Position numbers and translations under genes: made by a program
The notes under the pieces: model-generated
The model's input: only the letters and a program-made list of their open reading frames with translations
What the model was told of the DNA's origin: nothing
The model's database searches: none
Shown: positions 1 through 64,000 of the stretch, one piece after another
Position numbering within the stretch: position 1 is the first letter of the stretch
Layout: each line of letters opens with the position of its first letter
From: Halomonas ventosae
Lineage (GTDB): Bacteria; Pseudomonadota; Gammaproteobacteria; Pseudomonadales; Halomonadaceae
Assembly: GCF_004363555.1 (NCBI RefSeq)
Contig: NZ_SNZJ01000010.1
Coordinates: forward strand, 62,001 to 126,000
DNA: 64,000 nt
Direction of reading: 5' to 3'

Positions 1-804
1 GTGAGCAGCTACGAGGAGTTCAGCTACGAGCCCGAGACCCCGCTGCATGGCGACCTCATCGAGTTCGCCTACCACCAGCGCGGCTGCCTGGCCCAGGTCT
101 GCGAGCTCTGGGACCTCTTCCAGCGCCTCGGCCTGCCCCGTCCCGCGCGCTTCATCGACCACTACACCGCCTTGGACCGCGAGGCGATGGAGCGACTGGC
201 GCAATGGGACCTGGTGGGCAATGGCCGGCGGCTGTTCGGTGACTGGCGGCCGCTGACACACCCCCAACTGGGCGAGGTGGAGGTCGGCGGGCTGGACGCG
301 TGCCTCGGCATCTGGAACCCGCCGCCGGAAATCCTGCCGGCAATCTGCGACGGCCTGGCGGCCTACTGGCTGCAGGTCGCCTCGTTGATGCCGCGGCTGG
401 TGATCGAGGCGGTGCACTGCACGCCGCTGGGCGAGGGCGCCCATGCGCTAGACGTGACGATAGCCAACCACGGCTACCTGCCGAGCCATGGCGTGGAGGC
501 CGCGCGCCAGCGCCCCTGGAACAGTGGCGTGGAGGCCGAGGCCACCGCCCGGGGTTGCCGGCTGCATGAACCCGATCGGGCCCGCCGAGTGCTGGGGCAC
601 CTGGACGGCTGGGGCCGCGGCCTCGGTGACGCCGCCCACATGCCCTGGTTCCAGCGCTCCCGAGGCAACAGCCACCAGGCCCGTGTATGCTGGGTGGTCC
701 TGGGCGAGGGCGAGGTGACCGTGCGGGTCGGCAGCCCGCGGCTGGGTGAGGTGCAGCGGACGATACCGATCCCCGGGGAACCCGGTGCACCGGGTCCTGC
801 CTGA
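1..804 (+). CDS. M14-family zinc carboxypeptidase-like protein, C-terminal part (5' truncated by window)
   Basis: The reading frame is open from the first base of the window to a TGA at 802-804, so the true start and the catalytic N-terminal half lie outside. The visible 267 residues resemble the C-terminal part of large M14-like metallopeptidases. A block ending HYTALDREAMERLAQWD leads to GEVEVGGLD and GIWNPPPE, followed by a beta-rich tail containing VTIANHGYLPSHGV and GHLDGWGRGL. No zinc ligands are visible because that part is missing, so the family call rests on remembered resemblance of the tail. An acetyltransferase follows 59 bases downstream on the same strand. Confidence 0.6.
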   Translation: MSSYEEFSYEPETPLHGDLIEFAYHQRGCLAQVCELWDLFQRLGLPRPARFIDHYTALDREAMERLAQWDLVGNGRRLFGDWRPLTHPQLGEVEVGGLDACLGIWNPPPEILPAICDGLAAYWLQVASLMPRLVIEAVHCTPLGEGAHALDVTIANHGYLPSHGVEAARQRPWNSGVEAEATARGCRLHEPDRARRVLGHLDGWGRGLGDAAHMPWFQRSRGNSHQARVCWVVLGEGEVTVRVGSPRLGEVQRTIPIPGEPGAPGPA

Positions 805-863
805 GGTAGCCGCGACGCCTCACCCCAGTCGGCGAGTCATGCCCCCAACGGGAGGAGCAGGCG

Positions 864-1313
864 ATGGACATCGCACTGAGGGACGTCACCCGCGATAACT
901 TCGAGGCCGTCATTGCGCTGGAGGTCACGGCATCACAGCGTGGCTATGTCGCTGACAACCTCTATTCCATTGCCGAATCGAGCCTGCATCCTACCTACCG
1001 GCCTCGTGCCATCTATTGCGACGGGGAGGTGGTCGGCTTTCTCATGTACGAATCCTTCGATCACGACGACCGACCGCCGGCCTACAACATCTTCCGTCTC
1101 ATGGTCGACCGACACCATCAGGGAAGAGGCATCGGGTACCGGGCCATGCAGTGCGTGCTGGACGAGATCCGGGCGCTGGGCCCCTTCGAGCGCATCGCGA
1201 TCTGCTATGTGGCCACCAACCAGGTCGCCCGGGACTTCTATGCCAGCCTCGGCTTCCAGGAGACGGGGCTGAGCGAGGAGACCGGCGAGGTCATCGCCGA
1301 GATCCGGGGCTGA
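864..1313 (+). CDS. GNAT N-acetyltransferase, BltD/PaiA-like (polyamine-type)
   Basis: A 149-residue GNAT protein that would transfer acetyl from acetyl-CoA to an amine. The N-terminus (LRDVTRDNFEAVIAL, then GYVADNLYSIAES) resembles diamine/spermidine acetyltransferases of the BltD/PaiA type. The acetyl-CoA loop is visible as RHHQGRGIGYRAM, and a C-terminal NQVARDFYASLGFQETG segment is typical of the fold. The ATG has a strong Shine-Dalgarno sequence (GGAGGAG, 849-856). The substrate is an inference from similarity. The gene stands alone between the M14 tail and a permease gene. Confidence 0.85.
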   Translation: MDIALRDVTRDNFEAVIALEVTASQRGYVADNLYSIAESSLHPTYRPRAIYCDGEVVGFLMYESFDHDDRPPAYNIFRLMVDRHHQGRGIGYRAMQCVLDEIRALGPFERIAICYVATNQVARDFYASLGFQETGLSEETGEVIAEIRG

Positions 1314-1404
1314 CGAGGGGCGCATCGCGCCGCCGGCGTGCGCCACGCTTGACGGACGGGTGACTGCCGGCCCCAGAATAGAGCATTACCCCGAGGAGCG
1401 TCCC

Positions 1405-2493
1405 ATGTCCCTGCTGAACGCCATCCTGGCCGTCGCCCTCTCCGCCGCCCCCTGGCTGCTGCTGGGGCTGGTGATGGCCGGGCTGATCAAGGCGCTGGTC
1501 TCCGAGGCCCTGTTGCAGCGCTGGGTCGGCGGCCAGGGGCTTAGCAGCATCGCCCGGGCGGCGGTGATCGGCGCCCCCCTGCCGCTCTGCTCCTGCGGGG
1601 CCATTCCCACGGCACTGGCCATGTATCGCGGCGGAGCATCACGCGGCCCGGCCACCGCCTTCCTGATCGGCACCCCGGGCATCGGCGTGGACTCCATGGC
1701 CATCACCTATGCCCTGCTCGGCCCCTTCATGGCCGTGGCCCGGGCGACCAGCGCCGTGTTCACCGCCATCGTCACCGGCCTGCTGGTAGGCCGTACTGTG
1801 CCGACGGACATGTCGACGAGCGTGCCAGCCGACGTCGAGCCCGAGGCGGAGGATGGCTGCGGGAGCTGCTGCGCCAGCGGCGGCGGCGGCGGCGATGCGC
1901 GGGATACGCCTGCCGAGAGCGCCGCGCCGGGGCTCGCCAGCCGACTGGCCGATGGGCTTCGCTATGCCTTCACCGACATCCTCGACGACATCAGCCTCTG
2001 GCTGCTGGTGGGCCTGCTGGTCGCCGGGGCCCTGATCGCCCTGGTGCCACCACAGCAGCTGGCCGCCCTGGGCAGCGGCCTGGGGGCCATGCTGGTCATG
2101 GCGGTGATCGGCATCCCGCTCTACATGTGCGCCACCGCCGCCACGCCCATCGCCGCCGGGCTGCTGCTGGCCGGCGTCTCGCCCGGCACCGTGCTGGTCT
2201 TCCTGATCGCCGCGCCGGTCACCAGCCTGGCCACCCTCGGGGTCTTTCGCCGCGAGATGGGCAATCGGGCCCTGGTGGCCTATCTCGCCGGCATCCTGGC
2301 AAGCGCGGTGCTGCTGGGATTGGGCGTGGATGCGGTGGCAAGCTGGTGGCAGCTCGACATCGCCCGCCAGATCGAGGCAGTGAACGAACTGCTGCCGGCC
2401 TGGGTCGAGTGGGTAGGGCTCGTGGTGCTGGTCGGGCTGGCGGTGAAACCGCTGCGCCGCACCCTTGCCGGCCACCTGCCCCACCACGCCTGA
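1405..2493 (+). CDS. Permease of the SO_0444 / DUF318 family, putative Cu/Zn efflux
   Basis: A polytopic inner-membrane protein of 362 residues with about eight hydrophobic segments in two halves. The first half carries PLPLCSCGAIPTAL, the conserved cysteine-containing motif of this permease family, and the second carries an equivalent IPLYMCATAATPIAAG. Between them lies a soluble linker with a cysteine-rich stretch (GCGSCCASGGGG, near 1855-1890) that could bind metal. Members are annotated as Cu/Zn efflux transporters; transport direction is inference here. The chosen ATG is preceded by GAGGAG; an in-frame GTG at 1360 lacks a ribosome site. An FMN reductase gene follows 75 bases later. Confidence 0.85.
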   Translation: MSLLNAILAVALSAAPWLLLGLVMAGLIKALVSEALLQRWVGGQGLSSIARAAVIGAPLPLCSCGAIPTALAMYRGGASRGPATAFLIGTPGIGVDSMAITYALLGPFMAVARATSAVFTAIVTGLLVGRTVPTDMSTSVPADVEPEAEDGCGSCCASGGGGGDARDTPAESAAPGLASRLADGLRYAFTDILDDISLWLLVGLLVAGALIALVPPQQLAALGSGLGAMLVMAVIGIPLYMCATAATPIAAGLLLAGVSPGTVLVFLIAAPVTSLATLGVFRREMGNRALVAYLAGILASAVLLGLGVDAVASWWQLDIARQIEAVNELLPAWVEWVGLVVLVGLAVKPLRRTLAGHLPHHA

Positions 2494-2568
2494 TCCCGGC
2501 GACCCGGCGGGCCCCGCCCAACCCGACAAGTCCCCGCCGGGAGAACGATCGACCCCGAAGGAGCCTAC

Positions 2569-3159
2569 ATGACGGATCGCCAGCCTCACCCCCGCATCCT
2601 GGTCTTTGCCGGCAGCAGCCGCGCCGGATCCTACAACAAGGCACTGGCGCGCCTGGCCGCCGAGCGCATCGAGCAGCTGGGCGGACGCCCCACCTTCATC
2701 GACCTGCGCGACCACCCCATGCCGCTCTATGATGGCGACCTGGAGGCCGAACAGGGCCTGCCCGAGAACGCCCTGGTGCTGCGTCGCGGTCTGGCCGACC
2801 ACGAGGGGCTGCTGATCGCGTCGCCGGAGTACAATGGCTTCATCACTCCGCTGCTCAAGAACACCCTGGATTGGCTGACCCGCCCCCATGAGGGCGAAAG
2901 CGGCCTCGCGCTCTTCGAGGGCAAGCTGGCCGCCCTGGTCTCCGCCTCGCCCGGCGGTCTGGGTGGCATCCGCAGCCTGGGGCTGGCCCGCCAGCTGCTG
3001 GCCAACATCGGGGTGACGGTGCTGCCGGACCAGCTCGCCGTGGCGAAGGCCGCGGAGGCCTTCGACGACACCGGCCGACTGCGCGACGAGAAGCAGCGGG
3101 AGAAACTGGACGCCATCTGCGGCCGACTGGTCGACAGCCTGCACCGGCTGCACGGCTGA
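2569..3159 (+). CDS. NADPH-dependent FMN reductase (chromate/quinone reductase type)
   Basis: A flavodoxin-fold protein of 196 residues expected to bind FMN and reduce quinones, azo compounds or chromate with NAD(P)H in the cytoplasm. The FMN phosphate loop GSSRAGSYNKAL lies at about residues 15-26, and the second conserved motif SPEYNGFITPLLKN in the middle is diagnostic of the family. ASPGGLGG follows, as in ArsH/ChrR-like relatives. The start is supported by AAGGAG seven bases upstream. It is followed after 18 bases by the M48 peptidase gene, so the two are probably co-transcribed. Confidence 0.93.
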   Translation: MTDRQPHPRILVFAGSSRAGSYNKALARLAAERIEQLGGRPTFIDLRDHPMPLYDGDLEAEQGLPENALVLRRGLADHEGLLIASPEYNGFITPLLKNTLDWLTRPHEGESGLALFEGKLAALVSASPGGLGGIRSLGLARQLLANIGVTVLPDQLAVAKAAEAFDDTGRLRDEKQREKLDAICGRLVDSLHRLHG

Positions 3160-3177
3160 CCCTCGCCAAGGAACGCG

Positions 3178-4140
3178 ATGCCGATCGGGACACAACGCCT
3201 CTGGCGCAGCCGGGTGAAGAACGGCCTGCAGACCCTGCTGATCATGGCCGCCCTGGCCCTGGTGCTGGCGGTGCCCGGCTACCTCCTGGCCGGCGGCCTC
3301 GGCATCGTCGTGAGCCTGGGGGTGGTGGTGGCCGGGGCCTTAGCCGGCAGCTGGGTGCCGGCGCGGGTCATCCTCGCCGATGCCGGGGCCGGCCTGCTCC
3401 ATCGCCACCAGGCGCCCTCGCTCTACCGCCTGCTCGATACGCTCTATCGGCGCGCCGGCCTCACCCGGCCTCCGCAGCTCTTCTACGCGCCCTCGCCCGA
3501 GCTCAACGCCTTCGCAGTGGGCACCCGCCACGACGGCGGCATCGCCGTCACCGAGGGCCTGCTGCGCACCCTGACGCTGCGTGAGCTGGCCGGCGTGCTG
3601 GCACACGAGGTGAGCCACCTGCGCCATGGCGATACCCGGGTGATGTCCATGGCCGCGGCCATGACCCGGCTCACCCTCTGGCTGACCACGGTGCTTCAGC
3701 TCAGCCTGCTGCTGCTGGTGCCGCTGATCCTGGCCGGCGAGCTACGCCTGCCCTGGAGCCTGCTGCTGGTGGTGGCCTTCGCCCCCAGCCTGAGCACCCT
3801 GCTCCAGCTGGCCCTCTCCCGCAACCGCGAGTACACCGCCGACCTGGACGCCGTGGCCCTGACAGGCGACCCTGAGGGGCTGGCCTCGGCGCTGGCCGTG
3901 CTGGAGCGCCACCACGGCCGCTGGCTGGCCGCGCTGTTCGGCCGCCATCCGCCCGCGGGGCTCGACTGGCTGCGCACCCACCCGCCGACGGAGGAGCGCA
4001 TCCGCCGGCTGATGGGCGTCGAGGCGACCAGGGACGCCTCCCTGCATGACCATCACGACGACAATCACCACGCGCCACCGGAGATCCTCGAGCGCCCGGG
4101 GGCCATGGGCCGGCGCTACTGGATACGCCGCCGGCGCTGA
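3178..4140 (+). CDS. M48-family membrane metalloprotease (HtpX-like)
   Basis: A 320-residue membrane zinc protease. Two N-terminal transmembrane segments (about residues 17-65) are followed by the catalytic helix AHEVSHLRHGD, with the HExxH at residues 143-147, and a later NREYTADLDAVAL segment that supplies the third zinc ligand. Two further hydrophobic segments lie between (about 160-220), as in HtpX. HtpX-type enzymes cleave damaged or misfolded membrane proteins. The extreme C-terminus is histidine-rich (DHHDDNHHAPP), unusual for the family and possibly metal-binding. Start supported by AAGGA upstream. Confidence 0.9.
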   Translation: MPIGTQRLWRSRVKNGLQTLLIMAALALVLAVPGYLLAGGLGIVVSLGVVVAGALAGSWVPARVILADAGAGLLHRHQAPSLYRLLDTLYRRAGLTRPPQLFYAPSPELNAFAVGTRHDGGIAVTEGLLRTLTLRELAGVLAHEVSHLRHGDTRVMSMAAAMTRLTLWLTTVLQLSLLLLVPLILAGELRLPWSLLLVVAFAPSLSTLLQLALSRNREYTADLDAVALTGDPEGLASALAVLERHHGRWLAALFGRHPPAGLDWLRTHPPTEERIRRLMGVEATRDASLHDHHDDNHHAPPEILERPGAMGRRYWIRRRR

Positions 4141-4188
4141 GGCGCTCGCCCCCTCCCCCACTTTCCTGAACGAGCAAGAGAGACCGCC

Positions 4189-5439
4189 ATGAGCGATACG
4201 CAAAAGCCCTGGAACAGCCCCATGCCCGAGCCGCAGTTCGACCTGATGCGGCGCATCCTCGCCGCCCCCAGCCCGGTGGGGCTCGAGGCCGCCATGACCT
4301 ACGGCGTGCTCAAGCCCCACTTCGAGGGCTTCGCCCCGGATAGCTGGCAGCTGCACCAGTTCAAGGGCCACGCCGGCGTGGTGCTGGACACCCATCCGGG
4401 CCGCGACGACCTCTTCAAGGTGATGATCATCGGCCATGCCGACAAGATCCGCATGCAGGTGCGCTCCATCGGCGAGGACGGCAAGATCTGGATCAACAGC
4501 GACTCCTTCCTGCCCAACGTGGTGATCGGCCACGAGGTCACGCTGTTCAGCGAGGACCCCGAGGCGCCCGGCCGCTACCGGCGCATCGAGGGCGGCACCG
4601 TAGAGGCGCTGGGTGCCATCCACTTCTCCGACCCGGCCCAGCGCAACGGCGATAAGGGCATCAAGAAGGAGCAGCTCTACCTCGAGTTGCAGATCCACGG
4701 CGAGAACAAGAAACAGCAGGTGGAGAACCTGGGCGTGCGGCCCGGGGATTCGATCCTCCTCGACCGGCCCATCCGCCACGGCTTCAGCCCGGACACCTTC
4801 TACGGCGCCTACCTGGACAACGGCCTGGGCTGCTTCGTCACCGCCGAGGTGGCGAGGCTGATCGCCGAGGCGGGCGGCACCGATCAGGTGCGGGTGATGT
4901 TCGCCATCGCCAGCTACGAGGAGATCGGCCGCTTCGGCAGCCGGGTGCTGGCCGGAGAGCTCGAGCCCGACGCCATCATCGCCGTGGACGTCAACCACGA
5001 CTACGTGGCCGCCCCCGGCATCGGCGACCGGCGCATGCAGCCGCTGGAGATGGGCAAGGGCTTCACCATGTCGGTGGGCGCCATCGCCAGCGAGCAGCTC
5101 AACCGGATCATCGAGACCACCGCCCGGGAACAGGGCATTCCCATGCAGCGTGACATCGTCGGCGTGGATACCGGCACCGACGGCATGGCCGGGGTGCTCG
5201 CCGCCGTGGATTGCGTGGCAACCTCCATCGGCTTCCCGATCCGCAACATGCACACCATCTCGGAGACCGGCTACACCCGGGACGTGCTGGCGGCGATCCA
5301 TGCCATCACCCATACCGTGCAGGCGCTGGACGCCCTGCCGGACCCGCATCGCGAGTTCCTCGACCACCACCCGCGCCTGGACGAGGCCGGTCTCCTGGCT
5401 CACCAGGGTTCCGACAAGCCCGAGAAAACCGACAAGTAA
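4189..5439 (+). CDS. M42-family metallopeptidase-like hydrolase
   Basis: A cytoplasmic 416-residue dinuclear metal hydrolase of the M42/M20 superfamily. Likely metal ligands are the His-Asp of MIIGHADKIRMQV (near residue 84), the Asp of YLDNGLGC, the Glu pair of ASYEEIGRFGS, the Asp of AVDVNHDY and a late His in RNMHTISETGYT. Length and motif order fit M42 aminopeptidases. The substrate cannot be told from the sequence. The gene ends just before a strong hairpin that separates it from the convergent PRPP-synthetase gene. Confidence 0.85.
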   Translation: MSDTQKPWNSPMPEPQFDLMRRILAAPSPVGLEAAMTYGVLKPHFEGFAPDSWQLHQFKGHAGVVLDTHPGRDDLFKVMIIGHADKIRMQVRSIGEDGKIWINSDSFLPNVVIGHEVTLFSEDPEAPGRYRRIEGGTVEALGAIHFSDPAQRNGDKGIKKEQLYLELQIHGENKKQQVENLGVRPGDSILLDRPIRHGFSPDTFYGAYLDNGLGCFVTAEVARLIAEAGGTDQVRVMFAIASYEEIGRFGSRVLAGELEPDAIIAVDVNHDYVAAPGIGDRRMQPLEMGKGFTMSVGAIASEQLNRIIETTAREQGIPMQRDIVGVDTGTDGMAGVLAAVDCVATSIGFPIRNMHTISETGYTRDVLAAIHAITHTVQALDALPDPHREFLDHHPRLDEAGLLAHQGSDKPEKTDK

Positions 5440-5462
5440 CGCACCCAGCGGGTGAGACGCAT

Positions 5463-5495
5463 GCCGCAGGGCGGGCCCAGGGCCCGCCCTGCGGC
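5463..5495. terminator. Bidirectional hairpin terminator between convergent genes
   Basis: A perfect 14-bp stem (GCCGCAGGGCGGGC at 5463-5476 pairing with 5482-5495) with a 5-nt loop lies between the M42 gene stop (5439) and the stop of the convergent PRPP-synthetase gene (5509). There is no clear U-tract on either side, so termination efficiency is inferred from position and stem strength. Confidence 0.65.
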
Positions 5496-5508
5496 CTTCT
5501 GGACAGCG

Positions 5509-6402
5509 CTAGCCCAGCGCGGCGAGCGCTTCGGCCAGCACCGGCGCCATGGCGATGGCGTTGCTGTCGTGGGCGATGCAGTCGGTGCTCCACACCTCGC
5601 CGACCCCGGCGGCCTCGATCACCGCCAGCGCATCGCCGGCGAACAGCGCGTGGGTGATCGCCACGTCCACCGAGGCGGCCCCGGCGTCGAGCAGCGCCTC
5701 GGCGGCGCGGGCGACGGTGTGGCCGGAACTCGCCACGTCGTCCATCAGCACCACCTGGCGGCCGGCGACTTCGATATTCGGCAGCTCGATCTGCACGTTG
5801 CGGTCGCCGTTGCGGGTCTTGCGGCAGGTGCCGACCTCGAAGCCGGTGGCCTCGCCGGCCTGACGCACCCACTGCAGGGCCTCCTCGTCCGGCCCCAGCA
5901 GCAGGGGGGCGTGGCGCTTCTCGGCGATCAGCGCGGCCAGCCGCGGGGCACCGGAGAGCGCGATGGCGTACTCGAGGGGAATCGCCTGGTCGAGACGCTC
6001 GATGCGGTGCAGGTGCGGGTCCACGGTGATCACGGCATCGAACAGCTCGGCGAGGAAGCCGCCGACGATGGTCTGGCTGACGATCTCGCCGGGGTGGAAG
6101 GCGATGTCCTGGCGCATGTAGGCGAGATAGGGCGCCACCAGCACCAGGCGGGTCACGCCCTGCTGGCGGGCGTGGCGTGCCAGCAGCAGCAGCTCGACGA
6201 GCTTGTCGTTGGGCCGGTCGAGGCTGCGATAGAGCACCAGGGTCTCGGGAAAGGCGCCCGTCTCGGCGAAGGGCAGCCGGAGCTTGAGCTCCTCGTCGGG
6301 GAAGCGGTGGCGCTCGACGGCGTGGGCGGGCAGGCCCGCCGCCTCGGCGACGCGCCGCGCGGGGGCCGCCTCGTCCTGGAAATGCAGCAGTGCGCGGGTC
6401 AT
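5509..6402 (-). CDS. Ribose-phosphate diphosphokinase family protein (PRPP synthetase)
   Basis: A 297-residue phosphoribosyltransferase-fold protein. It contains ITVDPHLHRI, matching the metal/ATP-binding loop of PRPP synthetases, and VVLMDDVASSGHTVARAA, the ribose-5-phosphate/PRPP loop (DDxxxxGxT). It is shorter than the housekeeping Prs (about 315 residues) and looks like the divergent class found next to archaeal-type phosphorylases. The start is supported by GGGAGG. It begins 13 bases downstream of the phosphorylase gene on the same strand, so the two probably form an operon linking nucleotide phosphorolysis to PRPP metabolism. Confidence 0.87.
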   Translation of the reverse strand: MTRALLHFQDEAAPARRVAEAAGLPAHAVERHRFPDEELKLRLPFAETGAFPETLVLYRSLDRPNDKLVELLLLARHARQQGVTRLVLVAPYLAYMRQDIAFHPGEIVSQTIVGGFLAELFDAVITVDPHLHRIERLDQAIPLEYAIALSGAPRLAALIAEKRHAPLLLGPDEEALQWVRQAGEATGFEVGTCRKTRNGDRNVQIELPNIEVAGRQVVLMDDVASSGHTVARAAEALLDAGAASVDVAITHALFAGDALAVIEAAGVGEVWSTDCIAHDSNAIAMAPVLAEALAALG

Positions 6403-6415
6403 CGAACCTCCCTGT

Positions 6416-7999
6416 TCAGAACTCGACGTTGAGCCGGATGATCTCCTCGGCGCGGCCGATGGCGATGCCGGTGTCCCGCTCGGTGGACTGGTGGGCGAAG
6501 GTCAGCTCGTTGCGGTAGGCGGCATGGACGCGATAGAGCGGCTGGCCCCGGGTCACCGGGTCGCCGATGCGCCGGAGCAGGTCGACCCCGGCTCCCGCCG
6601 CCTTGGGGGCACCGGCCAGGCGGGCGATGCGCGCCAGCTTGAGGTTGTCGATGCCGGTGACCACGCCGTCCGCCGCGGCCAGCACTTCGAAGCTGTGGGG
6701 GGCCAGCGGCGGGTTTTCCGGGTCGAAGGGCCTGCGGCCCTGGGCCTCGATGATCGCCTGCATCTTCTCGGCGGCCCGGCCGTCATCGAGGATGTCACGG
6801 GCGATGCCGAAGCCTGCACCGCCGCGCACGTCCGGGTCGAACTCCAGCATCCGTCCGGCCAGGCGCAGCGCCTTCTGGCGCAGGTCCATGGGCGCCTCGG
6901 GGTGGTGGGTGAGCACACGCATAACGTCGCGGGCCTCCAGCACCGGGCCGATGCCGCGCCCCACGGGCTGGCTGCCGTCGGTGATCACCACGTCCAGAGT
7001 CAGGCCCATGCGGCCGGCCACGAACTCGAAGAGCCGGCGCAGCTGCCGCGCCTCGGGCATGGAGCGCACCTTGGCATGGGGGCCCACGGGGAGGTCGAGC
7101 AGCAGGTGGCTGGAGCCGGCGGCCACCTTCTTGGAGAGGATGGAAGCGACCATCTGGCCCGGGGAGTCGATGGAGAGCGGGCGCTCCACCGAGATCAGCA
7201 CGTCGTCTGCGGGCGAGAGCTCGCTGGTGCCGCCCCAGGCCAGGCAGCCGCGATGGGTGCGCACGATCTCGCCCAGCACGTCGAAGGGCAGGTCGACGTT
7301 GGCCAGCACCTCCATGGTGTCGGCGGTGCCCGAGGGCGAGGTGATGGCCCGCGAGGAGGTCTTGGGACACAGCAGGCCGTGGGCGGCGACGATGGGCACT
7401 ACCAGCATGGAAGTGCGGTTGCCCGGGATGCCGCCGATGCAGTGCTTGTCGACCACCGGATGCTCGTGCCAGTCGAGGCGGCGCCCCACCCGACTCATGG
7501 CATCACTCAGGTAGAAGACCTCCTCGCGGTCGAGCTCGCCGCGGTCGCAGCCCACCACGAAGGCGGTCAGCTCGATCTTGGAGTAGCGAAGCTCGGCGAT
7601 GTCGCGGATGATGTGCCGGAAGTCGTCCCGGGAGAGCCGCTCGCCGGCAAGCTTGCGGTGCAGGGCGGGTATCGAGGCCGGAGGCTCCGCCTGGGAGACG
7701 CTCACCGGATGGCCCGCCTCCACGCCCAGGGCCTCGAAGGCGTCCTCGGAGAGGCCGAGCTGCTGGCAGTCGACGATGGCGGCATCGTCCACCACGTTGA
7801 GACTCGCCAGGATACGCTGGCCGTTGGCGCGGATCTCCACCTTGGAGAGCGCCTGGAAGCCCTCGGCGCGATAGAGGCCGCACTCGCGGTGCAGGTAGGC
7901 CACGTTCTCGCGGTACGTGTCGATGCCGACCCGCTTGAGCGAGAGCGGCGAGAGGATATCGTCCAGGGCTTCCGCCCGGGTGGCATGGGTCGTCTTCAT
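6416..7999 (-). CDS. Archaeal-type AMP phosphorylase / putative thymidine phosphorylase
   Basis: A 527-residue nucleoside phosphorylase-family protein. DeoA-type thymidine phosphorylases are about 440 residues; this one has an extra N-terminal domain of about 85 residues, as in archaeal AMP phosphorylases. The core motif [20 protein letters not shown] and a following [18 protein letters not shown] are the substrate and phosphate-binding segments. AMP phosphorylase releases the base and forms ribose 1,5-bisphosphate; whether this bacterial copy prefers AMP or thymidine is not decided by sequence. Start supported by AAGGAAGG. The PRPP-synthetase gene is immediately downstream. Confidence 0.88.
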
Positions 8000-8172
8000 G
8001 ACAGCCTTCCTTGCGGCAGGTGCCGGCCTGCCGGCCGCGCGTCACGCGGGTGACGAATGGGCCCATCCTAGCAGCGCCTCAGCGGGGCGTCATTCGGGCG
8101 CGGCCAAGGGCCGTGACGGCGTCCCCGTGATCGCGCTAGGCTGGCCGCATCCCGACAGGAGGACCACCGCCC

Positions 8173-8634
8173 GTGCTCGATGCTGCCCTGGATGCCGGCC
8201 ACCTCTGGGCCGTGGCCATCACCCTGATCGCCGTCGTGGCCTGCATCCTGCTGCACTACGAGGTGTCGCTGAGGCTTTGGCAACGCCTGGAACAGTCGCG
8301 CAGCACCCTGCGCCGGCGCTTCCTCAAGCTGGCCTTCGGCCTTTTCGGGGCGCACATTGCCGAGATATGGCTGTTCGCCGTGGCCATGGCCCTGCTCGGA
8401 GAGCACCCACAGGCCGGCGAGCTCGCGGGCATCGCCGCCGTCAACTTTCTCGACTACGTCTACTTCTCGGCGATCACCTACACCACCCTGGGCTATGGCG
8501 ACCTCTTCCCCACCGGCCCGATCCGCTTCCTGACGGGCACCGAGGCGCTGATCGGCTTCATGCTGATCACCTGGTCGGCCTCTCTCACCTTCCTCGAGAT
8601 GCAGCGTCACTGGTCGGCCCGGCAGGAGCGCTGA
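8173..8634 (+). CDS. Two-TM potassium channel family protein
   Basis: A 153-residue membrane protein with a canonical K+ selectivity filter TTLGYGD inside the pore loop YFSAITYTTLGYGDLFPTG. Hydrophobic segments lie at about residues 8-28, 54-80 and 115-140, so there is one more segment than in the minimal KcsA fold. It would form a tetrameric pore in the inner membrane. The start is GTG with AGGAGG upstream (8158-8163). It is not linked to the Trk genes 1.4 kb away. Confidence 0.85.
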   Translation: MLDAALDAGHLWAVAITLIAVVACILLHYEVSLRLWQRLEQSRSTLRRRFLKLAFGLFGAHIAEIWLFAVAMALLGEHPQAGELAGIAAVNFLDYVYFSAITYTTLGYGDLFPTGPIRFLTGTEALIGFMLITWSASLTFLEMQRHWSARQER

Positions 8635-8681
8635 GCCATCCGCGGCGAGGAGGATGCTACCGCGTGCGGCCAAGCGCAGGC

Positions 8682-9053
8682 TCAGGGCAGGCGACCCTCT
8701 CGCGCCAGGCGCTTCCTTACCCAGCGGTCATAGCACCAGCGCAGCGCCGGCTTGAGCCCCGGCAGGCCGATCAGCCAGGCCAGGGGCCTGAGGCGTGGCA
8801 CCCGGCGCATCAGCAGGATATAGGCGTCGATTCCATCCATGATGCGCCCGCCCTCCTCCTCTACATGCAGGGAGAGCAGCGCTGCCTGGGGGTCGACGCC
8901 CTTCTCGCGCAGCGTCGCCTGGTGCTCGGTCACGTCCCGCCACGCCACCTGGTCGCCGGCTCCCCCCGCCCAGCGCTCGTAGCGGGCACGATCCCGCCGG
9001 CAGACGGGGCAGGCACCGTCGTAGTAGACCTTGAGCGGTGGCAGTACGGTCAT
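8682..9053 (-). CDS. DCC-family thiol-disulfide oxidoreductase (DUF393)
   Basis: A 123-residue protein of the DCC family, named for its N-terminal motif; here VYYDGACPVCRRDRARYERW with a CxxC pair. Distribution in this family suggests a redox role, but no reaction is proven. The start is placed at the ATG at 9053 because AAGGAGAG lies 7 bases upstream; an earlier in-frame ATG at 9071 overlaps that ribosome site. It is a single-gene unit reading away from the GNAT gene upstream. Confidence 0.88.
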   Translation of the reverse strand: MTVLPPLKVYYDGACPVCRRDRARYERWAGGAGDQVAWRDVTEHQATLREKGVDPQAALLSLHVEEEGGRIMDGIDAYILLMRRVPRLRPLAWLIGLPGLKPALRWCYDRWVRKRLAREGRLP

Positions 9054-9146
9054 CGAATCACTCTCCTTCATTTGAGGCCTACCGCGGCAGACTCTACTCG
9101 GCCGTGGGGGTTCACCAAACGGCGGCACGCCTCGGCACGATGTGCC

Positions 9147-9677
9147 TTACCAATATGCGGGATTGTCGAACGCCGTGACACACCGCGGCACACCGGGCAG
9201 GAACGTCATCTCATGCCCATCCAGCGCCTGCCCGAGCCAGCCTTCGGGCTGGGACAGCCTGAAGGGCGCCGTCTCTTCGGAGACCGGCGTGAAGCCGACA
9301 CGCGAATAGAACGCCGGGGCCCCGTAGGTGAAGACCCGCGTCACGCCCCGCTCCTTCAGCCGCTCGAGGCCGAAACGAATCAGGCGCTGCCCGATGCCCT
9401 GGCCTTGGTAGTCGGGATGCACCGCCACCGGTGACAGCAGGAAGGCCTCGACCGGGGTATCGAACCTGAGCCTCGAGAAGAAGATGCCTGCCACGGCCCG
9501 GCCCTTCTCCATGGCCACGAACCCCAGGACATCCCGCGGGTCGGTATCAGCCACCAACTTGCGCACCAGGCCCCCGACCCGTTCGCCTTCTGCCGGCCCC
9601 TCGGCGTCGGAAAAGGTCCTTGCAAACAGTGCCTGGACCTCTGCCGCCTGGTGCGCTGCAAACCGTGCCAACTGCAT
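9147..9677 (-). CDS. GNAT N-acetyltransferase, YhbS-like
   Basis: A 176-residue acetyltransferase. Visible family marks are the beta4 strand FLLSPVAVHPDYQGQGIGQRLIRFGLERL with the acetyl-CoA loop QGQGIG, and the C-terminal YSRVGFTPVSEETAPF typical of YhbS-type GNATs. The start ATG at 9677 has GAGAGGAGG just upstream. The same frame stays open far upstream, antisense to trkH, but that part has no start signals and is ignored. Substrate unknown. Confidence 0.9.
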   Translation of the reverse strand: MQLARFAAHQAAEVQALFARTFSDAEGPAEGERVGGLVRKLVADTDPRDVLGFVAMEKGRAVAGIFFSRLRFDTPVEAFLLSPVAVHPDYQGQGIGQRLIRFGLERLKERGVTRVFTYGAPAFYSRVGFTPVSEETAPFRLSQPEGWLGQALDGHEMTFLPGVPRCVTAFDNPAYW

Positions 9678-9993
9678 TGCCTGGCCTCCTCTCGATAGGG
9701 CGTGACAGCCAACCTGCAGGGAAAATGGCCGTGCACGTCGCCTGCGCTCATGAGGCCGAGGCAGGAAGTCAGCCGGACGCGGGCCTGCTCCGCAATATGC
9801 TCCAGCACACATCATCCCTTGGGTGGGGTATCCACCAGCCGGGCCTTGAGCCACGCCACGGCGCGACTTGCCCGGGCGGAAAGCGGCGATGTCCTGTCCA
9901 GATTTTACGGATTTTTTAGATGGCTCTGTGATGCCATGAGGGCTCTGTCTCCCCTGCCAGATGGCATAACCGCAGAACGTCGAGGAGGCTACC
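9678..9993. other. Divergent intergenic region upstream of trkH
   Basis: About 316 bases between the divergent GNAT gene and trkH. The last 100 bases become AT-richer (GATTTTACGGATTTTTTAG near 9901-9919), a plausible promoter zone for the Trk operon, but no clear -35/-10 pair or KdpE-like box was identified. No protein-like reading frame was found. Confidence 0.4.
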
Positions 9994-11469
9994 ATGCGCG
10001 AGAGCGTACTCCGTGAGCAGTGGCTCAACTGGGCGCCAATCCTCAAGGTGCTCTCCGTGCTGTGGCTGGTCCTGGCGGTCTTCATGATGGTGCCCTGGCT
10101 GGTCCTGGTCATCGAGGAAGAGCCCGATGCACGCGCCTTCGCCCTGTCCACCGGCATCGTGCTGGCCTCGGTGGCCATCAGCTTGCTGGCCACGCTGCGT
10201 ATCACGGTTTCCCTCAAGCCGTGGCAGATGTTTCTGGTCACCACGCTCAGCTGGGTGAGTATCAGTACCTTCGCCAGCCTGCCGCTGGTGCTGGGGGCGC
10301 CACAACTCACCTTCACCAACGCCGTGTTCGAGTCGGTGTCGGCCATTACCACCACCGGCTCCACCGTCCTGTCGCGCATCGACCAGCTTTCCGATGGCCT
10401 CAAGCTATGGCGCGGCATCATGCAGTGGCTGGGCGGCATCGGCATCATCGTCATGGGCATCGCCATCCTGCCGTTCCTGAAGGTAGGCGGCATGCGGCTG
10501 TTCCACACCGAATCCTCCGACTGGTCCGACAAGGTCATGCCGAAAACAGGCGGCATCGCCAAGGCAACGCTCGGCATCTACTGCGGCTTCACGCTCACGG
10601 CGATGCTCGCCTACTGGCTGGGTGGCATGGCACCGCTGGATGCCGTGGTGCATGCCATGACCTCACTGGCGACCGGTGGCTTCGCCAATTCCGATGCCTC
10701 CTTCGGTGCCTATGCCGAACAGCCCCACCTGCTATGGCTGGGCTCCCTGTTCATGCTGATGGGCGCCCTGCCCTTTGTCCTCTACATCCGCGTGTTGCGC
10801 GGGGCACGGATGGCGCTATGGCGGGATCAGCAGGTGCATGGGCTGCTGATCCTGCTGGCCACGGTCTGTCTGTTGCTGACCCTGTGGCGCATGTGGCTGG
10901 GCACCCCACCCTTCGAGGCACTCACCCATGTGGTCTTCAACGTCATCTCCGTGGTCACCACCACCGGCTACGCCTCGGATGACTACACCCTGTGGGGCCC
11001 GATGGCGACGGTTGCCTTCTTCTACCTCACGTTCGTGGGAGGCTGCAGTGGCTCGACCGCCGGGGGCATGAAGATCTTCCGCTTCCAGGTCGCCATGCTG
11101 CTACTGGTCAGCCAGCTGCGCTTTCTCAACCACTCCAGCGGCGTCTTTGTCTCGCGCTACAATGGCCAGACGCTGACCGACGAGATCACGCGGGGCGTGG
11201 TGGCGTTCTCGTTCTTTTTCTTCCTGACCATCGCCGGGCTGGCACTCGGCCTATCCCTGATGGGGCTGGACTTCATCACGGCGCTCTCGGGCGCCGCCAC
11301 GGCGGTGGCCAATGTGGGGCCGGGGCTCGGCGACATCATCGGCCCATCAGGCAACTTCATCCCTCTCCCTGACGCCGCAAAGTGGCTGCTGTGCGTCGGC
11401 ATGCTGATGGGGCGTCTGGAGATCCTGACGGTGCTGGTCCTCCTGACCCCGATGTTCTGGCGGCGATAG
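9994..11469 (+). CDS. trkH: Trk-type potassium uptake protein, membrane subunit
   Basis: A 491-residue K+ transporter of the TrkH/KtrB family with four pore repeats. The filter segments are visible as SAITTTGSTVL, SLATGGFANSD, SVVTTTGYASDD and AVANVGPGLGD, each with the key glycine. It imports K+ driven by the membrane potential and needs a cytoplasmic RCK partner, the TrkA encoded three genes downstream. GAGGAGG precedes the ATG. It leads a tight operon trkH - kinase - regulator - trkA with a 6-base gap to the kinase. K+ uptake is the first step of salt adaptation in halophiles. Confidence 0.96.
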   Translation: MRESVLREQWLNWAPILKVLSVLWLVLAVFMMVPWLVLVIEEEPDARAFALSTGIVLASVAISLLATLRITVSLKPWQMFLVTTLSWVSISTFASLPLVLGAPQLTFTNAVFESVSAITTTGSTVLSRIDQLSDGLKLWRGIMQWLGGIGIIVMGIAILPFLKVGGMRLFHTESSDWSDKVMPKTGGIAKATLGIYCGFTLTAMLAYWLGGMAPLDAVVHAMTSLATGGFANSDASFGAYAEQPHLLWLGSLFMLMGALPFVLYIRVLRGARMALWRDQQVHGLLILLATVCLLLTLWRMWLGTPPFEALTHVVFNVISVVTTTGYASDDYTLWGPMATVAFFYLTFVGGCSGSTAGGMKIFRFQVAMLLLVSQLRFLNHSSGVFVSRYNGQTLTDEITRGVVAFSFFFFLTIAGLALGLSLMGLDFITALSGAATAVANVGPGLGDIIGPSGNFIPLPDAAKWLLCVGMLMGRLEILTVLVLLTPMFWRR

Positions 11470-11475
11470 ATCACC

Positions 11476-13479
11476 ATGCAAAAGGCCCTTGAGAAGACCA
11501 TGCAGGAGCTCGAAGAACACACGGCCAGTCCGTCGCGTCACCCAGCGCCCATTCGGCTGTTAGTCGCACTGAGCGGTGGCGCAGAGGATGCCGCTCTGGT
11601 GCGTGCCGCCCATCGCCTGGCGACGCGTGACCGCGTCCAGTGGTGTGCCGCCTACGTCGAGAGCGACAGAGAGGATCCGCAGCGACGGCTGATGCTGGAG
11701 CGCGACTTTGCCCAGGTCCAGCGCCTGGGCGGCGATGTCCGCGTGGTCTCGGGACAGGATCGTGCCCGCGAACTGTTGGCACTGGCGAACGAGCTGAAGG
11801 TTGCCACCCTGTTGGTCGGCCATGGGCGCCCCTCGGGCTGGCGGTTCTGGCGTCGCCCTCTGGCAGAGCGTCTGGCCCGCCTGGGCGGACCCTTCGACCT
11901 CGTGGTGGCCGCCGAGGCACGCCAGCGGCCACGCTTTCGTCCTCGCCCCCGCCAACGCCCCGGGCTGTGGCGGGATGCCGGCATTGCCGTGAGTTCGACC
12001 CTGGCGGCCCTGGGCCTGTCGGCGGGCCTGAAGTCCTGGCTGGCACTGGGCAATCTCTCCTTGCTGTTTCTCGGCGCGGTACTGCTCAGCGCCACCCTGG
12101 CAGGAACCCGCTCCGCCATGCTGGCCGCCGTGCTGGGGTTTGTCAGTTTCAATTTCTTCCTGACCGAACCGCGCTACTCGCTGGCCATGGTAGAGGACGA
12201 TCAACTGGTCACCGTGGTGGTCTACCTGCTGGTCGCCGTGGTGGTCGGGCAACTGGCGGGCAGCGCCCGAACCCGCCTGCTCGCCCTGCGGGCGAGCCGC
12301 GAACAGACCTACCAGCTGCTGACCTTCTCCCGAGAGCTCGCGGTGGCAACGGACCGGCACCGCGTCGGCGAGGTGGGCGTGGCCACCCTGATGCGCTGGC
12401 TCGGTTGTCCGGTGGTGATGCTGGATGCCACCGATGAAGAGGGTGATGTGGCACTGCTCCATAGTGCACCGGCCGGACATCAGCTCGCCCCCGACGCCAA
12501 GACCGCCGTGGCCTGGAGCCGTCTCCATCGTCGTCCCAGCGGCAAGGGGACCGAGCAGCCGCTGGACACCGACTGGCAGGTCATTCCGCTGGTGGAACAG
12601 GGGCGGCTGGTAGCGCTGGTCTGCCTGGCCCTCGGACAACGGGAGCACCCACCATCCCCCGACGAGGACGGACGCATCGATGCCATGCTGCGCCTGCTGA
12701 CACTGGCGCTGGAGCGCACCCGCCTGGTCGCCGACCTGGAGGCATCGCGGCTTTCCGAGGAGAACGAGCGCCTGCGCTCGGCCCTGTTGTCATCGGTTTC
12801 CCATGACCTGAGAACGCCCCTGGCCTCGATCATCGGCTCTGCCAGCACCCTGCGTGATCTTGCCGATCAGCTCAGCCAGGCCGACCGCGGCGAACTCCTC
12901 GACGGCATCCTGAGTGAAAGTGAGCGACTCGACCGTTACATCCAGAACCTGCTGGACATGACCCGCCTCGGGCAGGGTGGCCTCAAGCTGGAGCGCGACT
13001 GGATTTCCGTGGAGGACCTGGTGGCCAGCGCCCTGCGGCGCCTGGGACCTGCGCTGCGGGGGCTTCACGTGCAGCGCGATTGGCCGGAGGACCTCCCGCT
13101 CTTGCACGTGCATCCGGCGCTCATCGAACAGGCGCTGGTCAATGTCATCGAGAATGCGGCGCGCTTCTCGCCGCCAGGCGGGACGCTGCGCCTTGAGGCC
13201 GGGGTCGAGTCGGGTCAGCTATGGCTCGCGGTGACCGATCAGGGCCCCGGCATCGAGCCCCACCTGCGCGAACGAGTGTTCGACATGTTTTATACCGGCG
13301 GCGAGGGCGATCGCGGCCGCCATGGCAGCGGCCTGGGGCTGGCCATCTGTCGCGGCATGCTCGGCGCCCATGCCGGCAGCATCGTCGCCGAGCCTGGCCA
13401 CGAGGGAACCGGCACGCGCATCGTGATGCGCCTGCCACTGCCCGACGCCACCGAGGAGCCTCGCCACCATGCCGAATGA
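11476..13479 (+). CDS. KdpD-like sensor histidine kinase lacking the N-terminal KdpD domain
   Basis: A 667-residue membrane kinase. Order of parts: a UspA-like domain (about 25-145), four close transmembrane segments of the DUF4118/KdpD type (about 162-265), a GAF-like region (about 285-410), HisKA with phospho-acceptor His443 in SSVSHDLRTPLASI, and HATPase_c with NVIENAARFSPPGG, DQGPGIEP and GSGLGLAICRG. E. coli KdpD has about 894 residues; the missing part is the N-terminal KdpD domain with its P-loop. The gene sits in a Trk operon, and no kdpFABC is present in the window. The last 11 bases overlap the response regulator gene. Confidence 0.93.
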   Translation: MQKALEKTMQELEEHTASPSRHPAPIRLLVALSGGAEDAALVRAAHRLATRDRVQWCAAYVESDREDPQRRLMLERDFAQVQRLGGDVRVVSGQDRARELLALANELKVATLLVGHGRPSGWRFWRRPLAERLARLGGPFDLVVAAEARQRPRFRPRPRQRPGLWRDAGIAVSSTLAALGLSAGLKSWLALGNLSLLFLGAVLLSATLAGTRSAMLAAVLGFVSFNFFLTEPRYSLAMVEDDQLVTVVVYLLVAVVVGQLAGSARTRLLALRASREQTYQLLTFSRELAVATDRHRVGEVGVATLMRWLGCPVVMLDATDEEGDVALLHSAPAGHQLAPDAKTAVAWSRLHRRPSGKGTEQPLDTDWQVIPLVEQGRLVALVCLALGQREHPPSPDEDGRIDAMLRLLTLALERTRLVADLEASRLSEENERLRSALLSSVSHDLRTPLASIIGSASTLRDLADQLSQADRGELLDGILSESERLDRYIQNLLDMTRLGQGGLKLERDWISVEDLVASALRRLGPALRGLHVQRDWPEDLPLLHVHPALIEQALVNVIENAARFSPPGGTLRLEAGVESGQLWLAVTDQGPGIEPHLRERVFDMFYTGGEGDRGRHGSGLGLAICRGMLGAHAGSIVAEPGHEGTGTRIVMRLPLPDATEEPRHHAE

Positions 13480-14215
13480 ACCCCACCGCATCCTGGTCAT
13501 CGACGACGAGCCGCAGATTCGTCGCTTCCTGCGCATCAGCCTGGTCTCCCAAGGCTTCGTGGTCTACGAGGCGGCGAATGGTCGCGAAGGGCTGATGCTG
13601 GCTCTGAAGGAAGTCCCCGATCTCGTCCTGCTGGACCTGGGCTTGCCCGACATGGACGGCCAGGCGGTGCTCGACCGGCTGCGCGCGCGCAGCCAGATGC
13701 CCATCATCGTGGTCTCGGTGCGCGGCCAGGAGGGGGAGAAGGTCCGGGCACTCGACCATGGCGCCAACGATTACGTGACCAAACCCTTCGGCATCCAGGA
13801 ACTGTTGGCACGCATCCGTGCCCTGTTGCGCCTTCGCGAGGTCTCCCAGGAGATCTCGGAAGGCCAGCGCTACCGCGGCAACGGACTGGTGATCGACCCC
13901 GTCGAACGGCGTGTCTGGCGTAACGGCTCGCCCGTTCACCTGACACCCAAGGAGTATGCCGTGCTCGAACGCTTATGCCGCCACAGCGGCCGGGTCGTCA
14001 CCCAGACACAGTTGTTGCGCGAAGTGTGGGGGCCGAGTCACGCCGACGATACCCACTACTTGCGCATCGTGATCAGCAAGCTGCGCCAGAAGCTCGGTGA
14101 TGATCCCGCTGACCAGTCATTGCTGCAGACCGAGGCCGGTATCGGCTACCGCCTGATGATCGAGCCCGAACGCGCCGACGATCCTGCCGACGACGAGAAG
14201 GAGACCCTGTCGTGA
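13469..14215 (+). CDS. OmpR-family response regulator, KdpE-like
   Basis: A 248-residue regulator: receiver domain (about 7-120) with acidic pocket IDDEPQ and phospho-acceptor Asp56 in [13 protein letters not shown], then a winged-helix DNA-binding domain (about 140-235) with [21 protein letters not shown] and [16 protein letters not shown]. Closest in type to KdpE. It overlaps the kinase gene by 11 bases and the trkA start by 4, so expression is translationally coupled. The likely target is the trk operon itself, which is inference. Confidence 0.95.
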
Positions 14216-15585
14216 AGATCATCATCCTTGGCGCCGGCCAGGTCGGCGGCACCCTGGCCGAGCACCTGGCCCGGGAGGAGAACGACATCACGGTGGTGGA
14301 CACCGACGGTGAGCGCCTGCGCGAGCTGCACACCCGCCTGGACATCCGCACGGTGTCCGGGGCCGGCTCCTACCCCATGGTGCTTCGCCAAGCGGGCTGC
14401 GAGGATGCCGACATGCTGATCGCGGTGACCAACTCCGACGAGGTCAACATGATCGCCTGCCAGGTGGCCCACACCCTGTTCCGCACGCCGACCAAGATCG
14501 CCCGGGTGCGCGCCGCCGCCTACCTGACTCGCAAGGGGCTGTTCGCCCACGAGGCGGTGCCCATCGACGTGCTGATCAGCCCCGAGCAAGTGGTCACCGA
14601 CTATATCCGTCGGCTGATCGAGCACCCCGGCGCCCTGCAGGTGCTGGAGTTCGCCGACGGCCGGGTGCAGCTGGTGGCGGTGCGGGCGATCTACGGTGGC
14701 CCGCTGGTGGGCCAGGAGCTGGGCTTCCTGCGCCGCCACATGCCCAGCGTGGACACCCGGGTCGCGGCCATCTACCGGAAAGACCGACCGATCATCCCGC
14801 GCGGCGACACCGTGATCGAGGCCGACGATGAGGTCTTCTTCCTCGCGGCACGCCGCGACATCCGCGCGGTGATGAGCGAGCTGCGCCGCCTCGACCGCGA
14901 TTTCCGCCAAGTGATGATCGCGGGCGGCGGCAACATCGGCGAGCGCCTCGCCGAGCACCTGGAGCACAGCCACCGGGTCAAGATCATCGAGCATGACCTC
15001 GAGCGCTGCACCCAGCTCTCCGAACGCCTCGACCGCACCGTGGTGCTGCACGGCAGCGCCACCACCAAGCGGCTGCTGGAAGAGGAAAGCATCGAGGACT
15101 GCGACATCTTCTGCGCGCTGACCAACGACGACGAGGTCAACATCATGTCGTCGATGCTGGCCAAGCGCATGGGTGCCAAGAAGGTGCTGACGCTGATCAA
15201 CAACGCCGCCTACGTGGACCTGGTGCAGGGCGGCGAGATCGACATCGCCATCTCGCCCCAGCAGGCCACCATCGGCAGCCTGCTGACCCACGTGCGGCGC
15301 GGCGACATCGTCAACGTCCACTCGCTGCGCCGCGGTGCGGCCGAGGCCATCGAGGCCATCGCCCATGGCGATACCCAGTCGTCCCGGGTGGTGGGACGCG
15401 CCATCGGCGAGATCGACCTGCCCCAGGGCACCACCATCGGCGCCGTGGTGCGCGGCAAGGAGGTGCTGATCGCCCATGACGACGTGGTGGTGGAGTCCGG
15501 CGACCACGTCATCCTGTTCGTGATCGACAAGCGCCGGCTACGCGACGTGGAGCGGCTCTTCCAGGTCGGGTTGACGTTTTTTTAA
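14212..15585 (+). CDS. trkA: Trk system potassium uptake protein, cytoplasmic NAD-binding subunit
   Basis: A 457-residue tandem RCK protein. Two Rossmann-type NAD-binding motifs are visible, [14 protein letters not shown] at the N-terminus and [15 protein letters not shown] at about residue 240, each followed by a TrkA_C domain. This is the usual length and layout of proteobacterial TrkA, which gates TrkH in response to NADH/ATP. The start is GTG inside a GTGA overlap with the regulator gene, implying coupled translation. A T-run follows the stop but no convincing stem precedes it. Confidence 0.97.
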
Positions 15586-15599
15586 GAAAGGACTGCACG

Positions 15600-15617
15600 C
15601 GGCCAGAAGCGGCCATT
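15600..15617 (+). repeat. Short interspersed repeat, copy 1 (CGGCCAGAAGCGG core)
   Basis: CGGCCAGAAGCGGCCATT just after trkA. The same core CGGCCAGAAGCGG recurs at 16240 and 22023 in the same orientation, each time at the edge of an AT-richer, gene-poor stretch. Confidence 0.6.
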
Positions 15618-15748
15618 GAGTTTTTCCTGATGTATAACGCCGGTCATAAGGGGCGCCCTGACAAGGGCGTCCCGTGGAGGGCCAACGGCCCGGAACAGAC
15701 TTAATGGCTTTGTTAATTTGCAGCTCCACGCCGACTACGACCATGTGA

Positions 15749-15970
15749 TTATTTCCTGCGGCGTGTACGCCACAAACCCCACCCGCCAACAATGAGAAGA
15801 AAAAGGTTTGCCTTCAGTGACGCTCCCCAAAACTGAATGCTAGCGGATTGCTGCTCCAACATTGCTGGCGTTGCATCCTGATAAGGAAGGGAGGCTCCAG
15901 AAAATTCCAGGAAGCTGAAAACAGCTCCTAAGAGCCCAATCACAACGAAAATGAAGCTCCCTACTCGCAT
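15749..15970 (-). CDS. Small two-TM membrane protein of unknown function
   Basis: A 73-residue frame in an otherwise gene-poor AT-rich stretch. Two hydrophobic segments, about residues 4-22 (SFIFVVIGLLGAVFSFLEF) and 50-66 (ANLFLLIVGGWGLW), are separated by a polar loop, and the C-terminus is basic (RTRRRK), giving a hairpin with positive-inside ends. A ribosome site AGGAA lies 7 bases before the ATG. No family recognised. Codon use is less GC-biased than in neighbours, which supports an acquired gene rather than a shadow of another frame. Confidence 0.55.
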   Translation of the reverse strand: MRVGSFIFVVIGLLGAVFSFLEFSGASLPYQDATPAMLEQQSASIQFWGASLKANLFLLIVGGWGLWRTRRRK

Positions 15971-16505
15971 GCTATTCCTGCAATTTAACAGGTATTAGAT
16001 AGCGTGCTCGATATTTCACTTAAACGCGCATGCCCGTTCAACAATGCTATGCTGCGCGCTCGAGCACCTCTCATCCTATTGAAATCCCTATTAATTAAAT
16101 ATAGTTCGGCAGTATAACACCAATCATCGTGCATGCTGTATATCTCCAATGAACGTGCCTGCTGCCTTTGCCAGCATGTCCGCTATGGGTCGCGAACAGT
16201 CAATAATGATTCCATCAGCATAGACTAACATTCATCATTCGGCCAGAAGCGGACCATTCCGTCGGAATCATCTACTCAGCACTGTTGGTGCACGCTTCGC
16301 AAAAAAACCTTGGTTTTCTTTACGCCATAATCTCACATTGGTGGCCATGCCAGCATCGGATACCGGCATGGGAAGCAAAGGATCGAGATGTGTCCGACAA
16401 GGCTCCATGATGGCACCTAACTGGAGCTCCTGAAACAGAGCCTGGTAGGCCGTCCGGCCGCATTCTCCCAATCACAGCCATGAGGGTGGCCATCTCGGCG
16501 GTCAA
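15971..16505. other. AT-rich intergenic stretch with possible decayed coding remnant
   Basis: Over 500 bases of visibly lower GC than the surroundings. The minus strand at 16268-16505 reads protein-like pieces in two frames (TAEMATLMAVIGRMRPDG, then ATNVRLWRKENQG) that are not joined in one frame. This would fit a frameshifted remnant of an unrecognised gene. A repeat copy lies at 16238-16258. Nothing else was identified. Confidence 0.35.
16238..16258 (+). repeat. Short interspersed repeat, copy 2
   Basis: The core TTCGGCCAGAAGCGGAC followed by CATT, nearly identical to the copy at 22021 and to the core at 15600. It marks the upstream side of the CNNM/nickel gene block. Confidence 0.6.
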
Positions 16506-17810
16506 TTACTCGGCGCTTTTCTCGAGCGCGGATATTCCTTGGACGAGCAGCTTGTCGATCCGACGCCCATCCATATCGATGACCTCGATCCGCCAGTCGC
16601 CGACGGTGACGTGCTGGCCCACCTGCGGCAGTTCTCCTGCTTGGTGGAGCACGAGGCCGGCCACGGTCTCGTAACCAGATTCTTCCTCCAGCGTGAGACC
16701 GATGTGGTCGGCGAACTCGTCGACGGGCATCCACCCGGCGACAAGCAGCGAGCCGTCAGCGCGTTCGACCAGCTTGGGCTCGTCCGCCTCCGAGTCATCG
16801 AATCCCCCTGTGATCGCGCCGAGGATGTCCATCGGAGTGATGATGCCCTCGAAATGGCCGTACTCGTCGTAGACGAGCAGCATTTGGGCGGGGGCCGCCT
16901 TGAGCTGCTCGATCACCTGCATGGCCGGCAGGGCGTCGTGGACCACCGGGGCAGGCCATGCAAGAGACCTGGGGTCGAAGCCCTCCTCTTCCACCTGGAG
17001 GAGGTCATGGCTTTGCAGGATACCGACGATGTCGTCCTGACCACCTTCACGTAGTGGTAGGCGTGACCGGCCAGAGGCGCGCAGTCGGGCGAGGATCTCG
17101 GCACGGGTTTCGCCGACACTTGCAATCTCGACTTCATGACGAGGGGTCATCAAGCCGCGCGCAAGGCGATCGGCGATGCGCATGACAGCAGTGATCATCC
17201 GGGTTTCGCCCTTTTCGATGGTGCCAGCCCCCTCCGCCTCGACGATGATCATCCGGATCTCCTCGTCGCTGACGGTGACCTCCCGCTTGCCCGAGTGTCC
17301 GAGCAAGGTGAGGACGAGCTTGCCCGACCGGACCAGAAGCCAGACGAGCGGCAAGGCGGCGCGAGAAAGCAGATGCATCGCCGGCGCCACACGGGAAGCG
17401 ACCGTCTCCGGGTTGGCCAGCGCGATCTGCTTGGGAACGAGTTCACCGATGATCAGAGAGAGGTAGGTGATCACGACCACGACGATACCCACGCCTAGTG
17501 GATCGGCCAGCCGTGCTGGAACCCCGAGGCCCGGCAGCGCGTCGGCGAGTCGGGCACCCAGCGTCGCCCCGGAGAAGGCACCGGAGAGTACGCCGACCAA
17601 GGTGATGCCGATCTGGACCGTCGAGAGAAACCGCGCAGGGTCTGCGGAAAGGGCAAGGGCGATCCTCGCGCCACGGGAGCCATCCGCGGCCCGCGTCTTG
17701 AGGCGCGTAGAGCGAGAAGAGACGATCGCCAGCTCCGACATGGCAAGCAGGCCGTTCAGTACGATCAGGGACAGAACGATGAGGATTTCGAGGAGCATGA
17801 TAGCCGGCAA
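16506..17810 (-). CDS. CNNM/CorC-family membrane protein (DUF21 - CBS pair - CorC_HlyC)
   Basis: A 434-residue protein of the HlyC/CorC family, implicated in Mg2+/Co2+ transport. Parts in order: a DUF21 membrane domain with four hydrophobic segments (about 5-150), a CBS pair that begins near RGLMTPRHEVEIASVGET, includes DIVGILQSHDLL and MLLVYDEYGHFEGIITPMDIL, and a C-terminal CorC domain ending LPQVGQHVTVGDWRIEVIDMDGRRIDKLL. An internal ATG four codons in (17798) is an alternative start. It lies beside the nickel-type cluster but is separated from it by a hairpin. Confidence 0.94.
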   Translation of the reverse strand: MPAIMLLEILIVLSLIVLNGLLAMSELAIVSSRSTRLKTRAADGSRGARIALALSADPARFLSTVQIGITLVGVLSGAFSGATLGARLADALPGLGVPARLADPLGVGIVVVVITYLSLIIGELVPKQIALANPETVASRVAPAMHLLSRAALPLVWLLVRSGKLVLTLLGHSGKREVTVSDEEIRMIIVEAEGAGTIEKGETRMITAVMRIADRLARGLMTPRHEVEIASVGETRAEILARLRASGRSRLPLREGGQDDIVGILQSHDLLQVEEEGFDPRSLAWPAPVVHDALPAMQVIEQLKAAPAQMLLVYDEYGHFEGIITPMDILGAITGGFDDSEADEPKLVERADGSLLVAGWMPVDEFADHIGLTLEEESGYETVAGLVLHQAGELPQVGQHVTVGDWRIEVIDMDGRRIDKLLVQGISALEKSAE

Positions 17811-17950
17811 GGTGACGACGGCGAGAGGCGGTCGGGAGAGGGCGCTAAGAATAAGAAGTAGAGCAGCAGCGCGAGTGCCCCTTGATCATGGCACATATCG
17901 TGGTCCTCGACATGGGCATCAGCGGTGCTTTCCCTGAGCCGGAACCGACG

Positions 17951-17980
17951 CATTGCCCCGGCCGCCGGGCCGGGGCAATG
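17951..17980. terminator. Hairpin downstream of the anchored acidic protein gene
   Basis: CATTGCCCCGGCC at 17951-17963 pairs perfectly with 17968-17980 across a 4-nt loop, 16 bases past the stop of the minus-strand gene at 17997. No U-tract is present; called from position and stem. Confidence 0.55.
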
Positions 17981-17996
17981 CAAGACTTGCCCAGTC

Positions 17997-18797
17997 TCAC
18001 AGCATGCGCTTCAGCTCCCCATAGTCACCGTCGATGCGCAGTACCACGGTCACCTCGTTGTCGTTGCGGTTGCGGAAGAACCAGCCGTGGTTCCCGGTGA
18101 AGGCCGCTTCCAGTTCGCCTTCGTCCTCGGGCACGCCGCGGCCCTTCTCGTAGCTGATCGAGTTGCCGTTGCCATCACCGTGGGTGTCGAAGTTGATCGG
18201 CCCCCCGTCGGACGACCAGGCGAACGTCGCGACGGCGCCCTCTTCCATGGTCAGCTTGTACTCGGTGCCTTCGCCCGGGGTCAGGGTAAAGCTCACCTCG
18301 TCACGCCAGGTGGTCGCTACCTCGGGAGTTTCCGAAGCCTCTTCCTGGGACGAGGAGGCGTCAGCCACCGCCTGGCTGGCCTCGGGTTGCGGTTCATCCT
18401 GGGCAGGCTCGGAAGAGGTCACTGGGTCAGCCGCGCCACTTGAAGCTGAAGCGGTCGCCGGCTGCTCTGGGGTTGCCTCGGGCGAGGTGTCGGCGGTGGC
18501 TTGGCGTTCTGCCGAGGCCTGGGGCGCCGGCTCTGTGACGACCGGCGATGCCTCGTCCGCGGCGGCCTGTGAGGCTTCCCGGTCGAGTTCGGCCTCCTCG
18601 GCCAGCTGCTGCTTGATTTCCCCCATCTCGGTGAGGCCCAGCAGGCGCCCGGCGCCGGTGGGGTCGATGGCGTACTCCGCGGGCAGCACCACGGTCACCA
18701 GCAGGCCAGCAGCCACCACCGCAGCCACCAGGGTGGAACGGATCAGCTTGCCGGTCGAGGGCAGCTCGGCACGGGTGGGTAGATCGGTGTTGTACAT
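17997..18797 (-). CDS. Membrane-anchored acidic protein of the nickel-type cluster
   Basis: A 266-residue protein with one transmembrane anchor (about residues 22-41, LVAAVVAAGLLVTVVLP), then a low-complexity Ala/Glu/Ser/Pro linker (about 65-165). A folded C-terminal domain follows, with FTLTPGEGTEYKLTMEEGAVATF and HGDGNGNSISYEKG, which may face the periplasm. Similar genes sit next to HupE/UreJ genes in relatives and are annotated only as anchor proteins. A ribosome site GGGAG precedes the ATG, and the gene follows the HupE/UreJ gene by 15 bases, so they are co-transcribed. Metal delivery is conjecture from context. Confidence 0.7.
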   Translation of the reverse strand: MYNTDLPTRAELPSTGKLIRSTLVAAVVAAGLLVTVVLPAEYAIDPTGAGRLLGLTEMGEIKQQLAEEAELDREASQAAADEASPVVTEPAPQASAERQATADTSPEATPEQPATASASSGAADPVTSSEPAQDEPQPEASQAVADASSSQEEASETPEVATTWRDEVSFTLTPGEGTEYKLTMEEGAVATFAWSSDGGPINFDTHGDGNGNSISYEKGRGVPEDEGELEAAFTGNHGWFFRNRNDNEVTVVLRIDGDYGELKRML

Positions 18798-18812
18798 CGT
18801 GGACTCCCTGAA

Positions 18813-19547
18813 TCAGGCGACGAAATAGCCGGTGAGCTGATAGCCGATCAGCACGAAGCCGGCGCACATCATGGCGACGTTGGCGGTGTAGGCGTGGCGC
18901 AGGAATCCGGCGGTGCGACGCCAGAAGCCCATGACGATGAGGATGGCACTCAGGGCCAGCAGCTGGCCCACCTCTACCCCGACGTTGAACGCCAGCAGGT
19001 TGGCCAGCAGGCCGTCAGGCGAGATCTCGTACTCGATGATCTTGGTCGACAGGCCGAAGCCGTGGAAGAAGCCGAAGATCAGCGTCGCCGCCTTGGTGTT
19101 GGGCTGAACGCCGAACCAGCGCTGGTAGGCGCCAATGTTGTCCAGCGCCTTGTAGACGACGGAGAGCCCGATGATGGCATCGATGAGATAGCTGTTGATG
19201 CCGATGTTGAAGTACACCCCCAGCAGCATGGTCGTGGAGTGACCGATGGCGAAGAGGCTGACGTAGATGGCGATGTGCTGCATCCGGTAGAGGAAGAAGA
19301 TCACCCCCAGCAGAAACAGGATGTGGTCGTACCCGGTCACCATGTGCTTGGCGCCGAGGTAGACGAACGAGATCAGGTGAACGCCATAGATCTCCTGGAT
19401 GTAGCCCTTGTCACCTTCGGCGACGGCATGGGCAAGGGCATCACCGCTGGCTCCCAGGAGCATCACCAGCAGCGTAAGCAGGGTCAGGGCATGGCGTCGG
19501 GCCTTGTCAGGCACGCCGAACGCCTCCCCCATTCGGGATGGGAACAT
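18813..19547 (-). CDS. HupE/UreJ-family membrane protein (putative Ni/Co permease)
   Basis: A 244-residue membrane protein. An N-terminal signal-like segment precedes AHAVAEGDKG, then about six transmembrane helices carry the family motif GAKHMVTGYDHILFLLG and a second FGFFHGFGLSTKI. HupE/UreJ proteins are linked to nickel or cobalt uptake for hydrogenase and urease; neither enzyme is encoded in this window. The chosen ATG at 19547 has GTGGAGGT upstream, whereas the frame extends further without start signals. It lies in a probable operon with the His-rich gene upstream and the anchored acidic protein downstream. Confidence 0.85.
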   Translation of the reverse strand: MFPSRMGEAFGVPDKARRHALTLLTLLVMLLGASGDALAHAVAEGDKGYIQEIYGVHLISFVYLGAKHMVTGYDHILFLLGVIFFLYRMQHIAIYVSLFAIGHSTTMLLGVYFNIGINSYLIDAIIGLSVVYKALDNIGAYQRWFGVQPNTKAATLIFGFFHGFGLSTKIIEYEISPDGLLANLLAFNVGVEVGQLLALSAILIVMGFWRRTAGFLRHAYTANVAMMCAGFVLIGYQLTGYFVA

Positions 19548-19599
19548 GAAACCTCCACGGGTCTGTCTTGGGTATCGGCCGTCCGGTGGACGGCCCCGG

Positions 19600-19974
19600 T
19601 CATCCAGCGATGACCGACCGTGGAGGGCGCTCCAGGCGATAGACGCGGCGCAGCGGAACGCCGTGCTGGGCACCGATCCGCAGGGCGTCACGGAAGAGCG
19701 ATGCCAGACTCACGCCTGCCGCGAGACGGTCCGCCGTCTCGTGGAAGTGGCTGCCACTCTCGTGATGCAGGTGGCGACCGTCCCCGTGGTCATGCTCATG
19801 GACATGGGAGTGCCCATGGTGTTCCCTTTCCACCGCCTGGTACGCCGCCTCGCTCGCTGCCGTGCTCAGCGGCCCATGGGCACGCGACTCGCCGGCACTG
19901 GTCAGCACCAGGCCCGGGACGATGAGCAGCAGCAGGAGCAGGTAGCCGAGACGATGGCGCAGCCGGTGGAGCAT
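19600..19974 (-). CDS. Exported histidine-rich protein, putative periplasmic metal binder
   Basis: A 124-residue protein with an N-terminal signal segment (RLGYLLLLLLIVPGLVLTSAG, about residues 8-28). A mature region follows in which a 28-residue stretch (about 53-80) contains a dozen histidines alternating with Asp, Glu and Gly. Such tracts bind Ni2+, Co2+ or Zn2+. The C-terminal part has no recognised family. It is the first gene of the minus-strand metal cluster and shares its upstream region, with its G-tract operator, with the divergent InrS-like sensor. The ATG at 19974 is chosen because the signal segment follows directly. Confidence 0.65.
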   Translation of the reverse strand: MLHRLRHRLGYLLLLLLIVPGLVLTSAGESRAHGPLSTAASEAAYQAVEREHHGHSHVHEHDHGDGRHLHHESGSHFHETADRLAAGVSLASLFRDALRIGAQHGVPLRRVYRLERPPRSVIAG

Positions 19975-20063
19975 GAATAGCCAACCAGGATGACAAGGGA
20001 AACCGGGGCGCAGGTGCCGGGCCGCGACGGGCGGCATTGGCACGCTGCCGGCAAGAGCCTAAC

Positions 20064-20085
20064 ATCCTCCCTAGGGGGATAGGAA
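20064..20085. promoter_or_regulatory. Putative CsoR/RcnR/InrS-family operator 1
   Basis: ATCCTCCCTAGGGGGATAGG followed by AA, a G-tract inverted repeat of the type bound by this metal-sensor family. It lies 20 bases before the sensor start and between the two divergent genes. The right half (AGGGGGATAGGAA) recurs almost exactly at 21710 upstream of the MFS exporter gene, apart from a TA insertion. Confidence 0.65.
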
Positions 20086-20105
20086 CAACGACAGGGAGCC
20101 TAAAC

Positions 20106-20381
20106 ATGCCACCACATACCCACGAGAGCCACCCCGACATCATCAAGCGGCTCAACCGCGCCCGGGGCCACCTGCAGAGCGTCACCCAGATGATCGAGGA
20201 AGGGCGCCCCTGCCTGGACATCGCCCAGCAGCTGCACGCCGTGGAGAAGGCCATCCAGCAGGCCAAGCGCACCCTGGTGCAGGATCACATCGACCACTGC
20301 CTGGACGCGGCCATTGGTGCCAGGACGGAGGGCCAGCAGGCCCAGATCGAGGACTTCAAGGCCATCGTCCGCTACCTGTAG
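20106..20381 (+). CDS. CsoR/RcnR-family metal sensor with InrS-type (nickel) ligand set
   Basis: A 91-residue all-helical DUF156 repressor. The four fingerprint positions read His4, Cys36, His61 and Cys65, with the same spacing as the H-C-H-C set of the cyanobacterial Ni(II) sensor InrS (His21, Cys53, His78, Cys82). CsoR itself lacks the first histidine and RcnR has His at the last position. Arg15, Arg18 and Arg20 lie in the DNA-binding face of helix 1. The ATG at 20106 is preceded by GGGAG. InrS controls an MFS nickel exporter; an MFS exporter gene is the convergent neighbour here. Confidence 0.88.
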   Translation: MPPHTHESHPDIIKRLNRARGHLQSVTQMIEEGRPCLDIAQQLHAVEKAIQQAKRTLVQDHIDHCLDAAIGARTEGQQAQIEDFKAIVRYL

Positions 20382-20448
20382 CGGCGTGATTGGCCCCACC
20401 GGCTCCACCCGCCCTTCCACCATCGATGACAAGGCATGCCTTGCGTGC

Positions 20449-21645
20449 TCAGGCGTGCGCTTCTGTCACTAGCGCCGGCCACAGACGCGCGGCCAGCAGG
20501 GTGGCGGCCAGGGCCAGGATGGCCAGGACCGCGAAGGCGGACATCATGCCCAGGGCACTCCCCAGCCAGCCGGCCAGCGGATAGGCCACCAGCCAGCAGG
20601 CGTGGGAGAGCGAGAACTGGGCGGCGAACAGCGCCGGGCGCTCCTCGGCCGCGCAGGACTGCTTGAGCAGCCGGCCGGTGGGGGTCATCACCATCGAGGC
20701 CCCGGCGCCCAGCACGAACCACAGCAGCAGCAACGTCACGAAGCCAGGCGCCGTCAGCCCCGCCAGCAGGCTGGCACTCATCAGCAGGCCGCCCGCCAGC
20801 ATCACCGGCCGCTGGTCCAGGCGCTCCAGTATCTTTGGCAGGGTAAGGGCAACGACCATCGAGCCACCGCCCGCTGCCGCAAAGGCGATCGCCACCTGGG
20901 TCTCCCCCAGGCCCAGCGCATGACGCACGTAGACCACGGTATTGACGATCTGCATGGCGCCGGCCGCGGCCACCGCCATGTTGAGGGCGAGCAGCCCACG
21001 CAGCCGTGGGGTGGCGAGATAGCGACTCATGCCCTGGGTCAGCCTGGCCCAGACGCCGCCGCCAGCCGTCTGCGGATGCGGCGAGGGCAGCGACACGCTG
21101 ACCACCAGCAACGCCGAGAGCAGGAAGGCCGCCGCATTCAACACGAACAACAGGTTGAAGGACATTACCACCAGCAGCAGGGCGGCGAGCAGCGGGCTCA
21201 GCAGGTTCTCCAGGTCATAGGCCAGGCGCGACAGCGAGAGCGCCCGGGTATAGCGGCGCTCGTCCTCGAAGATATCTGGGATCGTGGCCTGGAACACCGG
21301 CGTGAAGCCCGCCGAGCAGGCGTTGAGCAGGAAGATCAGCAGGTAGATCTGCCACACCTCTGTCACGAACGGCAGGCTCACCACCACTGCGGCGCGCAGC
21401 AGGTCGAGGGTGACCAGCAAGGCACGCCGTGGCAGCCGGGTGGCATAGGCGCCGACCACCGGGGCGATGCCCACGTAGGCGATCATCTTGATCGCCAGTG
21501 CCGTGCCCAGTACCTCACCGGCGCGCTCCCCGGCAAGGTCGCTGGCTAGCAGCGCTAGGCCGACCGTGGTCAGCCCGGTGCCGATCAGGGCGATCACTTG
21601 TGCGGAGAACAGGTGGCGATAGCGACGATCCCGAATCAGCTCCAT
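20449..21645 (-). CDS. MFS exporter, NreB/NrsD-like (putative nickel efflux)
   Basis: A 398-residue major facilitator protein with 12 hydrophobic segments, starting FSAQVIALIGTGLTTVGLALLA and including the cytoplasmic basic loop ATRLPRRALL. It resembles MFS_3-type transporters, the group that includes the nickel exporters NreB and NrsD, but lacks their His-rich C-terminal tail. The nickel assignment comes mainly from context: an InrS-type sensor gene is adjacent and a matching operator sits 55-80 bases upstream of the start. GAGGAG precedes the ATG at 21645. Confidence 0.75.
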   Translation of the reverse strand: MELIRDRRYRHLFSAQVIALIGTGLTTVGLALLASDLAGERAGEVLGTALAIKMIAYVGIAPVVGAYATRLPRRALLVTLDLLRAAVVVSLPFVTEVWQIYLLIFLLNACSAGFTPVFQATIPDIFEDERRYTRALSLSRLAYDLENLLSPLLAALLLVVMSFNLLFVLNAAAFLLSALLVVSVSLPSPHPQTAGGGVWARLTQGMSRYLATPRLRGLLALNMAVAAAGAMQIVNTVVYVRHALGLGETQVAIAFAAAGGGSMVVALTLPKILERLDQRPVMLAGGLLMSASLLAGLTAPGFVTLLLLWFVLGAGASMVMTPTGRLLKQSCAAEERPALFAAQFSLSHACWLVAYPLAGWLGSALGMMSAFAVLAILALAATLLAARLWPALVTEAHA

Positions 21646-21700
21646 ACCGCTCCTCTTGTTGACGCGGGGTGACCCGAGGCCACCAGGCATGTCAATTCAT

Positions 21701-21724
21701 ATCCCCCCCAGGGGGATATAGGAA
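21701..21724. promoter_or_regulatory. Putative metal-sensor operator 2
   Basis: A C-tract followed by AGGGGGATATAGGAA (21710-21724), closely matching operator 1 at 20064. It lies upstream of the MFS exporter (minus strand) and, on the other side, 32 bases upstream of a small plus-strand reading frame. Confidence 0.62.
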
Positions 21725-21755
21725 GCCTAGCGACTGCCGACCAGGAGGACAATTG

Positions 21756-21884
21756 ATGCTGGGCAACTCAAGACGAGATCGCGCATCATGCAGGGGCGCA
21801 ACAACGCCATACCGGGCACAACCCGGCGACCGCGATGAGCTCCGTTACCAGATAACGCCCGGCGCGCGGCTCATTCGTGGCTGA
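21756..21884 (+). CDS. Possible 42-residue small protein downstream of metal-sensor operator
   Basis: The frame starts MLGNSRRDRASCRG and ends TPGARLIRG. Its main support is an excellent ribosome site (AGGAGGAC, 21743-21750, six bases before ATG) and its position just downstream of operator 2. The product is basic, with one cysteine and no recognised family. It could be a small metal-induced protein, a leader peptide or chance. Confidence 0.35.
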   Translation: MLGNSRRDRASCRGATTPYRAQPGDRDELRYQITPGARLIRG

Positions 21885-21942
21885 CAGCAGAAAGAAAACA
21901 CACCTTTTTCTTTCAATAGAAAGGTTTACGCAATTCCTTTAC

Positions 21943-21980
21943 AAAAAACCGCCCCTCCAGGGCATCCTGGAGGGGCGGTC
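21943..21980 (-). terminator. Strong Rho-independent terminator (minus strand), now orphaned
   Basis: Read on the minus strand, GACCGCCCCTCCAGG (21980-21966) pairs with 21962-21948, and the stem is followed by a run of six T. This is a textbook terminator, but the nearest upstream minus-strand gene is the porin, 520 bases away, with intron debris between. It was probably separated from its gene by insertion. Confidence 0.8.
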
Positions 21981-22020
21981 AACGTGTGTAAAGAAAACGA
22001 CCGGATAGCATACAGAAGCT

Positions 22021-22041
22021 TTCGGCCAGAAGCGGACGATT
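22021..22041 (+). repeat. Short interspersed repeat, copy 3
   Basis: TTCGGCCAGAAGCGGAC followed by GATT at the left edge of the group II intron remnant. It has the same orientation as the copies at 15600 and 16238. Confidence 0.6.
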
Positions 22042-22490
22042 GATCAAAGCTAATATAACGCTTGAGCTATCGGGCGTCGTAAGGACGTGTCGACTTAAAG
22101 AGCAATTAGGAAAATCACTCCTCCCCGAGCAGCTCACCTTCTTCATTCAGTACATGCAGGAAAACAGCAAGGCTGCCAAGCCCCCTCTGTTGTCAGGATT
22201 GATGTCGTGTGTCCGTGAAATCCTGAAGCGTGGGAAGGGGAGTCAAATTCCACGGTTAATCGAAGGGTTGTGGCCAGTTCTACGTGGACGAGCCAGCTAC
22301 TTCATTCCGGTCGATGCTGCCTTCTGGAAGCGTTGGATCAATGGCTGCCGACTGCATTGCGTGACAAGGCGACAGTAGAAGTGTCCCAGAACCCGGCGTC
22401 GGAAATGACAGGTGATGATTTCAGATGTCAATCTTGCCCGGTGGTGTGGGAGGACGGGGGAGGCAACCCCCCCTCCTACTCACTCGGTGC
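22040..22490 (+). mobile_element. Decayed 3' part of a group II intron (maturase remnant and terminal hairpin)
   Basis: The frame 22040-22378 contains VREILKRGKGSQIPRLIEG followed by LWPVLRGRASYF. This matches the maturase X region of group II intron reverse transcriptases, where REI-RRGRG, then LNPVLRGW-SYF is typical. The RT palm with YADD is absent, so only the C-terminus survives, and the reading ends prematurely. About 60 bases later GTGTGGGAGGACGGGGG (from 22443) pairs with CCCCCCCTCCTAC, resembling the terminal hairpin seen at the 3' end of such introns. The element is clearly non-functional. Confidence 0.65.
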
Positions 22491-22503
22491 GTGATCGAGC
22501 AGT

Positions 22504-23034
22504 TTAGAACTTGAACAATGCACCGACGGAAAACAGATCGATGTCATTATCAATATCATACCACTCCCACTCACCGACAATACCGAGCTGGTCAGTGAAC
22601 ATATATTGACCGCCGAGACCATACATGAGGTCGGTGCCATCGTCGTCAATGCCGGAAGCAGCACCACCCCCTTTAACATCCCACATAATCATGCCGAACT
22701 TGCCGAACACGCCGAACTGCTCGTTGAGCGGCAGAATGCCTTTCGCAGCGAGCGTCCAGCCGTCCGCTTCGGCGCTGATTGCCGAACCGTCTACGGATCC
22801 ACTGGTCTCACCAAAATCTACCCAGGCGGCCTCGAAGGCGATATTCGAGTTCATCTCCCAACCGCCGAAGATCTTCCAGCTGGTATCCTCATCGTCGCAA
22901 TTGGTGACACCATCACACGCATCGATGGTCGCCTGCCCGATGCCCGCTCCACCATAGAAGCCACTCTCTGCGAGGGCATCACCCGTCAGACCCAGCGTCA
23001 ACAAAATGGCACCAATTATTTTCGTTTTGTTCAT
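22504..23034 (-). CDS. OmpA-like beta-barrel outer membrane protein (porin family)
   Basis: A 176-residue protein with a signal peptide (about 1-22, cleavage after GDALA), then an eight-strand barrel pattern beginning SGFYGGAGIGQ and ending in the outer-membrane signature LFSVGALFKF with a terminal Phe. One loop has a Cys pair (ACDGVTNCDDED). Acidic loops fit a halophile. There is no peptidoglycan-binding domain, so it corresponds only to the OmpA membrane domain. TTAGGAG precedes the ATG. Single-gene unit. Confidence 0.85.
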   Translation of the reverse strand: MNKTKIIGAILLTLGLTGDALAESGFYGGAGIGQATIDACDGVTNCDDEDTSWKIFGGWEMNSNIAFEAAWVDFGETSGSVDGSAISAEADGWTLAAKGILPLNEQFGVFGKFGMIMWDVKGGGAASGIDDDGTDLMYGLGGQYMFTDQLGIVGEWEWYDIDNDIDLFSVGALFKF

Positions 23035-23147
23035 GACCTGCTCCTAAGTAGCAACCCCGCAAGAATCATCCGGACAAACCTTTTATACCTGCTGTGTAAC
23101 AGTATAGTGTAGTTCGACTGACCTTCCCCTCTACCTGTCGGACACGA

Positions 23148-23176
23148 CATCGCCCATCCGCGGGTGATGGGCGATG
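23148..23176 (-). terminator. Hairpin terminator of the mmsA operon
   Basis: An 11-bp perfect stem (CATCGCCCATC at 23148-23158 with 23166-23176) and a 7-nt loop lie 27 bases past the mmsA stop on the minus strand, before the porin gene promoter. No strong U-tract. Confidence 0.6.
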
Positions 23177-23202
23177 CGCGTGCCTGGGTTGGCGGGTCGG
23201 CG

Positions 23203-24693
<1,491 letters not shown>

Positions 24694-24709
24694 GTCGCGT
24701 CCTTGTGGG

Positions 24710-25993
24710 TCAGACTTCACGGCCGAGCAGGGCCTCGTTGAAGGGGTAGCGGGAGAGCTTCTCGACCCCGGTCTCGGTGATCAGCACCTCCTCCTCTAGC
24801 TTGACGCCATCGGCGGCGCCCACCTCGCCGATGTAGCTCTCCACCGAGACCACCATGCCGGGCTCGAGGACGCCGTCCTTGGAGAAGCGGTCGAAGTCCA
24901 TGTGGTGCGCCACCAGCGGTGTCTCGCCGTGCATGCCCACCCCGTGGATGATCGAGGGGTAGCGGCGATCCAGGAAGCGCTCGGGGATCTTCCAGGCCGT
25001 CTCGGCGATCTCGCGGTAGCTCATGCCGGGCTTGAGGATGCCCATGTTGTGGTGCACCTGGTCATAGGCCATGCGGTAGAGCTCGCGCTGGTAGGCGCTG
25101 GGCCGGCCCGGCCCGACGTGGAAGGTGCGCGAGAAGTCGGAGTAGTAGCCGTGGCAACCGATGGTGTCGGTGTCCAGGGCCACCAGCTCGCCGGGGCGGA
25201 TCTTGCGGTCGCTGGCCTCGTGGAACCAGGGGTTGGTGCGCGGCCCGGAGTTGAGCAGGCGGGTCTCGATGAACTCGCCACCGCCGCGGATCACCTCGCC
25301 GTACATGATGGCGAACAGCTCGTTCTCGGTGACGCCGGGCTTGATCGCAGCCTCCACCTCGGCCACCGAGGCCTCGCTTGCCGCCATGGACTGGGCCAGG
25401 CAGGCGATCTCCTCGGGGGTCTTGATGCGCCGGCAGTGCAGGGTGTCCTGCATGCAGTCGAAGACATCCAGCCCCTGGGCCTCCAGCGAGCGGGCCAGGT
25501 TGAGCGCGCAACGGTCCAGGCCCACCTTCTTGTTGCCGCGGCCGTGTTCCTGGACCAGCTCGGCGATCTCCAGGCCGAAGGGGTCCGAGGAGAGGTTATC
25601 GCGCTGGTTCACCGCTGACCACACCACCTTGGAGGTGCGCGACTCGTCGATGGTCTCCAGCCAGGTGGAGATATGCGCGCTGCCGGGATACTCGAAGAGG
25701 ATGATCGGGCCTTCCAGCGGCACGTAGATGTAGCGCGTGGAGTTGCGCAGGAAGTAGCCGAACATGTTGCGCGAGCCGGTGGCGTAGCGCTGGTTGTTGG
25801 GGTCGAACAGCACCAGGGCGGCGTAGCCCTGCTCGGCCATCATGGCGCGCAGGCGCGCCAGGCGCCCGGCGCGTAGCTGCACGGGGTCGAAGGCGGTCGG
25901 GATGCTGTCGCCGTTGGCCATCGGCGCGGACGGCACCACCGGAATGTGGTCCGGTTCGCTGTCGGTCAGTTTCTCTGACTCTACGATGCTCAT
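24710..25993 (-). CDS. M24-family enzyme resembling DMSP lyase DddP
   Basis: A 427-residue pita-bread-fold protein. The dinuclear metal ligands are visible: the two Asp of VALDTDTIG, the Asp of YYSDFSRTF, the His of IIHGVGMHGE, the Glu of VVSVESYIGE and the Glu of VKLEEEVLI. Layout and several blocks (GGEFIETRLLNSGPRTNPWF) match DddP of marine bacteria. From memory of DddP, the active-site Tyr five residues before the His is present (YPSIIH), but the catalytic Asp six residues after it is Gly here. So it may cleave a different substrate. It follows the oxygenase gene by 85 bases and precedes mmsA by 16. Confidence 0.8.
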   Translation of the reverse strand: MSIVESEKLTDSEPDHIPVVPSAPMANGDSIPTAFDPVQLRAGRLARLRAMMAEQGYAALVLFDPNNQRYATGSRNMFGYFLRNSTRYIYVPLEGPIILFEYPGSAHISTWLETIDESRTSKVVWSAVNQRDNLSSDPFGLEIAELVQEHGRGNKKVGLDRCALNLARSLEAQGLDVFDCMQDTLHCRRIKTPEEIACLAQSMAASEASVAEVEAAIKPGVTENELFAIMYGEVIRGGGEFIETRLLNSGPRTNPWFHEASDRKIRPGELVALDTDTIGCHGYYSDFSRTFHVGPGRPSAYQRELYRMAYDQVHHNMGILKPGMSYREIAETAWKIPERFLDRRYPSIIHGVGMHGETPLVAHHMDFDRFSKDGVLEPGMVVSVESYIGEVGAADGVKLEEEVLITETGVEKLSRYPFNEALLGREV

Positions 25994-26078
25994 GGGGTCT
26001 CTCGCTGTGTCGTCAGGGGGATGGCCGCCTGCACGCGCGGCCATCGGCAAGGGAGGTAGCAGGAAGCGACGTCGGGGC

Positions 26079-26960
26079 TCAGTCGGCCAGGCTGTCCGAG
26101 CGGTCCATGCCCTCCTCGAGGAGCCGCTCGTGGACCGGCGCCATGCGGCCGAAGATGCGCTGGGCGCGCTCGGGGCGGCCGATGAAGCCCGGCTCCTTGG
26201 CGTAGGCGAAGATCACGGTATGGCGCTCCTTGTCGCCCTCCACCGGGGTGACCCGGTGCAGCGAATAGCGGCCGAAGAAGACCTGCAGGTCGCCGGGCTG
26301 GAGGTCGAGCGACTTGAGGCGCGTGCGGTCGCCGTCGATCACCTTCTCCACCTCAGCGAAGTTCTCGCCCTCCGGGCTGCGGATGCCCGGGGCATACTCG
26401 AAGCGGCCGCCGCCGTGGGACTGGCGGGTCATCATGGTGACGATGAACTCGTTGGTGTCGTAGTGCCACGGATGCTGGCAGCCCTCGCGCAGCACGTTGA
26501 CCACCAGGTCGGCCAGCGGGTCGGCGTACTGGTGGATCTCCTCCATGCCTACCACGGCGCCGATGAAGCGCTGGAAGTCGGGATGCTCGTAGACCTGGCG
26601 GATGATGGTGTCGCCATCGATGCGATCGCCGGCCACGAAGCCGTTGGTGCGGTCATCGAAGCGGTTCACCGGATGGCTGGCCGGTTTCTCGGCATCGCCG
26701 GCGCTGTTGTAGGGGTTGGTCTCGGTCTGGTTGTAGTGCGCCTCCGGCGAGAGGCGTTCGGTCTCGCGCTCGAGCCGCGCCAGGGCGTCCTCCGGGACGA
26801 AGTTCTTGAGCACCACGCAGCCGTCCTCGTCGAGCTGGCGACGGCACTGCTCGATCAGGGCGCGGCCGGCCTCGCCGTCCAGGTCATTGACGGGATAGCG
26901 GGCCAGGTCGATCAGGCCATCGAGGGTGTTGGTCGTCTGGACGTCAGCGGTTGCCTGCAT
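26079..26960 (-). CDS. Fe(II)/2-oxoglutarate oxygenase of the ArpA / HalD-BesD family
   Basis: A 293-residue cupin-type oxygenase. The facial triad is visible as His166-x-Asp168 in HPWHYDTNEF and His235 in YSLHRVTPVEG, with Arg246 the likely 2-oxoglutarate ligand. Relatives include carrier-free amino-acid halogenases such as BesD, which have Gly in place of the Asp. The Asp here points to hydroxylation rather than halogenation. It is the first gene of the operon leading to the M24 enzyme and mmsA; the start at 26960 follows an AGGAG-containing stretch. The substrate is probably a small amino acid or betaine, by inference. Confidence 0.82.
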   Translation of the reverse strand: MQATADVQTTNTLDGLIDLARYPVNDLDGEAGRALIEQCRRQLDEDGCVVLKNFVPEDALARLERETERLSPEAHYNQTETNPYNSAGDAEKPASHPVNRFDDRTNGFVAGDRIDGDTIIRQVYEHPDFQRFIGAVVGMEEIHQYADPLADLVVNVLREGCQHPWHYDTNEFIVTMMTRQSHGGGRFEYAPGIRSPEGENFAEVEKVIDGDRTRLKSLDLQPGDLQVFFGRYSLHRVTPVEGDKERHTVIFAYAKEPGFIGRPERAQRIFGRMAPVHERLLEEGMDRSDSLAD

Positions 26961-27013
26961 GGCTCTCCTGCTCCTGAGTGTTGCGGGATGTCGCTGGACA
27001 GCATAGTGACGCC

Positions 27014-27036
27014 TCATTCATAATGAAAATGAATGA
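27014..27036. promoter_or_regulatory. Perfect inverted repeat, probable LysR operator
   Basis: TCATTCAT (27014-27021) and ATGAATGA (27029-27036) are exact inverse complements separated by 7 bases. They lie between the divergent LysR gene (start 27071) and the oxygenase operon (start 26960). The T-N11-A layout typical of LysR sites fits inside. Confidence 0.72.
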
Positions 27037-27070
27037 TTGAGATACAACCAATTTCAAGAGCTCATTGTTC

Positions 27071-27955
27071 ATGGATACCGTGCTGCTTCGCACCTTCGTC
27101 ACCGTGGCCGAGTGCCAGGGCTTCAGCGCCGCCGGCAAGGTGCTGCATCGCACCCAGTCGGCGGTGAGCCTGCAGATCAAGCGTCTCGAGGACCAGATGG
27201 GCCAGGCGCTGCTGGAACGCACCAGCCGCAGCGTCTTGCTGACCGCCCCGGGGGAGCGACTGCTGCCCTATGCCCGTCACATGCTCAAGCTCGAGGACGA
27301 GGCCCGGGAGGCCCTGGGCGACACGCGGCGCGGCGAGCTGATCCGCTTCGCCACCTCCGAGGAGCAGGCCGCCGCCTATCTGCCCGCCCTGCTGCCCCGC
27401 TACGCCGAGCGCTTCCCCGACACGCGCCTGGAGATCCACTGCGACATGAGCGCCAGCCTGGTGAAGCGCTTCCAGGAGGGCCTGCTGGACGTGGTGCTGT
27501 CGATCCGCCACCTGCCGACCCAGTCGGGCCAGCTGCTCGGCTGGGAGCCGATGGTGTGGGTGGTGGCCGAGGGCGTCTCGCCGGCCGACTGGGCGACCCT
27601 GCCCCTGGCACTCAACCCGGAGGGATGCATCTTCCGCGCCCATGCCCTCTCGGCCCTGGGCCGCGAGGAGCGGCGCTGGGAGGTGCACTACTCCAGCCAG
27701 TCGCCCACCGGCATCAACCTGCCGGTCCAGGCGGGCCTGGCGATGACGGTGAAGACCCCGCGCAGCGTGCCCGAGGGGTGTCGCATCGTCGGCGAGGCGG
27801 AAGGCCTGCCGCCCCTGGGGCAGGTGGAAATCGAGCTGCACCGCCGGCCGGGGCATACCAGCGAGGCCCTGGAAGCCTTCTGCGAGGAACTGGAGCACCT
27901 GGTGATCGACCACGACGACGTGGCCGCCCCGGCGCCGAGCGAGGCCGTCACCTGA
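27071..27955 (+). CDS. LysR-family transcriptional regulator
   Basis: A 294-residue regulator with an N-terminal winged helix (LLRTFVTVAECQGFSAAGKVLHRTQSAVSLQIKRLED, residues about 5-40) and a LysR substrate-binding domain from about 90. It is divergent from the oxygenase - M24 - mmsA operon, with a perfect palindrome between, so it most likely senses the substrate of that pathway. A TTG two codons earlier (27065) is an alternative start; the ATG is preferred. Confidence 0.94.
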   Translation: MDTVLLRTFVTVAECQGFSAAGKVLHRTQSAVSLQIKRLEDQMGQALLERTSRSVLLTAPGERLLPYARHMLKLEDEAREALGDTRRGELIRFATSEEQAAAYLPALLPRYAERFPDTRLEIHCDMSASLVKRFQEGLLDVVLSIRHLPTQSGQLLGWEPMVWVVAEGVSPADWATLPLALNPEGCIFRAHALSALGREERRWEVHYSSQSPTGINLPVQAGLAMTVKTPRSVPEGCRIVGEAEGLPPLGQVEIELHRRPGHTSEALEAFCEELEHLVIDHDDVAAPAPSEAVT

Positions 27956-27974
27956 GTCATGGGCCATAGACGCC

Positions 27975-28007
27975 GCGGGCCCGCGTCGTCCAGCGACACG
28001 GGCCCGC
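27975..28007. terminator. Hairpin between convergent lysR and YbhB-type genes
   Basis: GCGGGCCCG (27975-27983) pairs with CGGGCCCGC (27999-28007) around a 15-nt loop, midway between the two stop codons. Confidence 0.5.
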
Positions 28008-28043
28008 CTTGCTCTGGCGAAGCGCCATCAGGCGCCGCGCCCA

Positions 28044-28520
28044 TCAGTCGCGCTGGTAGGTGCCCACCAGGCGGTTCATGCCGATCAGGTGGGGCTCCGC
28101 CTGCTTGAGCAGTTCGGGCAGAGAGAGGCCCTCCGGCAGGTCGGTGGCCTTGTCCAGCGCCAGCACCCAGAAGTAGTACTGGTGCACCCCGTGGCCCTCC
28201 GGCGGCATCGGGCCGCCGTAGCCGGTCTTGCCGAAGTCGTTGAGCCCGGGGGTCCCCTCGCCGCTGCCCTCCTTGAGCTCGCTGGTGGCGGCGGGCAGGT
28301 TGTAGAGCACCCAGTGCACGAAGCCGTAGCTGCCGTTCTGCACCAGGGGGGCATCCGGGTCATGGCAGATCACCGCGAAGCCCTTGGTGCCCTCCGGGGC
28401 GCCCTGCCAGCTGAGGGCCGGCGAGACGTCGTCCCCCTCCCCGGTGTATTTCGTCGGAATGGCACCCCCCGCCGCAAAGGCGGAGCTTTCGAGCTGCATG
28501 GTCGAGAGAGCAAAGGCCAT
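28044..28520 (-). CDS. YbhB/YbcL-family (PEBP, Raf-kinase-inhibitor-like) protein
   Basis: A 158-residue phosphatidylethanolamine-binding-protein fold. Visible motifs are GDDVSPALSWQGAPEGTKGFAVICHDPDAP with the DPDAP ligand-site sequence, GFVHWVLYNLP, and GYGGPMPPEGHGVHQYYFWVLALD. These are the standard anion-pocket segments. The function in bacteria is not settled. GGGAGG precedes the ATG at 28520. It is a single gene, divergent from the flavodoxin-like gene. Confidence 0.93.
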   Translation of the reverse strand: MAFALSTMQLESSAFAAGGAIPTKYTGEGDDVSPALSWQGAPEGTKGFAVICHDPDAPLVQNGSYGFVHWVLYNLPAATSELKEGSGEGTPGLNDFGKTGYGGPMPPEGHGVHQYYFWVLALDKATDLPEGLSLPELLKQAEPHLIGMNRLVGTYQRD

Positions 28521-28681
28521 GGTGATCAACCTCCCTGGATATCCAAGAGTTGAAGATGTCTGCGTTTTGGCAAGACGGTGAGACAGCGCCGACTCAGCGT
28601 CGGAGAAAGCCCGGCGCCTGTCAACGCCACCTCTCCATGGCATGATGGCCGCAAGCCATGAGTTCAACCCGGGAGACCGCC

Positions 28682-29143
28682 ATGCCTCGCCTGCTGATCG
28701 TCGCCCATGCCCCCTCGCCCAATACCCTCCGGCTGCGCGAGGCCGCCGAGCGTGGAACCCGCCACCCCGATATCGAAGACGTCGAGGTCACCGTGAAGCC
28801 ACCCCTGGAGGCCGGCCCCGAGGATGTCCTGGGCTGCGATGCCATCCTGCTCGGCACCACCGAGAACCTGGGCTACATGAGCGGCGCCCTGAAGGACTTC
28901 TTCGACCGCAGCTACTACCCGGTGCTGGAGGAGAAGCAGGGGCTGCCCTGCGCGCTCTATATCCGCGCCGGCCGCGACGGCACCGGCACCCGCCGGGCCG
29001 TGGAGGGGATCGTCACCGGCCTGCGCTGGAAGTGGGTGCAGGAACCGCTGACCCTGCGCGGCGAGTGGCAGGAGGCCTTCGTCGACCAGGTGGAGGAACT
29101 GGGCATGGCGATGGCCGCAGGGCTGGAAAGCGGGATTCTCTAG
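28682..29143 (+). CDS. Flavodoxin-family NAD(P)H-dependent reductase
   Basis: A 153-residue flavodoxin-fold protein. The phosphate loop is atypical (APSPNTLRLREA) and the second FMN-binding segment reads GTTENLGYMSGALKDFFDRSYY, typical of this subfamily. Its last 99 bases (29045-29143) are repeated imperfectly at 47629-47727, the other side of the putative island. The start at 28682 follows GGGAG. Exact substrate unknown. Confidence 0.85.
   Translation: MPRLLIVAHAPSPNTLRLREAAERGTRHPDIEDVEVTVKPPLEAGPEDVLGCDAILLGTTENLGYMSGALKDFFDRSYYPVLEEKQGLPCALYIRAGRDGTGTRRAVEGIVTGLRWKWVQEPLTLRGEWQEAFVDQVEELGMAMAAGLESGIL
29045..29143 (+). repeat. Left direct repeat flanking the island (3' end of flavodoxin gene)
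   Basis: By eye about 86 of 99 bases match 47629-47727 in the same orientation; the stretch from 29053 to 29120 differs at only two positions, both silent. Left and right copies encode nearly the same C-terminus (RGEWQEAFVDQVEELGMAM). Confidence 0.8.
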
Positions 29144-29275
29144 TGTGCTGTTTCTCACGTTCGCGTAGATAATTTGGTCAAGAGATCCTTCCATATGCTC
29201 TCATCCATCGGCCCTCCTCTCGTGATCAGTGCCGCTTGTTCGAGCGCAGAAACACGGTCTCGAGGAGAGGTCCGA

Positions 29276-29302
29276 GAGGCGGCCGTCCTGGGACCGCCTT
29301 CT
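29276..29302 (-). terminator. Possible hairpin downstream of the DUF3604 operon
   Basis: The arms AGGCGG and CCGCCT enclose an 11-base loop just after the DUF3604 stop on the minus strand. Weak stem and no U-tract. Confidence 0.3.
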
Positions 29303-29312
29303 TGGTTAACAC

Positions 29313-31271
29313 TCAGCCCTTCGGGGTGAACCAGATTGGCGAGGTGTAGGCCCGCTCCTGCGTGGTCATCGGCACCTCGTCCGGCATCGTCAAGCCGTAG
29401 AACTTGGCGTCGTAGGCGGTCCAGCGCGGGGTTGGGATCTCGATAACGCGGGCGTAGTAGAAGGCGCGTTGAGAGGCGTCAAAGTCCGGGTCGGTCCAGA
29501 CCGTGATCAGTTCGGGGGCTCCGATGGTGTTGGTCCAGGTCGCCTCGGCCACATCCACCGAGTTGCCGACCGGGGGCAGCGTGCCATCGGTGCCCAGCTC
29601 GCGCTCATCGGCATCGCTCCAGACCACGTCATGAACTTTTTCCTGCGTCTCGCCGTTGGCATCGACCCAGCCCTTGATGATCTGTATGCGGTCGAGGTTG
29701 GCGCCGATCGGGTCCTTGAGCGCGGCGACGAGGAAGGTCGGGGCCTTGCCCTCCGGCGCATCGCTGAGGTCCCCGCCCATGGGCACCCCCTTGGTGTAGC
29801 CGGTCTCGGCCGGGAGCCGACTGTGCGCATCCTCGGGCGTATAATCCCAGCCGCCGAAGAAGCGGACGATAATGCGACTGCCGGTGGTGGCATAGGCCTC
29901 ACGCCGCTCCATGGCATCGAAGATCGCTTCACGGGTATTCTCCGTGGCCCACACGGCGGCGTAGCCGGAGGCGGTCACCTCCCACTCCATGATCTGCAGG
30001 TCACCTCGCCTCATGAAGGGTCGCTTGATCCGCTCCGGCCCCGGCTCCATGCTCGAGACCTTGCCGAAGAAGTTATCCTCCTCGGCGGTGGCGAGGCCGG
30101 TATGCGAATCGGTCGAACCGATCAGGCCGAACTTGTAGGGATTCGTGCCGAGCTCCGGCTCAAGGGCCAGCCCGTTCTTCAGCGCCGAGCGGGCATACTC
30201 GAACTCCAGCATGTCCTGCGTCTTCGCCTCGCTCAGGACCAGGTTGCCCTTGTCCCAGGTCTCGTAGTCGGCGAACTCGTCGTTCGGCGAGAGGAAGGGG
30301 TGGGCCTCGCCGTCACCCTTCATCTGCGTCACCTCGTAGAGCGGTTCCCAGCGGGCCCGGCCCTCGGCATAGGCATCATCGATTGGCTGACCGGTGAAGG
30401 ACTCGATGCGCGGGAACATGCGGCCGTTCGAGAGGTTGCCGTTGTGCGCAATGGCGAGTACGTCGCCGCCGGTCTTCTCCTCGTAGGCTTGCATCCACTT
30501 CCAAAGCTCGCGGGGGTTGTCGCTGCCCCAGGGCGCCAGGGTCACCATGGGCTCCATCTGCCGGGCATAGCTCCCGCCGTCGCGGTAGATGACGTTGCGG
30601 TGCAAGTTGTTGCCACCGGAGTTCGAGGTCCACTCATAGCCGATGAAGGCGGTGAAACGGCCCGGCTCGTTGGCCGCCTCGGCCGCCTCGATGGTTTCCT
30701 CCCAGGCCGAGCGATAGACACTCGCGCCCGGCATCGACAGCAGATCCTTCGGGAAGGATCCATCCGAGAAAGAGTTGACGATCTCGAGTGCCGCCTCCAT
30801 CCCCTTGCCGGACTGGACCATGTTGTACCACTTTCTTCCCGTTGGATCCGCCAGCGAGGAAGGGGCGCCCGAGAGCAGTTGCGGGAAGAACCCCATGTTA
30901 TCGGAATGGTCGGCGACGACCAGGAAATCGAGCGGGCGCGAAAGCTTCACCTGCTGACCGCTCGAGGCCATGAGCTCTTCACCCTTTGCAAAGCGATAGG
31001 CGTCCTGCGGCATGAGCCGCGCGCCGGCGGCACCGGCGTCCATGGACATGCCGGTGTGCAGGTGCGTGTCGCCGAAAAACGGTCGCGTGGGGAAATTGCG
31101 CCCGGCATAAGGCGAGTACGGTCGCGGCTGCTGGATACCCTGAAGTGCCTCCTCATCCATCGTGCTGGTGTTGATACCCACGGTCGAACGTTCTTGCGCC
31201 ACGGCCGGAAGGCTCAATACGGCCGCCGTTGAGCCGGCAAGTAGAACTCGGTGAAGCGTTACCCAGGACAT
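29313..31271 (-). CDS. DUF3604 exported protein, PHP-like metal-dependent hydrolase fold
   Basis: A 652-residue protein with a signal peptide (about 1-25, ending PAVAQ). The mature part opens with FGDTHLHTGMSMDA and VVADHSDNMGFF, which look like the metal-binding HxH and following motifs of PHP-type phosphoesterases, and later has GSTDSHTGLA. It is therefore probably a periplasmic metallohydrolase of unknown substrate. AAGGAGA lies before the ATG. It is the third gene of an operon PpiC - HupE/UreJ - DUF3604, 64 bases behind the HupE gene, under the shared island promoter at 33379. Confidence 0.85.
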   Translation of the reverse strand: MSWVTLHRVLLAGSTAAVLSLPAVAQERSTVGINTSTMDEEALQGIQQPRPYSPYAGRNFPTRPFFGDTHLHTGMSMDAGAAGARLMPQDAYRFAKGEELMASSGQQVKLSRPLDFLVVADHSDNMGFFPQLLSGAPSSLADPTGRKWYNMVQSGKGMEAALEIVNSFSDGSFPKDLLSMPGASVYRSAWEETIEAAEAANEPGRFTAFIGYEWTSNSGGNNLHRNVIYRDGGSYARQMEPMVTLAPWGSDNPRELWKWMQAYEEKTGGDVLAIAHNGNLSNGRMFPRIESFTGQPIDDAYAEGRARWEPLYEVTQMKGDGEAHPFLSPNDEFADYETWDKGNLVLSEAKTQDMLEFEYARSALKNGLALEPELGTNPYKFGLIGSTDSHTGLATAEEDNFFGKVSSMEPGPERIKRPFMRRGDLQIMEWEVTASGYAAVWATENTREAIFDAMERREAYATTGSRIIVRFFGGWDYTPEDAHSRLPAETGYTKGVPMGGDLSDAPEGKAPTFLVAALKDPIGANLDRIQIIKGWVDANGETQEKVHDVVWSDADERELGTDGTLPPVGNSVDVAEATWTNTIGAPELITVWTDPDFDASQRAFYYARVIEIPTPRWTAYDAKFYGLTMPDEVPMTTQERAYTSPIWFTPKG

Positions 31272-31335
31272 CGTCTTTCTCCTTCCATCGCTTGAATCAA
31301 AAGGGTTGGTCGTACAGTCCCATCCGCGGTGCTCA

Positions 31336-32325
31336 TCAAAAGCCTGTCACGCGCTCGATCAGCCAGAAGGCCGCCAGCGAGCCGATGGCGTAGGCGGACG
31401 CTCCCGCCCCCCATCGCGAGGGTGCAACACTCACACGACGCCAGGCCCAAAGGCAGGCGGCGACGGCGGCGACGAAGGCGAGCTGTCCCGCCTCGACACC
31501 GAGATTGAAGGTCAGCAGCGCCAGCGGAATATCAGCGGAGGGCAGGCCGACCTCCGCCAGGGCCCCCGCGAATCCGAGGCCATGCAGAAGACCGAAGGCG
31601 AATGCCACGATCCAAGGATGCCGCGCGGTGAGTCCCGGCTCCCCGCGCCCCTGCCGCGCCAGCTCGCTCGCCAGGAAGAGAATGCTGAGCGCGATCACCG
31701 CCTCGACCGGCGCCTGCGGCACGGCGACGACGCCGAGGGTGGCGGCGGCAAGCGTCAGGCTGTGCGCGATCGTGAAGGCGGTGATGGTCTTGACCAGCAA
31801 CGCGGTTCCTCGAACGATCAGCGTCAATCCGAGCACGAAGAGCAGATGGTCAAGCCCGAGCAGGATATGCTCGATGCCCAGGACGAAGTAATCGCCGGAG
31901 ACGGCAAGCGCGGGGCGAGGGCCCTCGATGTCCACCCACGGGGCGGATGGCTTCACGAGATTGGTCTGTGCGGTACCATCACCGAATGCGACCCGGACGA
32001 GCGTATCGGTGCGCATGCCTTCAAGCCCCTCGATGACGACGCGCTGACCGACGATACCATCCGCGCCACAGTCGATCAGGCCACGCTCGACCAGCGCGCC
32101 GGGGACGGCAGGGCCGGTGCCGGCGGCAACCTCGGAGCAGGCCCCAGGCCAGCCGACCGAAAGGCCCAGCGCCTGGTCACCGCGTGCCGGCCGCTTCCAG
32201 AGCACCTCATACTGGCCGGATGGCAACTCGCGAATGTCGAGATAGGCCGGGCGCGACTCATGGGCGCTTGCGGGCGTTGCCCAGAACAGCAGCACGGCCA
32301 ATGCGATAGCGAGCCGGGCGATCAT
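31336..32325 (-). CDS. HupE/UreJ-like membrane protein (type 2)
   Basis: A 329-residue protein: signal peptide (about 1-21, ATPASA then HESRP), a periplasmic N-terminal domain to about residue 145, then about six transmembrane helices with LGIEHILLGLDHLLFVLG and FGLLHGLGFAGALAEVG, the two histidine motifs of the HupE/UreJ fold. The extra periplasmic domain separates it from the short form at 18813. The start ATGA overlaps the PpiC stop by 4 bases, so translation is coupled. Metal or other cargo is unknown; the constant company of PpiC and DUF3604 suggests a shared envelope function. Confidence 0.85.
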   Translation of the reverse strand: MIARLAIALAVLLFWATPASAHESRPAYLDIRELPSGQYEVLWKRPARGDQALGLSVGWPGACSEVAAGTGPAVPGALVERGLIDCGADGIVGQRVVIEGLEGMRTDTLVRVAFGDGTAQTNLVKPSAPWVDIEGPRPALAVSGDYFVLGIEHILLGLDHLLFVLGLTLIVRGTALLVKTITAFTIAHSLTLAAATLGVVAVPQAPVEAVIALSILFLASELARQGRGEPGLTARHPWIVAFAFGLLHGLGFAGALAEVGLPSADIPLALLTFNLGVEAGQLAFVAAVAACLWAWRRVSVAPSRWGAGASAYAIGSLAAFWLIERVTGF

Positions 32326-33218
32326 GGCCGCCCCCTGCCCATTGCCAGCCCAGCCGGCATTGCGTCGGCTTCTTCCTCGATCACCACCTCGTAGCGGGCG
32401 AGGAGCTGGCGATAGATCGCCTCGTTCGCTTGCTGGCGTTGCGCGTGCGCCCAGTCTGCCCTGACCTTCGCCTCTATCTCCGCGAGCGGCGGGGTCACGC
32501 CCGCCTGCCGCCCCTCCAGTCGGACCAGATGCAATCCATAGCCGGACGCGATCGGCCCGGACCAGATGCCCGTCTCAAGTCGCATGAGCGCGTTCACGAA
32601 GTCCTGTCCGAACAGGAGTGCGACCTCCTGTGCCGTGCTGCCACGATAGGTTCGATCGAGCAGCCTGCCGTCACCCAACCCGTCCGGACCGGCATCGCCC
32701 GTGCGCAGGCTTGCCAGCACCACTCGAGCCGCCTGCTCGCCTGCCGCGCCGCGCCGATCCAGGTCGAAGTAGACCTGAGTGAAGGAGAGCCGGGGCGGCG
32801 TGCGATACTGCTCGCGGTTCGCCTCAAACCAGCCGGCGAGTTCCTCGGCAGAAGGTTCGCGCAACGCGGCGAGGTCCTGGGTGACGAACTCGAACTTCTG
32901 TCTCAGCAGACGGCGAATCACCGTATCGTCGCGGTCGAGCCCGAGCGCTAGCGCCTCGCGGTAGAGCACCTCCTCGCGAACCTGTTCATTGATGAGGCCG
33001 GCGACCTCGGCTTCTGTCGGGGGCCGTTGCCAACGCTTCTGCCACAGCGTTTCCAGCCGCTCGATATCCCCCGCCGTCATCACGATCCGGTTGTCAGGCG
33101 AATTGGCTTCCGGATCTGCCGTCGCGCCATAGACTCCAAAGAGCACTCCTCCGATCAGCAGGAAGTGCACCAAGGGTTCCCTCGCGATCCGCGATACGAT
33201 GGACTGTCTGGAGTGCAT
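32322..33218 (-). CDS. PpiC/parvulin-type periplasmic peptidyl-prolyl isomerase
   Basis: A 298-residue protein with one N-terminal membrane anchor (about 17-33, FLLIGGVLFGVYGA), a SurA/PrsA-like helical region (EVAGLINEQVREEVLYREALALGLDRDD split over about 65-95) and a parvulin core (about 140-250) with FTQVYFD and SGPIASGYGLHLVRLEGR. It would assist folding of exported proteins, perhaps those of its own operon. It starts at the ATG at 33218; the shared promoter element lies 161 bases upstream. Confidence 0.85.
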   Translation of the reverse strand: MHSRQSIVSRIAREPLVHFLLIGGVLFGVYGATADPEANSPDNRIVMTAGDIERLETLWQKRWQRPPTEAEVAGLINEQVREEVLYREALALGLDRDDTVIRRLLRQKFEFVTQDLAALREPSAEELAGWFEANREQYRTPPRLSFTQVYFDLDRRGAAGEQAARVVLASLRTGDAGPDGLGDGRLLDRTYRGSTAQEVALLFGQDFVNALMRLETGIWSGPIASGYGLHLVRLEGRQAGVTPPLAEIEAKVRADWAHAQRQQANEAIYRQLLARYEVVIEEEADAMPAGLAMGRGRP

Positions 33219-33340
33219 GTCCGATACCCTCCATGGGCATAAAAAACCGCCAACCATCACGAGTGCGAGATAGCCAGCCAGAGAAGGACTTCACCATTGC
33301 GCCCTAAGGGTGCACCGGGAACTTGTAGGCTAATCTCTCT

Positions 33341-33395
33341 GCTGGAAAAGCCTAGGTGCTTCGCCGCGAGGTCGGTAGTTGGACCTTGGGCCCAC
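33341..33395 (-). promoter_or_regulatory. Island promoter element 1 (upstream of PpiC - HupE - DUF3604)
   Basis: On the minus strand GTGGGCCCAAGGTCCAA (33395-33379) is followed after 22 nt by CCTAGGCT (33356-33349). The same two-part element precedes three other island units. This copy and the one at 37370 also agree downstream (ACTACCG, then CCTAGGCTTTTCCAGC), suggesting duplication of a promoter segment. Confidence 0.7.
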
Positions 33396-33613
33396 TTAAT
33401 ATTGCAGCAGCGCCTCAAGGGCCACCCCTACCTCATGGCGTAGGACGCAAGATGTGGCCATCGGGGCTGAATGCGGCGCCCCTGCACCGCACTCAGTCTT
33501 TATAACTACTGCAGCACAGGCCGAGCGTTAACCGGTTGGATGAGGCAGTTGTTGGGGAAATGGTCCAAACCGATAGGCGACCTGCAAGGTTACCCGGTAT
33601 TCTTGACCACGGC
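33396..33613. other. Intergenic stretch, no gene recognised
   Basis: Between promoter element 1 and the end of the membrane-protein gene. Some dyads are present but no coding signal, attC site or convincing terminator was seen. Confidence 0.4.
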
Positions 33614-34135
33614 TCAGTCGCCGTTCCCTTCTGGCTCTTCCGGCAGGGGCGTCAGGAACATCCTCGCCAGCACGCCCGCGCCCAGGCGTGTGCGGATCAC
33701 GGACAACACGTTGTAGCCCAGCAAAGCACCAGACAGGCAGATGACGTTCGCCCAGACGTGGGGCATATCCAGGTCCCGGAACAACGCACTCAGCGAGGGA
33801 ATAAAGCCGCCATACTCGTGCCTTCCCTCGAAGCCCTTTTCCAGCAGCAGGACGACCAGTACACCAAGGGCGTACAAGGTGGTACGCAGTACAACATCTA
33901 CCCAAGCTGATTGCCGCCGCACCCAGGTCCCCAGGGGTACGTGCTGCATCACCAGCACGACCTTGGACAGGATCAGCGCGCCCACAACCGCCTTGGATAT
34001 ACCACTGAATTCGATATGGTATTCCGCCAGAATGAGCTGCTTCAGCAAGAGAAAGGCGGCCAACCAGCAGCCAAAATAGAGCGTTAACAGTCCCACCGCT
34101 TTTAGCTCGTGGGTCAGCTTTTTTCTCAGTTCCAT
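33614..34135 (-). CDS. Four-TM membrane protein of unknown function, associated with DUF1254
   Basis: A 173-residue protein with hydrophobic segments near residues 13-33, 47-63, 80-98 and 120-140 and a charged C-terminus (PLPEEPEGNGD). A decayed second copy of part of this gene lies at about 37085-37165, next to the intact DUF1254 gene, so the association with DUF1254 occurred twice. The start ATG at 34135 lies 32 bases after the truncated DUF1254 frame. Family not recognised. Confidence 0.7.
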   Translation of the reverse strand: MELRKKLTHELKAVGLLTLYFGCWLAAFLLLKQLILAEYHIEFSGISKAVVGALILSKVVLVMQHVPLGTWVRRQSAWVDVVLRTTLYALGVLVVLLLEKGFEGRHEYGGFIPSLSALFRDLDMPHVWANVICLSGALLGYNVLSVIRTRLGAGVLARMFLTPLPEEPEGNGD

Positions 34136-34166
34136 CGGGTCTTGTTCCCCCACGGTTAACGACACT

Positions 34167-34466
34167 TCAGGCGCTTTCCGACAAAGGCTGACCATTAGCG
34201 GTCTGAATCGCTTTGTCATCAGGCGTGAAAACCCGAGCCATGTTATAGATCTGGTTCCACGGCGCCCTGAACTCCGGACTCTTCCTGTCCACGAAGTAGG
34301 CATACTGGATTCGATAGTTATCTACCACCGGATTGGCGTAGATATAGGCTTCCTTGGCGATCTCGCGGGCTTCCTCCGGTCCTGCTTCGACTTGGGCACT
34401 CGCGAACGATGATATGGGCGTTAGAAGCAGAAGGCAGGAAAGAGCCATTCCGGTACAAGTTCTCAT
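34167..34466 (-). pseudogene. Truncated DUF1254 gene (N-terminal 99 residues only)
   Basis: The frame begins with a signal peptide (MALSCLLLLTPISSFASA) and continues EAREIAKEAYIYANPVVDNYRIQYAYFVD, matching residues about 20-110 of the full-length DUF1254 protein at 35621 (ARAIAKEAYIYGYPMVDGYRIQYGYFVD). It stops at ANGQPLSESA where the intact protein continues TPNSDTPYSF. About 370 residues and the DUF1214 part are gone. The start lies 55 bases after attC site 2, as expected for a cassette gene. A ribosome site (GAAGGGG) is retained, so a short secreted peptide could still be made. Confidence 0.85.
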
Positions 34467-34520
34467 GATGGTGTTCCCCTTCTCGTTGAACTCCGTATTG
34501 AACTACGCAGTTGATAGGCC

Positions 34521-34592
34521 AGATAACGTTTCAGCTCAGCCGCAGACAGCTCGCGAAGCGGGTTGGCCGTCGGCTGGCGCGCCTTGTTGGGT
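34521..34592 (-). other. Integron attC site 2 (end of DUF4239 cassette)
   Basis: On the minus strand the 72-bp site starts ACCCAAC (34592-34586), a perfect RYYYAAC, and ends GTTATCT (34527-34521), near GTTRRRY. Inner arms AGCCGAC and GTCTGCGGCT are imperfect complements with the asymmetry typical of attC. It begins 11 bases past the stop of the DUF4239 gene, the normal place for an attC. Confidence 0.75.
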
Positions 34593-34602
34593 GGCACGCC
34601 AG

Positions 34603-35406
34603 CTACTTAGGTGGATTCGCTGGCGGAAGTGCTCCGACCTGCTCCTGCAGATCGATGAGCGGCTGCTGGCTCACCTTGAGGAATCCGTCGCGCGGTCGAT
34701 CGAGATCGACCACAAGGGTGATAACCGCACCAAGGAGGGCGATCAGCACGATGGTAGTAATGGGGCTGCGCCGCTGGATCAAGCCTGCGTTGTAGCCCAC
34801 CATCCCCAGCGTCAGCATCGAGCCGCAGAAGAGGAGGAGGATGATCGTTTCGGGTACGCGTGCGTAGATGCCCGCCGTTACCCGCGTCTCGTTTAGGTCG
34901 ATCGTCTCGTTCAGTGAGTCAATGAACAGAGCCAGGACGTCAGATTCGGGTGTGGCGCGGGCCAACTCTTCGGCGACTGACCAGAGCTTCTCTTGAAGCT
35001 CGACCGATCGAGTTATTCTCACTCGGACGTCCGCCAGATCGTCGGTCGCGATGCGCAGGGGAACGTACTCGCGGAGCAGATCCCGGATCTCGCTCGAGGC
35101 CGGCTCTGGCAGGTAGCCGGCCCTGAGGTAAGTGGTACCTATGGAATTCGCCTCGGCCAGCACGAGCCCGCGGCGCGTGTCGAAGCGATCGGATGCCATC
35201 CCCATCGCGACCGCGAGCAGGAACGCCATAAGGGCCAGGAGCGAGCCCACGATCATGCCCGTGGGGCCCTCCTTCTCGTCATGCGTGCGCTCCTGCCACC
35301 AATACCCGTAGCGGTAACCAACCTCGATAACGGTCAGCGCGAAGATGCCGAACGCTACGAAGACGCCACCGATCGGCAGTGAATCAAGTATCTGCTGGAA
35401 ACTCAC
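34603..35406 (-). CDS. DUF4239-like (bestrophin-like) membrane protein, cassette gene
   Basis: A 267-residue protein with two N-terminal transmembrane segments (about 10-28 and 50-70), a central helical soluble domain (about 75-185) and two C-terminal segments (about 187-205 and 217-235). This layout matches DUF4239 proteins, sometimes called bestrophin-like. The start is GTG with a purine-rich GAGGGG upstream. The gene is flanked by attC 1 and attC 2, so it is a gene cassette. Function unknown. Confidence 0.78.
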   Translation of the reverse strand: MSFQQILDSLPIGGVFVAFGIFALTVIEVGYRYGYWWQERTHDEKEGPTGMIVGSLLALMAFLLAVAMGMASDRFDTRRGLVLAEANSIGTTYLRAGYLPEPASSEIRDLLREYVPLRIATDDLADVRVRITRSVELQEKLWSVAEELARATPESDVLALFIDSLNETIDLNETRVTAGIYARVPETIILLLFCGSMLTLGMVGYNAGLIQRRSPITTIVLIALLGAVITLVVDLDRPRDGFLKVSQQPLIDLQEQVGALPPANPPK

Positions 35407-35493
35407 CGCCCCTCACGCCTCGGTAGTGGCCAGGTTCGCGAGATGTCGCGAATAGCCGTTATATCGGGCATAGAATAGTCCTTGTATCATGCC

Positions 35494-35583
35494 GTCCAAC
35501 GCCTGAGCTAACCGGGCGGCGACAGAGGCATTGATTATAGATTCCGCGCCCAACCGCCGCTCCGGTTGATCGACTTGTTAGCT
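35494..35583 (-). other. Integron attC site 1 (end of DUF1254 cassette)
   Basis: A 90-bp site on the minus strand, from AGCTAAC (35583-35577) to GTTGGAC (35500-35494, a perfect GTTRRRY). The outer arms AAGTCGATCAACCGG and CCGGTTAGCTCAGGC pair imperfectly, with the extra bases characteristic of attC. It starts 38 bases past the DUF1254 stop codon. Confidence 0.82.
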
Positions 35584-35620
35584 GGCCTGACGAATCCCAA
35601 TGTCAGGCCGATTCATTGTG

Positions 35621-37027
35621 CTAGGGCACTTGCTTTACCGGCGGAGGGTTCCATTTTCCGGTGAGCGCATCGGGCTTCGGCCAGTAGATACGCAGGTAAG
35701 ATGAAAATGGTCCCTTGGGTGCAGGAAGCCAATTCGATTCCATGTTCTTTCCGGGTGACTCGTGCTGGATGTAGAGCGTGAGGCCGCCATCGTCATCCAT
35801 TTTCATGTCCGGCAACATCGGTGAGTTGATGAGGTAGCGGTCGATGGGATTGGCTACCAGCAAGCTCTCCGGCAGCTGATACATGGTGAGCGACCAGAAT
35901 GCATGCGCTGGTGGCAGTTTCCCCTTGGGGAAATGCAGAGTATAGCGGTTAGCGCCGTTGAGCTTTTGGCCGCTAGCGTCAGTAAAATAAATAGGGTACA
36001 TCGCTTCATGTTTTGAATTTCCCCAGATGCCAATGGTTGCAAGCCAGCGATAAAAGTAATTGTTTTTCATGGATGCGCGCGTGCCGAAGACATCGCCGGC
36101 GGTAATTTTACCTTCCGCCAATAACTTCGCGCCGTCCGAAAATTCTTTCCAAGCGTCGACCATGCCTTCCTCGAAGGCTTTCTTCATTTCAGGGGAAAGC
36201 TTTTTGGGATCAAAGGTCTTTCCGGCGCCGATGCCAATCTTGGCGAACCTCTCCATGAGCTCCTTCTCGGACGGAACAGTCGGACTGAATTGCAGGATGA
36301 AATTCAGGATAGTGAACACCTCTAGAGAGCTTTTCTGCTCTTCCTGGCTGATCGGCTTGATGTAGTCGATGGCCGGGGCCGGGGTAGGCGCTGCGGTACC
36401 GAGAAAGGACGAGAGCGGCTCCACCTTGTATCCGGCCTGGATTTTTTTCACGTTGTCGATGTCGGACGGATCAAAAAGTTGAGTGCGATAGATGAGCACG
36501 TTTATCTCGGTCTCGGACTGTATGACCTTCTTGATTCCCTGCGGTTTCTCGCCATTCCAATTCGGGCCAGCCAGCATGATGCTACCCGCTTCGTTACCGG
36601 TGGTTCGGCTGCCGGCATAGGCAAAGTTGAACGTATAGGCGTCGATGAACTGAATCGAATAATAGCGACCTTCTGGAATTTCCGGGACCGTCAGAACGAG
36701 CGGTTCGGCCCGGAGGTCTGCACCGATAAAGGAATATGGCGTGTCGGAATTGGGCGTCTGGACGGCCTTGTCCTCCGGGGTGTAGACGCGCGGGATGTTG
36801 TGGATCTCATTCCACTGTCCCTTGTATTCGGGGTCGGTCTTGTCAACGAAGTAGCCGTATTGGATGCGGTAGCCGTCCACCATGGGATAACCGTAGATGT
36901 AGGCTTCCTTGGCGATGGCGCGTGCTTCCGCAGCACTGATCTTATCTTGGGCGTGAGCCTGGATCTGTGGAAGCGCAAGCAGCGCCGTGATGCACCCCAG
37001 CGCGATGAGTCTTGTGAGTCTTGTCAT
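35621..37027 (-). CDS. DUF1254/DUF1214 exported protein, cassette gene
   Basis: A 468-residue protein with a signal peptide (about 1-24, LIALGCITALLALPQIQAHA). An N-terminal DUF1254 domain (about 30-160) contains AKEAYIYGYPMVDGYRIQYGYFVD and TPNSDTPYSF. A C-terminal DUF1214 domain holds YTLHFPKGKLPPAHAFWSLTMYQLP and ends YLRIYWPKPDALTGKWNPP. Members are widespread in marine and soil bacteria, with no reaction firmly known to me. Start at 37027 with AAAGGA upstream. It is the gene of a true integron cassette; the shared island promoter lies 343 bases upstream. Confidence 0.9.
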   Translation of the reverse strand: MTRLTRLIALGCITALLALPQIQAHAQDKISAAEARAIAKEAYIYGYPMVDGYRIQYGYFVDKTDPEYKGQWNEIHNIPRVYTPEDKAVQTPNSDTPYSFIGADLRAEPLVLTVPEIPEGRYYSIQFIDAYTFNFAYAGSRTTGNEAGSIMLAGPNWNGEKPQGIKKVIQSETEINVLIYRTQLFDPSDIDNVKKIQAGYKVEPLSSFLGTAAPTPAPAIDYIKPISQEEQKSSLEVFTILNFILQFSPTVPSEKELMERFAKIGIGAGKTFDPKKLSPEMKKAFEEGMVDAWKEFSDGAKLLAEGKITAGDVFGTRASMKNNYFYRWLATIGIWGNSKHEAMYPIYFTDASGQKLNGANRYTLHFPKGKLPPAHAFWSLTMYQLPESLLVANPIDRYLINSPMLPDMKMDDDGGLTLYIQHESPGKNMESNWLPAPKGPFSSYLRIYWPKPDALTGKWNPPPVKQVP

Positions 37028-37084
37028 CTTGTGTGTCCTTTGCTGTTGAACGGGATTAAAAACTGGACAGCTAACAACCACCCA

Positions 37085-37165
37085 CGCATATCAGCACTCC
37101 TCCCAGGTCCCCGAGGGTGCGTATTACCTCACCTACACGATCTTGGACAGGATCAGCGCCCCACA
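37085..37165 (-). pseudogene. Remnant of a second copy of the DUF1254-associated membrane protein
   Basis: On the minus strand the bases read GGGGCGCTGATCCTGTCC, then AAGATCGTGTAGGTGAGG and GGGGACCTGGG. This matches the segment GALILSKVVLVMQHVPLGTW of the gene at 33614-34135 but contains stop codons. It lies immediately outside the 5' boundary of the DUF1254 cassette. Confidence 0.65.
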
Positions 37166-37339
37166 GCCGAAGCGGCGCCCTTTCACAGCAGTAGCCGTAT
37201 GACGACTCCTGTGCCTTCCGACCAGGAATGACATGCCTCGCTATCGAGCCGAATGCGGCTTTTTTCAGCAATGGCTAGTTATCGGTACGCCTGAAATCGG
37301 GAGCCGAATGTTGATGGCACACGACTCGTCGCTGGAAAA

Positions 37340-37386
37340 AGCCTAGGCACTTGGCCTGGTAGGCGGTAGTTGGACCTTGGTCCCAT
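37340..37386 (-). promoter_or_regulatory. Island promoter element 2 (upstream of DUF1254 cassette)
   Basis: On the minus strand ATGGGACCAAGGTCCAA (37386-37370) contains the perfect palindrome GGACC-AA-GGTCC read as GGACCAAGGTCC, followed after 22 nt by CCTAGGCT (37347-37340). It would drive the cassette array. Confidence 0.7.
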
Positions 37387-37581
37387 CGCGTTTCATCGCG
37401 GCCCTGTCGGAAACATAGGGTTGGCAAAGGCTTCTTCGCTCCGTGCCGCTCTCAGCGCCTGGCGTTGGGTAGAAGTTGAAAACACGTACCATCGACACAC
37501 TGCCGATCATCGACTGGCTCTTTCGGAAAGTGGGCAACGGCTGATCCGCGCTGGCCGAATCGCCAGGCACGAAAATGCTGA
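37387..37581. other. Divergent region between promoter elements 2 and 3
   Basis: About 195 bases separating oppositely facing copies of the island promoter element. No gene is supported; a minus-strand reading frame here has no ribosome site or family resemblance. Confidence 0.4.
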
Positions 37582-37627
37582 GTGGGACCAAGGGCCAATG
37601 ACGCCAGGACTGGAAAAGGTCTAAACC
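37582..37627 (+). promoter_or_regulatory. Island promoter element 3 (upstream of the regulatory operon)
   Basis: GTGGGACCAAGGGCCAA (37582-37598) followed after 21 nt by TCTAAACC (37620-37627). This would place transcription start near 37634, 20 bases before the TTG start of the receiver gene, suggesting that the two-component system controls itself. Confidence 0.68.
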
Positions 37628-37654
37628 TTCTAGTTCATGCAGGAGGGCCAAGAG

Positions 37655-38053
37655 TTGGCATCGAATCGCTCAGATGTGTCCGTGTTCGTGGTCGATGACG
37701 ATGCTTCCGTGCGTCGTAGCCTGTTGCGACTGCTAGGCGCCGCCGGGTTCCAGGTCGCCGTTTTCGACGCTCCCGACCACTTTCTCGACGCCGTGCGTTT
37801 CAACAAGACAGATAGTTGCTGCCTGCTCCTGGATATCACCATGCCGGGTTCAAGCGGGCTACTGACGATCGAACGCATGCGTCAGCGGGGCATTGACATA
37901 CCAGTGATTGCCCTCTCGGCGACTGACGACGAGCTCACCCGCCGAATGGCCAAACGCCGCGGGGCAAAACTGTTCTTCAGCAAGCCTGTCGACGACAAGG
38001 CATTGCTCGACGCCATCGAGTGGGTGACCGCGTTGAACCAGAACGATGGCTGA
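37655..38053 (+). CDS. Stand-alone receiver-domain response regulator
   Basis: A single CheY-like receiver domain of 132 residues with no output domain. The acidic pair is in VFVVDDDASVRRSL, phospho-acceptor Asp60 in CCLLLDITMPGSSG, the conserved Ser/Thr in ALSAT and the Lys in LFFSKPVDD. The TTG at 37655 is chosen because AGGAGG lies 8 bases upstream; an in-frame ATG at 37637 has no ribosome site and coincides with the predicted transcription start. The sequence resembles the receiver half of FixJ-type regulators. It could modulate the kinase encoded 266 bases downstream. Confidence 0.85.
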   Translation: MASNRSDVSVFVVDDDASVRRSLLRLLGAAGFQVAVFDAPDHFLDAVRFNKTDSCCLLLDITMPGSSGLLTIERMRQRGIDIPVIALSATDDELTRRMAKRRGAKLFFSKPVDDKALLDAIEWVTALNQNDG

Positions 38054-38318
38054 TGCAATGGACGAGTCGGCACCCACAACGGGCTGGCATGGAGCCCGGG
38101 GGCGCCCGACATTCGGGCCCATCTCGATATCACGGAAGGCGACGCACGCCCTCCCCATCGCCGCCCCTCCCCTTCAGGCGCTGATTCCCTGGTGGTCGGC
38201 CAGGGTGATGACGACTTGATCTGCATCAACACCCTATTGGGAATCTGGGCTAGTCTGGAAGGAATTCGGGGCAAGCATCGCTGCCAACCTTGGTGGCGGT
38301 GCTTGTGAGGTGCCCAAT
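38054..38318. other. Intergenic stretch before the sensor kinase gene
   Basis: About 265 bases with no protein-like frame. No copy of the island promoter element is present, so read-through from 37582 or an unrecognised promoter must serve the kinase. Confidence 0.4.
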
Positions 38319-40130
38319 ATGCAGGACGAGATCTACGCGTCAGCCCTCTTCGTGCTGGCGGGCGTGTGGCTGTTCGGGGCTTTCCACCACGGGATGTTGA
38401 GCCGTGGGCGACAAGTCGAGCGCTCCCAGCAGCTGTTTGCCGTCTTCTGCGCGCTGATGGCCGGACATCTCGCCGTGCGAGCCATCGGCCATCACACGCT
38501 TTCGTATGATGCCCTCACGGGCGGGTGGCGCGCCGAGGTCATCACCGCCGCAATGGCGTTCGCCGTCTTGCCCTGGTTCCTGGTCGAATTCACCAACGCT
38601 CGGCCCCGATGGCCGCGTATCGCGCTGAGTCTCTACGTCCTGATCATTGCGCTCGGCGTGGCTGGTGTTCCCGCCACGGGGCCTCTTGCCGATGGCTTGG
38701 CCCCTTGGCATGCCGCGGAACAACCGGAGGCCCCACTCTCTGCCCCCACCCTCCTCTATACCGCCCTGCTCCTGGGGCTGGTAACGGCCCAGCTTGACGG
38801 CATCCTCGCCTGCCGACGGCGGTATCGGTCGGGGACGGCAGGCCGCCACCTGGCAGTCGGCGTGGCACTCGCCGTGTTCACCGTGGGTACCCTGCTCGAG
38901 CTGATGCGCTTGCTGAAGCTGGCGGACACCTCCCCGGCCTTCGAGCTGAGTCTGCTTCCCGCGCTCGTGCTGATGAGCGCGGCGGTAGGACAAGATCAGC
39001 GCCTGAACTGGATGCAGGCGCTGCTGGACCACGTCCCGGCGATGATCACCCTGAAGGACCGGAATCGACGGTATCTGCTCGCCAACAAGGCATTCACGGA
39101 TGAGTACCGTCTTGACACGGCCAGGCTGCGGGGTCGCACGGATCGGCAGCTATTCCCGGGCCAGGATCTCACGACGAGCCACCAGGCCGACACCGATACC
39201 TTCACGAAGGGGGACGAAGTGGAGACGGAGGAGAGGGTGCAGTCACCGGATGGTATCCGCTTCCTGCGCTCGCGGCGCTTCCCCGTATTCGATTCCAACG
39301 ACCACATCTGGGCCTACGGCTGCGTCTCGGAGGATGTGACAGCCTCGCGGAATGCCGACCTGGAAGCGCTCGAGCTTCGCCAGCAACTCACGCACATGGA
39401 GCGGGTCACACGACTCGACGCGATCAGCGCCTCCCTCGCCCACGAACTCATGCAGCCGCTCACCGCAACCCTGAGCAACGCTCAGGCGGGACTGCGACTT
39501 CTGGAGGCTCACCCCTTGTCGATGGAGCCTATCCGCGAAGTGTTGGCCGACATCGCCGCTGATGCAAAGCGTGCGAGCCAGATAGTGAGAACCTTGCGGG
39601 ATATGACGCGACACACGCCATCACCGCACGAGCCAGACGACCTCTCGGAGGCGGTACGCGAGGTTCTCGACATGCTGGGTGCCGAAATGGCACTGAAAGG
39701 TGTTGTCTGCCGCAGGAACCTCGAACCGAGTTGCATCGCGACAGCGAACAAGCCGCAGATCCAGCAAGTCCTTCTCAACCTGCTGCTCAACGCCATCCAC
39801 GCCGTGGAACAGCAGCCCGAAGGGTCCCGCCGGGTCGATGTACGCGCCGAGTTGGATGAGTCCGGGGCGGTGCAGGTTTCGGTACGGGATAGCGGGCAGG
39901 GCATACCGGCTTCCGAGATGCACCGCCTCTTCACCCCCTTCTACAGCACCAAGCCGGAGGGCATGGGAATCGGGCTGGCCGTCTGTCGCAACATCATCGA
40001 ATGGCAGGACGGGCGCATCTGGGCAGAGAGTAACGAGCCGGAGCCAGGTACCACCTTCCGGTTTACGTTACCCGCCCAAGAGTCGCAATTCGCGAGTCAG
40101 CGCGCCGAAGGACGAGGCAACAGGTCATGA
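38319..40130 (+). CDS. Membrane PAS-domain sensor histidine kinase, FixL/StyS-like
   Basis: A 603-residue kinase. About seven hydrophobic segments occupy residues 5-225, followed by a PAS domain (about 235-345; LLDHVPAMITLKDRNRRYLLANKAF). The HisKA-type helix has SLAHELMQPLTATLSNAQAG (His codon at 39441), and HATPase_c has LLNLLLNAIHAVEQ, RDSGQGIP and GMGIGLAVCRNIIEWQDG. The H-box with LMQPL is typical of the FixL/DctB group. The ATG at 38319 follows GAGGTG; a GTG at 38310 is the alternative. The stop overlaps the next gene (ATGA), pairing it with the FixJ-like regulator. Confidence 0.9.
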   Translation: MQDEIYASALFVLAGVWLFGAFHHGMLSRGRQVERSQQLFAVFCALMAGHLAVRAIGHHTLSYDALTGGWRAEVITAAMAFAVLPWFLVEFTNARPRWPRIALSLYVLIIALGVAGVPATGPLADGLAPWHAAEQPEAPLSAPTLLYTALLLGLVTAQLDGILACRRRYRSGTAGRHLAVGVALAVFTVGTLLELMRLLKLADTSPAFELSLLPALVLMSAAVGQDQRLNWMQALLDHVPAMITLKDRNRRYLLANKAFTDEYRLDTARLRGRTDRQLFPGQDLTTSHQADTDTFTKGDEVETEERVQSPDGIRFLRSRRFPVFDSNDHIWAYGCVSEDVTASRNADLEALELRQQLTHMERVTRLDAISASLAHELMQPLTATLSNAQAGLRLLEAHPLSMEPIREVLADIAADAKRASQIVRTLRDMTRHTPSPHEPDDLSEAVREVLDMLGAEMALKGVVCRRNLEPSCIATANKPQIQQVLLNLLLNAIHAVEQQPEGSRRVDVRAELDESGAVQVSVRDSGQGIPASEMHRLFTPFYSTKPEGMGIGLAVCRNIIEWQDGRIWAESNEPEPGTTFRFTLPAQESQFASQRAEGRGNRS

Positions 40131-40780
40131 CGAACCAGGCAACGAGCGAGCCTCGGGTGTACGTTGTCGAGGATGACGACAGCGTTCGTCGGTCCCTCGG
40201 GCGACTTCTCATGGCCAACGGCTACGCGGTGGCCTGTCATGAAAGCGCCGAGAGCATGCTCACGACGCTGCCGAAGAATTCCACGGGATGCGCCCTGTTA
40301 GATATTGGCTTACCGGACATGGACGGGGTTCAACTGCAAGCCTTACTGGCCACCCACAGTCCGGCGTTGGCAGTGATCTTCCTCACGGGCAACGGCGAAC
40401 TTGGTGCCGCCGTCAACGGCATGAAGCATGGCGCCGTCGACTACCTCATCAAGCCGGCCTCCGAGGAGACGCTTCTTCCGGTAGTCCGCGAAGCCCTGCG
40501 GCGAAGTGCCTGCACACTGGCGAGGCTGGCCGCCGAGCAGCGGGTCTGCGAGGCGATGGCTCGGCTCACCCGACGCGAACTTGAAGTCTTGGAACATGTG
40601 GTCGGTGGATGGCTCAACAAGCAGATTGCCGCGGACCTCGGCATTGCCGAGAAGACCGTGAAGGTGCACCGCAGCCGGGTCATGGCGAAGATGCGCGTCC
40701 GCAGCGTGGCAGAGTTGGCGAGACAGTGTCAGATGCTCGGCATTGTCGGCCCGCACTTGCCGGAAGAACCTCCGGAGTGA
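40127..40780 (+). CDS. FixJ/StyR-like response regulator with LuxR-type HTH
   Basis: A 217-residue regulator: receiver domain with VVEDDDSVRRSLGRLL, phospho-acceptor Asp59 in CALLDIGLPDMDG and Lys in YLIKPASEE. A LuxR-type HTH (about 145-205) has LTRRELEVLEHVVGGWLNKQIAADLGIAEKTVKVHRSRVMAKM split over these residues. It is translated with the kinase through a 4-base overlap. The related StyR binds a palindrome with an ACCATGGT core; the island promoter elements have ACCAAGGT, so this protein is the natural candidate to bind them. Confidence 0.93.
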   Translation: MTNQATSEPRVYVVEDDDSVRRSLGRLLMANGYAVACHESAESMLTTLPKNSTGCALLDIGLPDMDGVQLQALLATHSPALAVIFLTGNGELGAAVNGMKHGAVDYLIKPASEETLLPVVREALRRSACTLARLAAEQRVCEAMARLTRRELEVLEHVVGGWLNKQIAADLGIAEKTVKVHRSRVMAKMRVRSVAELARQCQMLGIVGPHLPEEPPE

Positions 40781-40917
40781 CTCACGGCCACCAGTTAACG
40801 AGCCTGAATACGGCCATACTCGCCGCGCTACTGTGCTTGGTCATGGCGGTCAACAGCGTGGTATGGAAGACCGCCTTGGTAATACCGACACCGACGCGAG
40901 AAGTGGTCATGGGATAG
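40777..40917 (+). CDS. Possible 46-residue single-TM small protein
   Basis: A GTG start overlaps the regulator stop (GTGA). The product has a polar N-terminus (THGHQLTSLN), one hydrophobic helix (TAILAALLCLVMAVNSVVW) and a short tail (PTPTREVVMG). Translational coupling and the clean membrane segment support it; no family is known. Confidence 0.4.
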   Translation: MTHGHQLTSLNTAILAALLCLVMAVNSVVWKTALVIPTPTREVVMG

Positions 40918-41180
40918 GCTCCTCAACCGTGGGCAGGGCAGTGGCCCTCACTTCTGTCATTGGGGCGCAACAGCGCCTGTATCGGGTGGGGAGGGCTCTA
41001 CCCCATTGCTTCGCCCGCAGGGTCACCCGTACCAACCCAAGGCTCGCTTCCTGCTGGTGGGCAGCCTTGACCGGGTGAGGTTGGCTGCCCACAAGACTCC
41101 AAAGACAACCGCCCCGGCTGCTCATAGCCGATGTACGAGTGACCAGACTCCTTCTGGCGCACGAATTATGCAGGATCAAG
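40918..41180. other. Intergenic stretch before the beta-barrel gene
   Basis: About 260 bases without a supported gene, ending at island promoter element 4. Confidence 0.4.
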
Positions 41181-41225
41181 TAGGGCCAAGGTCCAATGAA
41201 CGCTTCCGCCTGAATGCTCTATACC
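41181..41225 (+). promoter_or_regulatory. Island promoter element 4 (upstream of the beta-barrel gene)
   Basis: TAGGGCCAAGGTCCAA (41181-41196) followed after exactly 21 nt by TCTATACC (41218-41225). The predicted start of transcription is about 30 bases before the ATG at 41263. Confidence 0.68.
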
Positions 41226-41262
41226 TAAATTCTGGCATCTGGAGTGAACTGAGGGATCTCAA

Positions 41263-41994
41263 ATGCGAACGATCATTCCTACGGTTATCGTAGCCGGGGT
41301 AGCGACAATCGGGTCGGTCTGGTTTTCAACAGCGCATGCTCAGTGGAGTGGTGAAATCACTCCCTACCTCTGGGCGGCGGGTATTGACGGTGATGCGACG
41401 GTTCAAGGTAATGACGTCGAGATCGATGTTGGCTTTGATGACCTTCTCGACAACACTGACCTCGCCGGTTCGGTACTGGGGGTGCTGAGACGGGATAGGT
41501 TGGTGTTCTGGGGCCAGGTTGACTACTTCAGCCTGAGCACTGGTGCAGTGGATACGCCATCCGGCGCGAGCGCTGAGCTGGAGACCGATTCCGTCATCTG
41601 GACGCTGGCGGCGGGCTACCAATTTGATGGCTGGATGCCTGGCCAGCACGTCGACGTCATGTTGGGTGCACGGCAACTTTCTCTGGACAACGAGCTTTCC
41701 ATCAGCGGCGTTGGTACCTTCACGCGTGACAAGGACTATACGGATGCTGTGGTGGTGGTTCGGCCCAGCTTGCCGATCAACGAGCGCTGGCTTTTCAACC
41801 CCACGCTCTCCTTCGGTACAGGGGATTCCGATAGCACGTGGGAACTCTGGCCGCAGTTCCAGTACAAGATTACGGACACCTGGGCGGCACGCATCGGTTA
41901 CCGCCGTCTCCACTACGACATTGAGGGAGACGCCGGGAACGAGTTCGATGCCGCGTTTCATGGCTTAGTGGTCGGCTTTGGCGGATTGTTCTGA
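41263..41994 (+). CDS. Outer-membrane beta-barrel protein of unknown function
   Basis: A 243-residue protein with a signal peptide (about 1-26, ending STAHA). Alternating beta-strand patterns follow (WSGEITPYLWAAGIDGDATV, VDYFSLSTGAV, WAARIGYRRLHYDI) with a C-terminal FHGLVVGFGGLF ending in Phe, the outer-membrane assembly signal. Aspartate-rich loops are conspicuous. It stands directly behind promoter element 4 and is the only gene of that unit, suggesting a pore or surface protein in the island regulon. Confidence 0.8.
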   Translation: MRTIIPTVIVAGVATIGSVWFSTAHAQWSGEITPYLWAAGIDGDATVQGNDVEIDVGFDDLLDNTDLAGSVLGVLRRDRLVFWGQVDYFSLSTGAVDTPSGASAELETDSVIWTLAAGYQFDGWMPGQHVDVMLGARQLSLDNELSISGVGTFTRDKDYTDAVVVVRPSLPINERWLFNPTLSFGTGDSDSTWELWPQFQYKITDTWAARIGYRRLHYDIEGDAGNEFDAAFHGLVVGFGGLF

Positions 41995-42379
41995 AGTTTT
42001 TCCCCTAGGACGCATCGAAGCGTGTGGCGTGCCTTGGTTCGGTACGCCATCGCTGGAGCGAAGGGGACAAGAGTTCACAAATCTGACCGCCCTGAAGTAG
42101 CGACCCGTCCCGCCAACAGTCGCGGAACGTCCAGCCGCGGGTCCACGACTGCATAATCAGAACTCATGTTCTTTTAGTCAATCTAAAAAGCTGAACTATT
42201 GCCAAATAAACAACAGCACTCTGGTTAGCATGTAGGCAAGGTTGCACGGCTCACAAAAATCTTAGAAGAACCATTTTGGAAAGGCGATCATAATGATTAA
42301 CTCAACCCAGAAAAAAGGGTTGGCTAAAAATCAAAGAAACAGTATTAAGTTACATTCAAACGTCAATGGAAGCCATTGA
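41995..42379. other. AT-rich intergenic stretch
   Basis: About 385 bases, the second half clearly AT-rich (poly-A and TTAAG tracts near 42170-42370). It probably holds the promoter of the glycine-zipper gene; no copy of the island element and no gene was seen. Confidence 0.45.
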
Positions 42380-42880
42380 ATGAACATTGTGCCACGAATT
42401 TTACTTGGGGTTTCGTTTCTATGCTTCGGGTTTTCCGTATCGGCCCAACAGTCAATTGTCTACCCAGCCAAGGGACAAACAGCAACACAACAAGCTAGTG
42501 ACGAGGCCGCTTGTCATGCATGGGCCAAGCAGTCAACAGGCATAGACCCTGCAGTCGTCACCCAAAGCCCCACTCCATCCTCGCCACAAGCTGGGACGAC
42601 ATCGGGCAGTGGCGGTGAGCGCTTTCGCGGCGCCGTGCGTGGAGCTGCGGGTGGCGCGCTGATTGGCGAAATCGCCAACGACGATGCCGGCGAAGGGGCC
42701 GCCATCGGCGCCGTGGTCGGCACCATGGCTGGGGGACGTCGGGCACGGCAGCAGCAACAGCAGATGCAGCAGCAACAGGTCCAGCAGCAGCAGACACATA
42801 GTCAGCAGCAACAGCAGATGGACACCTTCAGCCGCGCCTACGCCGCCTGCATGGAAGGGCGTGGCTACACCATCCGCTGA
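42380..42880 (+). CDS. Glycine-zipper exported protein with Gln-rich segment
   Basis: A 166-residue protein with a signal peptide (about 1-22, FCFGFSVSA then QQS), a YMGG-like glycine zipper (about 75-113; RGAVRGAAGGALIGEIANDDAGEGAAIGAVVG split by the loop), a Gln/Met-rich tract (about 115-147) and a C-terminal FSRAYAACMEGRGYTIR. The ending is shared by many small envelope proteins. Probably periplasmic or outer-membrane associated. The Gln tract is encoded by a CAG-rich stretch at about 42747-42820. Confidence 0.75.
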   Translation: MNIVPRILLGVSFLCFGFSVSAQQSIVYPAKGQTATQQASDEAACHAWAKQSTGIDPAVVTQSPTPSSPQAGTTSGSGGERFRGAVRGAAGGALIGEIANDDAGEGAAIGAVVGTMAGGRRARQQQQQMQQQQVQQQQTHSQQQQQMDTFSRAYAACMEGRGYTIR

Positions 42881-42948
42881 GTCACACGACACCGCTTCGG
42901 GATCATGCCCGGGCGACAGCAAAACGTGAGAAACACAAGGAGAGTCAG

Positions 42949-43596
42949 ATGAGAGTGTCATTCCACCTGCGACGTCTGGCGCTGGCCACAGGAACGTTGC
43001 TTGTCGCCCTGCAGGTTTCCATGGCCGGGGCGTCCGAGTTTATCGAGGAGATGCCCGAGCTTTCCCAGGACCCGGATCGTGCCGGGGCCATGATCTGGGA
43101 AAGCCCTGATTTCAGGAGAGAAGACTACACCCGGGTGATGATAGAGCCGATCACCATCTATATCAGTCCCGAGTCCAAGGAGAAGGGGCTCAGGGCCAAT
43201 GAGCTCAAGGCACTGGCAGACGGATTCGTGGAAGCGGTAACCATTTCACTGGAGCCGGAGGTTCCCGTGGTCAGTCAGCCTGGACCTGGAGTGCTCTACA
43301 TTCGTGCGGCTCTCGTTGACGTGAAAATGGATAACAAGAAGCGTGGCCTGATGGGGTATACCCCCATCGGTTTCGTTGTCACAGCGGCCGCCAATGCGGC
43401 GGGAGCACGCATCATCTTGAGCGATGCCGTCCTTGAGGTCGAAGTCCTTGACTCGGTCAGTGGCAAGCGGCTGGGGGTGCTGACCGACAAGGCACCGAGC
43501 TCAGCGGATGGCGAGAACCTCTCCTGGGACTCCATCAGCCAGACCCTCACCTACTATGCTGGGCGCTTCAAACAGCGCATGCAGATCGCGCAGTGA
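42949..43596 (+). CDS. DUF3313-family exported protein
   Basis: A 215-residue protein with a signal peptide (about 1-29, ending SMAGA) but no lipobox cysteine, although many DUF3313 proteins are lipoproteins. The domain shows WESPDFRREDYTRVMIEPITIYIS and a C-terminal WDSISQTLTYYAGRFKQRM. AAGGAGAG precedes the ATG. It is the first of several genes in the same direction ending with the PlpD-like gene. Function unknown. Confidence 0.82.
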   Translation: MRVSFHLRRLALATGTLLVALQVSMAGASEFIEEMPELSQDPDRAGAMIWESPDFRREDYTRVMIEPITIYISPESKEKGLRANELKALADGFVEAVTISLEPEVPVVSQPGPGVLYIRAALVDVKMDNKKRGLMGYTPIGFVVTAAANAAGARIILSDAVLEVEVLDSVSGKRLGVLTDKAPSSADGENLSWDSISQTLTYYAGRFKQRMQIAQ

Positions 43597-43765
43597 GTTC
43601 AAAAATGTGGCTGGAACGCGATCTTCCAGCTCTACGGGCCTCGAGCCCTGGTTCGATAAGGACCGGAGGCTCCGCGAGATTGAGCTGATGGAATAAACAG
43701 TCGACCAGCGAGGTGCAGCAGCTGCGACTGCTTGAGGCATGCTGAGGGGTACGGAGCAAAAAAAA
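43597..43765. other. Intergenic stretch, no gene recognised
   Basis: About 170 bases between the DUF3313 and barrel genes. Short frames are present but none has a ribosome site with a family resemblance. Confidence 0.35.
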
Positions 43766-44596
43766 ATGGCACTTAAAATTGATACCAAAGCTGGCAGTCG
43801 TCGCTACGCTGCCTGGGTTGCCACAATAGCGGTCGGCTGCGCCTTCACCATGGCCGCGACCGCCAGCGATGACCTGGAAATTGCCAAGAAGCTGAGTAAC
43901 CCGATTGCGTCCCTGACCAGCGTGCCCTTCCAATTCAATTACGACGAGAACATCGGCGTGACGGACAAGGGAAGCCGCTGGGTTCTTAACATACAGCCGG
44001 TGATCCCCTTCAGCCTGAATGCGGATTGGAATGTCATCTCCCGCACCATCCTGCCGCTGATCGACCAGCAGGATCTCCCACCCGGCACCGACGAGAGCGG
44101 CGTGGGGGATGTCTTCCAGAGCGTGTTCTTCTCGCCCAAGTCGCCGACGGCCGGTGGCTGGATCTGGGGGGCCGGGCCGGCGCTACTGCTGCCGACAGCC
44201 AGTGATGAATTGTTGGGTGCAGAGAAGTGGGCGGCGGGACCAACCGCCGTGGCCCTGAAGCAGCAGAACGGCTGGACCTATGGCGGACTGGTGAATCATG
44301 TCTGGTCGTTTGCAGGCGACGATGATCGCAATGACGTCAGTGCCACGTTCATGCAGCCCTTCCTGGCCTACACGACCCCGACGCTAACGACCCTAACCTT
44401 GAACAGCGAATCCACCTACGACTGGGAGGCCGAGGCGTGGTCGGTTCCGGTCAACCTGCTGGCCACCCAGCTGTTCCGTGTCGGTCAGCAGCCGATGTCC
44501 CTACAACTGGGAACACGCTACTGGGCAGATGCCCCTGAAGCTGGGCCCGACGGCTGGGGATGGCGTCTGACCTATACCCTGGTGTTTCCGAACTAG
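43766..44596 (+). CDS. Outer-membrane transporter-like barrel (neuromedin U annotated family)
   Basis: A 276-residue protein with a signal peptide (about 1-29, AFTMAATAS). A barrel-like body follows, with VPFQFNYDENIGVTDKGSRW, LNIQPVIPFSLNADWNVISRTILPLIDQ and FSPKSPTAGGWIWGAGPALLLPTASD. Such proteins are often annotated as neuromedin U, a misnomer, and belong with the phenol-degradation MetA-like barrels. The C-terminus GWGWRLTYTLVFPN lacks the final Phe. The ATG at 43766 has GGAG upstream and is preferred to an earlier in-frame ATG at 43739. Confidence 0.8.
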   Translation: MALKIDTKAGSRRYAAWVATIAVGCAFTMAATASDDLEIAKKLSNPIASLTSVPFQFNYDENIGVTDKGSRWVLNIQPVIPFSLNADWNVISRTILPLIDQQDLPPGTDESGVGDVFQSVFFSPKSPTAGGWIWGAGPALLLPTASDELLGAEKWAAGPTAVALKQQNGWTYGGLVNHVWSFAGDDDRNDVSATFMQPFLAYTTPTLTTLTLNSESTYDWEAEAWSVPVNLLATQLFRVGQQPMSLQLGTRYWADAPEAGPDGWGWRLTYTLVFPN

Positions 44597-44643
44597 CCCC
44601 GTACCGATGGATGGGTAGCCCATGACCTCGTGGAGAACCTGAC

Positions 44644-45216
44644 ATGAAAGCCCTGAAGACACCTATTCTGACCGCCTTGCTGGCCATCGTCCTTGCCGGC
44701 CTGATGGTGACAACGACCAGCGTACAGGCCGCTACGCCCACGGCGGCGGAGATCGAGGCCAGTGTCGCCAACGCCCTGAGGGCGTTTCGCGACGAGGTCG
44801 ACGGTGCCGACGACTACCTCAGCGAGGCCAAGGGCGTGCTGGTCATCCCGGATGTCAGGAAGGTCGGCTTCCTGGTAGCGGCCCAGTGGGGAACAGGCGC
44901 CCTTCAGGTGGAGGGGCGCACCACCGACTACTACAAGATGGAGGCCGGCTCTGCCGGCTTTCAGGCCGGCTACCAGAAGACCAATCAGGTCTTCATCTTC
45001 TTCACCGACGACGCCCTGGAGAAGTTTCGCAGCGGCGATGGCTGGACGGTAGGCGCCGAGGCTGGACTGACCCTCGTCGAGGTGGGCACCGGCATCTCGG
45101 CCGACACCCTCAGGAACCAGGGGGCCGTAGCCGCCTTTGCGTTCGGCAGCGAGGGGTTGATGGGCGGCTGGTCAGCGAAGGGAACCCGCTTCAGCCGGAT
45201 ACAGCCCGGCCGTTGA
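44644..45216 (+). CDS. SYLF-domain (YSC84-like) lipid-binding exported protein
   Basis: A 190-residue protein with a signal peptide (about 1-29, ending SVQA) and a SYLF domain. AKGVLVIPDVRKVGFLVAAQWGTGAL is the family hallmark, followed by FIFFTDDALEKFRSGDGWTVGAEAGLTLVEVG. SYLF proteins bind phosphoinositides in eukaryotes, and bacterial forms are thought to contact lipids in the envelope. It lies 47 bases after the barrel gene and 54 before the patatin gene, suggesting one transcription unit. Confidence 0.88.
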   Translation: MKALKTPILTALLAIVLAGLMVTTTSVQAATPTAAEIEASVANALRAFRDEVDGADDYLSEAKGVLVIPDVRKVGFLVAAQWGTGALQVEGRTTDYYKMEAGSAGFQAGYQKTNQVFIFFTDDALEKFRSGDGWTVGAEAGLTLVEVGTGISADTLRNQGAVAAFAFGSEGLMGGWSAKGTRFSRIQPGR

Positions 45217-45270
45217 CGGCGCCCCCATCCCGCGCATCCGCGATACCCCAGGGGATAGAAGGCGATAACG

Positions 45271-47502
45271 ATGATCAAGATGGTGACAAGAACCCTGATC
45301 GTGCTCGGCTGCTGCCTGGGGGGGCTGTTGCTTCCCCAGGCCGTAGCGGCAAACATCGAGGCCGCGCAGCCGGGCCGCCAGAAGGTGGGCCTGGCCCTCA
45401 GTGGCGGCGGCGCACGGGGCGCAGCCCACCTCGGGGTGCTCAGGGTGCTGGAGGAGATGAAGATCCCCATCGACTATATCGCCGGCACCAGCATGGGCTC
45501 CATCGTCGGTGGGCTCTACGCCTCGGGGATGACGCCGGATGAGATCGAGCAAGCCCTCAAGACCATGGACTGGGAGCATATCTTCAGTGACGCCCCACCC
45601 CGAGTCGAGCGCTCCTTCCGGCGCAAGCGTGACGACGACCTCTACCTGGTGAAGGCCCGGCTGGGGATTTCCGATGACGGCAAGCCGCGTTTCCCGACCG
45701 GTGCCATACAGGGACAGAAATTCGACCTGGCGCTGCGAGCGCTCTCCCTGCCGGTGACCAATACCACGGACTTCGACCGCCTCCATATCCCGTTCCGCGC
45801 GGTGGCATCTGATATCGGCAGTGGAGCGAAGGTCGTGCTCGGAGAAGGCGACCTGGCAACCGCAATGCGTGCCAGCATGGCGGTCCCCGGCCTCTTCGCC
45901 GCCGCCGAGGTCGATGGTCGCCTGCTGGTGGACGGTGGCATCACCGATAACCTGCCGGTGGACGTGGTGCGGGAGATGGGCGCCGATATCGTGATTGCCG
46001 TGGATATCAGCACCCCCATCAAGCCGGCGGAAGAGGTCATCAACCTCTTCGCGATCACGGGCCAGCTGACGTCACTCCTGACCCGCAACAACGTGGAGGA
46101 GCAGCTGGCGACACTGACGGAAGCCGACGTCCTGATCATTCCTGCCCTCGGGGATTTCTCCAGCTCCGACTTCGTGAATGCTACTGATGCGGTGCCCATC
46201 GGCTACCAGGCCGCCGATGCGCAGAGGAGCGAGCTGCGGCGGCTGTCACTGCCAGCAGGCGACTACCAGGCTCATCTGGCCGCCCGCACCGCCAGGCCCC
46301 CGCGTGACCTGCCCATCATCCAGTTCGTCCGCATCGAGAACGACGCCGGGATATCCGACGCCATGATTCATGACCGCATACGCCAACGGACCGGCGAACC
46401 GCTTGACCGACAACAGCTGGAACAGGACATCGCACACATCTACGGCCTTGAACTGTTCCAGAACGTTCGCTACGACCTCGTCGAGGAGCAGGGTGAGACC
46501 GGCCTGCTGGTCGACGCACGCGCCAAGAGCTGGGGGCCGAACTACCTCCAGTTCGGCCTGGACCTGTCCAGCGATATCCGGGGCACCAACAGCTATGACC
46601 TGGGGGCAGCCTACCTTCGCACAGGGATCAACCCCCTGGGCGGCGAAATCCGCCTGGCGACACAGATCGGCCAGGACCCGCTGCTAGCGGCGGAGTGGCA
46701 CCAACCCCTCGATAGCCTGTCACGCTATTTCGTCTACACCGGGGCCCGTTACGGTGCCACCAACGTGGATGTCTTCGATGGTCGGCGGGATGCGGTCGCG
46801 GAATACCGGGTCAAGGAGGCACGTGCCGAGCTTGCCCTCGGGCGAGAGCTCAGCGTCTATGGCGAGTCCCGGCTCGGCTATCGCTATCGTGACGGTGAAG
46901 TCGACGTCAAGACAGGTTCGCCCGAGCTGCCCGAGTTCAGCTATGAAAGCGGGAATGCCTTCGCTCGCCTTGCGGTAGATCGCCTGGATAACTACAACTT
47001 CCCGGAAGAAGGCTGGCTGGGCGCCGTCGAGTACGACATCGCTCGGGAAGACCTCGGTGGCGATAGCGAGTTTGAACAAGTCAGGCTAGTCGCCAATGGT
47101 TTTACCAGCCTCGGAAATGGCCATGTGGTAGGCCTTGGTGGCCTGGTCAACTCGACCATCAGTGGATCGGCAGACATCCAGGACCGCTTTCGACTCGGCG
47201 GATTTCTCAACCTGTCGGGCTATACGGAAGACAGCCTGAGCGGCCAGCAGGCAGGCGTGCTCACTGCCATCTACTACAGGCGGTTCGAGGCCCTCCCCTT
47301 CCTGTCATGGTACCTGGGGGGGTCGTTCGAGTACGGCGGCGTCTGGGAGGACAAGGGCGACCTCTTCGATGACGCCATATCTTCAGGAAGTGTCTTCCTG
47401 GGTGCCGACAGTCCTATCGGCCCGCTCTACCTCGGCTACGGGCATGCCGAAGGGGGCTATGACTCGATCTTCTTCTATCTTGGCCGTCCGCAGTTCCGGT
47501 AA
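45271..47502 (+). CDS. Patatin-like phospholipase of the type Vd autotransporter (PlpD) kind
   Basis: A 743-residue protein: signal peptide (about 1-27), patatin domain (about 32-230) with oxyanion loop SGGGARGAAH, nucleophile in GTSMGS and Asp in DGGITDN. A POTRA domain (about 345-420; IDxxL-type GEPLDRQQLEQDIAHIYGL) is followed by a 16-strand-type barrel to the end (LYLGYGHAEGG, then FFYLGRPQF). Pseudomonas PlpD has the same plan and about the same length; it releases or displays a phospholipase A1. The final residue is Arg after Phe. Catalytic Ser and Asp are both present, so activity is expected. Confidence 0.92.
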   Translation: MIKMVTRTLIVLGCCLGGLLLPQAVAANIEAAQPGRQKVGLALSGGGARGAAHLGVLRVLEEMKIPIDYIAGTSMGSIVGGLYASGMTPDEIEQALKTMDWEHIFSDAPPRVERSFRRKRDDDLYLVKARLGISDDGKPRFPTGAIQGQKFDLALRALSLPVTNTTDFDRLHIPFRAVASDIGSGAKVVLGEGDLATAMRASMAVPGLFAAAEVDGRLLVDGGITDNLPVDVVREMGADIVIAVDISTPIKPAEEVINLFAITGQLTSLLTRNNVEEQLATLTEADVLIIPALGDFSSSDFVNATDAVPIGYQAADAQRSELRRLSLPAGDYQAHLAARTARPPRDLPIIQFVRIENDAGISDAMIHDRIRQRTGEPLDRQQLEQDIAHIYGLELFQNVRYDLVEEQGETGLLVDARAKSWGPNYLQFGLDLSSDIRGTNSYDLGAAYLRTGINPLGGEIRLATQIGQDPLLAAEWHQPLDSLSRYFVYTGARYGATNVDVFDGRRDAVAEYRVKEARAELALGRELSVYGESRLGYRYRDGEVDVKTGSPELPEFSYESGNAFARLAVDRLDNYNFPEEGWLGAVEYDIAREDLGGDSEFEQVRLVANGFTSLGNGHVVGLGGLVNSTISGSADIQDRFRLGGFLNLSGYTEDSLSGQQAGVLTAIYYRRFEALPFLSWYLGGSFEYGGVWEDKGDLFDDAISSGSVFLGADSPIGPLYLGYGHAEGGYDSIFFYLGRPQFR

Positions 47503-47628
47503 AACGGGCTTTCATTAGCAGCTAGTGCAGATGGCTTTCCTGAGTTTATCGTCGTCATGCATTGCGCGTAAGGTGTGTTCACACTCGGGTATCTGGGATT
47601 CCTGCGCAATCACTCGGGCCTGCAGGCG
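47503..47628. other. Junction sequence between island and right repeat
   Basis: No supported gene. The minus strand reads a protein-like tail here (CEHTLRAMHDDDKLRKAICTSC) but without a start; it may be debris from the insertion event. Confidence 0.3.
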
Positions 47629-47727
47629 CCGCTTCTCCTGCGCGGCGAGTGGCAAGAGGCCTTCGTCGACCAGGTGGAGGAACTGGGCATGGCGATGGCC
47701 GCGGGGCTGGACGCAGGCGTGCTCTAA
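47629..47727 (+). pseudogene. 3' fragment of a flavodoxin-family reductase gene; right island repeat
   Basis: Encodes LRGEWQEAFVDQVEELGMAM then AAGLDAGVL and a TAA stop, matching the C-terminus of the intact gene at 28682-29143. Differences between the copies in the core are silent, while the last eight codons differ more, so this is a separately evolved copy rather than a fresh duplication. No start or upstream part is present. Confidence 0.8.
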
Positions 47728-47991
47728 CCATATTCGATAAAATTCCGTCGATAGTCCCTTCCGGTTTTTATGCACCTGCTATACCTCAAGCAGGCCCGTC
47801 TACTTGCAGGAATTTTCGGGCCTTGTCGAATGCCGCATCGGCTGATCGCGCAACAACAAGACACGACAAGATCAACAGAACAATACGCTACGTCGACCAG
47901 ACGCGATGCGAAGTCCCGCCCTTCGGCTTCCGCCCAGCCCCCTCATTGGTTCTGGAGTGCCTCTGGCCGACTCACTGACGCGAGGTGAGTC
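47728..47991. other. Intergenic stretch, no gene recognised
   Basis: About 260 bases between the flavodoxin fragment and the TAXI gene, moderately AT-rich at first. It probably holds the TAXI gene promoter; nothing else seen. Confidence 0.4.
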
Positions 47992-49026
47992 ATGAAGCTC
48001 TGGAATCATGGAATTACCGCAAGGCTGCTGGGCATCGGCGTTACCAGCCTGTTCCTCTGGAACCCGCCGTCGGCGCAGGCCGACGATCCCCTGATCATCG
48101 CCACCGCCAGCCCTGCCGGGGTCTACCACGTGGTCGGCCGGGCGCTGTGCCGAGTCGTCGAGACGCCCTGCCGGGCGCAGCCCAGCGACGGCTCCAGTGC
48201 CAACCTGCGCGCGCTGCGTCGCGGCGAGCTGCAGCTCGCCATGGCCCAGTCGGACCTGCACCTGTACGCCACCCTGGGCACCGAAGGGTTCCGCAATGAC
48301 GGCCCGAACGAGGCGCTGCGCTCGGTCTTCTCGCTGCACAGCGAGCCCTTCACCCTGGTGGTGCGCCGTGATGCCGGGATTCGCGACTTCGAGGACCTCC
48401 AGCAGCGCTCGGTGAACATCGGCAACCCGGGCTCCGGCCAGCGCGGCACCATGCTCAGGCTGATGGATGCCCGGGGCTGGAGCCGCACCAACTTCCGCCA
48501 GACCCACGACCTGCCGGCCGACCAGCAGTCCATGGAGCTCTGCCACGGCAACATCGACGCCATGGTCTATACCGTGGGCCATCCCAACGCCTCTGTGGCC
48601 CAGGCCATCCGGCTGTGCGATGCCGAGATCGTCGACGTGCAGGGCGACTTCGTCGACCTGCTGGTGGATGCCTACCCCTATTTCACGCGGGCCTCGATCC
48701 CCGCCGGCCTCTATGGCCCGGACCAGCAGGCCGTGGAGACCTTCGGGGTCAAGGCCACCCTGGTCACCACGGCGGACACCGACCCTGACCTGGTCTACCG
48801 GCTGGTCGCCAGCGTCTTCGATGACTTCACGCGCTTCAAGGCCGCCCACCCCGCCCTGGGCCAGCTGACGCCCCAGGCGATGATCCAGGACGGGCTCAGC
48901 GCCCCCCTGCACGAAGGGGCGCTGCGCTACTACCGCGAACAGGGCTGGGTCGAGGCCGAAAGCATGATGTCCGAACGCCACGCGCAACCCCGCCTGGCCG
49001 TGCACGACGCGGCACGTCCCGACTGA
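47992..49026 (+). CDS. TAXI-family TRAP transporter solute-binding protein
   Basis: A 344-residue periplasmic binding protein with a signal peptide (about 1-30, ending SAQA). Family motifs: IIATASPAGVYHVVGRALCRVV at the start of the mature part, GSSANLRALRRGELQLAMAQSD, and VNIGNPGSGQRGTMLRLMDARGW. TAXI proteins deliver ligands such as glutamate to a fused TRAP membrane subunit. No TRAP permease gene lies nearby, so it either serves a distant permease or acts as a sensor subunit. GAGGTGAG precedes the ATG. Confidence 0.9.
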   Translation: MKLWNHGITARLLGIGVTSLFLWNPPSAQADDPLIIATASPAGVYHVVGRALCRVVETPCRAQPSDGSSANLRALRRGELQLAMAQSDLHLYATLGTEGFRNDGPNEALRSVFSLHSEPFTLVVRRDAGIRDFEDLQQRSVNIGNPGSGQRGTMLRLMDARGWSRTNFRQTHDLPADQQSMELCHGNIDAMVYTVGHPNASVAQAIRLCDAEIVDVQGDFVDLLVDAYPYFTRASIPAGLYGPDQQAVETFGVKATLVTTADTDPDLVYRLVASVFDDFTRFKAAHPALGQLTPQAMIQDGLSAPLHEGALRYYREQGWVEAESMMSERHAQPRLAVHDAARPD

Positions 49027-49042
49027 GCCCCGAGCGCGCAAT

Positions 49043-49074
49043 GCAGAACGGCACCCGAGGGGGTGCCGTTCTGC
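49043..49074. terminator. Strong bidirectional hairpin between TAXI gene and fadA
   Basis: A perfect 14-bp stem (GCAGAACGGCACCC, 49043-49056, with 49061-49074) and a 4-nt loop lie between two convergent stop codons. U-tract absent. Confidence 0.7.
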
Positions 49075-49106
49075 GTATCACCGCGCCGATGATCAGGCCG
49101 GGCGGG

Positions 49107-50348
<1,242 letters not shown>

Positions 50349-52550
50349 TCAGCCCTGGGCCTGGCTGGCATAGAAGGTCTCGCCGGCGGCGGCCATCTGG
50401 CGCAGCTTCTCGGTGGGCGCGTAAAGCGGGCCGAGCTCCTTGGCCAGGCGCTCCGCCTGGCTGACGAAGGCGTCGACGCCCATGGCATCGATGTAGCGCA
50501 GCGCGCCACCGCGGAACGGCGGGAAGCCGATGCCGTAGATCAGCGCCATGTCGGCCTCGGCGGGGCTGCCGACGATGTCGTCCTCCAGGCAGCGCACGGT
50601 CTCCAGGCACAGCGGCACCATCATGCGGGCGATGATCTCCTCGTCGGAGAACTCGCGGCGCTCCCGGGCCACCTCCTTGATCAGCGCGATGGCGGCCTCG
50701 TCGGTGACCTTCCGGGGCTTGCCCTTGCGGTCCTCCTCGTAGGCGTAGAAGCCCTTGGCATTCTTCTGGCCCAGGCGGTCGTTCTTGAACATCACCTGGA
50801 TGGCGCTCTTGCCCTGGCCATCGCCCCGCTCACCGGCCATGCCGGCCATGCGCTCCGGGAAGCCCTCGGCCATCACCTCGCCGGCATGCACCGCGGTATC
50901 CATGCCCACCACGTCGAGCAGGTAGGCGGGGCCCATGGGCCAGCCGAATTTCTCCATCACCTTGTCGATCTGCTGGAAGTCGGCGCCCTGCTCCACCAGC
51001 TGGCTGAAGCCGCCGAAGTAGGGGAAGAGCACGCGGTTGACCAGGAATCCCGGGCAGTCGTTGACCACGATGGGCGTCTTGCCCATGGCCCGGGCGTAGG
51101 CCACGGTGGCCGCCACGGCGGCGTCGCCGGTCTTCTCGCCACGTATCACCTCCACCAGCGGCATGCGGTGCACCGGGTTGAAGAAGTGCATGCCGCAGAA
51201 GTTCTCCGGCCGCTTGAGGTTCTCGGCCAGGCGGGTGATGGAGATGGTCGAGGTGTTGGAGGTGAGGATGGTCTCCTCTCCCACCTGGCCTTCCACCTCG
51301 GTGAGCACCGCATCCTTGACCTTGGGATTCTCGACCACCGCCTCGACCACCAGGTCGACGTGGCCGAAGTCGCCATAGGAGAGGGTCGGGCGAATGTTGC
51401 TGAGCTTCTCGGCCATCTGCCCGGTGGAGAACTTGCCCCGCTCCACCTGCTTGGCGAAGAGCTTGCGGGCCTCCTTGAGGCCGAGCTCGATGGCCTCCTC
51501 CTTGATGTCCTTCATCAGGATGGGCGTGCCCTTGGAGGCGCTCTGGTAGGCGATGCCGCCCCCCATGATGCCGGCGCCGAGCACCGCCGCCTGCCTGATC
51601 GGACGCGCCTGCTTCTCGTACTGGCTGCCCTTCTTCTTGACCACCTGGTCGTTCATGAACAGGCCGACCAGGTTGAAGGCCACCTCGGAGAGCGCCAGCT
51701 TGGCAAAGGCCTTGGCCTCGATGGCCTGGGCGCGGGCGCGCGACTCGCCGGCGCCCTTCTGGATCACCTTGATGGCCTCCACCGGCGCCGGGTAGTGCGG
51801 CCCCGCCTTGCCCTTGACGTAGCCCTTGGCGGTCTCGAAGGTCATCATCTGCTCGATGGGGCCGAGCGTGAGCGGCGCGCTCTTCTCGGCGCGGCGGGCC
51901 TGGTAGTCGAGCTCGCCACGATGGGCGCGGGTCAGGATGTCCAGGGCCGCGGCCTGCAGCTGCTCGCCCGGCACCACGGCATCCACCGCTCCCATCTTCA
52001 GGGCGGCCTCGGCGCGGTTCTCGGTGCCGCCGGCAATCCACTCGATGGCGTTGTCGGCACCGATTAGCCGCGGCAGGCGCACGCAGCCGCCCCAGCCCGG
52101 CAGGATGCCGAGCTTGGTCTCGGGCAGGCCGATCCTGGCGGATTCGGCCATGACGCGAAAGTCAGTGGTCAGGGTGATCTCGCAGCCACCGCCCAGGGCC
52201 AGGCCATTGATGGCGGTGACGGTGGGGAACGGCAGGTCCTCGATGGCATTGAAGATGCCGTGCACCCGCTCGAGCATGCCCTCGAGCTGCTCGGCGCCCT
52301 GCTCGAACATGCCGTGGAACTCGGTGATGTCGGCACCGACGATGAACGCCTCCTTGGCGCTGCCGATCACCAGCCCCTCGAGCCCCTTCTCGGCACGGAG
52401 GGCCGCGACGGCCTCGCCCAGTTCCGCGACCACGGCGCTGGAGAGCTTGTTGATGGACTCGCCCTTCAGATCGAAGGTCAGGGTGGCGATGGCATCGCCT
52501 GCGTCCTCGGGACCACGCGCCACCGTGATGGCATTGCCTTGATAGATCAT
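50349..52550 (-). CDS. fadB: Fatty-acid oxidation complex alpha subunit (enoyl-CoA hydratase / 3-hydroxyacyl-CoA dehydrogenase)
   Basis: A 733-residue multifunctional enzyme. The N-terminal crotonase domain (about 15-190) has [12 protein letters not shown] and [12 protein letters not shown]. The NAD-binding domain starts [14 protein letters not shown] (about 325), and the dehydrogenase His lies in [13 protein letters not shown]. The C-terminus has the two HCDH domains. Length and order match FadB. The start at 52550 (MIYQGNAI) has GGAGG upstream. Together with FadA it forms the alpha2-beta2 beta-oxidation complex. Confidence 0.97.
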
Positions 52551-52694
52551 CCACGAACCTCCATGCAGGAATTCATACGGCCGTTTGATTTTCGACAGCT
52601 TGGTGCAGCCGAGCCCGAACGTCAAGCCCCTGCCGACAGCATGGCAGCTCCCGGCGACTCACCCCAGCGGGACGAGCGCTGCTAGACTCGGCGA

Positions 52695-54128
52695 ATGAAC
52701 CGAGAACCGCCGAGGGACGCGTCCCCCTCCCCTGCATCCCCCGCCGCCGGCAGGCCGTCACCGCGCCTCGGCGCCTGGCAGTCCCGCCTCGAACGCCTGG
52801 TGGAGCTCGCCCGGCCCTGGAGCTGGCTGTGGCCCCCGATGGCCCTGGCCGCCGGGCTGGGGAGCTTCTTTCTGGTCGAGCGCCAGCAGTGGCTGGGCGG
52901 GATGCTGGCCCTGGGCATGCTGCTGGCCTGGGGACTGCTGCTCTCCGAGAGCCTGATCGGCCGGCTGCTGGTCCGGCGTGGCTATCCGCCCCTGCCTCGT
53001 GGTGTGACCACCTTCATCGCCCAGCTGATCCACCAGGAGACCCTGTTCTTCACCCTACCCTTCCTGCTCGCCACCACGGTATGGCACAGCGGCCAGGCGC
53101 TCTTCACCCTGCTGGTGCTGGCCATGGCGCTGCTGTCGATCCTCGACCCGCTCTACTACCGGCTGGCCGGTCGGCTGCGCTGGCTCTACTTCGCCTTCCA
53201 TGCGCAGTGCGTGTTCCTGGTGGTCCTGGTCACCCTGCCCACCCTGCTCCACCTGACCACCGGCCAGAGCCTGCTGCTGGCCATCGGCGCCATGGTGCTG
53301 TTCAGCCTGCCGAGCCTGATGCACCTGCTGCGGCCCATGAGCCCCTCGCGCTGGCTGGCGATGCTGGCCCTGCTGCCGTTGCTGGCCGGCGTGGCCTGGG
53401 CGGGCCGCGCCTGGGTGCCGCCGGCCAGCCTGTGGATCTCGGGCAGTGCCCTCTCGCCCGAGTTCGATACCGAGGCCAGGAGACCGCTCGGCAGCACCGC
53501 CCTGACCCCGGCGGCACTGGCCAGCGAGGGGCTCTATGCCTTCACGGCGATCCATGCCCCCCGCGGCCTGCGCGAGGAGGTGGTGCATGTCTGGCGACGG
53601 GACGGCGTGGAGGTCGACCGCATCCCGCTGGAGATCCAGGGGGGGCGCGAGGCCGGCTACCGGGCCTGGAGCCACAAGCAGAACTTCCCCGAGGAGGCGG
53701 GTGGCGAATGGCGCATCGACGTGATGACCGACAGCGGCCAGCGGATCGGGATGCTGCGTTTCACGGTGAGTGACGACGCCGGGGCGGCGACCCTGGCCGA
53801 CGGGACGATACAGCGGCCCTCGGGCATTCCCGGCCTGGATATCCGGCGGTTGCTGCCCCGGCCCGAGTCCGTTCCCGAGGCGGCACCTGAGGAGGAGGCA
53901 CCTGAGGAGAAGGTCCAGCCAGCGGCGGCGAAGGCGCCCGGTTCACCGGGAGGCGAGGAGGCCCCGGAGGGCGAGACGCAGGCGGACGAGACAGGCGAGA
54001 AAGGAGACGAAGGCGAGGCAGGCGAGGCAGGCGAGGCAGGCGAGGCAGGCGAGGCGGACGAGGCGGACGAGGCGGACGAGGCGGACGAGGCAGAGGATGA
54101 CGCGGGGACGGCCGAGCCCGTGCAATGA
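52695..54128 (+). CDS. DUF5924/DUF2914 membrane protein with acidic repeat tail
   Basis: A 477-residue protein. A Pro/Ser-rich start is followed by about seven transmembrane helices (about 45-245), then a DUF2914 domain (about 285-370; LYAFTAIHAPRGLREEVVHVWRRDG). The tail is Glu/Ala/Pro-rich and ends in an exact tandem array of Gly-Glu-Ala then Asp-Glu-Ala triplets. The DUF2914 domain is predicted to face the periplasm. Function unknown. The gene is divergent from fadB. Confidence 0.85.
   Translation: MNREPPRDASPSPASPAAGRPSPRLGAWQSRLERLVELARPWSWLWPPMALAAGLGSFFLVERQQWLGGMLALGMLLAWGLLLSESLIGRLLVRRGYPPLPRGVTTFIAQLIHQETLFFTLPFLLATTVWHSGQALFTLLVLAMALLSILDPLYYRLAGRLRWLYFAFHAQCVFLVVLVTLPTLLHLTTGQSLLLAIGAMVLFSLPSLMHLLRPMSPSRWLAMLALLPLLAGVAWAGRAWVPPASLWISGSALSPEFDTEARRPLGSTALTPAALASEGLYAFTAIHAPRGLREEVVHVWRRDGVEVDRIPLEIQGGREAGYRAWSHKQNFPEEAGGEWRIDVMTDSGQRIGMLRFTVSDDAGAATLADGTIQRPSGIPGLDIRRLLPRPESVPEAAPEEEAPEEKVQPAAAKAPGSPGGEEAPEGETQADETGEKGDEGEAGEAGEAGEAGEADEADEADEADEAEDDAGTAEPVQ
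54012..54095 (+). repeat. In-frame 9-bp tandem repeats in the DUF5924 gene tail
   Basis: Four to five units of GGCGAGGCA are followed by about four units of GACGAGGCG, coding for GEA and DEA triplets. Slippage-prone, so copy number probably varies between strains. Confidence 0.85.
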
Positions 54129-54197
54129 TAAGCCTGCTTGCATTCCACGGCGGCGGTTCGGACAATCCGCTCAGGCTTCTCCCGGATGCACAGACCC

Positions 54198-54641
54198 ATG
54201 CACCAGAACATCGGCTTCCAGCTGTCCCGCGTGCCGCGCCTGTGGCGCGCCGTCATCGACCGGCGACTGGCGCCGCTGGGCCTGACCCAGACCCGCTGGA
54301 TCACCCTCTACCACCTCTGGCGGCTGGGTGACGGCCAGCCGCAGTGCGACCTGGCCCGCGCCATCGGCGTCGAGGCCCCCTCCCTGGTCCGCACCCTGGA
54401 CCAGCTCTCCGAGCAGGGGCTGATCGAGCGGCGCGGCTGCGAGCAGGACCGCCGCACCAAGCGCATCTTCCTGACCCCCGAGGCCACCCCGCTGCTGGAG
54501 CAGATCGATGCGGTGGTCAGCCAGGCGCGCAGCGAGATGCTGGCCGGCCTCGACGACGCGGAGGTCGCCCAGTTGGCGAGCCTGCTGTCACGCATCGAGG
54601 AGAACGGCCTGGCGATCCAGGCCCGCGAGGATGCGGAGTGA
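54198..54641 (+). CDS. slyA: MarR-family transcriptional regulator, SlyA-like
   Basis: A 147-residue winged-helix regulator very close to SlyA in layout: LWRAVIDRRLAPLGLTQTRW, then AIGVEAPSLVRTLDQLSEQGLIERR and QDRRTKRIFLT at the wing. SlyA antagonises silencing and responds to small aromatic ligands. The start is uncertain between the ATGs at 54186 and 54198; the latter fits the family length. It follows the DUF5924 gene by 69 bases. Confidence 0.9.
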   Translation: MHQNIGFQLSRVPRLWRAVIDRRLAPLGLTQTRWITLYHLWRLGDGQPQCDLARAIGVEAPSLVRTLDQLSEQGLIERRGCEQDRRTKRIFLTPEATPLLEQIDAVVSQARSEMLAGLDDAEVAQLASLLSRIEENGLAIQAREDAE

Positions 54642-54647
54642 TCGCGC

Positions 54648-55178
54648 TCAGACGCGTGGCCCCTCCAGGGGCACCTCCTTCTCGGGATGGTCGGGGCGCC
54701 CGGCGAGGGCGTCACGCAGGGCCGTGAAGTCCTCCAGGTAGCTGGAGAAACGCTCGGTATCCTGCGACTCCCACCACCAGAGCCCGAGGGCCGCCCGGTT
54801 CGACTCCAGCACACTGGCATCCAGCGGCAGGCGCGTCAGCAGCGCCTCGAGGGGTGCCTCGGCCGCCGCCGGCAGGGGCCGCAGTGGCTCGAAGCGCCAG
54901 TACCAGCCATGGCGGAACGGCTTGAGCGCCGGCCCGGCCTCGGCATCTCGCACCAGCGTGAAGTCAGGCCCTGGCTGTTGCGGCGGATAGGGCCAGCGGT
55001 AGTGGGGCATGACGCCCCTGGCTTCATGAAAGGGTGGCTTGTCCAGCTTGACGGTGACGCCCGCCCGGCTCACGGCCGTTCGCATCCGCGCCACCCGCTT
55101 CTGGCGCGGGTTCGGCTTGAGCCAGAGTAGCGGCGAGATCACCAGCATCACCGCGACGAGAATGATCAACCAGGCCAT
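54648..55178 (-). CDS. Conserved single-TM protein of unknown function
   Basis: A 176-residue protein with an N-terminal transmembrane helix (about 2-20, WLIILVAVMLVISPLLWL). A basic linker (KPNPRQKRVARMR) and a soluble domain with FRHGWYWRFEPLRPLP and LGLWWWESQDTERFSSYLEDF follow. Relatives in Pseudomonas and Halomonas are sometimes called YajC-like because of the N-terminal helix, but the rest does not resemble YajC. It converges with slyA (stop codons 7 bases apart). Confidence 0.75.
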   Translation of the reverse strand: MAWLIILVAVMLVISPLLWLKPNPRQKRVARMRTAVSRAGVTVKLDKPPFHEARGVMPHYRWPYPPQQPGPDFTLVRDAEAGPALKPFRHGWYWRFEPLRPLPAAAEAPLEALLTRLPLDASVLESNRAALGLWWWESQDTERFSSYLEDFTALRDALAGRPDHPEKEVPLEGPRV

Positions 55179-55284
55179 GCCGTTCTCCCTGTGAATCTTG
55201 ATGCAAGTCGTTGTCTTGTCATGCGAGCCGTCCTAGAGTGGAAGCATCCCCAAACACGCTGGATGCTGTACGGAGAGTCACATC

Positions 55285-55740
55285 ATGAGCAATGAATATC
55301 GTCATGTCCTGGTCGCCGTCGACCTGACCAAGGACTCCCACAAGGTCCTGGAGCGGGCGATGCAGATCGCCGACCGCAACAAGGCCAAGCTGTCCATCAT
55401 GCATACCCTGGAGCCGCTGGGCTTCGCCTATGGCGGCGACATTCCCATGGACCTCACCAGCATCCAGGACCAGCTCGACGAACACGCCAAGCAGCGCCTG
55501 GCGGAGATCGCCGACACCCATGTTCCCCGCGAGAACCAGCACGTGGTGGTGGGCATGCCCGATACCGAGATCCACCGCTTCGCCGAGGAGCATGACGTCG
55601 ACCTGATCGTGGTCGGCTCCCACGGCCGCCATGGCTTCGCCCTGCTGCTCGGCTCCACCTCCACTGGCGTGCTGCACGGCGCTCAGTGCGACGTGCTGGC
55701 CGTACGGGTGGGCGCCAAGGGCGAGAAGAGCGAGGAGTAA
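55285..55740 (+). CDS. Universal stress protein, UspA family
   Basis: A 151-residue single Usp domain: HVLVAVDLTKDSHKVLERAM at the N-terminus, LIVVGSHGRHGFALLLGSTS as the ATP-binding loop (G-2x-G-9x-G-S/T pattern), ending CDVLAVRVG. UspA proteins accumulate in growth arrest and stress. GGAGAG precedes the ATG. Single gene ending at a hairpin. Confidence 0.95.
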   Translation: MSNEYRHVLVAVDLTKDSHKVLERAMQIADRNKAKLSIMHTLEPLGFAYGGDIPMDLTSIQDQLDEHAKQRLAEIADTHVPRENQHVVVGMPDTEIHRFAEEHDVDLIVVGSHGRHGFALLLGSTSTGVLHGAQCDVLAVRVGAKGEKSEE

Positions 55741-55761
55741 CCCCCCTCGCCCCGATAGACC

Positions 55762-55788
55762 GCAAGGGCGCCCCAGGGGCGCCCTTGC
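55762..55788. terminator. Hairpin between usp and the convergent ABC-F gene
   Basis: GCAAGGGCGCCC (55762-55773) pairs with GGGCGCCCTTGC (55777-55788), followed by CGTTT on the plus strand. Confidence 0.7.
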
Positions 55789-55823
55789 CGTTTGGGGCCC
55801 GACGCCAGCGACGCCTCGCCCTG

Positions 55824-57755
<1,932 letters not shown>

Positions 57756-57855
57756 GCGCTCACCTCTTCATTCATCGAGGGCGCTAGTGTAACGCATGGC
57801 CGGCCCGGCGTGGCGACGGGTACAATGCGCGCCTGATCCCAGAAGGAGTTCCGCC

Positions 57856-58743
57856 TTGGTTGCCCCGACCGACACCTTCGACGACGTCCTGCCCGAGGCA
57901 CTGCGCTTCACCTCGCCCGCCCCACTGGTGGACATCGGCGCCAACCTGACCCACGAGAGCTTCGCCCGCGACCTTGAGGCGACGATCCAGCGCGCCCGGG
58001 CGGCGAACGTGACCACCCTGATCCTCACCGGCACCGACCGCGAGCACGCCGAGCAGGCCGTGGCGCTGGCCCGGCGCCACCCGGGGCTCTTCGCCACCGC
58101 CGGGGTGCACCCTCATGACGCCAGCCGCTGGGACCCGGCGCTCGCGCGCGCGATGCGCGACCTGCACCGCCAGCCCGAGGTGGTGGCGGTGGGCGAGTGC
58201 GGCCTGGACTTCAACCGCAACTTTTCCACTCCCGCCGAGCAGGAGCGCGCCTTCGAGGCCCAGCTCGGCCTGGCGGCGGAGAGCGGCAAGCCACTGTTCC
58301 TCCATGAGCGGGATGCCGGCCGGCGCATGCGCGAGATGCTGCATACCTGGCGAGACGATATCGCCGATGCGGTGATCCACTGCTTCACCGCCGACCGCGA
58401 GACCCTCTACGGCTACCGGGATCTGGACCTGCATATCGGCCTGACCGGCTGGCTGTGCGACGAGCGTCGCGGCCACCACCTGCGCGAACTGGTCAGCGAG
58501 ATTCCCCTGGACCGGCTGATGGTGGAGACCGACTGCCCGTACCTGCTGCCGCGCAATTTACCTGCCAAACTCAAGGGCAGACGCCACGAACCGGCGCTGC
58601 TGCCCTGGATCGTGCGGGAGATCGCCCACTGGCGGGGCATGGACGAGGCCGAACTGGCCCGAGCCACCACCGCGACCGCGCTCGCCTTCTTCCGCCTGCC
58701 GGCGGGCGAGACGCACCGCACCAACGAACATGAGGAGCCCTGA
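57856..58743 (+). CDS. TatD-family metal-dependent hydrolase
   Basis: A 295-residue TIM-barrel nuclease-like protein. Metal and active-site motifs: DIGANLTHESF (the first metal His of most TatD is replaced by Asn here, INLTH type), GVHPHDASRW, VGECGLDFNR, FLHERDAG, IHCFTADRE and VETDCPYLLPRNL. The TTG at 57856 is chosen because AAGGAG lies 7 bases upstream; the frame opens earlier at 57796 without a ribosome site. TatD proteins are 3'-5' exonucleases or deacylases. The next gene starts one base after the stop, so they are co-transcribed. Confidence 0.92.
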   Translation: MVAPTDTFDDVLPEALRFTSPAPLVDIGANLTHESFARDLEATIQRARAANVTTLILTGTDREHAEQAVALARRHPGLFATAGVHPHDASRWDPALARAMRDLHRQPEVVAVGECGLDFNRNFSTPAEQERAFEAQLGLAAESGKPLFLHERDAGRRMREMLHTWRDDIADAVIHCFTADRETLYGYRDLDLHIGLTGWLCDERRGHHLRELVSEIPLDRLMVETDCPYLLPRNLPAKLKGRRHEPALLPWIVREIAHWRGMDEAELARATTATALAFFRLPAGETHRTNEHEEP

Positions 58744-58744
58744 C

Positions 58745-59299
58745 ATGGCCGGCCCCGAGAGCAAGGAGATTCCCGGCTTCATCGCCGTCGAGACCGGTGA
58801 GGACGGCGCATTGCCGCTGGCCATCGCCTGGACGCTGCCCGATGGGCGGGTCAAGCATACCCTGATCCAGCCGGACGATGACTGGCTGGACAGCGAGATG
58901 GTGTCGCTTGGCGAGTACAGCCTGGAGGAGCTCAACAGCATGGGCGTGAGCCCGCTGGACGTGATCCGCGAGCTGGAGAACGACCATTTCAGCGCGACGC
59001 TCTACACGGCCGGCGTGAGTGATGACGAGGCGGCGATCTCACGACTCTTCGACACCTACGGCCTCGACCCCTTCGTCGAACTGGCCCCGGCAGACAGCCT
59101 CTATCATGAGCTCGAGCCCGGCGACTGGTCCCGGGCCCGGGGCGAGCTGTTCGGCGAGATGGGCCTCGAACCGCTGCGTCCCGAGCACGAGGTGGCGGTG
59201 ATGCTCAACCTGCACCAGCGCCTCACCCCGGGCGTCGCGCCGCCCGAGGCTACCCCCTTCGATGGCCGCCTGCTGGACGGCGACGACGTCGACGACTGA
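58745..59299 (+). CDS. Uncharacterised protein with degenerate DEDD-exonuclease-like N-terminus
   Basis: A 184-residue protein. The start FIAVETGEDGALPLAIAWTL, then PDGRVKHTLIQPDDDWL, recalls the first motif region of DEDDh exonucleases (DxExT, then PIEIGWV and IRP), but the first catalytic Asp is Ala, so nuclease activity is doubtful. The remainder is acidic. GAGGAG lies before the ATG, which begins one base after the tatD stop. The partnership with a TatD nuclease supports a nucleic-acid role, as an inference. Confidence 0.65.
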   Translation: MAGPESKEIPGFIAVETGEDGALPLAIAWTLPDGRVKHTLIQPDDDWLDSEMVSLGEYSLEELNSMGVSPLDVIRELENDHFSATLYTAGVSDDEAAISRLFDTYGLDPFVELAPADSLYHELEPGDWSRARGELFGEMGLEPLRPEHEVAVMLNLHQRLTPGVAPPEATPFDGRLLDGDDVDD

Positions 59300-59315
59300 G
59301 CGGGCCCCAGGGTAG

Positions 59316-61487
<2,172 letters not shown>

Positions 61488-61523
61488 GGTCGGCCTCCGG
61501 TCGGCTGGACACTGCCCTACAGC

Positions 61524-62099
61524 CTAGTCGATCGCCTCGACGGGCCGCGATCCCGCCGACGCGAGCCGACGGTGCCCGGCTGCCACGGCCTGCTCGAGAC
61601 TGGCCCCTTCCCGGTAGAAGGCCGCCAGCGCCCGCCGGAAGGCCGCCGCGCGCGCCGGCAGGCCCTCGCGCAGGTAGCGCTCGGCGCGCGCCTCGACCCG
61701 CGCCTGGAAGCCCTCGCGGTCGACCTCCACCTCGCCCAGGTTGTCGACGCTGACGCTGAAGGGCCGGCCGCAGGCCTCGGAGAAGAGCCGCTCCAGTGCC
61801 TGGGGCGCCACCTCCACCGCCTCGAAGTCGCGCTGCTGGCGGGCATCCCGGCCGTCGGGCAGGTACCAGTAGCCGTAGTCCTCGAGCCGTCGCCGGCGGG
61901 CCCCGGCGATGCACCAGTGGCTGACCTCGTGCAGGGCGCTGGCGAAGAAGCCCCGGGCGAAGATCACCCGGTGCCAGGGGGAGGCCTCGTCGGCCGGCAG
62001 GTAGAGCGGCTCGTCGCCGCCGCGCACCAGGCGGGTCCGGTAGCGGGGCAGGAAGAGGCCGTCGAACAGCGCAATGACATCCTCGAGTCGGTGGCTCAC
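61524..62099 (-). CDS. epmC: Elongation factor P hydroxylase
   Basis: A 191-residue EpmC/YfcM protein. The conserved block FFASALHEVSHWCIAGARRR, with the metal-binding HExxH-like HEVSH, and DYGYWYLPDGRDARQQRDFE are the family signature. EpmC hydroxylates the beta-lysylated lysine of EF-P. It lies 36 bases upstream of the fused E1 gene on the same strand. The EF-P, epmA and epmB genes are not in the window. Confidence 0.93.
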   Translation of the reverse strand: MSHRLEDVIALFDGLFLPRYRTRLVRGGDEPLYLPADEASPWHRVIFARGFFASALHEVSHWCIAGARRRRLEDYGYWYLPDGRDARQQRDFEAVEVAPQALERLFSEACGRPFSVSVDNLGEVEVDREGFQARVEARAERYLREGLPARAAAFRRALAAFYREGASLEQAVAAGHRRLASAGSRPVEAID

Positions 62100-62248
62100 G
62101 CAGGCTCCTGGAAGGCATAAAGGGCGCCATTATAGGGGCAAGGCCGCGCGGCGCGAAAATCGCCGCCTCCTGATAGACTGGACGGCCTGTCGGCGCTCGT
62201 CCCGGGCCGGACGCTGCCGACTCACCCTCGACGCATGGAGCTGCTGCC

Positions 62249-63697
62249 TTGGCCTCGTTCGCCTCACGCCTGCTGGCCACCAGCCGCAAGGAAACGCGTC
62301 CGCTGATGCGCCTGGCGCTGCCCATCTGCGGGGCCCAGCTGGCCCAGGCCGGGATGAGCGTCGTCGACGTGATGATGACCGGGCGACTCAGCGCCACTGA
62401 CCTGGCGGCGGTCTCGGTGGGTTCCAGCCTGTGGATGCCGCTGATGCTGTTCATGACCGGCACCCTGATGGGGCTGACGCCGATCGTCGCCCAGTTGCTG
62501 GGGGGCGGCCGCACGGCGGGGATCCGCCCCAGCGTCCACCAGGCACTGTGGATCGCCCTCGCCCTGGGCATGGTCGCCGCGGTGCTGCTGTGGTTCACGG
62601 TGATGCCGATCTTTCGCCTGATGGCGGTGCCCGAGGAGGTCGCCGGGCGCGCCGCCGCCTACCTGGCCGCCGTGGCCTTCGGCATGCCCGGGGTGGCCCT
62701 CTTCCAGGCGCTGCGCGCCTTCTCGGACGGCATGAACCATACCCGACCGTCGCTGTGGATCAGTCTGGTCGGCCTCGGCGTGAACATCCCCTGCAACTTC
62801 GTGCTGATCTACGGCGGCGAGGGGCTGACGGGACTGTTCGGCGACTGGCTGCCCGGCAGCGTGCAGGGCCTGCCGGCCCTCGGCGCCCTGGGCTGTGGCA
62901 TTGCCACCGCGATCTCCATGTGGGTGATGGGCCTGGCGATGATCGCCTACACCCGGCACTCCCGGGCCTACGGGGACGTCGCGCTCTGGCACTCGCCCAC
63001 GCCCCTGCGCTGGCAGCTGATCGGCGAGCTGCTGCACGTGGGCATGCCCATCGGCGTGGCGATCTTCGTGGAGGTGACGCTGTTTACCCTGATCGCCCTG
63101 TTCATTGCCAGCCTCGGCGAGATCACCGTGGCGGCCCACCAGGTGGCGCTCAACTACACCTCGATCCTCTTCATGCTGCCGCTCTCCCTGGGCATGGCCC
63201 TGACCGTGCGGGTCGGCAACACCCTGGGGCAGGGCCGCCCTGAAGCCGCCCGACTGGTGGCCTGGCACGGCATCCTGGTGGCGCTGGCCGTGGCGGGGCT
63301 CAACAGCCTGCTGCTGTGGCTCACCGCCGAACCGGTGATCGGGCTATATACTCATGACAGCGAGGTGGCACGCCTCACCCTGTCGCTGGTCGGACTGGCC
63401 ATGATCTTCCAGGTCTCGGACTCGTTACAGGTCAACCTGGCCGGGGCCCTGCGCGGCTACAAGGACACCCGGATCATCATGCTGATCACCCTGCTGGCCT
63501 ACTGGCTGGTAGGGCTGGGGGGCGGCCACTGGCTGGGACGACACGGCCTGTTCGGGTGGATCGGACCGCTGGGCGTGCATGGTTACTGGATCGGCCTGAT
63601 CGCCGGCCTGACGACGGCTGCGGTACTGCTGGGCGAGCGACTCAGGCGCATGAGCAAGGCGATAGTCCATGGAGAGATCGAGATTCCCGTCGAGTGA
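62249..63697 (+). CDS. norM: MATE-family multidrug/Na+ antiporter, NorM-like
   Basis: A 482-residue transporter with 12 hydrophobic segments in two MatE halves (about 15-180 and 245-420), including LALPICGAQLAQAGMSVVDVMM at the start and VAAHQVALNYTSILFMLPLSLG in the second half. NorM exports cationic drugs using Na+ or H+. The start is TTG with GGAG 8 bases upstream. The 3' end overlaps the next gene by 29 bases. Confidence 0.93.
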   Translation: MASFASRLLATSRKETRPLMRLALPICGAQLAQAGMSVVDVMMTGRLSATDLAAVSVGSSLWMPLMLFMTGTLMGLTPIVAQLLGGGRTAGIRPSVHQALWIALALGMVAAVLLWFTVMPIFRLMAVPEEVAGRAAAYLAAVAFGMPGVALFQALRAFSDGMNHTRPSLWISLVGLGVNIPCNFVLIYGGEGLTGLFGDWLPGSVQGLPALGALGCGIATAISMWVMGLAMIAYTRHSRAYGDVALWHSPTPLRWQLIGELLHVGMPIGVAIFVEVTLFTLIALFIASLGEITVAAHQVALNYTSILFMLPLSLGMALTVRVGNTLGQGRPEAARLVAWHGILVALAVAGLNSLLLWLTAEPVIGLYTHDSEVARLTLSLVGLAMIFQVSDSLQVNLAGALRGYKDTRIIMLITLLAYWLVGLGGGHWLGRHGLFGWIGPLGVHGYWIGLIAGLTTAAVLLGERLRRMSKAIVHGEIEIPVE

Positions 63698-64000
63698 TCG
63701 CAGGGGCGTGACCTGCCTCGGGCGAGGCATGCTGCTGGCCGTGATGCTGACGCTGATGGCCGGCTGCGGCGAGGGCGAGAGCGAGACCCTGTTGGGCGAC
63801 TACCAGCAGCGCCTGGCCGAGACCCTGGGCGTCGAGGCACCTGAGCGCGCCTCCCCGGACAACATCGGCGCCTTCCCCGAGCAGGACGAGCGGCTGTTCG
63901 AGATTGCCGAGACCCGCGAGGGCATGCTCGATATCTATGCCCTGCGCGAGTGCCACATCGCCAACCTCGTGGCGGGACGCAACAACCAGCTCGGCAAGGT
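63669..64000 (+). CDS. DUF3080-family lipoprotein, N-terminal part (3' truncated by window)
   Basis: The frame runs to the window end (110 complete codons). A signal peptide with lipobox LMAGC (about residues 29-33) predicts an outer-membrane lipoprotein. The mature start LLGDYQQRLAETLGVEAPE and ALRECHIANLVAGRNNQLGK match DUF3080 proteins of Halomonas and Pseudomonas. The start overlaps the MATE gene by 29 bases; the internal ATG 20 codons later (63729) is an alternative that still keeps the signal peptide. Confidence 0.82.
   Translation, partial: MERSRFPSSDRRGVTCLGRGMLLAVMLTLMAGCGEGESETLLGDYQQRLAETLGVEAPERASPDNIGAFPEQDERLFEIAETREGMLDIYALRECHIANLVAGRNNQLGK

Follow-up and report, generated by a model that had tools for sequence, protein, structure and literature searches.

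The window analysed here, a 64,000-nt stretch of the Halomonas ventosae genome, contains an island (29128..47620) that carries a two-component regulator, its candidate targets and all four of the operators described below. The island lies between two 92.3% identical copies of a 91-bp direct repeat, the left one (29037..29127) being the 3' part of an FMN-reductase-like gene and the right one spanning 47621..47711. Its GC content per kb is 0.54-0.68, compared with mostly 0.66-0.73 outside, where one dip to 0.545 occurs at 22 kb. Moreover, in two sister species (loci L213 and L214) the site is empty: the island is absent between the same flanks and the 91-bp repeat is present in a single copy. 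To judge from its sequence, the 18.5-kb island was inserted as a discrete unit, with this repeat on either side, and it would be a naturally occurring example of an insertion that brings its own transcriptional control.

The regulatory operon, on the forward strand, starts with a receiver-only response regulator (37637..38053; PF00072, E 3.3e-22), in which no DNA-binding domain was matched, and continues with a membrane PAS histidine kinase (38310..40130; HisKA, HATPase_c and PAS_4, with a 7TM match below the cut-off), which overlaps the start of a FixJ/StyR-type response regulator (40127..40780), the proposed operator binder. The latter has the FixJ/NarL-type architecture, with an N-terminal receiver (Response_reg, PF00072, 3.7e-24) and a C-terminal LuxR-type helix-turn-helix (GerE, PF00196, 8.7e-20). 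The regulator and the kinase resemble FixJ and FixL of rhizobial oxygen regulation in that these were their best NCBIfam matches, but their scores are far below the curated cut-offs (177.2 vs 255 bits and 152.4 vs 850 bits, respectively). The regulator likewise shares the FixJ-type architecture with TtrR of the tetrathionate system TtrS-TtrR, but scored 155.8 bits against a cut-off of 290. Among solved chains, the one nearest to it is 1yio (phmmer 4.1e-39), labelled response regulatory protein, which we take to be StyR.

The other genes of the island fall into predicted units named after their operators. The unit of site A, on the reverse strand, comprises a PpiC-type peptidyl-prolyl isomerase (32322..33260; PF13145, E 8.5e-12), a HupE/UreJ-type membrane protein (31336..32325; PF13795, E 2.6e-48) and, as its third gene, a DUF3604 protein (29313..31271; PF12228, E 4e-250). 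Site B precedes the DUF1254 array on the same strand, which opens with a DUF1254/DUF1214 protein (35621..37081; PF06863, E 2.3e-43, and PF06742, E 1.5e-36) and also includes a bestrophin-like membrane protein (34603..35406; PF14023, E 6.8e-18), a short DUF1254-like remnant without a Pfam match (34167..34466) and a protein matching no Pfam family that by eye is a membrane protein (33614..34303). Part of the remnant is repeated from 36838-36929, with 78% DNA identity between this segment and 34283-34374. The unit of site D, on the forward strand, begins with an outer-membrane beta-barrel-like protein (41263..41994; PF13505, E 4.5e-06, narrowly missing the curated cut-off), followed by a glycine-zipper envelope protein (42380..42880; PF13488, E 1.4e-08), a DUF3313 protein (42949..43596; PF11769, E 2.6e-31), a SNPIAS-motif protein (43739..44596) that has no Pfam family but recurs in 10 loci including the window, a YSC84-domain protein (44644..45216; PF04366, E 1.2e-11) and a patatin-like phospholipase fused to an Omp85-type barrel (45271..47502; PF01734, E 1.5e-35, and PF01103, E 5.7e-13). 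A further promoter may lie in the 386 nt that separate 41994 from 42380.

Four operators in the island

Each of the four island operons is preceded by one 16-bp near-palindrome, and a TANNNY hexamer follows 23-24 nt after it. The 16-mers were located by motif search of the genome and the window and by matrix score: operator A (TGGGCCCAAGGTCCAA, 33379..33394) and operator B (TGGGACCAAGGTCCAA, 37370..37385) on the reverse strand, and operator C (TGGGACCAAGGGCCAA, 37583..37598) and operator D (TAGGGCCAAGGTCCAA, 41181..41196) on the forward strand. The form of the predicted operator in the window is T[GA]GGNCC-AA-GGKCCAA. On the respective strands, the hexamer is TAGGCT at sites A (33349..33354) and B (37340..37345), in both cases 24 nt past the 16-mer, TAAACC at site C (37622..37627) and TATACC at site D (41220..41225), in both cases 23 nt past it; at site C the ATG of the next gene begins 9 nt after the hexamer. 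The initial annotation had placed four equally oriented palindromes here, each followed by a YCTANRCY box after 22, 22, 21 and 21 nt, and direct reading of the window bore out the positions, the orientation and the spacing.

The pattern written from the four sites, TRGGVCCAAGGKCCAAYKA, had five matches in the window with up to three mismatches, compared with 0.28 expected, and none of 100 shuffles reached five. With 0-2 mismatches it matched only the four island sites in the 4.02-Mb genome. With three mismatches 10 further matches appeared, bringing the total to 14, on a par with the 13 of the reversed control, and the broader consensus TTGGACCWWGGTCCAA with up to two mismatches found the four sites and one weak place (control 2). 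On a matrix of 60 sites from relatives, themselves chosen with a matrix whose 35 sites included the window's four, these four scored 17.0-23.5, and the best of all other positions in the window reached 0.0. A chance origin of the four palindromes is excluded.

Recurrence of the operator among relatives

The relatives' sample consisted of 80 loci of FixJ-like homologues with 40-50% identity; because the selection patterns include the recognition helix, it is conditioned on that helix. The matrix built from the window's four sites only, applied at its weakest own score, found 28 matches in 24 of the 80 loci and none in reversed sequence; at a threshold 5 bits lower there were 80 matches in 49 loci, compared with two reversed. 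On the other hand, one of 300 symmetric column shuffles of this matrix did reach the observed count. The half-site palindrome ranked first among 1024, being seen 29 times (2.2 expected) in 21 of the 80 loci, or 31 times (2.3 expected) once three plasmid loci were added. The consensus over the relatives is ATTGGACC-WW-GGTCCAAT, also written TTGGACC-WW-GGTCCAA, and a combined matrix at a score of at least 13 gave 103 sites in 62 of 85 relatives' loci vs 4 in reversed sequence.

The elements could instead be terminators, GC-rich palindromes that arose by chance or members of a dispersed repeat family, as might be suspected in a GC-rich genome and given that one other genome carries a similar palindrome as a repeat of 86 copies. 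The uniqueness of the four sites in the genome, the rank among 1024 palindromes, the reversed-sequence controls and the constant -10 spacing described below leave this explanation practically no probability. Across the class, the strict motif was found in 4 genomes compared with about 20 for the reversed control and is therefore not a generally enriched sequence. A search with up to two mismatches in 25 chosen genomes or records was noisy, with about 120 matches vs 70 reversed and the control higher in several.

A regulator-linked operator is further supported by its distribution. It was found within 1.5 kb of the regulator gene in 48 of 77 loci of the regulator clade but in none of the 29 loci of other FixJ-like regulator genes, which lie on one side of the tree (97/82, with the bootstrap not fully settled). 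Sites cluster near the regulator (54 of 95 inside 1 kb), and the signature EKT[VI]KVHRxR goes with the operator, being present in 57 of 62 loci with a site and 12 of 20 without (Fisher p 0.002). Moreover, when 369 genomes of the class were searched motif first, a single one had two strict matches that do not form a repeat family, and its FixJ match (49%, 3.7e-53) was surpassed only by that of the window's own genome. Another, unlinked DNA-binding protein using the palindrome, with the FixJ-like gene associated only through shared islands, is very unlikely. It would fit the operator sites that some genomes have on contigs other than that of the regulator gene, and since island genes travel together, any island operator would co-occur with a FixJ-like gene. 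Against it, kinase and FixJ/receiver clusters are the only ones that occur in most loci (75 and 83; next 26), the sites peak inside 1 kb of the regulator, and the recognition-helix signature goes with them. A kinase gene adjoins that of the regulator in 60 of the 82 FixJ loci.

The association is not universal. Within the DNA examined, 20 of the 82 FixJ loci had no site scoring at least 13, and these are scattered on the tree (13 changes vs 18.7 when shuffled). In the 15 class genomes other than G398 and the window's own that have FixJ matches at E <= 1e-42 (39-45% identity), no site of at least 13 was found within 1.5 kb except a weak one of 13.3 in L206. A WSM419 locus (L140), which has a kinase, a FixJ-like gene and, by eye, DUF1254-like genes, has no site (best score 6.6) and counts against a universal operator-regulator link.

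The shared element proposed initially stands as a regulon signal but is not limited to the island, as it recurs widely beside homologues. The same signature beside related regulators in very distant bacteria points to a widespread, apparently undescribed genetic switch, and by this comparison the present system is one predicted instance of a widespread operator-regulator code. No description of the operator was found in the open-access PMC literature, and an earlier one is possible, as subscription journals and figures lay outside that search. No paper there contained the full operator strings; the 12-mers occurred only in a plant study and a cattle study, and both half-site strings alongside 'response regulator' only in a paper on a Helicobacter urease promoter and in one on yeast.

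Promoter architecture and proposed mechanism

Among 108 oriented sites, TANNNT stood exactly 23 nt downstream in 36, while any other spacing accounted for at most 6, and a TA was found at 22-25 nt in 64. The orientation of a site is uncertain at divergent genes because the palindrome is symmetric. The second element proposed initially, a conserved box at the claimed spacing, is refined here to an ordinary sigma-70 -10 hexamer, TANNNT. In 56 of the 64 promoters, the -35 matched four or fewer of the six consensus letters; the other 8 were near-consensus with five letters (1 of 64 at a control position), so some promoters do have a -35. The recurrence beside distant homologues together with the fixed -10 spacing supports the original proposal of a candidate activator site tied to the FixJ-like protein at 40127. 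Most likely, this regulator occupies DNA at about -43.5 and switches on sigma-70 promoters whose -35 is weak or absent.

The regulator could also bind these operators as a repressor, with a dimer at -51 to -36 blocking the polymerase until its phosphorylation state changes. Site position alone cannot separate activation from repression, the receiver-kinase-FixJ operon bears a site as in negative autoregulation, and the near-consensus -35 elements would suit a repressed promoter. Repression is nevertheless unlikely: a -10 conserved at one exact spacing and the poor -35 match of most promoters are expected for activator-dependent promoters, and FixJ is an activator. StyR is one as well: StySR is described as activating catabolic genes in response to styrene (PMC3224230).

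Building on the sites, their spacing, their conservation with the regulator clade and the insertion, all of which can be read in the DNA, we infer a model of activation that is very probably correct as a whole. The membrane kinase would phosphorylate the regulator, whose phosphorylated dimer would bind the inverted repeat of two 7-bp half-sites with a 2-bp spacer. From an operator whose centre lies about 43-44 bp before the start, the dimer would contact RNA polymerase as a class II activator does and switch on promoters that have a TANNNT -10 and usually no good -35. Site A would drive PpiC-HupE-DUF3604, site B the DUF1254 array, site C the receiver-kinase-FixJ operon itself as positive autoregulation, and site D the envelope genes (barrel, glycine zipper, DUF3313, YSC84 and patatin-Omp85), although the extents of these operons are predicted; envelope remodelling would be the output. 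The receiver-only protein probably acts back on the phosphorelay, either draining phosphate as a sink or serving as an adaptor, and the regulator and its targets would have arrived together in the single 18.5-kb insertion.

Among 120 site-gene pairs (5 from the window), 45 precede a FixJ/receiver-family gene and 15 a kinase. For receiver-only genes, the first start codon lies 1-9 nt past the hexamer in 21 of 32 pairs (35 examined). The receiver-only gene is a recurrent first target, with an mRNA that often appears to be leaderless, and the comparison yields a set of receiver genes that are candidates for leaderless transcription. We lean, with less confidence, towards a broader reading, in which one FixJ/StyR-type clade retained the operator TTGGACC-WW-GGTCCAA, followed after 23 nt by a bare -10, in phyla that include Pseudomonadota, Verrucomicrobiota, Acidobacteriota and Thermodesulfobacteriota, even as the sensor domains of the kinases and the target genes were swapped. 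Islands would then spread as plug-in regulons with poorly understood envelope genes, and the leaderless receiver-only first target would act as an autoregulated brake.

Comparison with known systems and target genes

StyS-StyR of Pseudomonas styrene catabolism likewise pairs a kinase with a receiver and LuxR-type HTH regulator. The StyR box has the core ACC-N2-GGT, which the predicted island operator matches; however, the operator of the island clade is extended to TTGGACC-N2-GGTCCAA, its candidate targets are envelope and DUF genes, sulfatases and the receiver-only gene, and it is spread widely among phyla. A Pfam scan of 18 window proteins, two of them outside the island, revealed no styrene catabolic family. 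NarL-type operators for LuxR-type HTH proteins follow a 7-2-7 arrangement, two heptamers around a 2-bp spacer, as does the island operator, but the half-site sequence differs, and here a single site is conserved, at position -43. Response-regulator operators are generally thought to diverge quickly; one kept across phyla would therefore make a regulon readable from sequence alone. It would also give a common regulatory identity to DUF1254/1214, DUF3604, DUF3300, DUF2950, DUF2092, DUF3141 and DUF3313, whose role could therefore be tested via one signal.

An acid-stress role was considered, prompted by Asp/Ala exchangers and decarboxylases 3' of some sites, and was dropped after the lpiA region (L167), where the regulators are by eye different and no site scored above 5. 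The TcsA-TcrA-FsrR-lpiA acid response of Sinorhizobium medicae involves a two-component locus whose plasmid bears a FixJ homologue as well (PMC4674904, PMC5613336), but the lpiA neighbourhood has by eye other receiver proteins and lacks the operator.

The target genes vary among the relatives. PpiC-HupE-DUF3604 is present in L049 with no site of at least 13, and PpiC-HupE in L048, where only Rrf2 and LacI type regulators are annotated in 20.8 kb; these genes are therefore not always in the regulon. In the barrel family, three of nine members have a site, and in L170 the homologue of the glycine-zipper protein has an operator upstream.

Operators in the island and their downstream genes

Re-inspection of the window agreed exactly with the initial annotation on the positions of the four 16-bp near-palindromes, referred to here as operators A to D, which lie in the island at 29128-47620. 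In the orientation of the gene that follows, their sequences are TGGGCCCAAGGTCCAA (A, 33379-33394, minus strand), TGGGACCAAGGTCCAA (B, 37370-37385, minus), TGGGACCAAGGGCCAA (C, 37583-37598, plus) and TAGGGCCAAGGTCCAA (D, 41181-41196, plus). A motif search of the organism's own genome returned operators A-D as the sole consensus matches at 0-2 mismatches, and a broader consensus added one weak place. The operators are followed by the -10-like hexamers TAGGCT, TAGGCT, TAAACC and TATACC after gaps of 24, 24, 23 and 23 nt, respectively; with the hexamer placed at -12 to -7, the operator centre falls at -43.5 where the gap is 23 nt and at -44.5 where it is 24 nt.

Based on strand and gaps, we infer that each of the four downstream gene runs (units A-D) is a single transcript. 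Unit A comprises PpiC-HupE-DUF3604, and unit B consists of a DUF1254/1214 gene, a bestrophin-like gene, a protein without family assignment and a DUF1254-like remnant. Unit C encodes a receiver-only protein (37637-38053, plus), a PAS histidine kinase (38310-40130, plus) and a FixJ/StyR-type response regulator (40127-40780, plus). Unit D begins with a barrel, which is followed by glycine-zipper, DUF3313, a protein without family assignment, YSC84 and patatin-Omp85.

Conservation of the operator beside regulator homologues

A search with a FixJ-like alignment (the window and four plasmid homologues), covering one genome per species, confirmed at least 443 relatives, and the best 80 were kept as loci. 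When the 1024 possible xyzNuv-NN-reverse complement palindromes were ranked over these loci, TGGNCC came first (29 observed vs 2.2 expected, in 21/80 loci) and CGTNGT second (15 vs 2.0); in a ranking of 83 loci, in which only palindromes with at least six occurrences were ranked, TGGNCC reached 31 vs 2.3. The 15 occurrences of CGTNGT-NN-ACNACG are spread over 15 of the 80 loci; this palindrome may reflect a motif within the coding sequence of the regulator gene. The relatives' sites read ATTGGACCAAGGTCCAATag. A symmetric matrix of 35 sites gave 103 positions scoring at least 13 in 85 relatives' loci (including L049, which was fetched through PpiC) compared with four in reversed sequences, and 62 of the 85 had a site. 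A far less circular matrix, built on operators A-D only, gave 28 hits in 24/80 loci at its weakest own score (control, 0), 80 hits in 49/80 at 5 bits lower (control, 2) and 111 hits in 64 of the 80 at 7 bits lower (control, 16); one of 300 column shuffles reached the 80-hit figure, with a mean of 8.0.

In 48/77 loci a site lay no more than 1.5 kb from the regulator gene, and none was found at other FixJ-like genes in 29 loci (103 kb, about 1.5 kb either side). These 29 genes formed one side of the tree (97/82, bootstrap not fully settled), on which the site label changed 12 times vs 36.5 when shuffled, and the 20 site-less loci were scattered (13 changes vs 18.7). According to record titles, the site-bearing loci belong to Pseudomonadota, Verrucomicrobiota and Thermodesulfobacteriota, some of them (for example L060 and L097) being from named isolates, and, represented solely by MAGs, to Acidobacteriota, Nitrospirota, Krumholzibacteriota, Rokuibacteriota, Latescibacterota, Myxococcota, Bacillota and Hydrogenedentes.

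In the opposite direction, the strict motif TTGGNCCWWGGNCCAA was present in 4/369 genomes of the same class, making it rarer than the reversed control, which occurred in about 20. One of the four carried an 86-copy repeat, two a single variant palindrome and one (G398) two TTGGACC-type sites. G398, which was reached through the motif alone, has the best regulator relative outside the own genome (49% identity, 3.7e-53); the other three have distant receivers only. Because locus L059, which has a matching site, comes from G398, this reciprocal test is not fully independent of the 80-locus sample. The 86-copy repeat, made up of TTGGGCCWWGGCCCAA-type palindromes and carried by G345 (L132, L136-L139), is apparently a dispersed repeat family. 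At up to two mismatches, TTGGACCWWGGTCCAA had about 120 matches vs 70 in the control among 25 chosen genomes or records behind loci, and many of these matches are chance.

Promoter anatomy and start codons

Among 108 oriented sites (score at least 15, gene within 400 nt, five rows from the window), TANNNT followed the 16-mer at a distance of 23 nt in 36 and at any other offset of 8-49 nt in at most six. At the -35 position of the sites with TA at 22-25 nt, 56/64 matched at most four of the six letters of TTGACA and eight matched five, compared with 63 and one at a control position. A TA hexamer stood 22-25 nt after the site in 32 of 35 site-gene pairs with a receiver-only gene no more than 130 nt away. 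The earliest in-frame start codon came 1-9 nt past the hexamer in 21 of these 32 pairs and, for other genes, in 4 of the 26 with a hexamer (54 examined); the random expectation is estimated at roughly one in seven. In the window, the ATG of the receiver-only gene lies 9 nt after TAAACC. This spacing suggests that receiver-only genes, the window's included, may have leaderless or nearly leaderless mRNAs. Relatives' receiver-only genes with an ATG a few nt past the -10 (e.g., L090:10666, L125:10626, L061:9100 and L089:13837) are candidate leaderless mRNAs in several phyla.

Targets and the proposed mechanism

The 120 site-gene pairs (five from the window) included a FixJ/receiver-family gene in 45, a kinase in 15, a sulfatase cluster in six and DUF1254 in three. 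Among 141 further operon proteins (up to four genes per operon, window excluded), the 25 commonest families listed included at least 14 sulfatases, five DUF3300, four DUF1254/1214, three DUF2950, two DUF2092 and two FGE proteins. Of the 26 loci with sulfatase genes, 19 had sites. On contigs without the regulator, sites lay near genes for an AI-2E transporter, a Phenol_MetA_deg barrel, an Asp-Ala exchanger, DUF3141, BON, an alginate-export-like porin, HlyD-DUF3302, DUF3300, a sulfate permease, an apolipoprotein N-acyltransferase-like protein and OmpA, and sites on the regulator's own contig lay near glycine-zipper and DUF2950 genes; of 20 neighbouring proteins scanned for such sites, 15 had a Pfam match and five had none. 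In PMC4653623, DUF3300 and DUF2950 of root nodule bacteria are described as co-localised, of unknown function and induced in two RNA-seq studies. Families of the island recur elsewhere (PpiC, HupE and DUF3604 in L061; YSC84 and patatin in L047 and L070), also in site-less loci, the barrel family having a site in 3/9 and DUF3313 in 2/4. The sensor domains of the kinases vary (n=60; PAS_3 37, GAF 10, ABC_sub_bind 4, MASE1 3, 7TM 3).

The favoured interpretation is class II activation, in which the FixJ/StyR-type regulator would bind the operators and act on its own operon, with the receiver-only protein as a putative feedback arm. The output of the regulon looks like the cell envelope, but sulfatases, transporters and decarboxylases are also among the putative targets. 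Two-component regulons that use a LuxR-type HTH are a known kind, and in open-access text we found no print description of this operator, its phylum-wide conservation with the regulator clade or the self-contained inserted layout.

The island as an insertion

The island, mostly of lower GC, is bounded by a 91-bp direct repeat (29037-29127 and 47621-47711; 92.3% identical). In two sister genomes (L213 and L214), both flanks join within a single copy of the 91 bp, which represents an empty site; the comparison covered 29 sister loci, most of them too diverged to be read base-exactly. In seven further sister loci (L215-L218, L220, L221 and L235), a match to the gene that opens the right flank is also nearby. 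Judged by sequence comparison, the island region is a discrete insertion. The 64-kb window has no tRNA, the scanned island proteins include no integrase, and no close regulator orthologue was found in 36 other genomes of the genus (best hits listed, about 30-38% identity). Internal duplications in the DUF1254 array (34283-34374 with 36838-36929 and 33922-33990 with 37102-37169) are in keeping with duplication and decay of a cassette. Outside the island, a direct repeat of about 115 bp (77% identical) is present at 56274-56387 and 57126-57239.
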